This document shows positions 1 to 44,495 of a stretch of DNA of 44,495 nucleotides, piece after piece; position 1 is the stretch's first letter; the number at the start of each line of letters is the position of its first letter. Under the pieces are notes generated by a model. That model made no database searches and had not been told where the DNA came from. It was given only the letters and a program-made list of their open reading frames with translations. Made by a program: the position numbers and the translations under genes. Source of the DNA: Ignavibacteria bacterium (GTDB taxonomy: Bacteria; Bacteroidota; Ignavibacteria; Tepidaquicellales; Tepidaquicellaceae); contig JABAQZ010000021.1 of NCBI GenBank assembly GCA_019187405.1, forward strand, positions 1 through 44,495, written 5' to 3'.

Positions 1-38
1 ACAGAAAAAATTTTTTTAACATTTTTTTCTTTTTTCAG

Positions 39-60
39 CCACTCCCCCTAGGGGGAGTGG
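39..60. repeat. GC-rich perfect palindrome
   Basis: A 22-bp perfect inverted repeat with arms CCACTCCCCC and GGGGGAGTGG around TA, in otherwise very AT-rich DNA. A second small hairpin (GACA-TGG-TGTC) follows at 61-71. No T-run follows directly on either strand, so it is a poor fit to an intrinsic terminator. It could be another REP-like element. Confidence 0.5.
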
Positions 61-347
61 GACATGGTGTCATCCTCATTCACATTTCTTTTATTTTATC
101 ATTTACACAAAATTTTTTACACTCCCGTATAATTTAGTAATTCTTTAATTGAATAATGTTGTATCGTTTTTAATCAACGTATTTTGGTTTTGGAAAGTCA
201 GAATTTTTTTAAATGCTTATTTTTAATTTGTAGAGAAATTTTAATAATTTTTCATTTAGGACGGATGAAATTTAATTTTCGTAATATGCTGAATAGAAAA
301 AATAAGGATAAGAAGAGGTAATTTTGGGTGAATTTGGGGTGTTGGGG
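61..347. other. AT-rich intergenic stretch, nothing recognised
   Basis: No supported gene, RNA or promoter seen. The DNA is A/T-rich and leads into the palindrome array starting at 348. Confidence 0.4.
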
Positions 348-626
348 GAAACCGTTTAAACGGTTTCTTTGTCCGATTGCCCGGGGATGCGACATCTACC
401 ACAGTACTTCTCAGAAACCGTTTAAACGGTTTCTGCCCCCTTCGCACAGAGATGTGTTACACCCCCGCAGCATTCAGAAACCGTTTAAACGGTTTCTGCC
501 TCCGATTGCACAGAGATGCGACATCTCCCAAAGCGCTTCTCAGAAACCGTTTAAACGGTTTCTACCCCCCTTCGCACAGAGATGTGTTACACCCCTGCAG
601 CATTCAGAAACCGTTTAAACGGTTTC
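348..626. repeat. CRISPR-like array of a 20-bp palindrome with alternating homologous spacers
   Basis: Five perfect copies of GAAACCGTTTAAACGGTTTC start at 348, 414, 477, 543 and 607. They are separated by 46, 43, 46 and 44 bp. The middle copies extend to CAG...CTG. Spacers 1 and 3 resemble each other (both contain CCGATTGC and GATGCGACATCT) and spacers 2 and 4 are nearly identical (both contain TTCGCACAGAGATGTGTTAC). The real unit is therefore a ~129-bp AB dimer repeated twice. No cas genes are near, and repeated spacers are not expected of a CRISPR array. The palindrome centre GTTTAAAC is preserved in every copy. Apparent small reading frames here, with recurring KPFKRF peptides, are repeat translations. 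Confidence 0.85.
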
Positions 627-834
627 TCCAACACCGCTCAAAACAACAAAATCCATTTTTTCACAAATCGCATTTTTTACCATTTGACAATTCTGTGGTT
701 TATCTTTAGCTTGAATGCAAATTGATTTTAAGTTCATTCAAAAATCTGTATGAATAGAGCTATTGTTGACAATGAATAGATTTAATAATTTTTTAAAATA
801 TTAACTTAGTATATATTTTCTCAAAATAATTTTT

Positions 835-2973
835 ATGAGAAACATAAAAATACAAATTTACATTCTGTTTATTGTAATTTTCCTTCCGGTCATCGGAGTA
901 AATGCACAATCAAGCTGGTTCTGGCTGCAACCACTGCCGACTGGCGCAACGCTTAACTCGGTTGACTTCTGGGACAGAAATACAGGATATACCTGCGGCA
1001 AAGCCGGAACGGTCACCAAGACAACTAACGGCGGATTGAACTGGGTGTTGCTGGGACAAATAACATCTTTGAATTTAACTGACATCGAATGCATTAATTT
1101 AAATACTTGCATTGTTGTTGGTGACAGCGGATATATAGCAAAGACAACAAATGGAGGATTGAACTGGGTAGTTGTCCCAAGCGGAGTACCGGGTATTTTA
1201 CTGGATGTTGATTTTCCGACAGCAAATACCGGATATATAAGCGGTGCATCCGGCAAAGTACTAAAATCAACAAACGGTGGAGCTAACTGGATAGCACAAA
1301 ATGCTGGAGTATCATCAACATTATTTCATGTATCATTCATAAATCCGTTAAAAGGCGCGATGGCAGGAATAAATAATATCTATACTACAACAAACGGTGG
1401 AAATAATTGGACGATACATCATTTGGGAACATTCTTTGATTATTTTCCTTCAGTACAGTATTTAAATGATTCTACTATATATGGTCTATTTCTTTCTTTT
1501 GCAACAACCAAAGTATTTATTTCAAAAAACAGCGGAGTAAGTTGGGATTCATTTACAGTAAATAGAGTTATTTCAAATGATCTTTCAAGAGCATTTAGGT
1601 TTAAGGATGAAACAACGGGATTTATTGTTACTCAATACGGAGATATATATAAAACATTAAATAGTGGAGTAAACTGGTTCAGAGATACTTCATTTACACC
1701 AGAGAATCCGGATTCGGATGTATTTTTAGATATAAATACAACCGAACAGAATTATTTTTATGCAGTTGGTTCAGGGGGAGTAATAGTAAATACGACAAAC
1801 ACGGGTGAACATTGGCAAAGACAGACAGGAGTTCAGGAGACATACAACGACGTATTTTTTATAGGTGAAAATACCGGTTATACAGTTGGAGAAAAAGGAA
1901 TATTGAAAAAGACGACAGATGCCGGGTACAGTTGGAACAGAATAAACCTAAATACAAGTCTTGGAATAAAGAAAATAGTCTTTACCGATTTAAATACGGG
2001 ATACTTATGCGGAGATTCAGGACTTGTGATGAAAACAAATAATGGAGGAATGAATTGGAAAAATCAAAACACACCTGCAGGAGATACGGGATTTACGAGT
2101 TTAAACTTTATCGATAGCAATCAAGGATTTATTGGAACAAATAATGGATCAATTTATAAAACTACTAATTCAGGAATAAATTGGGTACACAATTTTACTA
2201 CAAGTTATGGAGGAGGTGTTTTTCATGATATTGATTTTTATGATGAAACAAATGGAGCAGTTGCCTCAGATATAGCAATTTATTTAACAACAAATTCTGG
2301 AGAAAGTTGGAATTCCACATTATTTCCTTTCAGTGTATTAAATTCAATTGAATATATAGATACTTTAATAATTATATCAGGTGGTTTTAATAGTGAAAGC
2401 CCGTTAATAATAAAATCAACGAACGGAGGAATAAACTGGTTTAACCAGAGTGTATCACATATAATAACTTCAATTCAGTTTCTGGATAATAACTACGGAA
2501 TGTTGTGCGGATATAATGGAAAAATCTCAAAGACGACAAACGGAGGATTAAACTGGATACTTCTTCCTGGAACAGCCACAGAAAGACTTAATTCTATATA
2601 TTTTGTCAATTCCAATACAGGATATTCTGTCGGCATAGCAGGACAAATAATAAAGACAACCAATGGGGGGTTGTCTTTTATAAACAATAATCAAACAATT
2701 AAGACCGATGATTATAGATTATATCAGAATTATCCAAATCCTTTTAATCCATCTACACAAATTAAGTATTCATTAAATAAATCGTCAACAGTTATGATAA
2801 AAGTACATGACATATCAGGAAGAGAAGTGAACACAATACTAAATCAATACAAACAGCCCGGAGTGTACATTGAAACATTTAACGCCATTAATCTTTCAAG
2901 CGGAATATATTTCTACACTTTATACACAGACGGATTGCAAGTTAGTACAAAGAAGTTTATACTGTTGAAGTAA
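835..2973 (+). CDS. Secreted Ycf48/BNR-type beta-propeller protein with T9SS C-terminal signal
   Basis: A 712-residue exported protein. Residues 1-24 form a signal peptide (basic start, hydrophobic core, cleavage after VNAQ). The body holds 14 copies of an Asp-box-like motif, typically K-T-T-N-G-G-x-N-W, spaced about 40-50 residues apart. This is typical of Ycf48/BNR-like propellers, where each motif marks a blade turn. From about residue 628 to the end is a canonical Por/T9SS type A sorting domain: NYPNPFNPST, then a KVHDISGREV strand, a GVY turn, SSGIYFYTL, and a final KKFILLK. Such proteins cross the outer membrane by the type IX system and are attached to the surface or released. No catalytic residues are recognisable, so the role is probably adhesive or structural. 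The ATG at 835 lacks a Shine-Dalgarno site, but it directly precedes the signal peptide. Confidence 0.85.
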   Translation: MRNIKIQIYILFIVIFLPVIGVNAQSSWFWLQPLPTGATLNSVDFWDRNTGYTCGKAGTVTKTTNGGLNWVLLGQITSLNLTDIECINLNTCIVVGDSGYIAKTTNGGLNWVVVPSGVPGILLDVDFPTANTGYISGASGKVLKSTNGGANWIAQNAGVSSTLFHVSFINPLKGAMAGINNIYTTTNGGNNWTIHHLGTFFDYFPSVQYLNDSTIYGLFLSFATTKVFISKNSGVSWDSFTVNRVISNDLSRAFRFKDETTGFIVTQYGDIYKTLNSGVNWFRDTSFTPENPDSDVFLDINTTEQNYFYAVGSGGVIVNTTNTGEHWQRQTGVQETYNDVFFIGENTGYTVGEKGILKKTTDAGYSWNRINLNTSLGIKKIVFTDLNTGYLCGDSGLVMKTNNGGMNWKNQNTPAGDTGFTSLNFIDSNQGFIGTNNGSIYKTTNSGINWVHNFTTSYGGGVFHDIDFYDETNGAVASDIAIYLTTNSGESWNSTLFPFSVLNSIEYIDTLIIISGGFNSESPLIIKSTNGGINWFNQSVSHIITSIQFLDNNYGMLCGYNGKISKTTNGGLNWILLPGTATERLNSIYFVNSNTGYSVGIAGQIIKTTNGGLSFINNNQTIKTDDYRLYQNYPNPFNPSTQIKYSLNKSSTVMIKVHDISGREVNTILNQYKQPGVYIETFNAINLSSGIYFYTLYTDGLQVSTKKFILLK

Positions 2974-2989
2974 ATTAAGTCTAAATCAC

Positions 2990-3034
2990 GGATTAAACCG
3001 ATTACACCGATTATACTGATTAAATAAGATTAAT
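2990..3034. repeat. 9-bp tandem repeat (GATTA-type)
   Basis: Five consecutive 9-mers: GGATTAAAC, CGATTACAC, CGATTATAC, TGATTAAAT, AAGATTAAT. They begin 17 bp after the stop of the preceding gene. A degenerate relative (CTGATTAGA, CGAATTACA, CTAATTAAG) lies near 3578-3604. The reverse complement of this 9-mer also underlies the larger array at 3110-3478. Confidence 0.7.
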
Positions 3035-3109
3035 ACAAAAAATTTCTAAACTGAGATCATATACGTTACTAACCTGAAGTTTCAAAGGAATAGAATAGTA
3101 TAGACAACC

Positions 3110-3478
3110 AATCCGTGTAATCACTTAATCCGTGCAAATCCGTGATTCAGACAATAAACAGCCAAAGCAAATTCCGGACTCTAATCCGTGTAATCACTTA
3201 ATCCGTGCAAATCCGTGATTCAGACAAATAAACAGCCAAATCAAATTCCAGACAACTAATCCGTGTAATCACTTAATTCATGCAAATCCGTGATTCAGAC
3301 AATAAACAGCCAAATCAAATTCCGGACTCCAATCCGTGCAATCACTTAATCCGTGCAAATCCGTGATTCAGACAAATAAACAGAAAAATCAAATTCCAGA
3401 CAACCAATCCGTGCAATCACTTAATCCGTGCAAATCCGTGATTCAGACTAATAAAACAACCAAAGCAAGTAATCAAAA
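3110..3478. repeat. Tandem array of five 73/75-bp units
   Basis: Units start with AATCCGTG at 3110, 3183, 3258, 3331 and 3406, giving alternating periods of 73, 75, 73 and 75 bp. Units 1 and 3 carry the linker CCGGACTC, and units 2 and 4 carry CCAGACAAC, so the higher-order unit is a 148-bp dimer. Each unit contains four AATC-rich 8-9-mers (AATCCGTGT, AATCACTT, AATCCGTGC, AAATCCGTG). No open reading frame is supported. Confidence 0.85.
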
Positions 3479-3487
3479 AATTCAATA

Positions 3488-3552
3488 TTAACAGTCATGA
3501 AAAAATACATGACAAATCTGGAAGAGAAGTCAACATTTTTCTCTATCAGTAA
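3488..3552 (+). pseudogene. Decayed fragment of a T9SS C-terminal signal
   Basis: The segment aligns with codons of the sorting domain of the gene at 835-2973 (around 2787-2850). It translates, after one frameshift near 3500, as KIHDKSGREVNIFLYQ followed by a stop. The intact gene has KVHDISGREVNTILNQ. The upstream bases AACAGTCATGA also match AACAGTTATGA in the intact gene. The fragment therefore looks like the remnant of a second gene of this family, or of a partial duplication, now separated from it by satellite repeats. Nothing upstream of about 3488 is recognisable as the rest of that gene. Confidence 0.6.
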
Positions 3553-3977
3553 AGACAATCCTGAGCGAAGTCTGAATCACTGATTAGACGAATTACACTA
3601 ATTAAGACAAAGTAACAATCAACGAACTATGTTTTTGCAATTTCCGGTTGTTCTGAATTTCTTTCGATTATAAGAAGAACATTTTTCATTTTAACTTTGT
3701 AAGTGAAAATTGAAAAATCAATTTATAGCATTGATGCCTTAACTTGTCAAACTGATTATTCTATTTATTGTGTTTATCCAAACTGATCTTTTCTACATTT
3801 TATAGACATTCATCTAAACAAACTATGAATAACTTGACTGATTTATGTTATTTTGATTAGTTTTATTAAAACCATACTGTTTATTCTTGAATAAAACCTC
3901 TTGAGATTTTCTAAATTAAATACCATACCATACAAAGAGATTGAGTTCGTAAAATATTTTAATAATAATTTCGTCAT

Positions 3978-6095
3978 CTAAGGCGTAATAGTCGAAACAA
4001 AATTCGCTGAATTATTTTCAGCTATTAATGCATCGCTTGCATCAATCACTTCATCGCCGTTTAAATCCGTCGGTAGATAACCTATTTCAAAATTTGACGC
4101 AGCATTGTCAATCTCACCATTATCTGTTGCATCAACTACTCCATCCTGATTTACATCACCGCTGTAGAATCCATAAATTGAAATGAAACCATTATCAAAA
4201 ATTTTCTTTGAATTATTTCCGTAAGTATTTGCCTGTGGCCAGAATGAATATGACTTTTCATAAGATGTAAATGTAATTGTTCCCGAACTCCAGGATTCAA
4301 GCGCATTCCTGTGTTTAATCTGAATAAAATACGGAGTATTGTAAGGAGTATTGCTGAAGATAAATTCATTCGTCAAAATATCCCCAAGCACATTCTTTGA
4401 AGAATCAACTACATTATATGGAGAAATATTACTTCTTAGATAAACTCTGATCGTATCGGGAATAACATTATTCGTTACAGGATTGTATAAACCTTCAATC
4501 GCTGCACTTATTTTCAATTTGGCAAAAGATTGCACCGTTCCAGTACATCCTGAACTGCTCCACAACCCGTGCTTCGTAGTATCTGCCCAAATCGCAAAGC
4601 AATTTTCACTACCGCTATTGAGTCTTATTCCGGCTTTTGGGTTATTGTTATTCACCAAATGACTGAAATTATTTAAATTCACAGAACTCCAGATGTAAGA
4701 ATCTGTTTGATGATATTTTATTGTTGACGGAAATGTATTTGCGTAAGCTACGGCAAATTCACCCGGAGCGTTTACTTGTCCGATGACTTCCGCATCGGTG
4801 CCGACATCACTTGTGCTGTAATCTACAAAACCCTGTACCCAGCCGGCAGTGCCGTTTGTAGAACGGTAATATTCCACATCATGATCAGTTGCCGAGTATT
4901 CGTTAATAACTGAGATCATCAGATTGTTATACCCTCCGTTTGAGGCAACAAATCCTCTCGATCTTTTATTATTTCCCGGTGTGTTAACATTTATTGTCCC
5001 GATATACGAAACGTACGGATTGTTTGTAAGATATGAAAATATCGGAGCGCTCCCAATCACGATGGCGGAATTCGAAGCAAGACCTGTCTCGACTAAAAGT
5101 ATCCCATACTCCGAACCATTTTTGTAATATGCAATGTCACAATTAAAATAATCAGCCCAACCATAATAACCATTACTGACTGTTCTCATAAAGCTGCTGG
5201 TTCTGTATGTGATCGACGGAGTAGTCGTATATGGACTGTAGCACATTGCAACTTTTTCACCCTGTGCCGCCGGATCGGGAAAACTATATGAACTGTCAAA
5301 ACTTGCAACTAAATAAATATACGGTGAATTTGAAAAATCAGGATTGTCAGAGACAATTCTCGGAGTTTTGTAATGCACAAAAGGACCGCCCGGCCAGTTT
5401 AATATAGAATTGCTAACTGTTCCGTTATTAAGATTTACAATAAACAATCCAATCTGTGTCCAGGAATTAACATATGTTGCAAATGTAACCCAAAGATATT
5501 TTTCATTTGTTGAGCTGATAATTAATTCGGCATCCATTTGTTTGTCGGTGGTAAAGATCTGATTTCCCCCGAAGCTGTATATACCAAAATTATTCCAGCT
5601 GATGCCGTTATCATCTGAATATTTTAAGCCGATACCGTCAGGATTATAAGGAGCAAAATCCGGATAATAGCCATAAACACTCCATATTCTTCCGATGTTA
5701 TTTCCTGAATGCTCTGTGCAAGTCGCCATCGATAGAATGCCTTTATCATTTGAATTTGTAATGCTGTTCATCACAATGTTATCTGCTTCTTCTTGCGAAA
5801 GCTTTTTGATTTCCATTTGTGAGGGAACGCTTGTGTGAGTTCCGGTGATTCTGTCAGACTCATTTTGAAGTCTTTTTATTTCTTCTTTGTTATCAGACAG
5901 CTTTGCAGCTTTCATTTTATTTTCGAAATCAATTATCTCTTTTGATGGAGACGGTTGATTTTGCTGGTTTAAATTAATATGAGCATCAATTTTTACCGGA
6001 GCCTGCATTTCACCTTCATAATTTTTTTTGTCCTGAGATAAAACATAGACATTGAAAAATAGTAATACTGTTAAAACAATTATAGATTTATTCAT
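3978..6095 (-). CDS. Secreted sialidase/BNR-like protein with C-terminal dockerin-like module
   Basis: A 705-residue exported protein. Residues 1-20 form a signal peptide, with likely cleavage after VLSQ. Residues about 30-115 are charged and probably helical. Residues about 120-520 look like a beta-propeller, with motifs such as KYSDDNGISWNNFG and YYRSTNGTAGW that resemble sialidase Asp-boxes. I see no confident catalytic set, so enzymatic activity is not claimed. Residues about 530-705 are the shared module of this window: GLYN, a KHRNALESWSSG signature, then calcium loops GDVNQDGVVDATD and TDLNGDEVIDASD, ending in ITP. It lies 24 bp downstream of the small exported protein at 6120-6497 and is probably co-transcribed with it. 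The start ATG has no Shine-Dalgarno site. Confidence 0.8.
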   Translation of the reverse strand: MNKSIIVLTVLLFFNVYVLSQDKKNYEGEMQAPVKIDAHINLNQQNQPSPSKEIIDFENKMKAAKLSDNKEEIKRLQNESDRITGTHTSVPSQMEIKKLSQEEADNIVMNSITNSNDKGILSMATCTEHSGNNIGRIWSVYGYYPDFAPYNPDGIGLKYSDDNGISWNNFGIYSFGGNQIFTTDKQMDAELIISSTNEKYLWVTFATYVNSWTQIGLFIVNLNNGTVSNSILNWPGGPFVHYKTPRIVSDNPDFSNSPYIYLVASFDSSYSFPDPAAQGEKVAMCYSPYTTTPSITYRTSSFMRTVSNGYYGWADYFNCDIAYYKNGSEYGILLVETGLASNSAIVIGSAPIFSYLTNNPYVSYIGTINVNTPGNNKRSRGFVASNGGYNNLMISVINEYSATDHDVEYYRSTNGTAGWVQGFVDYSTSDVGTDAEVIGQVNAPGEFAVAYANTFPSTIKYHQTDSYIWSSVNLNNFSHLVNNNNPKAGIRLNSGSENCFAIWADTTKHGLWSSSGCTGTVQSFAKLKISAAIEGLYNPVTNNVIPDTIRVYLRSNISPYNVVDSSKNVLGDILTNEFIFSNTPYNTPYFIQIKHRNALESWSSGTITFTSYEKSYSFWPQANTYGNNSKKIFDNGFISIYGFYSGDVNQDGVVDATDNGEIDNAASNFEIGYLPTDLNGDEVIDASDALIAENNSANFVSTITP

Positions 6096-6119
6096 ATTAG
6101 GTATTATTTTTTTAAATTT

Positions 6120-6497
6120 TTAATTATGAATGATTAATTCCTTTGAATAAATTATTTCCTTTTCTGAATTATAAACCTCAAAGCTGCAGTTATACATTTC
6201 TGTATTTAGTTTTTCTTTGGATTTATAATAAACGGTATATGTTCCCGGAAGCATTTCTTCGTCCAAAAGATATTCTGTTTCATTGTTTGACATATCTGTT
6301 ACTTTGATTTTCACAAAACATTCCTGCTCAAGATTGAATTTTATCAGACAAAGGTTATCTTCGTTTACCGGTAAAATTTCCAATGAGAATTTTTCCTTAT
6401 TATCTAATGATGTAATTGTCTGACTCAAGATACCGGAGTTAATATTCAGTTGAGACATAATTAAAACCAATCCTGTAATTATTGCTGTTTTAAACAT
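6120..6497 (-). CDS. Small exported protein of unknown function
   Basis: A 125-residue protein with an N-terminal hydrophobic signal sequence (about residues 1-26, cleavage near ILSQ) and a beta-rich remainder. The pattern VKIKVTDMSNNETEYLLDEEMLPGTYTVYYKS resembles the Ig-like fold found in FlgD and in Por secretion domains, but the NPFN start and the final KxxLxK of a T9SS signal are absent. The start is well supported: AAAGGAGA lies 6-13 bp upstream of the ATG, one of the few clear ribosome-binding sites here. It is the first gene of a two-gene unit with the secreted protein at 3978-6095. A role as partner or chaperone of that protein is possible, but this is inferred only from position. 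Confidence 0.7.
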   Translation of the reverse strand: MFKTAIITGLVLIMSQLNINSGILSQTITSLDNKEKFSLEILPVNEDNLCLIKFNLEQECFVKIKVTDMSNNETEYLLDEEMLPGTYTVYYKSKEKLNTEMYNCSFEVYNSEKEIIYSKELIIHN

Positions 6498-6535
6498 TTG
6501 AATCTCCTTTCGTTTTTTGATTTTTTTAAATTAAT

Positions 6536-6616
6536 AAATAAATAATAACCCGCCATACCGGTGATGTCATTAAGGAAAAAATGTTCGCGTCCATTTTTCC
6601 GGGTTATTATTTATTT
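6536..6616. repeat. Nested inverted repeat in a divergent intergenic region
   Basis: A perfect 17-bp inverted repeat (AAATAAATAATAACCCG at 6536-6552 and its complement at 6600-6616) encloses a 47-nt loop. The right half of that loop contains a second stem, GGAAAAAATG (6574-6583) with CATTTTTCC (6592-6600). It lies between the start codons of two divergent genes (6497 minus, 6798 plus), where a terminator would be unexpected. It may be a small mobile-element remnant or a regulatory RNA structure. A short open frame across it (6561-6752) has no protein-like features. Confidence 0.55.
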
Positions 6617-6797
6617 GAAAGAACCATTGCAAAAATATATCTATGTACTCAATCTGCAAAAGAAACTTTTTGCCGACTTTCTTAATAAAGGCACTTACTT
6701 ATTTGAACGAATTGTTTTAATTTGTGCCGGAATTGTGGTTTATTCTTCTTAAAAGAATGACTTCTTTCTAAAAAATTGAAAAATTAAAAGTTGAAAT

Positions 6798-8240
6798 ATG
6801 CATAAAAACTCGCTTCTGGAAATCGTCAGAACATTTACACCGAAGGAGTTAATCAAGTTCGAAGACTTTCTTAAATCTCCTTATCACAATAAAAATAAAC
6901 AGGTGGTTAATTTATTTTTTGAAATAAAAAAATATGCTCCCGAATTTATCGATGAAGAACTTGGAAAGGAATTTATATGGAACAAATTATTTCCGGGAGA
7001 AAAGTATAATTACGGCAAAATGAAAAATCTCATTCATGACCATACTAAATTAATTGTGAAATTCATCGAACTGGAAAATTATGATAAGAATAAAAACGAG
7101 AGTAATTTAAATGTAATTGAACAATACAAGTCAAGAGGTTTGTTAACTCTATTTAAAAAGAAACTCAGGGAAAACAAAGATGAATTGAGCAAACTCAATG
7201 CTGACACCAATTCATACTACTATATTCATAAATCGGAAATAAAAGTTCTTGAACTTCTTTCATTAATGCACAATGTAAAAGAGCTTAACAATTTTGACTT
7301 TAGCGTTTACAACAAAAATCTTTCACGCTATTTCTATTCGATGTTTTTTGAAATTAATTCTTTGGCATGTGAGATTTCCTTTTTGTATAACAACCCGCTC
7401 GACAAAGAAGGAATTGACAGAATTATTAAATCTTATGAAGAATGGGAATACAAAGACTATTTTACGGATATTGAATATCATGCTTTTAAAACGGTCTATG
7501 ATCCAATGAATGAAGATAATTATTACCGGCTGAAGGAATTATATTATAAGAATTTCGATAAACTATCAAAAAGAAATAAGTACTTGTTTGCCGTTGCATT
7601 GATAAATTTTTGCAAAAATAATTCGAACACGGGTAATTTATTTTTTATTAAAGAGCGTTATCAGTATAACAAACTCATTGCGGATAAAGAACTTCTTTTT
7701 TTCGGAAGCAATAAATATATCGACCGGTATATATTTATGAGTATTGTTATAGCCGCCTGTACAGCGGGAGAATTCGAGTGGTGCGAACGGTTCATAAAAA
7801 AGTATGAATCGAATCTCGAGAATGAAGTCAGAATTCAAACCGTAAACTTTGCCTATACTCATCTCAACTTCAAAAATAAAAATTATGAAAAGTCACTTGC
7901 CTTTTTATCTAAATGTAAAAATGCCATTGGAATGGATAAGATTAATATTAAAACATACGAATGCTTTTTGTATTACGAGTTGGAATATCTCGAAGAATTA
8001 AAACACCTTACCGATACATGCAGGCATTTTGCAAAAAATGATAAGACAATATCAAATGCCAGCAGAGAGCAATTCGTTAAATTCGTAAATATCGTAAACC
8101 GGCTTTCCGATTACAGATATAATTTGAAAAATAAAAAAGCAAATGAATATGACCTTGAAGTAATTAAAAAAAATATTTCAGGCAATCAAATGGCAGGCAA
8201 AAACTGGCTGATGGAAAAAATTTCGGAGCTGGAAAAGTAA
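6798..8240 (+). CDS. Cytoplasmic all-helical (TPR-like) protein of unknown function
   Basis: A 480-residue protein with no signal peptide or membrane segment. It is rich in Lys, Glu, Tyr and Asn and is predicted by eye to be almost wholly helical. It opens with LLEIVRTFTPKELIKFEDFLKSPYHN, a pattern I associate with lineage-restricted hypothetical proteins of Bacteroidota-type genomes, and later segments (YEKSLAFLSKCK, WCERFIKKYE) look like degenerate TPR helices. The protein at 28743-30224 has a similar length, N-terminus (LFELIKSLSEKEK) and composition, so the two may be distant paralogues. Both are transcribed away from a minus-strand block encoding exported dockerin-module proteins. Function is unknown; a scaffolding or regulatory role is a guess. 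Confidence 0.75.
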   Translation: MHKNSLLEIVRTFTPKELIKFEDFLKSPYHNKNKQVVNLFFEIKKYAPEFIDEELGKEFIWNKLFPGEKYNYGKMKNLIHDHTKLIVKFIELENYDKNKNESNLNVIEQYKSRGLLTLFKKKLRENKDELSKLNADTNSYYYIHKSEIKVLELLSLMHNVKELNNFDFSVYNKNLSRYFYSMFFEINSLACEISFLYNNPLDKEGIDRIIKSYEEWEYKDYFTDIEYHAFKTVYDPMNEDNYYRLKELYYKNFDKLSKRNKYLFAVALINFCKNNSNTGNLFFIKERYQYNKLIADKELLFFGSNKYIDRYIFMSIVIAACTAGEFEWCERFIKKYESNLENEVRIQTVNFAYTHLNFKNKNYEKSLAFLSKCKNAIGMDKINIKTYECFLYYELEYLEELKHLTDTCRHFAKNDKTISNASREQFVKFVNIVNRLSDYRYNLKNKKANEYDLEVIKKNISGNQMAGKNWLMEKISELEK

Positions 8241-8288
8241 AGGCAAAACTACAAAACAAATTTTTTGTTTGATAATCTTTTTTTTTGT

Positions 8289-8391
8289 CATTCCTGACAA
8301 AGCGGGAATCTTTTTTTGGTCATTCTTTTTTTTTGTCATTCCCGCGAAAGCTAAAATATTTGTAGAGATGCAAAATATTGCTTATCTACAT
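8289..8391. repeat. REP-like sequences (GTCATTCC...GCGGGAATC family) and decayed hairpin
   Basis: Two partial copies of a short palindromic repeat, GTCATTCCTGACAAAGCGGG and GTCATTCCCGCGAAAGC, lie next to T-runs. They are followed by a decayed copy (8361-8391) of the TGTAGAGATGC hairpin seen intact at 8527-8560. The region separates the convergent ends of the genes at 8240 and 8586. Confidence 0.6.
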
Positions 8392-8420
8392 TAATTGTTG
8401 TTTTATAGATTAATATTTCA

Positions 8421-8560
8421 TCGTTCCCGCTGTGTCTTCTCATTTGTTTTAATATAAAATAACGAATTCATTCAAATTGCGGGAATACAGCGGGGCTGGG
8501 AAATATATTTGCAAAGACGCAAAAATATTGTAGAGATGCAAAATATTGCATCTCTACAAT
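8421..8560. repeat. Intergenic duplication unit, copy 1, with 13-bp hairpin
   Basis: The block beginning TCGTTCCCGCTGTGTCTTCT recurs downstream of each of the three tandem FG-GAP genes (8421, 12535 and 16611). It ends in a hairpin with arms ATTGTAGAGATGC (8527-8539) and GCATCTCTACAAT (8548-8560) and an 8-nt loop. Read on the minus strand, the hairpin lies 26 bp after the stop at 8586 and is followed by ATTTTTGCG, so it could act as terminator for the FG-GAP gene. It also belongs to a palindromic repeat family seen elsewhere in the window. Confidence 0.7.
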
Positions 8561-8585
8561 TAATAATTAATAATTGATAATTGAA

Positions 8586-11500
8586 TCACGGAACAACCTT
8601 CGCCACAAAATTCGCTGCATTATTGTCCCCTATCGCTGCATCAGTTGCATCGACCAAATCGTCTCCGGTAATATCGGTATTAACATAACCGCTTACAAAA
8701 TTAGATGCATCATTATCGATTGCTCCTGCATCCGTTGCCTCAACTACTCCATCCTGATTTACATCGCCGCTGTACACTGCAAATCGAACTGGTGATGTGT
8801 CAACCTGTTTCATATTATTTCCAAATGCCTGAGACGAAGAATTCGAAAAATCATAATTCACCGAGCCGCCTCTTGTCACCGAAATTCCGCTTGCAGTCCA
8901 TGTCTCGATGCTGTTTCTGTGTGTTAAAACTAAATAATATGTTCCGCTTGATGCATTCCCGAATTTCAATGTAACACTTCCATTAGATGAAACAACTGCC
9001 ATTGACTGATCAGCAATTGAATATGGATAAAGATTATTTCTCAAATAAGCTGTAATTGTATCACTGACTTGTGAATTCGCACCTGCATTGTAAAATCCTT
9101 CGATGAACATTGTTGCATTAACAGTAATATTCGGGCTTTCTGCAACTGCAACCGGACTAAGATTATTATGAATATCCTGCGCAACGATATAGTAGTAATA
9201 GATTCCGCTCATCGGAGATGTATCGAGAAATGTTGAATCAGTTGTTTCAGCATATACCGGCTCTGTATTAGGATCTATAGTCGGTGAAGCGCTCCTATAA
9301 AGTATATAGTTTTTCAAGTCCAGCGCGGAATTTCTTCCCCAGTTAAGTCTTACATCTGCACCTGACTGAGAAGCAGTAAATGGGCTTACCATCGGAGGCG
9401 AGATATTATCGATACTTCTGCCTGAGAGAATTGCCGATTCCCAATAAGTACCCGGGTTACTTGTTCTTGCCCTGATTTTATAAAATAAGTTCCCATTATT
9501 TCCCGATAAGGAATCAAATGGTGTAGAGGCAGTATAAGTATAAAACGAATGTTGAGATGGCGTAATGGTTGCAATTTCTTCCCATGAAAAATTTCCGCCA
9601 CTCGGAGGATAGCTCCTGAATACTGAATAGTTTGAAATTGTGCTGTTCCCGTAAGAATCAAAACTGCTTCGTGCCCACTTTATATTAACCTTTCCTCCCT
9701 GATCAAAAGGAATATCTCTTACATAAAGTAAAATTGGTTTTGCTGATATTGCGGAACCAAAATAAAGATGCGCTTTTCCTGTTTGTGTATAATATCCATA
9801 TGCTCCAACGATTAAGTCAGAGTAACCGTCACCGTTTGGATCGCCGGCTGATGACACTGATGCTCCGAAGAAATTGTTTGCCGATTCACCTGTCATAATT
9901 ACATCTGCTTCATTGTTTACGGAAGTTCCGCCAAAATACAAATATGATCTTCCTGTACCTGAATTAAATAAGTGCGCACCGGCGATTACATCAGAGTATC
10001 CGTCGCCATTCACATCTCCGGCATCGGAGACTGAATATCCAAGTCTATCTCCTACTGCCTCTCCCGTAAAAATAATGTCTTCCGTATTATTCATTGGCGT
10101 TCCTCCAAAGTAAATACATGCTTTGCCTGTAAAATTGGCATATCCTAATGCACCGATTATCACGTCTTGAAATCCGTCCCGATTTACATCTCCAGCATTT
10201 GAAATAGAATATCCAAAGTAGATATTTGTAGCCTCGCCTGTCATAACTACATCTGCAGTGTTATTAACAGATGATCCTCCATAGTAAAGATAAACTCTTC
10301 CTGTATATGAATTATACACATAAGCTCCGGCGATTACATCAGAGTATCCGTCTGCATTTACATCACCGGCAGAGGAAACAGAAGCTCCAAATCTATTGCC
10401 TGTAGCTTCTCCGGTCATATTAACATCTGCGATATTGTCCATCGTTGCACCGCCAAAATAAACGTATGCCCTGCCTGTATTGGAAGTATATCCGTATGCT
10501 CCGGCGATTACATCAGAATATCCGTCGCCATTCACGTCGCTGGCATCGGAGACTGAAAGTCCAAAATAGTTTAACGTTGCTTCGCCTGTTATTATTACGT
10601 CTGCGGTATTATCTATTGATGTTCCACCAAAATAAATATATGCCCTGCCAGTACTGGAAGAATATCCATACGCGCCGATTATTACATCGGAGTAACCGTC
10701 GCCGTTTACATCGCCGGCTGAAGCAGTTGAATTACCAAAGAAATTGCTTGAAGACTCGCCCGTCATTACCACATCCGAAATGTTATCCATTGAAGCTCCA
10801 CCAAAAAATATATATGCTCTGCCGGTGGATGAAGAATATCCCGGTGATCCTATAATTACATCGGAATATCCATCACCGTTTACATCACCGGCAGAAGCGA
10901 CAGAAATTCCAAAGTTGTTGAATGTCGCACCGCCTGTCATACTTAAATCGGACACAATCTCGTTCCTCATGAAATAGTCGAAAATATATGCTCTGCCGGT
11001 GGATGAAGAATATCCCGGTGATCCTATAATTACATCGGAATATCCATCTCCGTTTACGTCCTCCGCTGAAGATACTGAAGCTCCGAAATAATCGCCTGAT
11101 ATTTCGCCTGTCAAAATTACATCTGCAGTATTATTCATTGATGCTCCGCCGAAATATAAATATGCTCTGCCCTTACTGGAAACGTATCCGTATGCCCCTA
11201 TGATTACATCAGAGTATCCGTCGCCGTTCACATCACCAGCGACAGTGACCGAGCATCCAAAAAAATTGCTTAATGCTTCGCCCGTAAAATCTACATCAGC
11301 TGTATTATCCATGCTGGTTCCTCCCAAAAAAAGATATGCTTTACCTATATAGGAAGAATATCCTTCTGCTCCGACAATGACATCAGAGTACCCGTCGCCA
11401 TTCACATCGCCTGCTGAATTTACTGAAATTCCAAAGCGATTGTTCGCAGCTTCGCCTGTCATAATTACGTCAGCAGAATTATTCATTGAAGTTCCACCGA

Positions 11501-12401
11501 AGTATAAATATACTCTGCCTGTTGAAGAAGTATAACCGTAAGCTCCAATAATTACATCAGAGTACCCGTCACCGTTCACGTCGCCGGCAGATGAGACTGA
11601 AGCTCCAAAGTAACTTGCTGTTTCAGGGTTAAAAATAACATCTGCAGTATTATCCATTGTTTCTCCACCATAAAAAAGATATGATCTGCCGGTATTACCG
11701 TTATATGCACTTGCCCCTATGATTATATCAGAATAACCGTCACCATTTACATCGCCGGCTGAGGTCAATGATATACCAAAGTTGTTGAGAATTCCCTCGC
11801 CTGTAAAAATCACATCGGCGGCATTATTCATTGTTGGTCCTCCGAAATAAATGTATGCCCTGCCTTTACTGGAAGAATATCCTAACGCTCCGACGATTAC
11901 ATCCGAGTAGCCGTCACCGTTTACATCACCAGCTGAAGATACACTGTATCCAAAGTCGTTGTTTATCGCTTCTCCCGTCAAAACAATATCTGCAACGGTA
12001 TTTATAACTGTTCCTCCAAAATAAATATAAGCTCTGCCGGTATAGGATGCATATATGTAAGCTCCGACAATAATATCAGTGTATCCGTCGCCGTTTACAT
12101 CGCCTGCAGATGAGACCGATCTACCGAAACGCTCTCCTGCATTCATTCCGTTGAAGATTTTTCTCTGCATTGCATCGCCTTCATCTTCAATTATTTTATT
12201 TCCGTTTTCGTCGCGAAGAGAGTTAAGCCAGTCTCTTGTCACACCTGCAGGAAGTGAATCGGACTTTTGAGGCTGTGAATTTATTTCTTGCGGAAGTGAA
12301 TTGCTTCTATCGGATTTTAACCAGCTTGCATTTGCTAGTTCCGTAATTGTCAAATATATCCCAAGAAGCAAAATAACTTTGAAAAAGTAATTGTTCTTCA
12401 T
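8586..12401 (-). CDS. Secreted double seven-bladed FG-GAP propeller protein, tandem copy 1
   Basis: A 1,271-residue exported protein. Residues 1-26 form a signal peptide ending ANAS. Fourteen FG-GAP repeats occupy about residues 85-880, each with a calcium loop like GDVNGDGYSD, then I(I/V)GAYGY, GRAYIYFGG and TGEA. After the seventh repeat (about residue 475) the usual FGGxSMxN loop is replaced by DYFMRNEIVSD, splitting the repeats 7+7, as expected for two seven-bladed integrin-alpha-like propellers. Two FN3-like domains follow (about 885-1090), and the shared C-terminal module fills 1097-1271 (HRNSIETWT, two dockerin-like loops, final KVVP). It is a probable surface adhesin or binding protein. 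Blade 12 has GDVNRDG and blade 14 GDPNGDG, mild loop variants. It has a near-identical N-terminus, promoter and tail to the gene at 12675-16487, which points to recent duplication. Confidence 0.88.
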   Translation of the reverse strand: MKNNYFFKVILLLGIYLTITELANASWLKSDRSNSLPQEINSQPQKSDSLPAGVTRDWLNSLRDENGNKIIEDEGDAMQRKIFNGMNAGERFGRSVSSAGDVNGDGYTDIIVGAYIYASYTGRAYIYFGGTVINTVADIVLTGEAINNDFGYSVSSAGDVNGDGYSDVIVGALGYSSSKGRAYIYFGGPTMNNAADVIFTGEGILNNFGISLTSAGDVNGDGYSDIIIGASAYNGNTGRSYLFYGGETMDNTADVIFNPETASYFGASVSSAGDVNGDGYSDVIIGAYGYTSSTGRVYLYFGGTSMNNSADVIMTGEAANNRFGISVNSAGDVNGDGYSDVIVGAEGYSSYIGKAYLFLGGTSMDNTADVDFTGEALSNFFGCSVTVAGDVNGDGYSDVIIGAYGYVSSKGRAYLYFGGASMNNTADVILTGEISGDYFGASVSSAEDVNGDGYSDVIIGSPGYSSSTGRAYIFDYFMRNEIVSDLSMTGGATFNNFGISVASAGDVNGDGYSDVIIGSPGYSSSTGRAYIFFGGASMDNISDVVMTGESSSNFFGNSTASAGDVNGDGYSDVIIGAYGYSSSTGRAYIYFGGTSIDNTADVIITGEATLNYFGLSVSDASDVNGDGYSDVIAGAYGYTSNTGRAYVYFGGATMDNIADVNMTGEATGNRFGASVSSAGDVNADGYSDVIAGAYVYNSYTGRVYLYYGGSSVNNTADVVMTGEATNIYFGYSISNAGDVNRDGFQDVIIGALGYANFTGKACIYFGGTPMNNTEDIIFTGEAVGDRLGYSVSDAGDVNGDGYSDVIAGAHLFNSGTGRSYLYFGGTSVNNEADVIMTGESANNFFGASVSSAGDPNGDGYSDLIVGAYGYYTQTGKAHLYFGSAISAKPILLYVRDIPFDQGGKVNIKWARSSFDSYGNSTISNYSVFRSYPPSGGNFSWEEIATITPSQHSFYTYTASTPFDSLSGNNGNLFYKIRARTSNPGTYWESAILSGRSIDNISPPMVSPFTASQSGADVRLNWGRNSALDLKNYILYRSASPTIDPNTEPVYAETTDSTFLDTSPMSGIYYYYIVAQDIHNNLSPVAVAESPNITVNATMFIEGFYNAGANSQVSDTITAYLRNNLYPYSIADQSMAVVSSNGSVTLKFGNASSGTYYLVLTHRNSIETWTASGISVTRGGSVNYDFSNSSSQAFGNNMKQVDTSPVRFAVYSGDVNQDGVVEATDAGAIDNDASNFVSGYVNTDITGDDLVDATDAAIGDNNAANFVAKVVP

Positions 12402-12421
12402 GATGATTATAGTTAAAGTTT

Positions 12422-12451
12422 ATAAAATATTTTGCTTCCCGAACTTAACAA
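12422..12451 (-). promoter_or_regulatory. Candidate promoter of FG-GAP gene copy 1
   Basis: On the minus strand, TTG (12451-12449), a 19-bp spacer and TATTTTAT (12429-12422) resemble the Bacteroidota TTG-N19-TAnnTTTG pattern about 20 bp before the ATG. The same sequence occurs upstream of copy 2 at 16508-16537. Confidence 0.4.
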
Positions 12452-12534
12452 TTTTAATTCTAAAATTCAGTTTTTAAATATTGATTATTGAAAAGAAATT
12501 TCAATTTCTCTAAAATGTTTTTCTTCGTTCCCAC

Positions 12535-12642
12535 TGTGTCTTCTCATTTGTTTTAATATAAAATAACGAATTCATTCAAATTGCGGGGACACCGCGGAGA
12601 CGCAAAATATTGTAGAGATGCAAAATATTGCATCTCTACAAT
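12535..12642. repeat. Intergenic duplication unit, copy 2, with hairpin
   Basis: Second copy of the block downstream of a tandem FG-GAP gene, here shortened (no CGGGGCTGGGAAATATATTT stretch). The terminal hairpin is intact: ATTGTAGAGATGC at 12609-12621, loop, and its complement at 12630-12642. It lies 32 bp beyond the stop of the gene at 12675-16487 and may terminate its transcript. Confidence 0.7.
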
Positions 12643-12674
12643 TGATAATTAATAATTAAAAATTGATAATTGAA

Positions 12675-15600
12675 TCACGGAACAACCTTCCCCACAAAAT
12701 TCGCTGCATTATTGTCCCCTATCGCTGCATCAGTTGCATCGACCAAATCGTCTCCGGTAATATCAGTATTCAAATAACCGCTTACAAAATTAGATGCATC
12801 ATTATCGATTGCTCCTGCATCCGTTGCATCAACGACTCCATCCTGATTTACATCGCCGCTGTACACTGCAAATCGAACTGGCGATAAATCAACCTGCTTC
12901 ATATTATTTCCAAATGCCTGAGACGAAGAATTCGAAAAATCATAATTCACCGAGCCGCCTCTTGTCACCGAAATTCCGCTTGCAGTCCATGTCTCGATGC
13001 TGTTTCTGTGTGTTAAAACTAAATAATATGTTCCGCTTGTAGCATTCCCGAATTTCAATGTAACACTTCCATTAGATGAAACAACTGCCATTGACTGATC
13101 AGCAATTGAATATGGATAAAAATTATTTCTCAAATAAGCTGTAATTGTATCACTGACTTGTGAATTCGCACCTGCATTATAAAAACCTTCGATGAACATT
13201 GTTGCATTAACAGTAATATTCGGACTTTCTGCAACTGCAACCGGGCTAAGATTATTATGAATATCCTGTGCAACTATAAAGTAGTAATACAAACCGCTCA
13301 AAGGTGAAGTATCGAGATAAGTCGAATCACCAAGAGTTGCAATAGGTGTTTCAGTGTAGGGATCAATGGTCGGCAAAGTGCTTCTGAATAAAACATAATT
13401 CATCAGATCCGGTGCTGTGCTTCGTTCCCAGTAGAGCCGTACATTGCTTGCTTCCGATACTGCCGTAAAAGGTGATACCATAAGAGGAGCTATGTTGTCA
13501 ATACTGTGTCCCGATAAAATACCTGACCTCCAGTATTGCGAGGCTATTGAAGTTCTCGCAGTGATTCTGAAATAGAATGTCCCGCTGGAAAGAGATGAAG
13601 AGTCATAAGGGGTTGACGCTGTGTATGTATAGAATGGTTCGTTTGTAGCAGGAATGAAGGATATGTTTTCCCATGAGAAATTGCCTCCGGACGGAGGATA
13701 GCTGCGCTGAACAACATAATCTGTAATCACGTTAATACCATAAACATCGTAGCTGCTTCTCGCCCATTTCAAATGTAAATAACCTCCCTGATCATTCGGT
13801 ACATCTTTCACATAATTCAAAATCGGCTTTGCGCTTATTGCCGAGCCAAGATAAATGTAAGCTTTACCTGTATTGCTGCTGTATCCGCGAGCCCCGGCAA
13901 TTAAATCAGAATATCCGTCACCGTTTACATCACCGGCAGAGGATACTGAAATACCAAAATAATTATTTATGGCTTCTCCTGTCATTGTAACATCAGCGAT
14001 ACTGTTCATACTTACTCCTCCAAAAAAAATGTATGCTCTGCCGGTACTGCTGCTGTATCCATAAGCCCCGACAATTACATCTAAATATCCGTCACCGTTT
14101 ACATCGCCGGCGTCGGATACATAATTTCCAAAATAATTATCTATTGCTTCTCCTGTCATTGTTACATCTGCAACATTGTCCATACTAACTCCTCCAAAGT
14201 AAATGTATGCTCTGCCGGTATTGCTGCTGTATCCACGAGCCCCGGCAATTAAATCAGAATATCCGTCTCCGTTTACATCACCGGCTTCGGATACTGAAAT
14301 TCCAAAAAAATTACCTGTTGCTTCTCCTGTCATTGTTACATCTGCAAGATTGTTCATACTTACTCCTCCAAAGAAAATGTATGCTTTGCCTGTAGAGCTG
14401 CTGGCATAAGCTCCGACAATCACATCAGAATAACCGTCTCCGTTTACATCTCCGGCAGAGGATACTGAATATCCAAAATTATTATTTACAGCTTCTCCTG
14501 TCATAGTTACATCTGATGCATTATTCATACTTGCCCCTCCATAGTATATGTATGCTCTGCCGGTATTGCTGCTGTATCCATAAGCCCCGACAATTACATC
14601 TGAATATCCGTCACTATTTACATCACCGGCTTCGGATACTGAACCACCAAAATAAGTTAATGTCGCTTCTCCGGTCATTGTTACATCTGCAATATTGTTC
14701 ATGCTTACTCCTCCAAAGAAAATGTATGCTCTGCCTGTAGAGCCGCTGGGTCCATAAGCCCCGACAATTACATCTGAATATCCGTCACCGTTTACATCGC
14801 CGGCTCCGGATACTGAAATGCCAAAAATAAAACCTACAGCTCCTGTCATTATAACATCTGCGATATTATTCATGCTTGCTCCACCAAAGAAAATGTATGC
14901 TCTGCCGGTATTGCTGCTGTATTGATAAGCCCCGACAATCACATCTGAATATCCGTCACCGTTTACATCACCGGCTTCGGATACTGAATATCCAAAATAA
15001 TTATTTGCTACTTCGCCTGTCATATCAAGATCTTGAGTGATTTCTCCATTCATGAAATAGTCATATAAATATGTTCTGCCGGTATTACCCGTGTATCCAT
15101 AAGCTCCGACAATTACATCCGAATATCCGTCTCCGTTTACATCTCCGGCAGAGGATACTGAATATCCAAAATAATTATTTGCTGCTTCTCCTGTCATTGT
15201 AATATCAGCGATACTGTTCATGCTTGCTCCTCCAAAGAATATGTATGTTTTGCCGGTAGAACTGCTGTATCCATAAGCCCCGGCAATTACATCTGAATAT
15301 CCGTCACCGTTTATATCACCGGCTTCGGATACATAATTTCCAAAATAATTATCTATTGCTTCTCCTGTCATTGTTACATCTGCGATGCTATTCATAATTG
15401 CTCCTCCAAAGTAAATATATGCTCTGCCGGTAGAAGTGCTGTATCCATTAGCCCCGACAATTACATCTGAATATCCGTCACCGTTTACATCGCCGGCTGT
15501 AGAAACTGAATAACCAAATAAATCAGATGTCGATTCTCCTGTCATTGTAACATCCGCGATACTATTCATGCTTGCTCCTCCTAAGTAAATATATGCTCTG

Positions 15601-16487
15601 CCGGTACTACTGCTGTATGCATAAGCTCCTATAATCACATCTGAATATCCGTCACTGTTTACATCACCTGCTTTGGATACTGAATAGCCAAAATAATTAT
15701 TTGCGGTCTCGCCTATCATTGTTAGATCTGAGAGATTGTTCATGTTTGTTCCTCCAAAATAAATATATGCACTGCCTGTATTGCCAGTGTATCCAAGAGC
15801 CCCTGCAATTACATCCGAATATCCGTCACCGTTTACATCACCGGCTGTTGATACTGAACGACCAAAAAAATCATTTGCTGCTTCTCCTGTCATTGTTACA
15901 TCAATAATATTGTTCATGCTTACTCCACCAAAGAAAATGTACGCTCTGCCGGTAAAGCTGCTGTATCCATTAGCTCCGATAATTACATCAGAATATCCGT
16001 CACCGTTTACATCGCCTGCTTCGGATACTGAAATTCCAAAATAATTATTTGTTGCTTCTCCTGTCATTGTTAAGTCTGCAACTGTATTCATACTAAGTCC
16101 TCCGTAGAAGATATAAGCTCTGCCGGTATTTGAACTAAAGAATGATGCTCCTATGACGATATCATCATATCCGTCCCCGTTTACATCACCTGCAGTTGAA
16201 ACCGAATAGCCGAATTGATCCCCTGTATTCAAACCATTAAATATTTTTCTCTGCATTGCATCGCCTTCTTCTTCAATTATTTTATTTCCGTTTTCGTCGC
16301 GAAGAGAGTTAAGCCAGTCTCTTGTCACACCTGCAGGAAGTGAATCGGACTTTTGAGGCTGTGAATTTATTTCTTGCGGAAGTGAATTGCTTCTATCGGA
16401 TTTTAACCAGCTTGCATTTGCTAGTTCCGTAATTGTCAAATATATCCCAAGAAGCAAAATAACTTTGAAAAAGTAATTGTTCTTCAT
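12675..16487 (-). CDS. Secreted double seven-bladed FG-GAP propeller protein, tandem copy 2
   Basis: A 1,270-residue paralogue. The first ~85 residues (signal peptide and SDSLPAGVTRDWLNSLRDEN spacer) are almost identical to the protein of 8586-12401. Fourteen FG-GAP repeats run from about residue 88 to 880, with the DYFMNGEITQD blade-7 variant at about residue 477 dividing them 7+7. Two FN3-like segments and the C-terminal module (about 1097-1270, ending GKVVP) follow. Blades 6 and 13, seven apart, share the unusual FGNYVS start, and blades 12 and 14 share DLIAGARGYSSNTG, signs of blade copying. Repeats differ far more between paralogues than the ends do. Likely a calcium-dependent surface adhesin; the ligand is unknown. 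Confidence 0.88.
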   Translation of the reverse strand: MKNNYFFKVILLLGIYLTITELANASWLKSDRSNSLPQEINSQPQKSDSLPAGVTRDWLNSLRDENGNKIIEEEGDAMQRKIFNGLNTGDQFGYSVSTAGDVNGDGYDDIVIGASFFSSNTGRAYIFYGGLSMNTVADLTMTGEATNNYFGISVSEAGDVNGDGYSDVIIGANGYSSFTGRAYIFFGGVSMNNIIDVTMTGEAANDFFGRSVSTAGDVNGDGYSDVIAGALGYTGNTGSAYIYFGGTNMNNLSDLTMIGETANNYFGYSVSKAGDVNSDGYSDVIIGAYAYSSSTGRAYIYLGGASMNSIADVTMTGESTSDLFGYSVSTAGDVNGDGYSDVIVGANGYSTSTGRAYIYFGGAIMNSIADVTMTGEAIDNYFGNYVSEAGDINGDGYSDVIAGAYGYSSSTGKTYIFFGGASMNSIADITMTGEAANNYFGYSVSSAGDVNGDGYSDVIVGAYGYTGNTGRTYLYDYFMNGEITQDLDMTGEVANNYFGYSVSEAGDVNGDGYSDVIVGAYQYSSNTGRAYIFFGGASMNNIADVIMTGAVGFIFGISVSGAGDVNGDGYSDVIVGAYGPSGSTGRAYIFFGGVSMNNIADVTMTGEATLTYFGGSVSEAGDVNSDGYSDVIVGAYGYSSNTGRAYIYYGGASMNNASDVTMTGEAVNNNFGYSVSSAGDVNGDGYSDVIVGAYASSSTGKAYIFFGGVSMNNLADVTMTGEATGNFFGISVSEAGDVNGDGYSDLIAGARGYSSNTGRAYIYFGGVSMDNVADVTMTGEAIDNYFGNYVSDAGDVNGDGYLDVIVGAYGYSSSTGRAYIFFGGVSMNSIADVTMTGEAINNYFGISVSSAGDVNGDGYSDLIAGARGYSSNTGKAYIYLGSAISAKPILNYVKDVPNDQGGYLHLKWARSSYDVYGINVITDYVVQRSYPPSGGNFSWENISFIPATNEPFYTYTASTPYDSSSLSSGTFYFRITARTSIASQYWRSGILSGHSIDNIAPLMVSPFTAVSEASNVRLYWERSTAPDLMNYVLFRSTLPTIDPYTETPIATLGDSTYLDTSPLSGLYYYFIVAQDIHNNLSPVAVAESPNITVNATMFIEGFYNAGANSQVSDTITAYLRNNFYPYSIADQSMAVVSSNGSVTLKFGNATSGTYYLVLTHRNSIETWTASGISVTRGGSVNYDFSNSSSQAFGNNMKQVDLSPVRFAVYSGDVNQDGVVDATDAGAIDNDASNFVSGYLNTDITGDDLVDATDAAIGDNNAANFVGKVVP

Positions 16488-16507
16488 GGTGATTATAGTT
16501 AAAGTTT

Positions 16508-16537
16508 ATAAAATATTTTGCTTCCCGAACTTAACAA
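16508..16537 (-). promoter_or_regulatory. Candidate promoter of FG-GAP gene copy 2
   Basis: Sequence identical to that at 12422-12451 (TTG, 19-bp spacer, TATTTTAT on the minus strand), at the same distance from the ATG. About 130 bp upstream of both genes is nearly identical, so the two copies should be expressed alike. The third copy (start at 20634) has an unrelated upstream region. Confidence 0.4.
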
Positions 16538-16610
16538 TTTTAATTCTAAAATTCAGTTTTTAAATGTTGATTATTGAAAAGAAATTTCAATTTCTCTAAA
16601 ATGTTTTCCT

Positions 16611-16750
16611 TCGTTCCCGCTGTGTCCCCTCATTTGTTTTTATATAAAATAACGAATTCATTCAAATTGCGGGAATACAGCGGGGCTGGGAAATATATTT
16701 GCAAAAACGCAAAAATATTGTAGAGACGCGGAATATTGCATCTCTACAAT
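16611..16750. repeat. Intergenic duplication unit, copy 3, with degenerate hairpin
   Basis: Third copy of the block downstream of a tandem FG-GAP gene. The hairpin at 16717-16750 is weakened: the left arm reads ATTGTAGAGACGC against GCATCTCTACAAT on the right. It lies 32 bp beyond the stop of the gene at 16783-20634. Confidence 0.65.
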
Positions 16751-16782
16751 TGATAATTAATAATTAAAAATTGATAATTGAA

Positions 16783-19700
16783 TCACGGAACAACCTTCGC
16801 CACAAAATTCGCTGCATTATTTTCCCCTATCGCTGCATCAGTTGCATCGACCAAATCGTCTCCGGTAATATCGGTATTAACATAACCGCTTACAAAATTA
16901 GATGCATCATTATCGATTGCTCCTGCATCCGTTGCCTCAACTACTCCGTCCTGATTTACATCGCCGCTAAAAATGGCAAAGCGTACAGGCGAGGTATCAA
17001 CCTGTTTCATATTATTTCCGAATGCCTGAGATGAAGAATTCGAAAAATCATAATTCACCGAGCCGCCTCTTGTCACCGAAATTCCGTTTGCACTCCATGT
17101 CTCGATGCTGTTTCTGTGTGTTAAAACTAAATAATATGTTCCGCTTGATGCATTCCCGAATTTCAATGTAACACTTCCATTAGATGAAACAACTGCCATT
17201 GACTGATCAGCAATTGAATATGGATAAAGATTATTTCTCAAATAAGCTGTAATTGTATCACTGACTTGTGAATTCGCACCTGCATTGTAAAATCCTTCGA
17301 TGAACATTGTTGCATTAACAGTAATATTCGGGCTTTCTGCAACTGCAACCGGGCTAAGATTATTATGAATATCCTGTGCAACGATGAAGTAATAATACAA
17401 ACCGCTCAAAGGTGAAGTATCGAGATAAGTCGAATCACCAAGTGTTGCAAAAGGTGTTTCAGTGTAAGGGTCAATCGTTGGTGAGGTGCTTCTGAATAAA
17501 ATGTAGTTCATAAGATCTGGCGCATTACTTCGCTTCCAATTGAGACGGACATTGCTTGCTTCCGATACTGCCGTAAAGGGTGATACCATAAGAGGAGCAA
17601 TATTGTCAATGCTCCTTCCATAGAGAATATTGGATCGCCAGAAAACTGACGGATCAGATGTTCTCGCAGTTACTCTGAAATAAAAATTTCCGGTTGCAGC
17701 GGATGAAGAATCAAAGGGAGTACTAACATTATAAGAATAAAAAGAATTCTTAACTGCTGAAATAATTCCTGAAGGTATCCATGCAAAGTTACCGCCTGTT
17801 GGAGGGTAACTCATTTCTAAATAATAGTCAGTTATGGTATTATTTCCGATTACATCGAAGCTGCTCCTCGCCCATTTCAAATATACATAACCTCCCTGAT
17901 CATTCGGTACATCTTTCACATAATTCAAAATCGGTTTTGCGCTTATTGCCGAGCCGAAATAGGTATAAGCCTTCCCAGTGTTGCTGCTGTAACCATTAGC
18001 CCCATTAATTACGTCTGAAAATCCGTCACCGTTTACATCACCGGCTGTGGAGACCGAAGTTCCAAAATAATTGCCTGTTGTTTCACCGTTCATTGTTACA
18101 TCTGAAATATTATTCATGCTCGAGCCTCCAAGATAAATGTATGCCCTACCGGTGGTGATGCTGTAAGCATAAGCCCCGACAATTACATCAGAGTATCCGT
18201 CTGCATTTACATCACCGGCTGTGGATACTGATATGCCAAAATAATCATTTGTTACTTCTCCGGTCATTGTTACATCAGCTGTAGTGTTCATACTAGTTCC
18301 TCCAAAGAATATGTATGCTTTACCGGTATAAGCGCTACTTCCATAAGCGCCAACAATGACATCAGAATGTCCGTCTCCGTTTACATCGCCGGCTTCGGAT
18401 ACTGAATAGCCAAAGAGAATATTAGTAGCTTCGCCTGTTATAACCAAATCTGCGGTATTATTCATGCTTGTCCCTCCAAAGTAAATGTATGTTCTTCCAG
18501 TATAGCTGCTGTAACCATAAGCCCCGACAATTACATCTGAATAACCGTCACCGTTTACATCTCCGGCTGTTGAAACTGATTTTCCAAAAAAATTATTAGC
18601 AGCTTCGCCTGTAATCGTTACATCTGATGCATTATTCATACTTGCACCTCCATAGTATATGTATGCTCTGCCGGTATTACTACTGTATGCATAAGCCCCG
18701 ACAATTACATCTGTATATCCGTCACCGTTTACATCGCCGGCAGTGGATACCGAAGAAGCGAAGAAACTTGTTGATCCGCCTGTCAATACTAAATCGGCAA
18801 TATTATTCATGGTCATTCCTCCATAGAATATGTATGCTCTGCCAATGTTAGAATTATAGCCATAAGCTCCGACTATTACATCAGCATATCCGTCTCCGTT
18901 TACATCGCCGGCAGTGGATACTGAACAACCAAAATAATTACTTACTGCTTCTCCAATCATAGTAACATCTGCAGTATCATTCATGCTGATTCCTCCAAAG
19001 AATATATATGCTTTTCCTGTAGAGGAATTATTTCCATAAGCCCCGACAATTATATCAGCATATCCGTCACTGTTTACATCTCCGGCTTCGGATACCGAAA
19101 ATCCAAAATAATTATTTGTTGTATCACCCGTCACAGCAATATCAGATACAATTTCTCCTTTCATAAAATAGTCATACAGATAAACTCTGCCTACATTACT
19201 AGCATAATTATAAGCCCCGACAATTATATCAGAATATCCGTCGCCATTTACATCACCGGCTGTAGAGACTGAATAACCAAATGCAGAACTGGTTGATTCA
19301 CCCGTCAATATTGCATCTATTGTATTGTTCATGCTAACTCCTCCAAAGTAAATGTATGTTCTTCCGGTAAAGTTGCTGTAACCATAAGCCCCGACAATTA
19401 CATCTGAATAACCGTCACCGTTTACATCTCCGGCTGTTGAAACTGATTTTCCAAAAAAATTATTAGTAGCTTCGCCTGTAATCGTTACATCTGATGCATT
19501 ATTCATACTTGCACCTCCATAGTATATGTATGCTCTGCCGGTAGAAGTGCTGTATCCATTAGCCCCGATAATTACATCATCATATCCGTCACCGTTTACA
19601 TCGCCGGCTGTGGAGGCAGATTTGCCAAAATAATTATTTACTGCTTCCCCGGCCATTGTTACATCGGCAGTATTGTTCATGCTTGCTCCTCCAAAATAAA

Positions 19701-20634
19701 TATATGCTTTGCCGGTACTGCCGTTGTAACCGGAAGCGCCGATAATCACATCAGCAAACCCGTCACCGTTTACATCACCGGTTGTGGAAACTAAAATGCC
19801 AAAATTATTACCTGATGCTTCTCCCGTCATTGTTACATCGGCAGTACTGTTCATGCTTGCTCCTCCAAAATAAATGTACGCTCTGCCGGTATAACTGCTG
19901 TATTCATAAGCTCCTATAATTACATCAGAATACCCGTCACCGTTTACATCACCAGCTTTGGAAACTGAAGCGCCAAAATAATTAGATGATGCTTCTCCCG
20001 TCATTATTACATCTGCAATATTGTTCATGCTTGCTCCTCCAAAATAAATGTACGCTCTGCCGGTAGAGCTGCTGTATCCTGATGCGCCGACAACTACATC
20101 AGCGTATCCATCACCGTTTACATCACCGGCAGCGGATACAGATTCGCCAAAAAAATTACCTAATGCTTCTCCAGTTATTGTTATATCTGCAACCGTATTC
20201 ATATTAAGTCCGCCGTAAAAGATACAAACCCTGCCGGTAAAGCCATTATAAAAATACGCACCAATGATAATATCATCATATCCGTCGTTGTTCACATCAC
20301 CTGCTGTTGATATAGAGCAACCGAAATGCTCTCCTGCATTCATTCCGTTGAAGATTTTTCTTTGCATTGCATCGCCTTCATCTTCGGGAATGATCTTGTT
20401 TCCGTTTTCATCACGAATATTATTCATCCATTCTTTGGTTACTCCTGCAGGCAGAGAATCGCTATTGGAATAATTTCTTCCACCAATGGTTGTATTTGCC
20501 TTGTCTTCGCGAAACAATTTGCCTGCCTTTGACATTGAATAATCGCCGCTTATCAATCCGGCAATCGAAATATCAGATGAAATAAGTATTAGAATTAAGG
20601 TACAAAATAAAAAATTGTAAAAGTAAGTTTTCAT
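16783..20634 (-). CDS. Secreted double seven-bladed FG-GAP propeller protein, tandem copy 3
   Basis: A 1,283-residue protein, the first-transcribed position of the triplication. It has its own signal peptide (residues 1-26, different from the other two copies), then SDSLPAGVTKEWMNNIRDEN, which resembles theirs. Fourteen FG-GAP repeats lie at about residues 100-893, with DYFMKGEIVSD at about 489 after the seventh. Two FN3-like segments and the shared module (about 1108-1283, ending AKVVP) follow. DNA of the C-terminal third is nearly identical to the other two copies, while the N-terminus and upstream DNA are diverged. That pattern suggests gene conversion at the 3' end. Blades 5-6 and 10-11 are encoded by a 204-bp near-perfect direct repeat (18473-18676 and 19340-19543). 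Confidence 0.88.
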   Translation of the reverse strand: MKTYFYNFLFCTLILILISSDISIAGLISGDYSMSKAGKLFREDKANTTIGGRNYSNSDSLPAGVTKEWMNNIRDENGNKIIPEDEGDAMQRKIFNGMNAGEHFGCSISTAGDVNNDGYDDIIIGAYFYNGFTGRVCIFYGGLNMNTVADITITGEALGNFFGESVSAAGDVNGDGYADVVVGASGYSSSTGRAYIYFGGASMNNIADVIMTGEASSNYFGASVSKAGDVNGDGYSDVIIGAYEYSSYTGRAYIYFGGASMNSTADVTMTGEASGNNFGILVSTTGDVNGDGFADVIIGASGYNGSTGKAYIYFGGASMNNTADVTMAGEAVNNYFGKSASTAGDVNGDGYDDVIIGANGYSTSTGRAYIYYGGASMNNASDVTITGEATNNFFGKSVSTAGDVNGDGYSDVIVGAYGYSNFTGRTYIYFGGVSMNNTIDAILTGESTSSAFGYSVSTAGDVNGDGYSDIIVGAYNYASNVGRVYLYDYFMKGEIVSDIAVTGDTTNNYFGFSVSEAGDVNSDGYADIIVGAYGNNSSTGKAYIFFGGISMNDTADVTMIGEAVSNYFGCSVSTAGDVNGDGYADVIVGAYGYNSNIGRAYIFYGGMTMNNIADLVLTGGSTSFFASSVSTAGDVNGDGYTDVIVGAYAYSSNTGRAYIYYGGASMNNASDVTITGEAANNFFGKSVSTAGDVNGDGYSDVIVGAYGYSSYTGRTYIYFGGTSMNNTADLVITGEATNILFGYSVSEAGDVNGDGHSDVIVGAYGSSAYTGKAYIFFGGTSMNTTADVTMTGEVTNDYFGISVSTAGDVNADGYSDVIVGAYAYSITTGRAYIYLGGSSMNNISDVTMNGETTGNYFGTSVSTAGDVNGDGFSDVINGANGYSSNTGKAYTYFGSAISAKPILNYVKDVPNDQGGYVYLKWARSSFDVIGNNTITDYYLEMSYPPTGGNFAWIPSGIISAVKNSFYSYNVSTPFDSSSAATGNFYFRVTARTSDPSVFWRSNILYGRSIDNIAPLMVSPFTAVSEASNVRLNWKRSNAPDLMNYILFRSTSPTIDPYTETPFATLGDSTYLDTSPLSGLYYYFIVAQDIHNNLSPVAVAESPNITVNATMFIEGFYNAGANSQVSDTITAYLRNNLYPYSIADQSMAVVSSNGSVTLKFGNASSGTYYLVLTHRNSIETWSANGISVTRGGSVNYDFSNSSSQAFGNNMKQVDTSPVRFAIFSGDVNQDGVVEATDAGAIDNDASNFVSGYVNTDITGDDLVDATDAAIGENNAANFVAKVVP

Positions 20635-21430
20635 TTAGGTTTAATTAATTTGGTTTTAAAATTTACAGATTAAGAGATTTGGAAATTTATTGGGTATCTT
20701 TCATAGGCATTTACCAAATTGATTTTTTAAATGAGACTTAAAAGATAAAGGAAGATATATTTATTTTTGAAATTAAACTTAATGTTACAAATTCATATTT
20801 AAATTTATAGAAATTAAGTGTCAGTTTTTGATCAGTATTTAAGAAACGAAGTTTAAAGAGCAAGTTTACAGTTCATATTTATAAAATATATTTTAGAATT
20901 TCAAGTTACGAATAAGATAATATTTGGCAGGCTGACATTAGTTTCAAAAGCATTTTTCCAATTTATAAAACATTATTTTAATGAGAAGATTGTCAACAAA
21001 TGTTTTCTAATCTTCATACAACTTGTCTCTCGTTCTCCTTTTTAAAAAGGAGCGTTAGTGAGTCTTATGTAGAATAATTATGTTTTCAAATAATTTAAAA
21101 GCCTAAAAGTTTTGCTTAACTTTACAACTGCATATTGTTTTAAATGGATGAGCTAATCATACTTAAGATTGAATAGAGTTTATTATGAATTTATAAATAT
21201 TTTGTGTGGATATCTGAATTAAGATTGAAACTCTGCTAATATTAGGAAAATGTAAGAGTACCGCAATAAGATTTAGAAAGCATAAAACTCTCAAAGAAAA
21301 ACTCCGATTCAAGGAAAAAAACATTCTCGGAAAATTTATTATGAAAAGAAAAAACAACTTGGCAAATTATATCGTGATTTTGATTCATAATTTCAAATAA
21401 GAACTTGGATAATCACATATTAATAAAACA
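20635..21430. other. AT-rich intergenic stretch with one palindrome
   Basis: No supported gene. A possible 64-residue frame on the minus strand (21163-21357) lacks a ribosome-binding site and convincing composition. The only clear structure is the palindrome at 21035-21052. The region upstream of 20634 must hold the promoter of FG-GAP copy 3, but I could not pick a site with confidence. Confidence 0.4.
21035..21052. repeat. 18-bp perfect palindrome
   Basis: CTCCTTTTTAAAAAGGAG is perfectly self-complementary. Flanks (TCTCGTT and CGTTAGTGAG) add no further pairing. Probably another short dispersed palindromic repeat. Confidence 0.5.
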
Positions 21431-21462
21431 GCTCTTTCTCATAGTACATCTCGAGAAAGAGC
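21431..21462 (-). terminator. Intrinsic terminator after the LysM gene
   Basis: Perfect 10-bp stem GCTCTTTCTC (21431-21440) with GAGAAAGAGC (21453-21462) and a 12-nt loop. On the minus strand it lies 28 bp after the stop of the gene at 21491-21871 and is followed by TGTTTTATT. Confidence 0.6.
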
Positions 21463-21490
21463 AAAAAAATAATTTGTACCGCAAGGATAC

Positions 21491-21871
21491 TTAGGGAATG
21501 ACTAATTCCTGTCCCACTTTGATGAGATCAGGATTTGAAATTCCATTCGCACTGGCAATCTTCATGTAGTCATTTGCATTGCCATAAAACTCCTTTGCGA
21601 TCTTGCTTAATGTATCACCGGATTTCACCGTATAAGTCTTCATTGCAGGCGCACTGGGAACATCACTGTCCATTTTTATGTCTGCCTGAATGTCAACTGG
21701 GTTTTCACCTCCGATTCTTTTTATTTCATTCCATACCGAGATTTTCTCAGTTGGTGTTGGTACGGTTGCCGAAAGTTTTAAAACACCGTTTTCTTCTACC
21801 GCATTTACATCTCTTCCACCCAACTGATTGATCATTGATATTACAGATGCATATCTGTCTTGTACTGACAT
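21491..21871 (-). CDS. BON-LysM domain protein, Kbp/YgaU-like
   Basis: A 126-residue protein without a signal peptide. Residues about 1-67 look like a BON domain ([16 protein letters not shown], then VDIQADI). Residues 79-125 are a LysM domain ([20 protein letters not shown], then [16 protein letters not shown]). The arrangement and length match E. coli Kbp/YgaU, a cytoplasmic potassium-binding protein of about 149 residues, and many Bacteroidota homologues annotated as LysM peptidoglycan-binding proteins. With no export signal, a cytoplasmic role is more likely than cell-wall binding. The start is supported by AAAGGAG about 8 bp upstream. It is transcribed alone: long intergenic gaps on both sides and a hairpin terminator after it. 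Confidence 0.85.
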
Positions 21872-22414
21872 TTTTAACTCCTTTAAGTTTAATTTATGAA
21901 TTTATTTAACAATAAAGCCGAAGGAAATAGTAAAGAATATTTATGGAATTTTTATCTGAATAATTCTATCTCAAATTAATCAATCCAATTCAAAAAAAAT
22001 ATCACAAATATTTAATCTAATCTTAAAATCTAAGATATTTATTTTAAACCATTCTTGAAAAGTATAAAATATTCCATTTAACCTAATTCTTCTTAATATC
22101 TCTTTAAGTATATTTCGATTTCATTGTTTGAGTGAATGTCTTTATATATATATGTCAAATAGATACTTAGTGACATTCTGCGATTTATTTTTACTATCTG
22201 TTTCATGGATTTTGACTCAATCACTGATTATTTGGTTACAACTTTTTTAAAAATTTATTTTATCTCCTATTCTGTTTTGGAAAATTCCTCTGACATCTTA
22301 TTCAACTTACACTATAAATTTGAAAAGGAAATCATACTCTTAATTAAATTGCTTCCATAAATTAAATGCCGCAGCTTATGTAACTGCGGCACTTAGAAAA
22401 ACAAAAACTAATAA
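21872..22414. other. AT-rich intergenic stretch with one GC-rich hairpin
   Basis: No gene seen. A hairpin TGCCGCAG (22367-22374) with CTGCGGCA (22384-22391) stands out from the AT-rich background. It lies on the 3' side of the FG-GAP gene ending at 22560 (minus strand) and could help terminate it, although no strong T-run follows. Confidence 0.4.
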
Positions 22415-22555
22415 GGTCTTGTTCAGCATGACAGGGTGATTGTCATCCCGAACACCCAATATGTCATCCCGAACTTGTTTCGGGATCTGCTGATGTCTGC
22501 ACGTGAATACAGTACAGACTGCCACAGATGCTGAAACAAGTTCAGCATGACAATG
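22415..22555. repeat. REP/BIME-like element, isolated copy
   Basis: One copy of the composite repeat arrayed at 43791-44495. It has a CCCGAA-CTTGT-TTCGGG hairpin, a GTCTGCAC...GTACAGAC pair, and a TGCTGAA-ACAAG-TTCAGCA hairpin whose loop is the complement of the first loop. It ends about 5 bp from the stop codon of the FG-GAP gene at 22560-26468. Confidence 0.8.
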
Positions 22556-22559
22556 AATC

Positions 22560-25500
22560 CTATGGTGTAATTGCAGCTATAAAGTTTGCAGCATTGTTAT
22601 CGGCGATTAATGCATCGCTTCCATCAACTACATCATCTCCATTTAAATCAGTAGCAAGATATCCAGTATTAAAATTTGCAGCATCATTGTCAATTAAAAG
22701 TGCATCCGATCCGTCTACTAATCCGTCTTGATTCACGTCTCCGCCGTAGATTGCAAACAAAATCGGATTATCCTCGACTTCAATCTCGTTGTTTCCGAAA
22801 GCCTGTGCTGCAGAAGAAATAAATTCATAATCCGTATTTGAACCGGAAGTATAACTAATACTATCGGCACTCCATGTCTCAAGTGAATTTCTGTGATGGA
22901 CGGATATATAATAGTATCCCGTAGTTGCAGACGCCATAGTAAAAATTCCCGTAAACGAAGATGCATTAATTACTCCCGTGTCTGAATCAATGACCGTATA
23001 TGGCGGTACCGCACTTCTTAATTCAACTAAAACAATATCACTCATTCTCATTTCTAAAATGGAATTATCATAAAAACCCTGCATTATTACGGAAACAGTA
23101 ACAGTTCCCGATGTGCTGAATGTAACATTATAAATATTTGAATAAGAACTGATGTTTCCGTGAATGTCCACAGCGGCAACCTGATAATCATAATTATTTC
23201 CGCTGACCACCGTTGCATCATCATAATCGCTGGTGTTTGATGTTCCGATCTCGACACTGTCGCGGTAAATAATATAGTGATGAAAATCCTGTTCAAGATT
23301 GTCATTCCATGTAAGCATGACGGAATTATTATCGGGAGTACCCGCAAGAGCCTGCGGTGCGAACGGCGCAAGATTGTCAACACTGTAGCCGGACAAAATA
23401 TTTGACCTCCAGTATTCATTTGCGCTGGAAGTCTGCGCGGTTATTCTGTAATACATAAGCCCGGAATTATTTGACATCGAGTCGTTATCCGTGTTTACGT
23501 TTTGAGAATAATAAGTATCATGCGATGCGGGAACAGTCATAACCGGCGACCATTGAAATCCCGTAATTCCCGGAGGAGGACTTTGCTGAATGAGATAGTT
23601 TATAATTGAGCCGCCCTGATAATCATTTCCGCTGCGTACCCATTTGAGCTTTAAAACTCCGCCCTGATCATAAGGAACATCACGCGCTGAAGCTATGCGG
23701 GGATTGATTGGAGGGGATGAGGAGAGGTGGAGGTAGACTCTCCCAGTGTTTGAAACAAGTCCATCATAGTAAGGCGATCCCACTAACAAATCGGAAATTC
23801 CATCATTGTTCAGATCCATTCCGTTTGACAAGGAGTAGCCGAATCCTTCTCCATATTGCACTCCTGTACTTTTAACATCAAATATATTATCCATAAAACG
23901 CCCTCCGAAATAATTATAAACGCTACCAAAATTATTTTCACCGCCTTGATAACTACCTACAGATATATCCGGATAGCCATCTCCGTTTAGATCTCCTTCG
24001 AAAGAAACTGAAAATCCAAAGTTCGAAGCATCTTCGTACCCGGAAAGTATTAACTCAGAAGTTGTATCAACATTTAGTGATCCATGATACACAAATACAG
24101 AACCCGGATTACTTGTCAAGCTACTTGCGGAGTCCCAATCTGCTCCTATAACAACATCAGAGTATCCGTCCTTATTAAGATCACCAGACAATGAAACCGA
24201 AATACCAAATCTACTCTCCTCATTGACACCGGCAAAAATTCTATCAATCGAAGAGTTCATGGAACTTGCTCCAAGGAATAAATAGCAAGCACCTTGTTCA
24301 TTTTTAGATAGAGTTGATGAGCTTGCACCGACCAAAAGATCATTATATCCGTCTCCATTCACATCTCCATTACCTGAAAGTGATGCACCAAAATATTCAT
24401 CAATTGTATTTTCGCTGATTGAAACATCATATACGTTGTTTGGAATACTGCTTCCATAATAAATTCGTACCTTACAAATAGTACTGTAAGGTGCACCGAT
24501 TGCAATATCAGAGAATCCGTCACCATTAAAATCACCTGCTGTGCCCGATGTGCCAAAGTTCTGTTCAGCTGCGGTCATAAAGAAAGTGAGATCAATCACA
24601 TTGTTCATCGGATTTCCGCCAAGAAATAAATAGGCTTTCCCTCTGTCAATTCCCACTAAATCATTAAACGGCGCACCTATTAATACATCAGAATAACCAT
24701 CACCATTGAAATCGCCTGCTGAATTTACATGCCAACCAAAACCATCACCTGGAATTTCACCCCTTAAGATTAAGTCAGCAGTATTGTCTAAAATGTTGCC
24801 TCCAAAATATATATAAGCCCTCCCTGCTGAGTCAAAAGGCGCACCAGCAATAAAGTCTTTATATCCGTCTCCATTTACATCTCCGGCTTCAGCAACAGAC
24901 CAGCCCATATATAGTCCTGATGAATTTATAGAAAATATCTCATCGGCAATATCAGTCCCCGTCATGGAATTCAGATACAGGTAAACTTTTCCTGCTGCTG
25001 CTCCTCCGGCATTATTGTAAGGCGCTCCTGAAAGTATATCAGTATATCCGTCACCGTTTACATCTCCGGCATACGAAACACTGTAGCCCAGATTGTCTCC
25101 TGAATTTTCGCCTAAGAACATTGCATCTCTTAAGTTGTCAATCGCATTTCCTCCATAATACACATAAGTTCTTCCTCCTTCAAAGAATATTGCGCTATTG
25201 CTCGGCGCACCGGCAAGTATGTCGGAGTACCCATCTCCGTTTAAGTCGCCTTGCAATGAAACTGAATTCCCGAAATACTCTCCCGAGAAACCCGGTAAAG
25301 TAACATCAGAAGTATTATCCGGTGATGCTCCTCCAAAATAAACATAAACACTTCCGGAATTTGATCCGCCTGCATCGTTAGTAGGCGCTCCACACATTAC
25401 ATCCGAATAACCATCTCCGTTTGCATCGCCGTTACCGGAAACAGAATATCCAAAAATATCTCCCGCTGCCGCACCTGTTAAAGTAAGATCAATTCCCGTA

Positions 25501-26468
25501 TTCATTGGATTGCCGCCGAGATAGACATAAGCTCTTCCTGCATTACTGCCTGCTGCATCATTATTTGGCGCGCCGCAGATTACATCATAATATCCGTCAC
25601 CGTTAATGTCTCCTGCCACTGATACAGAAGTACCGAAATTGTCCTGCGCCGATACACCGTTGAGAGTTATATCAACTGAATTATTCATTGGATTTCCTCC
25701 GAAATAAATTTGCGACCTTCCGGCATTTGTAGCTGCTGCATCACTTCCCGGAGCTCCGACTATTACATCGGCAAAGCCGTTTGCATTTACATCACCTGCT
25801 GCAGAGACAGATAATCCGAAATTATCTCCTGCATTTGAGCCCGTCAAAGTAACATCAACTACATTATTCATCGGACTTCCGCCAAAATAAATGTAAGCTC
25901 TTCCGGCATCTGCTCCGCCATTGTCATTAAATGGCGCGCCTACAATCACATCGTCATATCCGTCACTATTCAGGTCACCTGCTCCAGACACAGTCCAGCC
26001 GAATTTGTCTCCTGAAGCAGCACCACTTAGAATTACATCAACTCCCGAATTGATTGTATTACCTCCAAAAAAAATATAAGCTCTGCCTGCATCTGCCGCC
26101 GCTGCATCATTCTGCGGCGCTCCGACAATTACGTCGTCAAATCCGTCTCCGTTTACATCGCCTGCATTGGATACTGAATATCCAAAATAATCATCTGCGG
26201 CATAACCGGTAAAAAATCTTTGCTGAATGGCATCGGGTAGAGGATCTTCGTCATGATTTCTACTTATCTCCGAAATAAGTCTTCGTTTTTCATCACCCTG
26301 TAATTTCGATCTATACATATTTATAGGATCATCAGAAAATGTTTTATTCTGTTTTAAATCTGAAATATTCTGATTCTGCATTGCTTGATCCTGAATCCAA
26401 TTTGATTTGATTTCATTGATTTGAAAAGAGAAAATGAAAATCAAAGAAAGAAGTATTAAATTTTTCAT
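22560..26468 (-). CDS. Secreted double seven-bladed FG-GAP propeller protein, divergent member
   Basis: A 1,302-residue exported protein. The signal peptide covers about residues 1-22. Fourteen FG-GAP repeats lie at about residues 85-915, in a subtype with GAPxND and AGRAYIFFGG strands and Ala-rich loops. The seventh ends in KVYLYLNSMTGTDIADEIF rather than an FGG loop, so the 7+7 split seen in the other three genes recurs with a different sequence. FN3-like domains (about 920-1125) and the shared module (about 1128-1302, HRNSLETWS, GDVNQDGLVDGSD, ending AAITP) complete it. Blade 10 is shortened (FGTSGTAGDF). It lies separate from the tandem triplet and shares no long DNA identity with it, so this is an older paralogue. 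Confidence 0.87.
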   Translation of the reverse strand: MKNLILLSLIFIFSFQINEIKSNWIQDQAMQNQNISDLKQNKTFSDDPINMYRSKLQGDEKRRLISEISRNHDEDPLPDAIQQRFFTGYAADDYFGYSVSNAGDVNGDGFDDVIVGAPQNDAAAADAGRAYIFFGGNTINSGVDVILSGAASGDKFGWTVSGAGDLNSDGYDDVIVGAPFNDNGGADAGRAYIYFGGSPMNNVVDVTLTGSNAGDNFGLSVSAAGDVNANGFADVIVGAPGSDAAATNAGRSQIYFGGNPMNNSVDITLNGVSAQDNFGTSVSVAGDINGDGYYDVICGAPNNDAAGSNAGRAYVYLGGNPMNTGIDLTLTGAAAGDIFGYSVSGNGDANGDGYSDVMCGAPTNDAGGSNSGSVYVYFGGASPDNTSDVTLPGFSGEYFGNSVSLQGDLNGDGYSDILAGAPSNSAIFFEGGRTYVYYGGNAIDNLRDAMFLGENSGDNLGYSVSYAGDVNGDGYTDILSGAPYNNAGGAAAGKVYLYLNSMTGTDIADEIFSINSSGLYMGWSVAEAGDVNGDGYKDFIAGAPFDSAGRAYIYFGGNILDNTADLILRGEIPGDGFGWHVNSAGDFNGDGYSDVLIGAPFNDLVGIDRGKAYLFLGGNPMNNVIDLTFFMTAAEQNFGTSGTAGDFNGDGFSDIAIGAPYSTICKVRIYYGSSIPNNVYDVSISENTIDEYFGASLSGNGDVNGDGYNDLLVGASSSTLSKNEQGACYLFLGASSMNSSIDRIFAGVNEESRFGISVSLSGDLNKDGYSDVVIGADWDSASSLTSNPGSVFVYHGSLNVDTTSELILSGYEDASNFGFSVSFEGDLNGDGYPDISVGSYQGGENNFGSVYNYFGGRFMDNIFDVKSTGVQYGEGFGYSLSNGMDLNNDGISDLLVGSPYYDGLVSNTGRVYLHLSSSPPINPRIASARDVPYDQGGVLKLKWVRSGNDYQGGSIINYLIQQSPPPGITGFQWSPVMTVPASHDTYYSQNVNTDNDSMSNNSGLMYYRITAQTSSANEYWRSNILSGYSVDNLAPFAPQALAGTPDNNSVMLTWNDNLEQDFHHYIIYRDSVEIGTSNTSDYDDATVVSGNNYDYQVAAVDIHGNISSYSNIYNVTFSTSGTVTVSVIMQGFYDNSILEMRMSDIVLVELRSAVPPYTVIDSDTGVINASSFTGIFTMASATTGYYYISVHHRNSLETWSADSISYTSGSNTDYEFISSAAQAFGNNEIEVEDNPILFAIYGGDVNQDGLVDGSDALLIDNDAANFNTGYLATDLNGDDVVDGSDALIADNNAANFIAAITP

Positions 26469-26622
26469 CTGATGTGAGATTTATTTTTTGTAAAGTTATT
26501 GTATAATTGAATAATAAATAATTTTTAAAAAATGAGTTTAAAAATTTTCCAAAGTGCTTGGAAATTTATCATTTATACAATCGCATTTTATATTATTGCA
26601 ATTCTTATTTACAATAAAATGA

Positions 26623-28425
26623 TTATGGACTTATTGAGTTGACATAGTTTGATGCGTTATTTTCAGCAAAGGCTGCATCAGTAGCATCTACGAAAATATC
26701 ACCATTTAAATCTGTACTTAAATATCCTGTTGAATAATTGCTCGCATCATTATCAATAGCTCCGTTATCCACAGCATCTATTATACCATCCTGATTTACA
26801 TCTCCCGAATAAATGCCAAATCTAACAGGTGAATTATCAACCTGAATCATATTGTTCCCATAAGCTTTTGATTGAAGATCTGTAAAATTATAAGTCATAA
26901 TTGAATTTACGGCAAACAGCATTCCTCCGTTTTTACTCCAGGTTTCAATTGTGTTTCTGTGAATTACTTTAAGATAGTATGTTCCGTTTGATACAGATGG
27001 AAAAGGAAATATTCCCATATAATCATTAAAATTGATTACTGCAATTGAAGAATCTATTAATGAATATGGCGGGCTTGATAAGTGCAGATATAATCTTACC
27101 GTATCATCAGTTTGTAATTGATTTGTCAATAAATTATAATATGCTTCTGGAATTACTTTTGTAAATATTAATGCCACATTTGATCGGATATAAATATAAA
27201 CATTGCCCGCAGAAATATTATAGCCGTATGCTCCGGATATTATATCAGAAAGTGTATCATTGTTCATATCTCCTGCTGAAGAAACTGAATATCCATATTT
27301 ATCTCCGGTGTTTTCTCCGGAGTATTGAACGTCGGGAATTGAATCAATGGTTGTCCCTCCGTAAAAAATATATATATTACCCGAAGGAGAAGAAGGAGCG
27401 CCTGCAACAAAGTCATCATAACCGTCATTATTTACATCACCTGCATCTGAAACACAATAGCCAAACTCATAACCCGAACTGCCGGATACTTCCAAATCAG
27501 ATACATTGTTCATTACTGCACCTCCATAATAAATATAAATTCTGCCATTCGAGCTGTTAAGTCCATAAGCCCCGATAATCACATCATCATATCCGTCATT
27601 ATTGACATCGCCGGCATTTGAAACCGACGTCCCGAAATACCCGTAAGAAGCCTGCCCTGTAACAATTATATCAGCGCTATTATTGAGAACGGCGCTTCCA
27701 AGATAAATATTTGCTCTTCCGTTTGAAGATGAATTTCCGGGAGAACCGACAACAAAATCATCAAAGTTATCATTGTTGACATCTCCTGCTTTTGAAACGG
27801 ATGTTCCAAGATAATTTCCTGTTCCTATACCAGTCATCGTAAGATCAATAGTTCCATTCATCGGCGAGCCACCGAGATACACAAAAGCTCTTCCGGTATT
27901 TGAATTATATTGAGATGCTCCTGTAATTATGTCATCGAAACCGTCGTTATTGAGATCACCTGCGCCGGATACGGAATTACCAAAGAAAGATCCTAAAGTT
28001 CCCGTCATTATCAGATCAGCAGATGTGTCAACCGAAGCGCTTCCAAAGAAAATAAAAACTCTTCCGGTTGCCAGTCCGTAGTATGGCGCTCCTACTATTA
28101 TATCATCATAACCATCGTTGTTAACATCACCTGCGCCGGATACAGAGTAGCCGAAATATTCATTTGTTGCTCCAGAAGTTGATCCGTAAATTTCATAATC
28201 AGGATTTAAATCATATTCATTTCCGCCCATAAAGATATAGACTTTTCCGGCGTTTTCATCTCGGTCGTCATTTTGCGGAGCGCCTGCAGCCGCATCGTCA
28301 TAACCGTCATTGTTTATATCGCCAATACTTGTGACGGAATAACCGTATTGTTCATCAGTATTACTAAAAGAAGAAAGAGTAATAAAGAAATTACAGATAA
28401 GAATTGTTAGTATTGTTACTTTCAT
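26623..28425 (-). CDS. Secreted single seven-bladed FG-GAP propeller protein
   Basis: A 600-residue exported protein. A signal peptide of about 21 residues (FFITLSSFS) leads almost at once into FG-GAP repeats: seven in total, about residues 25-415, mostly of the form GDVNNDGYDD. The last repeat lacks the FGG loop and ends YIYIRSNV, as at the end of each propeller in the larger proteins. There are no FN3 domains. The shared module follows directly (about 423-600, HRNTIETWSKNG, GDVNQDGIIDAVD, ending NSISP). It is the minimal architecture of the family, one propeller plus one module. The upstream neighbour at 22560-26468 is on the same strand; the 154-bp gap leaves co-transcription open. Confidence 0.87.
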   Translation of the reverse strand: MKVTILTILICNFFITLSSFSNTDEQYGYSVTSIGDINNDGYDDAAAGAPQNDDRDENAGKVYIFMGGNEYDLNPDYEIYGSTSGATNEYFGYSVSGAGDVNNDGYDDIIVGAPYYGLATGRVFIFFGSASVDTSADLIMTGTLGSFFGNSVSGAGDLNNDGFDDIITGASQYNSNTGRAFVYLGGSPMNGTIDLTMTGIGTGNYLGTSVSKAGDVNNDNFDDFVVGSPGNSSSNGRANIYLGSAVLNNSADIIVTGQASYGYFGTSVSNAGDVNNDGYDDVIIGAYGLNSSNGRIYIYYGGAVMNNVSDLEVSGSSGYEFGYCVSDAGDVNNDGYDDFVAGAPSSPSGNIYIFYGGTTIDSIPDVQYSGENTGDKYGYSVSSAGDMNNDTLSDIISGAYGYNISAGNVYIYIRSNVALIFTKVIPEAYYNLLTNQLQTDDTVRLYLHLSSPPYSLIDSSIAVINFNDYMGIFPFPSVSNGTYYLKVIHRNTIETWSKNGGMLFAVNSIMTYNFTDLQSKAYGNNMIQVDNSPVRFGIYSGDVNQDGIIDAVDNGAIDNDASNYSTGYLSTDLNGDIFVDATDAAFAENNASNYVNSISP

Positions 28426-28685
28426 AGAATGTTATAATTTAAGTTTATAAATTTGTTGCCTTTATTTTTTTTTTGAATTACAAAATGAAAAAGTTTACTT
28501 AGAATTTTCATTTACATGTGCCATTGTTAGATGTATCAATGTCACATAATTGATAATTTCTTCCTTATTAGGATAGCTTGATGGATATTTCATTTCCAAA
28601 ATTTTCATTTCAAAACTAATAATTTAATTCACTATTTTCCGAAAAAAATAATTTTTATATTTGGTCGGGAAAATATGAAAACAAG
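28426..28685. other. Divergent intergenic region
   Basis: AT-rich DNA between the start codons of the FG-GAP gene (28425, minus) and the helical-protein gene (28743, plus). It must hold the minus-strand promoter, but I see no strong match and no long repeat. Confidence 0.4.
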
Positions 28686-28714
28686 TTGACTTTCTTATCT
28701 TCGTTTTAAATTTG
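28686..28714 (+). promoter_or_regulatory. Promoter with Bacteroidota-type boxes
   Basis: TTG at 28686-28688, an 18-bp spacer and TAAATTTG at 28707-28714 fit the TTG-N19-TAnnTTTG pattern of the Bacteroidota housekeeping sigma factor. The 5' leader before the ATG at 28743 would be about 20 nt. Confidence 0.6.
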
Positions 28715-28742
28715 ATGCTTTAAATTACATTTATATTTTAAA

Positions 28743-30224
28743 ATGAAAACTCCCCAATACCTCTTTGAACTGATAAAATCCTTATCAGAAAAGGAAAAAA
28801 ATATTATCCTTTCCGGCTGGAAAGTAAAATGCTCCTCGAGTAAATGTATTTACACTGGATTGTTTAATGAACTTAACAAACTTGATGTTTATGACGAGAA
28901 AAAATTCTTAAATGACAGCAGAAATCAGCGATTCCTGAAAAACTTTTCATACAATAAACACTACCTTTATAAAAAACTTTTAAACAGCATATCCGATTAT
29001 CTTTGTGATGATGGCACTACCGAAACTATTTTAATCGAAGAATTAAAAAAAATTAAATATTTAATCTCAAAGGGACTTTACAAACAAGCGAAGCCTTTAA
29101 TTTTAAAAGCTGAAAAAATTTCATTAAAAGAAGAGTATTATCAGGAGTATATTAAAATCATCAATTATAAAAAATTGGTTACTTTAAGCATGAATAAAGG
29201 ATCTAAACTATTTCAGCTGACAAATGAAATTTATGATGATATAGAAAAATCCCAAAAAGCTCTTGAAGAAATAAATACAGCTTCCAGACTGAATAATAAT
29301 TTATTTCTTCTTTACAATTCGAACGGTTACTATTCTGAAAAATATTTTAATAAGGAACTTTCCTCTATTCTCAGACATGAATTCTACAAAAATGAAAATA
29401 AGCTTTCTGTGGATGCCGGTGTATATTATTACGGAGATAAATTTATTCATGCTATGAATGGCAATGATTTTGAAAAAAGTTACGCCTATGCCAAGAAACG
29501 ATATGAACTGGTGAGTAAAAATAAATTTTACTCAAGAAAATATCCCGTTACTATATTAGCATCGCTGGCTGATCTGCTGCATGTATTACTGTGTCAAAAA
29601 AGGTTAAAAAAGTTTGATAAGTATTTCAAAGATTTTTGCTGCTTAAATCTGATTGACTACTCTGCTAAAAAATCGTGGTTCTATGAAAAGTATTTTTTCG
29701 AAATGCAGCGCTGTATTCTTAAATCTGAATTTGAATTTGCAGGCAAGATTTACGAACGCTTTAAAGCCGAACTGAAAGAATATCCTTCAGTAAATTATTA
29801 TTCCAATTCCATAATGGTTGATTTACTTATTCTTTTTTCATATTCCTTTTTAAAAAATAAAAATTATACTGAATCTCTCGGAATCATCAATATGATACCC
29901 GTAGATGAATTCAAGGGGTTAAGCTATTCACTGTTTTATTCCATTAGCATCTTGAAGATAATAAATTATTACAAGCTTGACTTCCCGCAAAATACATTAT
30001 CGGAAATCAAATCTTTGAAGAGATATCTTAAACTTAAAGATAAACTTACTGAAACAGATGTTCAATTATTTGAATTATTTTTTGAAACATTCAAACAAAA
30101 TAAATCTCGAATTGAAAAAAACAGACTTCAAAAATTTTACTTCTTCCTTAAAAAAATTAAACCTGACGAATCTTTATCTGAATTTCTTTTTGATTTCGAA
30201 GAGTTGGTCAAAAGCGAGCTGTAA
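28743..30224 (+). CDS. Cytoplasmic all-helical (TPR-like) protein of unknown function
   Basis: A 493-residue protein without a signal peptide or membrane segments, strongly Lys/Leu/Tyr/Asn-rich. The N-terminus (YLFELIKSLSEKEKNIIL) and the LYKQAKPLILKAEKISLKEE segment at about residues 115-135 are the style of helical repeat proteins common in Bacteroidota-type genomes and rarely characterised. Helical pairs like FEKSYAYAKKRYELV and YTESLGIINMI suggest TPR-like folding. It resembles the protein of 6798-8240 in length, opening and composition, but the similarity is weak. A good promoter lies just upstream, and the gene is divergent from the single-propeller FG-GAP gene. Function unknown. Confidence 0.75.
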   Translation: MKTPQYLFELIKSLSEKEKNIILSGWKVKCSSSKCIYTGLFNELNKLDVYDEKKFLNDSRNQRFLKNFSYNKHYLYKKLLNSISDYLCDDGTTETILIEELKKIKYLISKGLYKQAKPLILKAEKISLKEEYYQEYIKIINYKKLVTLSMNKGSKLFQLTNEIYDDIEKSQKALEEINTASRLNNNLFLLYNSNGYYSEKYFNKELSSILRHEFYKNENKLSVDAGVYYYGDKFIHAMNGNDFEKSYAYAKKRYELVSKNKFYSRKYPVTILASLADLLHVLLCQKRLKKFDKYFKDFCCLNLIDYSAKKSWFYEKYFFEMQRCILKSEFEFAGKIYERFKAELKEYPSVNYYSNSIMVDLLILFSYSFLKNKNYTESLGIINMIPVDEFKGLSYSLFYSISILKIINYYKLDFPQNTLSEIKSLKRYLKLKDKLTETDVQLFELFFETFKQNKSRIEKNRLQKFYFFLKKIKPDESLSEFLFDFEELVKSEL

Positions 30225-30976
30225 ATTTTACCTGATAACTATTTCGGAAAGACTTTACCGGTTTTATGAATGCCAATATTCCGTTTTTACATAAACATGA
30301 GAGATTCACAGAATTTAGAAATGAAAAAATTAATTTTGTTATTTTAATTACGACAGTACATAAGTTGAGTGGAGAAGTACTATAAATTAGGGATAGTTGA
30401 ATTTCTTTTCTCAACATATTAGTTTTGCCAAATATTTCTTTGTAAATGCCGAAGTGAATGCTTTGATATAAGAAACTTTTCTTAAGGATTTACATTTTTA
30501 CAGCAACAAGATTCATTCATTTGTCTATATCCAATATTGAAATAAAATAATTTAACAATACTTATCTGAAGAGTCCGGTTTGTTTTGCTTATCACCATCA
30601 ATAAGGTTATTAATAACTTCCCTATTATCAAAGATGAAAGAAAATATGATTAAATCATTTTGGGAAAGCGTATAACTTCCATTATTTTTTTATTTTGCAT
30701 TTTATACGATTAAAGATCCGCAATATTATTTTAATTTCTTACTGATATTATTTTATAAATTACAGGAAAAAAAAATAAACCTCTTTTGAATAAGAGTTTT
30801 CAAAATTACTTAAGCTTGAATAACAATTGAATTCACGACTTTGATTTCACTTTTCAAAAAGATAAATTTAATTTGAACATCATTGTAATTTGATTATTTA
30901 GAAATTCTTACTTTAAGTTCATTCTCCGTTTTCCATATCTAAGCATCATTATTTATTAAAAAATATTTTTTGGCAT
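30225..30976. other. AT-rich intergenic stretch, nothing recognised
   Basis: About 750 bp with no supported gene, RNA or repeat. Short frames here (for example 30208-30417 minus) lack ribosome-binding sites and protein-like composition. It ends at the operator-like palindrome before the Rrf2 gene. Confidence 0.4.
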
Positions 30977-31024
30977 AATTTACGATTTTTTTATCGTAAA
31001 TTAAAAATTTTTTTATTATATTTG
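30977..31024 (+). promoter_or_regulatory. Operator-like palindrome and -7 box upstream of the Rrf2 gene
   Basis: A perfect 10-bp inverted repeat, AATTTACGAT (30977-30986) and ATCGTAAATT (30993-31002), separated by six T residues. TATATTTG at 31017-31024 matches the -7 consensus TAnnTTTG, 16 bp before the ATG at 31040. The palindrome covers where the -33 element would be, and no good -33 TTG is present. That is the layout expected of a repressor site. Autoregulation by the Rrf2 protein is an inference. Confidence 0.55.
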
Positions 31025-31039
31025 TATAAATAAATTAAG

Positions 31040-31474
31040 ATGTTTTCAAAACCATGCGAACACGGTATAAAAGCAATTATTTATATCGCCTCAAAATCGC
31101 TTGAAGGAAAGAGGGTTAAGATTGGTGATATTGTAAATAATTCAGGATCACCTGAAGCTTTTACGGCAAAAATATTAGGCGCTTTGACTAAATATGGTAT
31201 AGTAAATTCTCATACAGGTCCAAGAGGCGGCTTTGAAATAGATTTACGAAAGTTAAAGCAAATAATGATGAGTGATGTAATAAAAGCGATTGAAGGCGAT
31301 TCCGTATATAACGGATGTGCGCTTGGACTTAGCGAATGCAACAAAGAACATCCATGTCCAATGCACGATAAGTTTGTAACCATAAGAAATGATTTAAAAA
31401 GAATGCTTACAAACACAAGTGTCTATGATTTAGCTCTCGGACTTAAGAATGGTAAAACTGTATTAATGCGATAA
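31040..31474 (+). CDS. Rrf2-family iron-sulfur transcription regulator (NsrR/IscR-like)
   Basis: A 144-residue winged-helix regulator. The N-terminal helix-turn-helix region (GIKAIIYIASKSLEGKRVKI, then PEAFTAKILGALTKYGIV) is followed by the family wing motif TGPRGGFEI at about 59-67. Cys93, Cys100 and Cys106 (C-x6-C-x5-C) correspond to the cluster ligands of NsrR and IscR, where spacings are C-x4/5-C-x5-C, so this protein probably binds a [2Fe-2S] or [4Fe-4S] cluster that senses NO or redox state. It is 100 bp upstream of a RIC di-iron repair gene and a hemerythrin-like gene on the same strand. That context favours an NsrR-like nitrosative-stress role. A palindromic operator candidate lies upstream. 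Confidence 0.88.
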   Translation: MFSKPCEHGIKAIIYIASKSLEGKRVKIGDIVNNSGSPEAFTAKILGALTKYGIVNSHTGPRGGFEIDLRKLKQIMMSDVIKAIEGDSVYNGCALGLSECNKEHPCPMHDKFVTIRNDLKRMLTNTSVYDLALGLKNGKTVLMR

Positions 31475-31574
31475 ATGAGTTTACCTAAAATAAAATTTAA
31501 TTATTAAAATTGAAAATTTAAAATCGAACATTAAATAATTTTTTCATTATAACAAACCTTAAATTTACTAAAAA

Positions 31575-32312
31575 ATGAAAATCACAAAAGAAACAATTGT
31601 TGGCGAATTGGTAGCTCAGGATTACCGCGCCGCATCAGTATTCAAAAAACACGGCATTGATTTTTGCTGTAACGGCAACAGAAGTATCGGCGAAGCTTGC
31701 GAAAAAAGAAAAGTTGAGATTGATTCATTTATGCAAACACTTGAGCAGGCATTGCAGGAAGAAAATAATGCTTCGTTGGATTATAATTCCTGGCCACTTG
31801 ACTTGCTGGCAGATTACATTGAAAAAAAACACCACCGGTATGTACAGGATAAAACATTGGAGATAAAACCCTTCTTGGATAAAGTCTGTCGAGTTCATGG
31901 AGCGGAGCATCCTGAACTTTTAGAAATCAACAAACTATTTACCGAATCAACGGGTGAACTGGCAATGCACATGAAAAAAGAAGAATTGGTTTTATTTCCT
32001 TTTATCAAAAAAATGGTTTCAATCAGTCAGGACAAAACAGCATTTGAATCTCCCCACTTTGGAACAATTCAAAATCCGGTAAATATGATGATGGATGAAC
32101 ATGATGTGGAAGGATCGCGCTTTAGAAAAATTGCCGAGCTGTCTGACAACTACACTCCTCCTGCAGATGCTTGTAACACTTACAGAGTTACTTTTGCATT
32201 ACTCAAAGAATTCGAGGAAGATTTGCATCTGCATATTCATTTGGAAAATAATTTACTTTTTCCAAAAGCAATTGAGATGGAAAAGCAATTGACACATGAG
32301 CACGCCCATTAA
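31575..32312 (+). CDS. ric: Iron-sulfur cluster repair di-iron protein RIC (YtfE/ScdA/NorA family)
   Basis: A 245-residue protein of the normal family length. Residues 1-60 are the ScdA_N domain with the hallmark FKKHGIDFCCNGNRSI (Cys31-Cys32). Residues about 75-240 are a hemerythrin-like four-helix bundle with candidate di-iron ligands His87, His108 or His112, His132, Glu136, His176 (DEHDVEG), His220/222 and nearby Glu. RIC proteins restore iron-sulfur clusters damaged by NO or oxidants. It follows the Rrf2 regulator and overlaps the next hemerythrin gene by 17 bp, so all three are probably one unit. No Shine-Dalgarno site is visible; the ATG starts the conserved N-terminal domain. Confidence 0.93.
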   Translation: MKITKETIVGELVAQDYRAASVFKKHGIDFCCNGNRSIGEACEKRKVEIDSFMQTLEQALQEENNASLDYNSWPLDLLADYIEKKHHRYVQDKTLEIKPFLDKVCRVHGAEHPELLEINKLFTESTGELAMHMKKEELVLFPFIKKMVSISQDKTAFESPHFGTIQNPVNMMMDEHDVEGSRFRKIAELSDNYTPPADACNTYRVTFALLKEFEEDLHLHIHLENNLLFPKAIEMEKQLTHEHAH

Positions 32313-32751
32313 AAGAGCTGAGTTTCTTAAACAATTAAGCCGTGAACACCATCACGGCTTATTGTTATGTTGGAAAATCAGAGAAGGCATCAAAAAGAAT
32401 GCAGCCCCTGAACGTATAAAAGCTTATGCAGACTGGTTTTGGGAAGAACACTTGGAGCGGCATTTTAAGGAAGAAGAGGATTTTATCTTTCCCATCCTTC
32501 CGAATACTAATGAAAATATTAAAAAAGCTATTGATGAACACAGGAGTATCAAAAAGTTGTTTCAAAAAAAAACAGATTTGATTAATACTCTGAATCGAAT
32601 TCAACATGAATTGGAAAACCATATCCGGTTTGAAGAAAGGATATTATTTAACGAAATTCAGGATACAGCATCAGAAGAACATTTGCAAAAAATTAAAATT
32701 AACCATTCAGAAAAATTTAAAGATAATCTCAGTGATGAGTTCTGGAAATAA
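32296..32751 (+). CDS. Hemerythrin (HHE) domain protein
   Basis: A 151-residue cytoplasmic protein forming a single HHE four-helix bundle. Likely metal ligands are His18-His20 (REHHHG), His52 and His56 (EEHLERHFKEEED), His82 (DEHRSI) and His109 with Glu113/Glu114 (NHIRFEER). Its start overlaps the 3' end of ric by 17 bp, implying translational coupling and joint function. Proteins of this type occur beside RIC genes and are thought to handle oxygen, NO or iron, but the precise reaction is not known. The start is fixed by the overlap and by the MSTPIKRAEFLKQLSREH opening. Confidence 0.88.
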   Translation: MSTPIKRAEFLKQLSREHHHGLLLCWKIREGIKKNAAPERIKAYADWFWEEHLERHFKEEEDFIFPILPNTNENIKKAIDEHRSIKKLFQKKTDLINTLNRIQHELENHIRFEERILFNEIQDTASEEHLQKIKINHSEKFKDNLSDEFWK

Positions 32752-33307
32752 CTCATCATCATTTCTATTTCTATTTCTATTTTCTTAAAATCTGATATTA
32801 TTAACGAACAGATGATATATTAGAAGCGGATGTTTGAATAGTATTTTTATTCCAAACAAACTGTAACTAAGAATTTCAAAATATGATCAGTAAAAATAAT
32901 TAAATCAGAATATTTAAAAATATAAATTCACTTTTTGTGCAATTCAAATCGAAGCTTTAGAATAATCAGTGTTTCTTTATAAAAGACATACAGAAAATTT
33001 ACCGAAATAGATGGAGAGTTATTCTTAAAGTTTAAAGTTAAGATTAAGCGATAACATTCGCTGCGTCAGATGTTAAAGTAGTTGATGATATTTTCATGTA
33101 TGTTTTCAACGGAAGAAAGTAATCTGACTATTGTTCAATTGCCATTTGATTGAATTTACTAATGTTCAAGACGAAATTTATATTGGAAATTAGAACATGT
33201 CATCTGCAAAATAAATCTTGGTTTGCTTGATACGAAATTCTCAGAAATGAATATAGTGAAATACCCAATCAGCAGCGTTTAATTTACTTAGATTTGGAGG
33301 ACAAATT
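32752..33307. other. AT-rich intergenic region between convergent genes
   Basis: No supported gene. A TTTCTA hexamer is repeated about four times at 32761-32785. No convincing terminator hairpin was found for either converging gene. Confidence 0.4.
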
Positions 33308-34459
33308 TTATTGTTTATAACCCTCGCTTTTCAATTTCTTTGCCTGCTCGTGCGAATCCTGGAAATTCTTCATTGCAAGAACTTTATCATAATAAAATTC
33401 AGCCGTTGATCTGTTGCCTTTGGCATCATTGAGCATACCATTGATAAGATAAATGAATGCGGTGAAGGAATGTTCGTTTTCTTTGTCCATCTCTTTTGTA
33501 ATCTCTTCGGCTTTTAAAATATACTTTTCAGCTTCGAGAATTCTTCCCATTCTAGTAAGACATAAAGCTGTATAATAGTTTGCTTCCCTTTTAATCGATC
33601 TGCTGGTATATCCTGTTTGTGAACTGTCAATTTTATTTAAAACTCCGAGCCAGCCTTGCAGAGCTTCATTCCATTTTCCCAGTCCTATGTAACTGTTGTA
33701 TAAATATTTTTCAAAAATCGGATTACCGGGAAATTCCTGGTGAAGCGACTTTGCATAAGACTCTGATTCTGAATAATTTTTTTCATATACGTTATTCAGA
33801 TAAGCCAGCACGTATCTTGCTTCAGTCTTTGCATATTTGGCTTCGAGTGAAGTTTCTTTAATCTGCGCTAATCCTTTCAGCTTGTCGCCTTTTGGAAAAA
33901 TAAGCATTAGAGGTTTTACCACGGGATAAGTTTCAGGAATATATTCGGCAAAATAATTGTAAAGTCCAACACCGAACAAAACATCTTTATTGTTTTTATT
34001 AACTTCGTAGGCTTTTTGCAGTAGGTTGAGCGCTTCCCTACCATCTTCAGCCGCTTTGAGCCAGCTTTCGCGAAGACTCTGCAGAAGCCCTCTGTATCCC
34101 AGCGCGCCGCCTTTGTAAAACATTGCATTGTCGTCATTCTCGTTTTTATCGAGTATATCATCGGCAACTTCCACAGCTTTATCCACTTCCTTCAGAAATT
34201 TTTCATCAAGCGAATCATTTTCTCTGTTGATGTTAATCCTCCACCAGTCCACCATTGCAATGAAAAAATATCCTGCTGGGTTGCTCTTATTTGTTTCAAT
34301 TACTTCCTTGAAAGTAATTTCTGCTGAATCAAACTGAATATTATAAATAAAGTTAATCCCCTTTTGAATTTTATCATCAATTGTCTGTGAATTAACATTC
34401 ATTGCACTTGTTATGAAAAATATTATTGCAGCAAACTTATTTAACTTTTTGATTTTCAT
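33308..34459 (-). CDS. Exported tetratricopeptide-repeat protein
   Basis: A 383-residue protein with a signal peptide (about residues 1-25, cleavage after VNSQ). The remainder is helical with TPR pairs: FIYNIQFDSAEITFKEVIETN, ALNLLQKAYEVNKNNKDVLFGVGLYNYF, NEALQGWLGVL and AEKYILKAEEITKE. The segment LMLIFPKGDKLKGLAQIKE resembles the Iml2/TTC39-like group of TPR proteins. No lipobox and no C-terminal T9SS or dockerin-like signal, so it is probably periplasmic. TPRs mediate protein-protein contacts, and a role in envelope assembly is possible but not shown. It is monocistronic, convergent with the hemerythrin gene and divergent from the secreted gene at 34777. Confidence 0.8.
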   Translation of the reverse strand: MKIKKLNKFAAIIFFITSAMNVNSQTIDDKIQKGINFIYNIQFDSAEITFKEVIETNKSNPAGYFFIAMVDWWRININRENDSLDEKFLKEVDKAVEVADDILDKNENDDNAMFYKGGALGYRGLLQSLRESWLKAAEDGREALNLLQKAYEVNKNNKDVLFGVGLYNYFAEYIPETYPVVKPLMLIFPKGDKLKGLAQIKETSLEAKYAKTEARYVLAYLNNVYEKNYSESESYAKSLHQEFPGNPIFEKYLYNSYIGLGKWNEALQGWLGVLNKIDSSQTGYTSRSIKREANYYTALCLTRMGRILEAEKYILKAEEITKEMDKENEHSFTAFIYLINGMLNDAKGNRSTAEFYYDKVLAMKNFQDSHEQAKKLKSEGYKQ

Positions 34460-34776
34460 GTGATAAATATAATAAAATGATAGAATAAAGTAATTGTTAA
34501 ATGCATAATATAAATTTGCCCTTAAAGTAATTATGCATTAAAATAAAAAAGTATCGACTTTACAAATCCATTTAATTAAATAGAGTGGCTTTTTAACGGC
34601 TTGTTCATTGATTTCTTTAAAGTTGAAAATCATCTTAAGTGAATTGTAGTAATTCCTTTTACAAGTAATAACAGTTTGTAATTCTGACTCCTACGAGTTT
34701 CATCATTTTGATTGAATATATTTTGTAATTATTAAATAATTTGAAAAAAGCATTTTTAAAATTAACTTATAATAGA
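34460..34776. other. Divergent intergenic region
   Basis: AT-rich DNA between the start codons of the TPR gene and the secreted SBBP-like gene. It contains a separated 10-bp inverted repeat at 34500-34539 and otherwise no structure I can name. Confidence 0.4.
34500..34539. promoter_or_regulatory. Separated inverted repeat, possible operator
   Basis: AATGCATAAT (34500-34509) and ATTATGCATT (34530-34539) form a perfect 10-bp inverted repeat with a 20-bp spacer, about 40-80 bp upstream of the TPR gene start. The half-site ATGCAT is itself palindromic. Confidence 0.3.
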
Positions 34777-36669
34777 ATGAAGACTAAACTCATAAATCTT
34801 TCCCTTATATTAATAAGCCTAATTTCTTTATCAATTAAAGTTAATGCACAGAGTTTTCAGTGGGTAAATAACCGGAATCATTCATTTGTCACTAATCCGG
34901 ATATGACTGCTTTTAATTCTCATTCTGACAGTATCGGTAACACGGTCTTTACCGATGTTCAGTTGTACAAACTTAATTACGGGCAGAATATTTACGGGGA
35001 TATTGCGGTAAAGAAATACAATGCAGCCGGGAATTTAATTTCCGAAAAGATCCTTTCGGGAAAAATCTATGTCAGCGGCATTCAGACGGATAATTTCGGG
35101 TATAGTTATTTTGCAGGAAGTTTTATGGATACAATGGTGATTGATAATGTCAATAAATTGTTTAACACCGGCAGCGGCTTTAATCTGAATTATTTTCTAA
35201 TTAAGCTCAATTCTGATCTGAATTTTGTCTGGAGCAAAAATATAACTGCATTATATGGACAAAATATTACTATCGATGTAATAAAGATTAAGAGGAATTT
35301 TCTTTATGCAGGGATTCTGGATTTTACACAAGGATATGTTAAAAAATTTGATCTTAACGGTTCTGAAGTTTTCAGCATAGTTCATTCCCCTATTAGAAGA
35401 CTTACAGGAATTGATGAAGATAGCAACGGAAATATTTGCACTGCCGGTTCATGCGGAAATGGAAACATTATTTTTGGAGGCACGATTCATAATGCTCCTC
35501 ATATATATAATGTTTATTTCAGTAAATTTAATCCTCTGGGAAATAATGAGTGGACAAAATTTGTAGAAGACATCACATTTTCAAAAACTGATATTGTCTG
35601 TGATAATTCAAACAATATTATAGCTTGCGGAGATCTTCACGGATCATTTTTTTTCGGAAACATTCAGGCGCAAGGCAGACAATGGGTTTATGATTTCTTT
35701 GTTACAAAAATTAATTCTTCAGGTGAGTTTTTATGGCTGAGAGAAGTTCCAAATACTTCAACTATCACTGGTGATGCCGGCAAAGGCAAAACAAGCAGCA
35801 TTGCTTCGGATAAAGACGACAATATTTACATGTCGGGATTTTTTAGGGGAAGAATTGATTTTGGCAACAACGTTATCGTAAACTCTGTGGGATACAGGGA
35901 TATTTTTATTTTGAAATTTGATAAAGACGGAAATCCAGTTTATGGAAAGCAAGCCGGCGGATCGGGTTCTAATAGATCTGATTGTATTTCAGTCAATCAG
36001 TATTCTGAAGTATTTTTATCGGGAAATTATAATTCAAATGCGATGTTTGATACAATCATAGCGCCTGGGACAGGCAGCATTAATTCATTTATTACAAAAA
36101 TATCTCCGGATAATCCGTACTCGGTTTTTCATCTTAGATTAATTCAGGAGGGATTCTACAATCATGGAAAAGATAATCTAAGAATGAATGATACGGTACA
36201 TGTTTATCTAAGAAATTCAACCAGCCCTTACGGTGAAGTTGATCATTCTGTTGGAATTGCTGATAAGAATACATTTGAAGGAACTTATTATTTCCACAAT
36301 GTCGTAACGGGTAATTACTATGTTAAGATTAAACATAGAAATACCATTGAGACATGGAGTGCGATTCCTCTTCACTTTGAGAACTTACATTCGACTAATT
36401 ATGATTTTATTTCATCTCAGAATAAAGCGTATGGAGATAATCTTGTAAGTGTTAATAAATCTCCTGTTAGATTTGCTCTTTTGAGTGGAGATGTCAATCA
36501 GGATGGTATCATTGATGCATCTGACTTGACTGCAATCGACAATGATGCAATGATATTCAACAGTGGTTACATTTTCACTGATGTTACCGGAGATGGGACT
36601 ACTGATGCTTCAGATGCATCAGTAACGGAAAATAATGCCGTACAATTTGTGAGCAAAATCGTCCCGTAA
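34777..36669 (+). CDS. Secreted SBBP-like propeller protein with C-terminal dockerin-like module
   Basis: A 630-residue exported protein. I choose the ATG at 34777 rather than an in-frame TTG at 34741, because the ATG places a typical signal peptide (MKTKLINLSLILISLISLSI, cleavage after VNAQ) at the start. Residues about 25-445 carry SBBP-like beta-propeller repeats: DSIGNTVFTDVQL, DNFGYSYFAGSF, DSNGNICTAGSC, DNSNNIIACGDL, DKDDNIYMSGFF, NQYSEVFLSGNY, each followed by FxxKxNxxG strands. Residues about 453-630 are the shared module: EGFYN, KHRNTIETWSA, GDVNQDGIIDASD, TDVTGDGTTDASD, ending KIVP. Likely surface-displayed; the ligand is unknown. A REP-like array begins about 70 bp after the stop. 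Confidence 0.83.
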   Translation: MKTKLINLSLILISLISLSIKVNAQSFQWVNNRNHSFVTNPDMTAFNSHSDSIGNTVFTDVQLYKLNYGQNIYGDIAVKKYNAAGNLISEKILSGKIYVSGIQTDNFGYSYFAGSFMDTMVIDNVNKLFNTGSGFNLNYFLIKLNSDLNFVWSKNITALYGQNITIDVIKIKRNFLYAGILDFTQGYVKKFDLNGSEVFSIVHSPIRRLTGIDEDSNGNICTAGSCGNGNIIFGGTIHNAPHIYNVYFSKFNPLGNNEWTKFVEDITFSKTDIVCDNSNNIIACGDLHGSFFFGNIQAQGRQWVYDFFVTKINSSGEFLWLREVPNTSTITGDAGKGKTSSIASDKDDNIYMSGFFRGRIDFGNNVIVNSVGYRDIFILKFDKDGNPVYGKQAGGSGSNRSDCISVNQYSEVFLSGNYNSNAMFDTIIAPGTGSINSFITKISPDNPYSVFHLRLIQEGFYNHGKDNLRMNDTVHVYLRNSTSPYGEVDHSVGIADKNTFEGTYYFHNVVTGNYYVKIKHRNTIETWSAIPLHFENLHSTNYDFISSQNKAYGDNLVSVNKSPVRFALLSGDVNQDGIIDASDLTAIDNDAMIFNSGYIFTDVTGDGTTDASDASVTENNAVQFVSKIVP

Positions 36670-36741
36670 AAATTTGTCTTAGCATATTTATGCTATTTAC
36701 ATTTATTAATAAAGTTTTCATCTTCTCTTCAGATTGCTCTT

Positions 36742-36937
36742 GTCATCCCGAGCGCAGCGAAGAACCCGCTTTCTGTCATTCTGAGCGCAGCGAAGAACCC
36801 GCTCTTTGTCATTCTGAGCGCAGCGAAGAACCCGCTCTCTGTCATTCTGAGCGAGCTCTCTGTCATTCTGAGCGCAGCGAAGAACCCGCTCTTTGTCATT
36901 CTGAGCGCAGCGAACGAAGTGAGCGAAGTGAAGAACA
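36742..36937. repeat. REP-like array, 33-bp period, upstream of the GIY-YIG gene
   Basis: Six copies of GTCATTCTGAGCGCAGCGAA plus GAACCCGCTCTxT begin at 36742, 36775, 36808, 36841, 36862 and 36895. The spacing is 33 bp, except the fourth copy, truncated to 21 bp. The last copy carries the expansion CGAACGAAGTGAGCGAAGTG. Reading frames through it (SERSEEPA-type peptides) are repeat translations and not genes. Confidence 0.9.
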
Positions 36938-36988
36938 TATTATCGAATGATGAATAGGTATTGAAAATTTATGTAATGAAAGGAGTTT

Positions 36989-37336
36989 ATTATTAGAAAA
37001 TTTGAATTTTATGTCTATATACTTACCAATAGGAAAAACGGTTCTCTATACATTGGTCTTACTAATAATTTATTACGACGAATGTTTGAACATAAAACAA
37101 AAAGGAACAAAGGATTTACGGCAAAATATAATATAAATATGCTTGTCTATTATGAATGTTCCTCGTATATAAATAATGCTATCGCAAGAGAAAAGCAACT
37201 AAAAGGATGGCTTCGCAAAAAGAAGATTGATTTAATTGAAAGTATGAATCCGGATTGGATAGACTTGAGTAAAGATTGGGACTTTTCGGGGATGGATTCT
37301 TCGCTTCGCTCAGAAAGACAAAAAAGGAAGGAATGA
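36989..37336 (+). CDS. Single-domain GIY-YIG endonuclease, start codon disrupted
   Basis: A small GIY-YIG family nuclease of about 115 residues. The open frame begins after a stop at 36977 and reads KFEFYVYILTNRKNGSLYIG, then LTNNLLRRMFEHKTK, GFTAKYN and AIAREKQLKGWLRKKKIDLI, a complete domain with YVYI...LYIG, the catalytic Arg (NLLRR) and the REKQLKGW helix. The only downstream ATG (37082) would delete the catalytic core. No ATG, GTG or TTG precedes the domain in frame. AAAGGAG at 36979-36985 is followed by ATT codons at 36989 and 36992. The out-of-frame ATG at 36976 (MKGVYY) would join the domain if one T near 36990-36995 were removed. So it is either ATT-initiated or a recent frameshift. 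The C-terminal SSLRSE is encoded by an inverted copy of the flanking repeat. Repeat arrays lie on both sides. Confidence 0.8.
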   Translation: MIRKFEFYVYILTNRKNGSLYIGLTNNLLRRMFEHKTKRNKGFTAKYNINMLVYYECSSYINNAIAREKQLKGWLRKKKIDLIESMNPDWIDLSKDWDFSGMDSSLRSERQKRKE

Positions 37337-37349
37337 CAACCCCACCTTT

Positions 37350-37764
37350 GTCATTCTGAGCGCAGCGAAGAACCACCTTTGTCATTCTGAGCGCAGCGAA
37401 GAACTACCCTTGTCCTTCTGAGCGCAGCGAAGAACCACCCTTGTCATTCTGAGCGTAGCGAAGAACCACCCTTGTCATTCTGAACGCAGCGAAGAACTAC
37501 CCTTGTCCTTCTGAGCGCAGCGAAGAACCACCCTTGTCATTCTGAGCGCAGCGAAGAACCACCCTTGTCATTCTGAACGCAGCGAAGAACCACCCTTGTC
37601 ATTCTGAGCGCAGCGAAGAACCACCCTTGTCCTTCTGAGCGCAGCGAAGAACCACCCTTGTCATTCTGAGCGCAGCGAAGAACCACCCTTGTCATTCTGA
37701 ACGAGCGAACGAAGTGAGCGCAGCGAAGAACCACACCTTTGTCATTCTGAGCGCAGCGAAGAAC
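37350..37764. repeat. REP-like array, 31-bp period, downstream of the GIY-YIG gene
   Basis: Thirteen copies of GTCATTCTGAGCGCAGCGAA plus GAACCACCCTT. The first twelve starts are exactly 31 bp apart (37350 to 37691); the thirteenth is at 37741 after a unit expanded by CGAACGAAGTGAGCG. Variants GTCC (37412, 37505, 37629) and GAACG (37474, 37567, 37691) recur in order GTCC, GAGCG, GAACG, indicating a 93-bp trimer as higher-order unit. An inverted single copy lies at 37297-37315, inside the GIY-YIG coding end. The linker differs from the upstream array (CCACCCTT against CCCGCTCTxT). Confidence 0.92.
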
Positions 37765-37819
37765 AATTTTGACGCTTCAATTTTTAAATCAGAAAATGTA
37801 TTTTTTATAAAATTAATTT

Positions 37820-39553
37820 ATGAAATACTTATTACTGATTACAACAATTGCATTGTTCAATTTTTATTATTCATTTTCCAAAAACAATCCGTATTATTCA
37901 ATAAATAAGAGAAATCAAAGTTTTATAAATAATGATTCAACTGATTTGAAGTTTACACGAGCGGATTCATTGAGGGGAAGTTTAATGCCTGAAAGAAAAT
38001 GGTGGGATGTACAGAAATATGAACTGAATATTACTCCAAACATTGAAGAAAAAAATATTTCCGGTTTTAATCTGATTACTTATAAGATTATCCAAGACAA
38101 CAATAATTTAAAGATGCAAATTGATTTACAAGAACCCATGATGATTGACAGTATTTTCTTCGACTCCGGAATGCCGGTTGATTTTATCAGAGATGGAAAT
38201 GTCTGGTATTTAAATATGCCCTTTCAGAAAGCAGGAACTGAGAATTCTGTTTTAATTTATTTTCACGGAACTCCCAAAGAGTCGAGATTTCCTCCATGGG
38301 ATGGTGGATGGGTTTGGAAAAAGGATGATAATAGTAATCCTTTTATCAGCGCTGCATGTCAGGGTTTCGGTGCAAGTTCATGGTATCCTTGCAAAGATCA
38401 TCAGAGTGATGAACCCGATAACGGCGCAGTAATTACAATTAACACTTCAGCTGATCTTACGGCTATTGCAAACGGAAGATTTGAACCATCGGCTGATCAG
38501 ACTACAGATAAAATTTCATACAGATGGATTATAAAGAATCCTATAAACAGTTATTGTATTATTCCTTATATTGGAAAATACTCAGACATTAAAGATTCAT
38601 ATCAGGGAGAAAAAGGTATTCTTGATATTGATGTATGGGTGCTGAATTACAATACAGATAAAGCAAGTTCATATCTTATTCCTGAAATAAAAAAAATGCT
38701 TGAGGCGCTGGAATACTGGTATGGACCTTATCCTTTTTATGAAGACGGTTACAAACTTGTCGAAGCTCCTTTTGCGGGTATGGAACATCAGAGCGCTATT
38801 GCTTATGGAAATAAATTTGAACTTGGTTTTTGGGGCAGAGATAGATCAGGCACCGGTCATGGATTGAAATGGGATTACATGGTTGTTCACGAAAGCGCTC
38901 ATGAATGGTTTGGCAACAGCATAACTTCAAACGACATTGCGGACATGTGGATTCATGAGACATTTGCAGATTATGCAGAGACGCTTTATACAGAATACTG
39001 GTTTGGTAAAGATGCTGCAAACGAGTACAACAAAGGATTAAGAAAAGCCATTTTCAATAAAAAACCAGTTATCGGTTACTATAACGTAAACAAAGAAGGC
39101 AGTCCAGATATGTATGCCAAAGGTAGCAACATGATACATTCCATCAGACATGGGTTGAATGATGATGAAAAATTCAGAACTATGATGAGAGAAATTACTA
39201 AAACATTTTATCATAAAAATGTGGATACGAAGCAAATAGAAGAATTTATTTCAGGATATCTGGGATTTGATTACGGAAAAGTATTTGACCAGTTTTTAAG
39301 AAACATTAAAATACCCGAACTGGAAATCGAAATAAGCAAATCCGGAGATCAGGTTAAAATTCGTTATGTAAACTGCATTGATGGATTTAACATGCCTCTT
39401 ACAATTAATTCAGACGGCAAAACTTTGAAAATAATTCCTGATACACAATGGAAAACATTAAACATTAATAAGAGTGAATCAATATTGTTTGATAAGAATT
39501 TAATTGAAAATAATTATTACTTAACGGTAAATATACTTTCAAATACATATTAG
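37820..39553 (+). CDS. M1-family zinc aminopeptidase, exported
   Basis: A 577-residue gluzincin. The signal peptide spans about residues 1-20. The M1 fold shows a GAMEN-like motif (FAGMEHQSAIAYG, about residues 320-332) and the zinc site H357-E358-x-x-H361 with Glu380 (HESAHEWFGN, 18 residues, WIHETFADYAE). Glu358 would be the general base. It cleaves N-terminal residues from peptides, probably in the periplasm or outside the cell. Only the N-terminal and catalytic domains are present: the C-terminal helical domain of longer M1 enzymes and the dockerin-like module of the second M1 enzyme at 41452-43716 are absent. It starts about 55 bp after the REP-like array, with no Shine-Dalgarno site. 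Confidence 0.92.
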   Translation: MKYLLLITTIALFNFYYSFSKNNPYYSINKRNQSFINNDSTDLKFTRADSLRGSLMPERKWWDVQKYELNITPNIEEKNISGFNLITYKIIQDNNNLKMQIDLQEPMMIDSIFFDSGMPVDFIRDGNVWYLNMPFQKAGTENSVLIYFHGTPKESRFPPWDGGWVWKKDDNSNPFISAACQGFGASSWYPCKDHQSDEPDNGAVITINTSADLTAIANGRFEPSADQTTDKISYRWIIKNPINSYCIIPYIGKYSDIKDSYQGEKGILDIDVWVLNYNTDKASSYLIPEIKKMLEALEYWYGPYPFYEDGYKLVEAPFAGMEHQSAIAYGNKFELGFWGRDRSGTGHGLKWDYMVVHESAHEWFGNSITSNDIADMWIHETFADYAETLYTEYWFGKDAANEYNKGLRKAIFNKKPVIGYYNVNKEGSPDMYAKGSNMIHSIRHGLNDDEKFRTMMREITKTFYHKNVDTKQIEEFISGYLGFDYGKVFDQFLRNIKIPELEIEISKSGDQVKIRYVNCIDGFNMPLTINSDGKTLKIIPDTQWKTLNINKSESILFDKNLIENNYYLTVNILSNTY

Positions 39554-39663
39554 GTTTTTCTTTAAGATTTAATTGCAGTAAAAATAGATTTACTGCTTCT
39601 TTTTTCTCGCCTTTAATAGACTCCGCTCATCTTATAATTATTTTCAGATAATTTGATTTAAGT

Positions 39664-39686
39664 CAAATGAGAATGATTTTCATTTG
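39664..39686 (+). promoter_or_regulatory. Fur-like box upstream of the fasciclin lipoprotein gene
   Basis: A 23-bp near-palindrome with ends CAAATGA and TCATTTG. Its core TGAGAATGATTTTCA (39668-39682) matches 13 of 15 positions of the Fur 7-1-7 consensus TGATAATNATTATCA. A candidate -7 box TATTTTTG follows at 39689-39696, 37 bp before the ATG. Iron-dependent repression by a Fur-type protein is an inference. Confidence 0.5.
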
Positions 39687-39732
39687 ATTATTTTTGAATG
39701 AAAGAATAATTCAAAAATCTAAATAAAAAAAA

Positions 39733-40275
39733 ATGAAAACTATATCATTATTAATTTTTACTTTACTATTTTTGACAGCAGGCTGCGGAAACGAGCAGAC
39801 AAAGAATACCTCAGAAAAACAGACAAATAAATCAGCGGGCATCACACCTACAAAAGATGAAGTATCTCAAAAAGACGTTGTTGATATTGCGATAGGGTCA
39901 AAAGACCATACGACGCTTGTAACAGCAGTCAAAGCTGCTGATCTTGTAACTTCACTAAAAAACGCAGGACCTTTTACAGTTTTTGCTCCGGTCAATGCGG
40001 CATTTGACAAACTTCCCAAAGGAACAGTCGATGACCTTCTCAAACCGGAAAATAAAAGTAAGCTGACAAATATACTCTATCATCATGTCATTGTTGGCGT
40101 GATGAAAGAGGACATGCTCCAAGACGGATCAGATGTAACTATGTTTGACGGAAAAACAGTGAAAATTTCCAAGAAAGACGGAGCAACTTACATTGACGAT
40201 GCAAAGATTGTAGCATCTGTTGCCGCATCAAACGGCATTGTTCACGTAATCGATGCAGTAATATTGGCAAAATAG
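39733..40275 (+). CDS. Fasciclin-domain lipoprotein
   Basis: A 180-residue lipoprotein. The lipobox LTAGC places the modified cysteine at residue 18, and a Lys/Thr/Asn-rich linker follows to about residue 45. The rest is a single FAS1 domain: VDIAIGSKDHTTLVTAVKAA, the H1 motif GPFTVFAPVNAAFDKLP, then ILYHHVIVGVM and the H2-like end NGIVHVIDAVIL. FAS1 proteins are surface or periplasmic adhesion or binding proteins. The gene stands alone, behind a Fur-like box and a -7 box, and may therefore be induced by iron limitation. The start ATG follows an A-rich stretch without a Shine-Dalgarno site. Confidence 0.92.
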   Translation: MKTISLLIFTLLFLTAGCGNEQTKNTSEKQTNKSAGITPTKDEVSQKDVVDIAIGSKDHTTLVTAVKAADLVTSLKNAGPFTVFAPVNAAFDKLPKGTVDDLLKPENKSKLTNILYHHVIVGVMKEDMLQDGSDVTMFDGKTVKISKKDGATYIDDAKIVASVAASNGIVHVIDAVILAK

Positions 40276-40302
40276 TTTTAAGCCATTACATCTCTTTTCA
40301 TA

Positions 40303-40338
40303 ATTCAGGAGTTTTAAGTCAACATAAGACTCCTGAAT
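40303..40338. terminator. Likely bidirectional terminator between convergent genes
   Basis: ATTCAGGAGT (40303-40312) and ACTCCTGAAT (40329-40338) form a 10-bp stem with a 16-nt loop. It lies 27 bp after the fasciclin stop and 5 bp from the stop of the converging metallopeptidase. On the plus strand GCTTTTC follows; T-runs are short on both sides. Confidence 0.45.
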
Positions 40339-40343
40339 GCTTT

Positions 40344-41195
40344 TCAAAGATTTTCGGCAGAAAAAGTATTTCCTTTTGAAAAATCTCCCGAATCAAATCC
40401 GAGTTTAAACCATTTCATTCTTTGCTCGGAAGTTCCATGTGTAAACGCATCGGGGACCACATATCCCTGCGACTGCTTTTGCAGTCTGTCATCCCCTATT
40501 GCATTTGCGGCATTTAGAGCTTCTTCAATATCTCCGGGCTCGAGTACATTTTTATATTTTTGATTATAGTAAGCCCAGAGCCCTGCATAAAAATCTGCCT
40601 GAAGTTCGACTCTTACACTCAACTGGTTATACTGCGATTCAGAAAGCCGCGACCTCTGACGCTGTACCTGATCGTGAATTCCAAGAAGATTCTGAACATG
40701 ATGACCTACTTCATGTGCAATAACATAAGCCATCGCAAAATCACCGGGAGCCTTGAATTTATTCTTAAGTTCTTCAAAAAAACTTAAATCAATATAAAGC
40801 TTATTATCCGCAGGACAGTAAAATGGACCGGTCTGTGAACTTGCAAATCCGCATCCCGAACGTGTCGAACCGCTGAACATAACCAGTATGGGTTTTTCAT
40901 ATTCTTTACCGAATTCTTCTCTGAATATTTTTGACCACATGTCTTCAGTATCTTTCAGCACTACGGCAACAAATTCGGACATTTCATCCTTCTGCCCGGT
41001 TTGCGTACTTGTCTGCTCTGACTGCGGCGGCTGGATTTGCTCCATTTGCTGCATAAACTGTAATGGATTTCCACCAAGAAGCCAGACAATCAGAAGAATG
41101 ACTACTGTGCCGCATCCGAAACCTCCGGCTATCTTACCAGCGCCACCTCTTCTATCTTCAATGTTTCCGCTTTGTTCACGACCTTTCCACTGCAT
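40344..41195 (-). CDS. ypfJ: YpfJ-type neutral zinc metallopeptidase, membrane-anchored
   Basis: A 283-residue protein of the putative neutral zinc metallopeptidase family (YpfJ). The N-terminus MQWKGREQSGNIEDRRG is the family signature, followed by one membrane helix at about 22-41 and a Gln-rich linker (42-70). The catalytic domain contains SGCGFASSQTGPFYCPADNK (about 113-132), the zinc motif H161-E162-V-G-H165-H, and later ELQADFYAGLWAYY, whose Glu is the likely third zinc ligand. The final part (HGTSEQRMKWFKLGFDSG) is also conserved in the family. Physiological substrates are unknown. It is convergent with the fasciclin gene and monocistronic. The length is normal and all expected catalytic residues are present. 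Confidence 0.93.
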   Translation of the reverse strand: MQWKGREQSGNIEDRRGGAGKIAGGFGCGTVVILLIVWLLGGNPLQFMQQMEQIQPPQSEQTSTQTGQKDEMSEFVAVVLKDTEDMWSKIFREEFGKEYEKPILVMFSGSTRSGCGFASSQTGPFYCPADNKLYIDLSFFEELKNKFKAPGDFAMAYVIAHEVGHHVQNLLGIHDQVQRQRSRLSESQYNQLSVRVELQADFYAGLWAYYNQKYKNVLEPGDIEEALNAANAIGDDRLQKQSQGYVVPDAFTHGTSEQRMKWFKLGFDSGDFSKGNTFSAENL

Positions 41196-41451
41196 AAGTG
41201 TCTGCTATATTTTTTAAATTTTGTCAAAAATACTAAATGAGCATAATAATTAAAACTGAAAATTAATTTTTAAATTTTTATGAAGATTAATTAATAAATT
41301 CTTTCCCACATAAAATTATTTTAATAAATTATGAAATTTATCTATAGAAATTTAGACTATTAAAAATTTATAAACCATGATCATAATCATACAATTTAAT
41401 TACAACATTCATTAATTTGCAGTATTCATAAACTTAATCTGAAATAAAAAT

Positions 41452-43716
41452 ATGAAAAAGTTAATCTTCGTTTTACAGCTAAGCGTATTTTTATCTTCAG
41501 CATTATTTGCTCAGGATTATTATACAGACGGAACAAAAGCATGCTCACAAAAAAAAATGAACAGCTTAAGTTTACCTGAATTATACAATCCTGATTCCCC
41601 AAATAGTCCGGTACACAAATTCGATGTACTCGATTACAAAATATATGTTGATATACGAAGCTGTTTCTTAAGTCCTTATCCGAAAAGCTTTAACGGAAAT
41701 GTAATTATCAAATTCAGAATAGACAGCACGCTTAATTCGATAAATCTCGATGCAGTAAATTCATCAATTACCGTAAGTTCCGTAAGCATGTCAGGAGTGA
41801 GTTTCTCACATTCATCAAACATTCTTACTATAAATCTTGACCGAACGTATTCGCCCGGAGAAATAACGGAAGTTAAGGTAAATTATTCACATGCAAACGT
41901 TTCAGATCAGGCATTTTATGCAGGCAACGGATTTGTATTTACTGATTGCGAGCCGGAAGGTGCTCGTAAATGGTTTCCGTGCTATGATAAGCCAAGCGAT
42001 AAAGCAACGCTCGATCTTACTGCCAAGGTACCTTCATCAGCACGACTCGGCTCTAATGGAAGGCTTAATGATTCTACTGTAACAGGCGATACTATTTATT
42101 ATCACTGGATAAGCAGAGATCCGGTTTCAACTTATCTCATAGTGCTTACCGGAAAAGTAAATTACAAACTCGATATTGTTTACTGGCATAAGATTTCAAA
42201 TCCTACTGACAGCATTCCGATTAGATTTTATTATAACAGCGGTGAAAGTCCAAACAACATGAAGACAAAAGTTCCTCTTATGATGACATATTTTTCGCAG
42301 AAGTTCGGTGAGCATGCATTTGAAAAAAACGGATTTGCAACTCTTAACAATTTGTTTCCATGGGGCGGCATGGAAAATCAGACATTAACAAGTCTTTGTC
42401 AGAATTGCTGGAGTGAAAATCTGATTTCACATGAACTGGCTCATCAATGGTTTGGCGACATGATCACCTGTGCTACATGGGCTGACATTTGGATGAATGA
42501 GGCTTTTGCCACATATCTCGAAGCAATCTGGTATGAAAACACATTGGGATATAATGGATACAAAAGCGACATTCTCTCGGATGCCAGCGGTTACTTCAGC
42601 GGTAATCCGGGATGGGCAATTTATAATCCCCAATGGGCTGTTACTACTCCTCCTCTAAATGAATTATTTAACACTGCCATCACATATTACAAAGGTGCTT
42701 GCGTTCTTCACATGCTTCGTTACACACTCGGCGACAGCATGTTTTTTAATGTGATAAAATCGTATGCAACAGACAGTGCCGGAGGATTTAAACACAACTC
42801 TGTTGCAACTGATGATTTCATTTCCAAAGCAAGTTCGGCAACAGGCGAAGATCTGTCCTGGTTTTTCAATGAATGGGTAAAGGAACCAAATCATCCGGTA
42901 TATCAGAATCAATATATATTTTATAATATAGGAGGAGGAATCTGGAAAGCAAGATTTAATGCTAAACAAACACAGACAAACTCGGTATTTCATAAAATGC
43001 CTATTGTTTTGAAATTCAGCTTTACAACTGGATCTGATACGACAATAAGGGTAATGAATGACATTAACAATCAGAAGTTTGATTTTTACTTTAACAGACA
43101 GCCGACAGGAATAGTTTTTGATCCTGATAACGATATTGTTCTGAAACAAGGCACGACTTCTTTAAACAATGCTGCTCCTTCTCAGATTAAAGCTGCAATT
43201 CAAGGATATTACAATGAGATGACAGACATGCATAATATGAACGACAGTGTAAAAGTTATTTTACGAAGCAATGTATCACCGTATTCAGTTTCAGATTCGG
43301 GAATTGTTATTCTTGATTCAGCATCTTTAACGGCAACTTTAACTTTTGAAGATGCCTTATCGGGAAATTATTATTTGGTAATCAGGCACAGGAATTCAAT
43401 TGAAACGTGGAGTAGAAACGGCGGTGAGATTTATACAAAGGGAGTTGCATTCAGTTATGATTTTACAACTTCAGCTGACAAAGCTTTTGGTAACAACATG
43501 ATATTAAAAGACGGCAGGTATTGCTTATATAACGGAGATATAAATCAGGATGGGACAATCGAAGGAGGAGATGTATCCGAAATTGACAATGATGCTTCTG
43601 AATTTTTACTTGGTAACTTTGTCACCGATATTACAGGAGATGGAATGGTTGACGGTTCGGATCTTTTAATTGCGGGAAATAATTCGGCTGAATTTATAAC
43701 TACTATTAGACCATAA
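41452..43716 (+). CDS. M1-family zinc aminopeptidase with C-terminal dockerin-like module
   Basis: A 754-residue exported enzyme. The signal peptide covers about residues 1-21 (ALFAQ). The M1 N-terminal beta domain is followed by a GGMENQT exopeptidase motif (about residue 304) and the zinc site H327-E328-L-A-H331 with Glu350 (MNEAFATYLE). Residues about 580-754 are the shared module of this window: QGYYN, RHRNSIETWSRNG, GDINQDGTIEGGD, TDITGDGMVDGSD, ending TIRP. It is the only recognisable enzyme here with that module, which suggests the module is a localisation or docking tag and independent of propeller domains. The homologue at 37820-39553 lacks it. A REP/BIME-like array begins about 75 bp after the stop. 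Confidence 0.93.
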   Translation: MKKLIFVLQLSVFLSSALFAQDYYTDGTKACSQKKMNSLSLPELYNPDSPNSPVHKFDVLDYKIYVDIRSCFLSPYPKSFNGNVIIKFRIDSTLNSINLDAVNSSITVSSVSMSGVSFSHSSNILTINLDRTYSPGEITEVKVNYSHANVSDQAFYAGNGFVFTDCEPEGARKWFPCYDKPSDKATLDLTAKVPSSARLGSNGRLNDSTVTGDTIYYHWISRDPVSTYLIVLTGKVNYKLDIVYWHKISNPTDSIPIRFYYNSGESPNNMKTKVPLMMTYFSQKFGEHAFEKNGFATLNNLFPWGGMENQTLTSLCQNCWSENLISHELAHQWFGDMITCATWADIWMNEAFATYLEAIWYENTLGYNGYKSDILSDASGYFSGNPGWAIYNPQWAVTTPPLNELFNTAITYYKGACVLHMLRYTLGDSMFFNVIKSYATDSAGGFKHNSVATDDFISKASSATGEDLSWFFNEWVKEPNHPVYQNQYIFYNIGGGIWKARFNAKQTQTNSVFHKMPIVLKFSFTTGSDTTIRVMNDINNQKFDFYFNRQPTGIVFDPDNDIVLKQGTTSLNNAAPSQIKAAIQGYYNEMTDMHNMNDSVKVILRSNVSPYSVSDSGIVILDSASLTATLTFEDALSGNYYLVIRHRNSIETWSRNGGEIYTKGVAFSYDFTTSADKAFGNNMILKDGRYCLYNGDINQDGTIEGGDVSEIDNDASEFLLGNFVTDITGDGMVDGSDLLIAGNNSAEFITTIRP

Positions 43717-43790
43717 ATTGATATGAATTGTTGAATTTAGACAGCTCTTCAGGAATCTTAAATTGTTAATCTGTTAAATTAGAATTCATG

Positions 43791-44495
43791 CAGTATGCAT
43801 GGGATTCATCCCGAACACCCAATATGTCATCCCGAACTTGTTTCGGGATCTGCTGATGTCTGCACGTGAATACAGTACAGACTGCCACAGATGCTGAAAC
43901 AAGTTCAGCATGACAGGGTGTTGTTCAGCATGACAGGGTGTTGTTCAGTATGACAAGGTCTTGTTCATCATGACAAGGTGATTGTCATCCCGAACACCCA
44001 ATATGTCATCCCGAACACCCAATATGTCATCCCGAACTTGTTTCGGGATCTGCTGATGTCTGCACGTGAATACAGTACAGACTGCCACAGATGCTGAAAC
44101 AAGTTCAGCATGACAGGGTGTTGTTCAGTATGCATGCTGATGTCTGCACGTGAATACAGTACAGACTGCCACAGATGCTGAAACAAGTTCAGCATGACAG
44201 GGTGTTGTTCAGTTTGCATGCTGATGTCTGCACGTGAATACAGTACAGACTGCCACAGATGCTGAAACAAGTTCAGCATGACAGGGTGTTGTTCAGCATG
44301 CATGCTGATGTCTGTACGTGAATACAGTACAGACTGGCATAGATGCTGAAACAAGTTCAGCATGACAAGGTGATTGTCATCCCGAACACCCAATATGTCA
44401 TCCCGAACTTGTTTCGGGATCTGCTGATGTCTGCACGTGAATACAGTACAGACTGCCACAGATGCTGAAACAAGTTCAGCATGACAGGGTGTTGT
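43791..44495. repeat. REP/BIME-like array of two facing hairpins, extends past the window
   Basis: Composite repeat with a CCCGAA-CTTGT-TTCGGG hairpin, a GTCTGCAC...GTACAGAC pair around AATACA, and a TGCTGAA-ACAAG-TTCAGCA hairpin in the opposite sense. The AATACAG core recurs at 43869, 44069, 44153, 44237, 44321 and 44440; the middle four are exactly 84 bp apart. In the copy at 44310-44334 the central pair is perfect (GTCTGTAC with GTACAGAC). Open frames through it (NLFQHLWQSV-type peptides) are repeat translations. One more copy is at 22415-22555. Confidence 0.9.

Follow-up and report, generated by a model that had tools for sequence, protein, structure and literature searches.

A REP-like palindrome family in an Ignavibacteria genome and its probable Y1 HUH/tyrosine transposase partner

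In 'REPtrons', REP/BIME sequences are paired with RAYT (TnpA_REP) enzymes: the repeats are short hairpins that lie for the most part outside genes and downstream of them, occur singly and in tandem clusters with flanking DNA, and flank a low-copy Y1 HUH transposase gene (PMC3733652, PMC8266576, PMC6006769). According to the same sources, tandem growth of REPs with flanking DNA and the location of REPs downstream of genes are already known. A genome survey of TnpA_Y1 enzymes lists a subclass 1.2 with HUH, WQ and Y---Q--HH motifs, a median length of 148 aa and low copy number, and enters 'no' for REP (PMC6006769). Here we describe a palindrome family, P, first seen in the window, i.e., the whole 44,495-nucleotide stretch of Ignavibacteria DNA analysed. 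On sequence grounds, P is probably the REP-like palindrome of an enzyme encoded at C6:19299-19721 in the same genome, a Y1 HUH/tyrosine transposase of the type of TnpA_Y1 subclass 1.2.

The original prediction of five perfect 20-bp palindromes at 63-66-bp spacing was exact: copies of GAAACCGTTTAAACGGTTTC start at 348, 414, 477, 543 and 607, with start-to-start steps of 66, 63, 66 and 64. By chance, 0.03 matches to the 18-bp P core (at most 3 mismatches) are expected in the window, and 0 of 100 shuffles gave five. The array and its right-hand neighbourhood comprise the following features.

348-367, no strand: palindrome P1, 20-mer; invariant 18-bp core at 349-366
368-413, no strand: spacer A1; 36/46 identical to A2
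414-433, no strand: palindrome P2; core at 415-432, perfect 24-bp palindrome at 412-435
434-476, no strand: spacer B1; 41/44 identical to B2
477-496, no strand: palindrome P3; core at 478-495, perfect 24-bp palindrome at 475-498
497-542, no strand: spacer A2; spacer group also at C3 (2), C9, C16 and C21, with a close group at C7/C23
543-562, no strand: palindrome P4; core at 544-561
563-606, no strand: spacer B2; spacer group also at C9
607-626, no strand: palindrome P5; core at 608-625
628-834, + strand: intergenic leader upstream of the gene at 835; common to 6 other P-bearing places in the genome
835-2973, + strand: gene for a 712-aa protein with YCF48/BNR-like repeats and a secretion sorting tail; member of a paralogous group, downstream of the array

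All five palindromes are identical while A1 and A2 are 78% identical, bearing out the claim that the palindrome is kept as the spacers drift. The array had also been described as an AB dimer of about 129 bp. Alternate spacers are indeed homologous, and TRF reports periods of 66 and 129; however, a gapped alignment of A with B is also possible, giving 29 and 33 identities in roughly 46 nt, and we therefore read the array as a 65-bp monomer repeat with two spacer subtypes, in which 129 bp is a higher-order period. Because unrelated spacers are found at other loci, the AB dimer is local history and not the essence of the P family.

The left flank of the array is AT-rich, and its right neighbour is the leader of the 712-aa secreted BNR-type protein gene. 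This leader has 8 matches in the genome including itself; 6 of the 7 others adjoin a P array, at 93-96% identity, and the remaining one spans 31 nt and has no P. With the leader as query, no alignable P-less copy and no empty site for a P insertion were found in the genome. The spacer type of the window is common to eight P loci, and within the paralogous group the arrangement P-A-P is present at C3 (two places), C7, C16, C21 and C23, with P-B-P-A-P at C9. On the reading that we favour, the window array is the copy carried within a multi-copy secreted-protein gene cassette and amplified to five P. A search of window positions 1-3000 against Rfam gave nothing above the gathering score; the best weak matches, such as Dictyoglomi-1 (E 0.004; 26.5 bits, where the gathering score is 150), were taken as chance.

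P is a genome-wide repeat family with a near-invariant core. The core, AAACCGTTTAAACGGTTT, is a perfect 18-letter palindrome with 65 exact copies in the genome and 67 at up to 2 mismatches, compared with 0 exact and 1 at up to 2 mismatches for the reversed-pattern control. The 20-mer has 28 exact copies, so that it is not unique to the window locus, and the core is also present in relatives. The 65 exact cores fall into 25 loci, 20 with two to five P and 5 with a single P, although two of the solo loci (L025 and L155) have related sequences, lie at the ends of contigs and perhaps should not count as independent. As a many-copy, mostly intergenic palindrome, P resembles REPs. It lies in intergenic DNA or short doubtful ORFs at all loci except L030 (C23), where a solo P at 4655-4672 is read in frame (NRLNGF) directly after the signal peptide of a 578-aa protein in a real-looking ORF; by eye, this protein resembles a secreted metalloprotease. 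The exact core is found in 11 of 391 genomes of the class, and AAACCGTTNNAACGGTTT in 15 of 29 genomes of the family, at 1 to 66 copies. These counts include two exact, in-frame matches in the NRPS condensation domain of two relatives (L041 and L164); an insertion was considered and rejected, since the coded stretch fits what we take to be the usual motif of this domain, and the two are chance or coding matches.

P is linked to one group of transposase genes, both physically, by flanking, and phylogenetically, in that gene group and palindrome track each other. The intact Y1 (HUH/tyrosine, IS200-like) gene at C6 encodes 141 aa and lies 26 nt from the first of three P, which are upstream; on its other side there is no P. 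In four relatives from two other genera (G097, G070, G239 and G103), the orthologous gene has P or a loop variant on both sides, as REPs do around their enzyme genes, with pairs 474-480 bp apart enclosing the Y1_Tnp gene (both copies exact, or one or both of them loop variants). In G103 the two P around the gene are loop variants, which are commoner there than the exact form. In the three g4 genomes the Y1 reading frame ends on a stop codon provided by the downstream P. The same neighbour, presumably an aminotransferase gene, follows the Y1 gene in 5 of 5 genomes of three genera (77% identity between G000 and G097), and the Y1 gene is, as far as synteny can tell, vertically inherited.

The C6 protein matches PF01797 at 1.9e-21, and its predicted model (pLDDT 88.5) matches the IS608 and ISDra2 transposases bound to hairpins as well as the REP-bound enzyme 4er8. 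The predicted fold would put it with IS200/IS605 enzymes in a hairpin-binding class. Unlike those elements, the P-flanked group has one intact gene in the window's genome, with synteny conserved across genera: at E≤1e-15 we saw one 100% match to the C6 protein and one 38% match with a stop, and no near-identical multicopy mobile elements of this type. Studied members of the HUH/tyrosine superfamily act as dimers on hairpins. The suggestion of a dimeric-nuclease target is accordingly plausible, given that P flanks a putative gene of the HUH/tyrosine single-stranded DNA endonuclease type.

A tree was built from 34 Y1 proteins of the family, none shorter than 130 aa, taken from the fetched part of the Y1 matches. 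With the P-flanked label defined by the flank itself, the 11 P-flanked proteins need 1 label change, against a mean of 9.4 when labels are shuffled (0 of 500 as low). Support for the 11-member group is 74/71, and for a five-member subgroup that includes the window's genome it is 100/99. A Fisher test of P count against presence of the P-flanked gene gave p 5e-7 at 5 or more copies, but is partly circular, ignores relatedness and is not used as proof. A strict hairpin-sharing test, with its threshold at the 95% point of 242 cross-locus pairs, gave the same palindrome to the left and right of 10 of 11 P-type genes and of 8 of 23 other Y1 genes of the family, the single P-type miss being the C6 gene of the window's genome. 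Among the other family Y1 genes, those at L170, L181, L195 and L210 have different short palindromes next to them in tandem, for instance ATCCCTTCGGGAT-like ones, which suggests that each Y1 gene group has its own repeat. By eye, the six more distant P-flanked members have outer CCCACGG-type hairpins enclosing the P-type ones. The correspondence between gene and palindrome has exceptions: G205 has 10 P loop variants in arrays, yet no Y1 match in its genome, and G235 has a relative of the C6 protein by identity alone (at least 40%), yet no P. In G205, at L216, L220 and L221, P loop variants and CCCACGG-type hairpins stand together in tandem arrays.

The NHVH (HUH) and WQ motifs of the C6 protein match those of subclass 1.2, to which we tentatively assign it by sequence; its YISNQSVYH follows the Y---Q pattern of this subclass with YH in place of HH. 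The 11 P-flanked proteins are 141-152 aa long, of low copy number, and have HUH, WQ and Y(F)---Q; the last motif reads Y---Q--YH in the window's genome, with HH in six relatives of genera g8 and g10, IH in one, and F---Q--YH in two. These two proteins (L040 1059-1511 and L201 900-1352) have Phe at the column aligned with the catalytic Tyr of IS608, and keep the gene with its flanking P; given this substitution, cleavage by them is doubtful. The enzymes of REPs belong to class 2 with YIxxNP, whereas the motif here is the class 1 Y---Q. The group also departs from the survey, which has REP as 'no' for subclass 1.2 (PMC6006769): here 11 members are flanked by P-type palindromes, and some others by palindromes of their own. 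A search of the open-access literature for P matched only CCGTTTAAACGG, and further searches gave no title on a REP family of Ignavibacteria or of subclass 1.2.

Several P arrays consist of the palindrome and copies of neighbouring DNA. Spacers differ between loci, and the 40 in the genome form 18 groups. In at least 8 arrays (L020, L021, L023, L031, L032, L152, L153 and L154), a spacer matches the immediate left or right flank better than 30 of 30 shuffles, and these spacers are often the last codons of the neighbouring gene; since the copied DNA is that of the flank, these arrays are, by sequence, tandem copies of P with local DNA. No spacer-flank match was found at L016 and L156, and a genome-wide search for a distant origin of the L016 spacer returned its own locus only. 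Tandem REP clusters with flanking DNA are already described (PMC3733652). We think it possible, though less likely than not, that P has no part in this growth, i.e., that intergenic DNA duplicates in tandem anyway and P is a passenger. In the 240 kb of the genome's own DNA that was read, P is missing from five tandem arrays of mostly noncoding DNA, and the window holds three of these. However, 11 of the 16 such arrays lie at P, and at least two P are present at 20 of the 25 P loci; the loci in these 240 kb were chosen for P, so that this association is suggestive only.

Mapping P relative to genes, as had been proposed, places it mostly just past gene 3' ends, usually 8-80 nt beyond the stop codon by a simple ORF caller. 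At 14 loci with co-directional genes, P is nearer to the 3' end of the upstream gene in 12 (sign test 0.006, with paralogous loci that are not independent). Three other loci lie between convergent genes, 2 are divergent, 5 have a neighbour on one side only, and 1 is inside an ORF (L030). The P places read in relatives likewise lie mostly beside gene 3' ends, convergent pairs included. Three places are orthologous between species of one genus, and vertical inheritance therefore accounts for part of the distribution; at these places conservation can be separated from recent movement. At one of them, between genes that we take to be serS-like and nuoJ-like (proteins 91% and 90% identical), the core is unchanged and the arms are quite different between species, yet each is self-complementary; the others are L158/L090 and L042/L049.

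Such a location would suit a bidirectional transcription terminator or an mRNA 3' hairpin with a conserved tip, with the transposase neighbourhood incidental. Its distance from stop codons, the co-directional and convergent pairs, and arms that are self-complementary but unconserved even between orthologous places would all be expected of such an element. We nevertheless regard this explanation as unlikely: no T-run follows P, a terminator scan did not list it, and a terminator has no need of an invariant 18-bp core. It also leaves unexplained the two-sided P around the same transposase in four relatives and the grouping in the tree.

P has hairpin arms that are locus-specific yet self-complementary. 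Outside the core, a mean of 4.0 of 6, 5.6 of 10 and 8.8 of 20 positions are complementary, compared with 2.45, 3.8 and 6.5 for left and right flanks paired across loci, and 0 of 1000 permutations reached the observed values. Seven chosen P hairpins fold better than shuffles (z -2.7 to -12.4), and the P copies of relative G103 differ solely in the bases at the centre or by double changes placed symmetrically. Arms that are symmetric yet vary from locus to locus, together with the double changes in G103, point to a hairpin in single-stranded DNA or RNA, and on these grounds we turn away from the cluster of double-stranded protein-binding sites that had been predicted. The perfect dyad, the near-invariant core and the clusters of 2-5 would fit cooperative binding of duplex P by a chromosome-organising or replication protein, but this reading explains neither the complementary arms nor the double substitutions, and P is absent from about half of the family (AAACCGTTNNAACGGTTT being in 15 of its 29 genomes); we rate it as very improbable. 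The regular spacing and identical palindromic repeats also recall a CRISPR or its remnant. As had already been said of the array, it is not one: the idea has negligible probability, since spacers are locally derived and recur within and between loci instead of being unique, and the repeats, including solo copies, are scattered over 25 loci and sit in tandem copies of local gene ends. Among 11 ORFs of the window scanned with Pfam, none matched a Cas family.

P differs from REPs in being fully self-complementary, so that it has no head or tail, and in its locus-specific arms. Within 12 nt of P, on either strand, GTAG is present at 4 of 25 loci, GTGG at 10 and CGTC at none, giving no conserved 5' tetranucleotide and no GTAG/CGTC foot. 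The commonest tetranucleotide in this range is GGGG (17 of 25 loci), which suggests that G-rich arms explain the GTGG count. Although P, in our judgement, works like a REP, two defining REP features, the guide tetranucleotide and the class 2 motif, are thus lacking, and we call P REP-like rather than a REP for this reason.

The reading of P as the partner of the Y1 transposase remains the one we favour. P exposed in single-stranded DNA would fold into a hairpin (on the lagging-strand template, as for IS200/IS605 and REP enzymes), which the transposase would bind and nick, and in this way P would once have been seeded at new sites. Repair or slippage would then have enlarged the arrays by duplicating P in tandem together with its flank. 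P may persist because transcript 3' ends tolerate its hairpin or benefit from it, or because the enzyme maintains it. It is from the pattern of sequences that we infer that P is cleaved, how it spread and what it does today. Counting against this reading are the P variants of G205 without Y1, the one-sided P at C6, the lack of a GTAG-type guide, the support of only 74/71 for the 11-member group with its label defined by the flank, the P places inherited vertically between species, the lack of an empty site among the copies of the leader, the Phe at the catalytic column in two relatives and the P-less tandem arrays in the same genome. If it is right, a transposase subclass left without a DNA partner by the genome survey gains a concrete candidate substrate, and P provides a natural case for testing how enzymes that cut hairpins recognise one with neither guide tetranucleotide nor orientation. 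P arrays also show how such repeats mimic CRISPR. A bolder and rather doubtful extension is that the 'REP-less' transposases of subclass 1.2 are a hidden REPtron class with symmetric, guide-less hairpins, and that the pair has been domesticated in this lineage: different species retain P at the same gene ends, its arms may be rewritten in concert by foldback copying, and the Tyr-to-Phe change in two relatives would suggest a role in binding hairpins, not cutting them, at transcript or gene ends.

A contig scan across phyla gave at least 97 stretches with the 18-mer among the matches listed. A crude test on these matches used the sites with flanks of 70 nt and excluded 7 that were too short for this; 54 of the 94 sites had a hairpin on one side or both, versus 70 of 485 random positions. 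Many matches outside the class look like a different composite, with the palindrome between other hairpins, and are not taken as evidence for the P of the window. In Verrucomicrobia, Acidobacteria and Bacteroidetes (L055, L066, L092, L098, L102 and others), the 18-mer or its loop variants lie between two hairpins about 20 nt away, CCCACGG..CCGTGGG or CACCG..CGGTG, as a composite REP-like element. Loop variants can dominate in such genomes, e.g., in Cnuella with 37 of 39 matches at up to 1 mismatch. A contig from a Caldisericaceae bin (L097; 2191-2273 and 4782) carries a pair of P spaced 65 bp apart plus a third copy, by transfer or binning error, and two viral contigs (L149 at 4417 and L151 at 404) have one P each with identical flanks.

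The window itself has further repeats. P-less tandem arrays lie at 3102-3468, 36736-36907, 37342-37709 and 43903-44377, with units of 75/148, 33/54, 31 and 20-84 bp, and those with units of 31-33 bp have TGTCATTCTGAGCGCAGCGAAGAA in common. On the minus strand, 8586-26468 encodes four consecutive FG-GAP repeat proteins, each 1270-1302 aa long, and a 600-aa relative adjoining them; DNA repeats of 174 bp occur inside some of the four.
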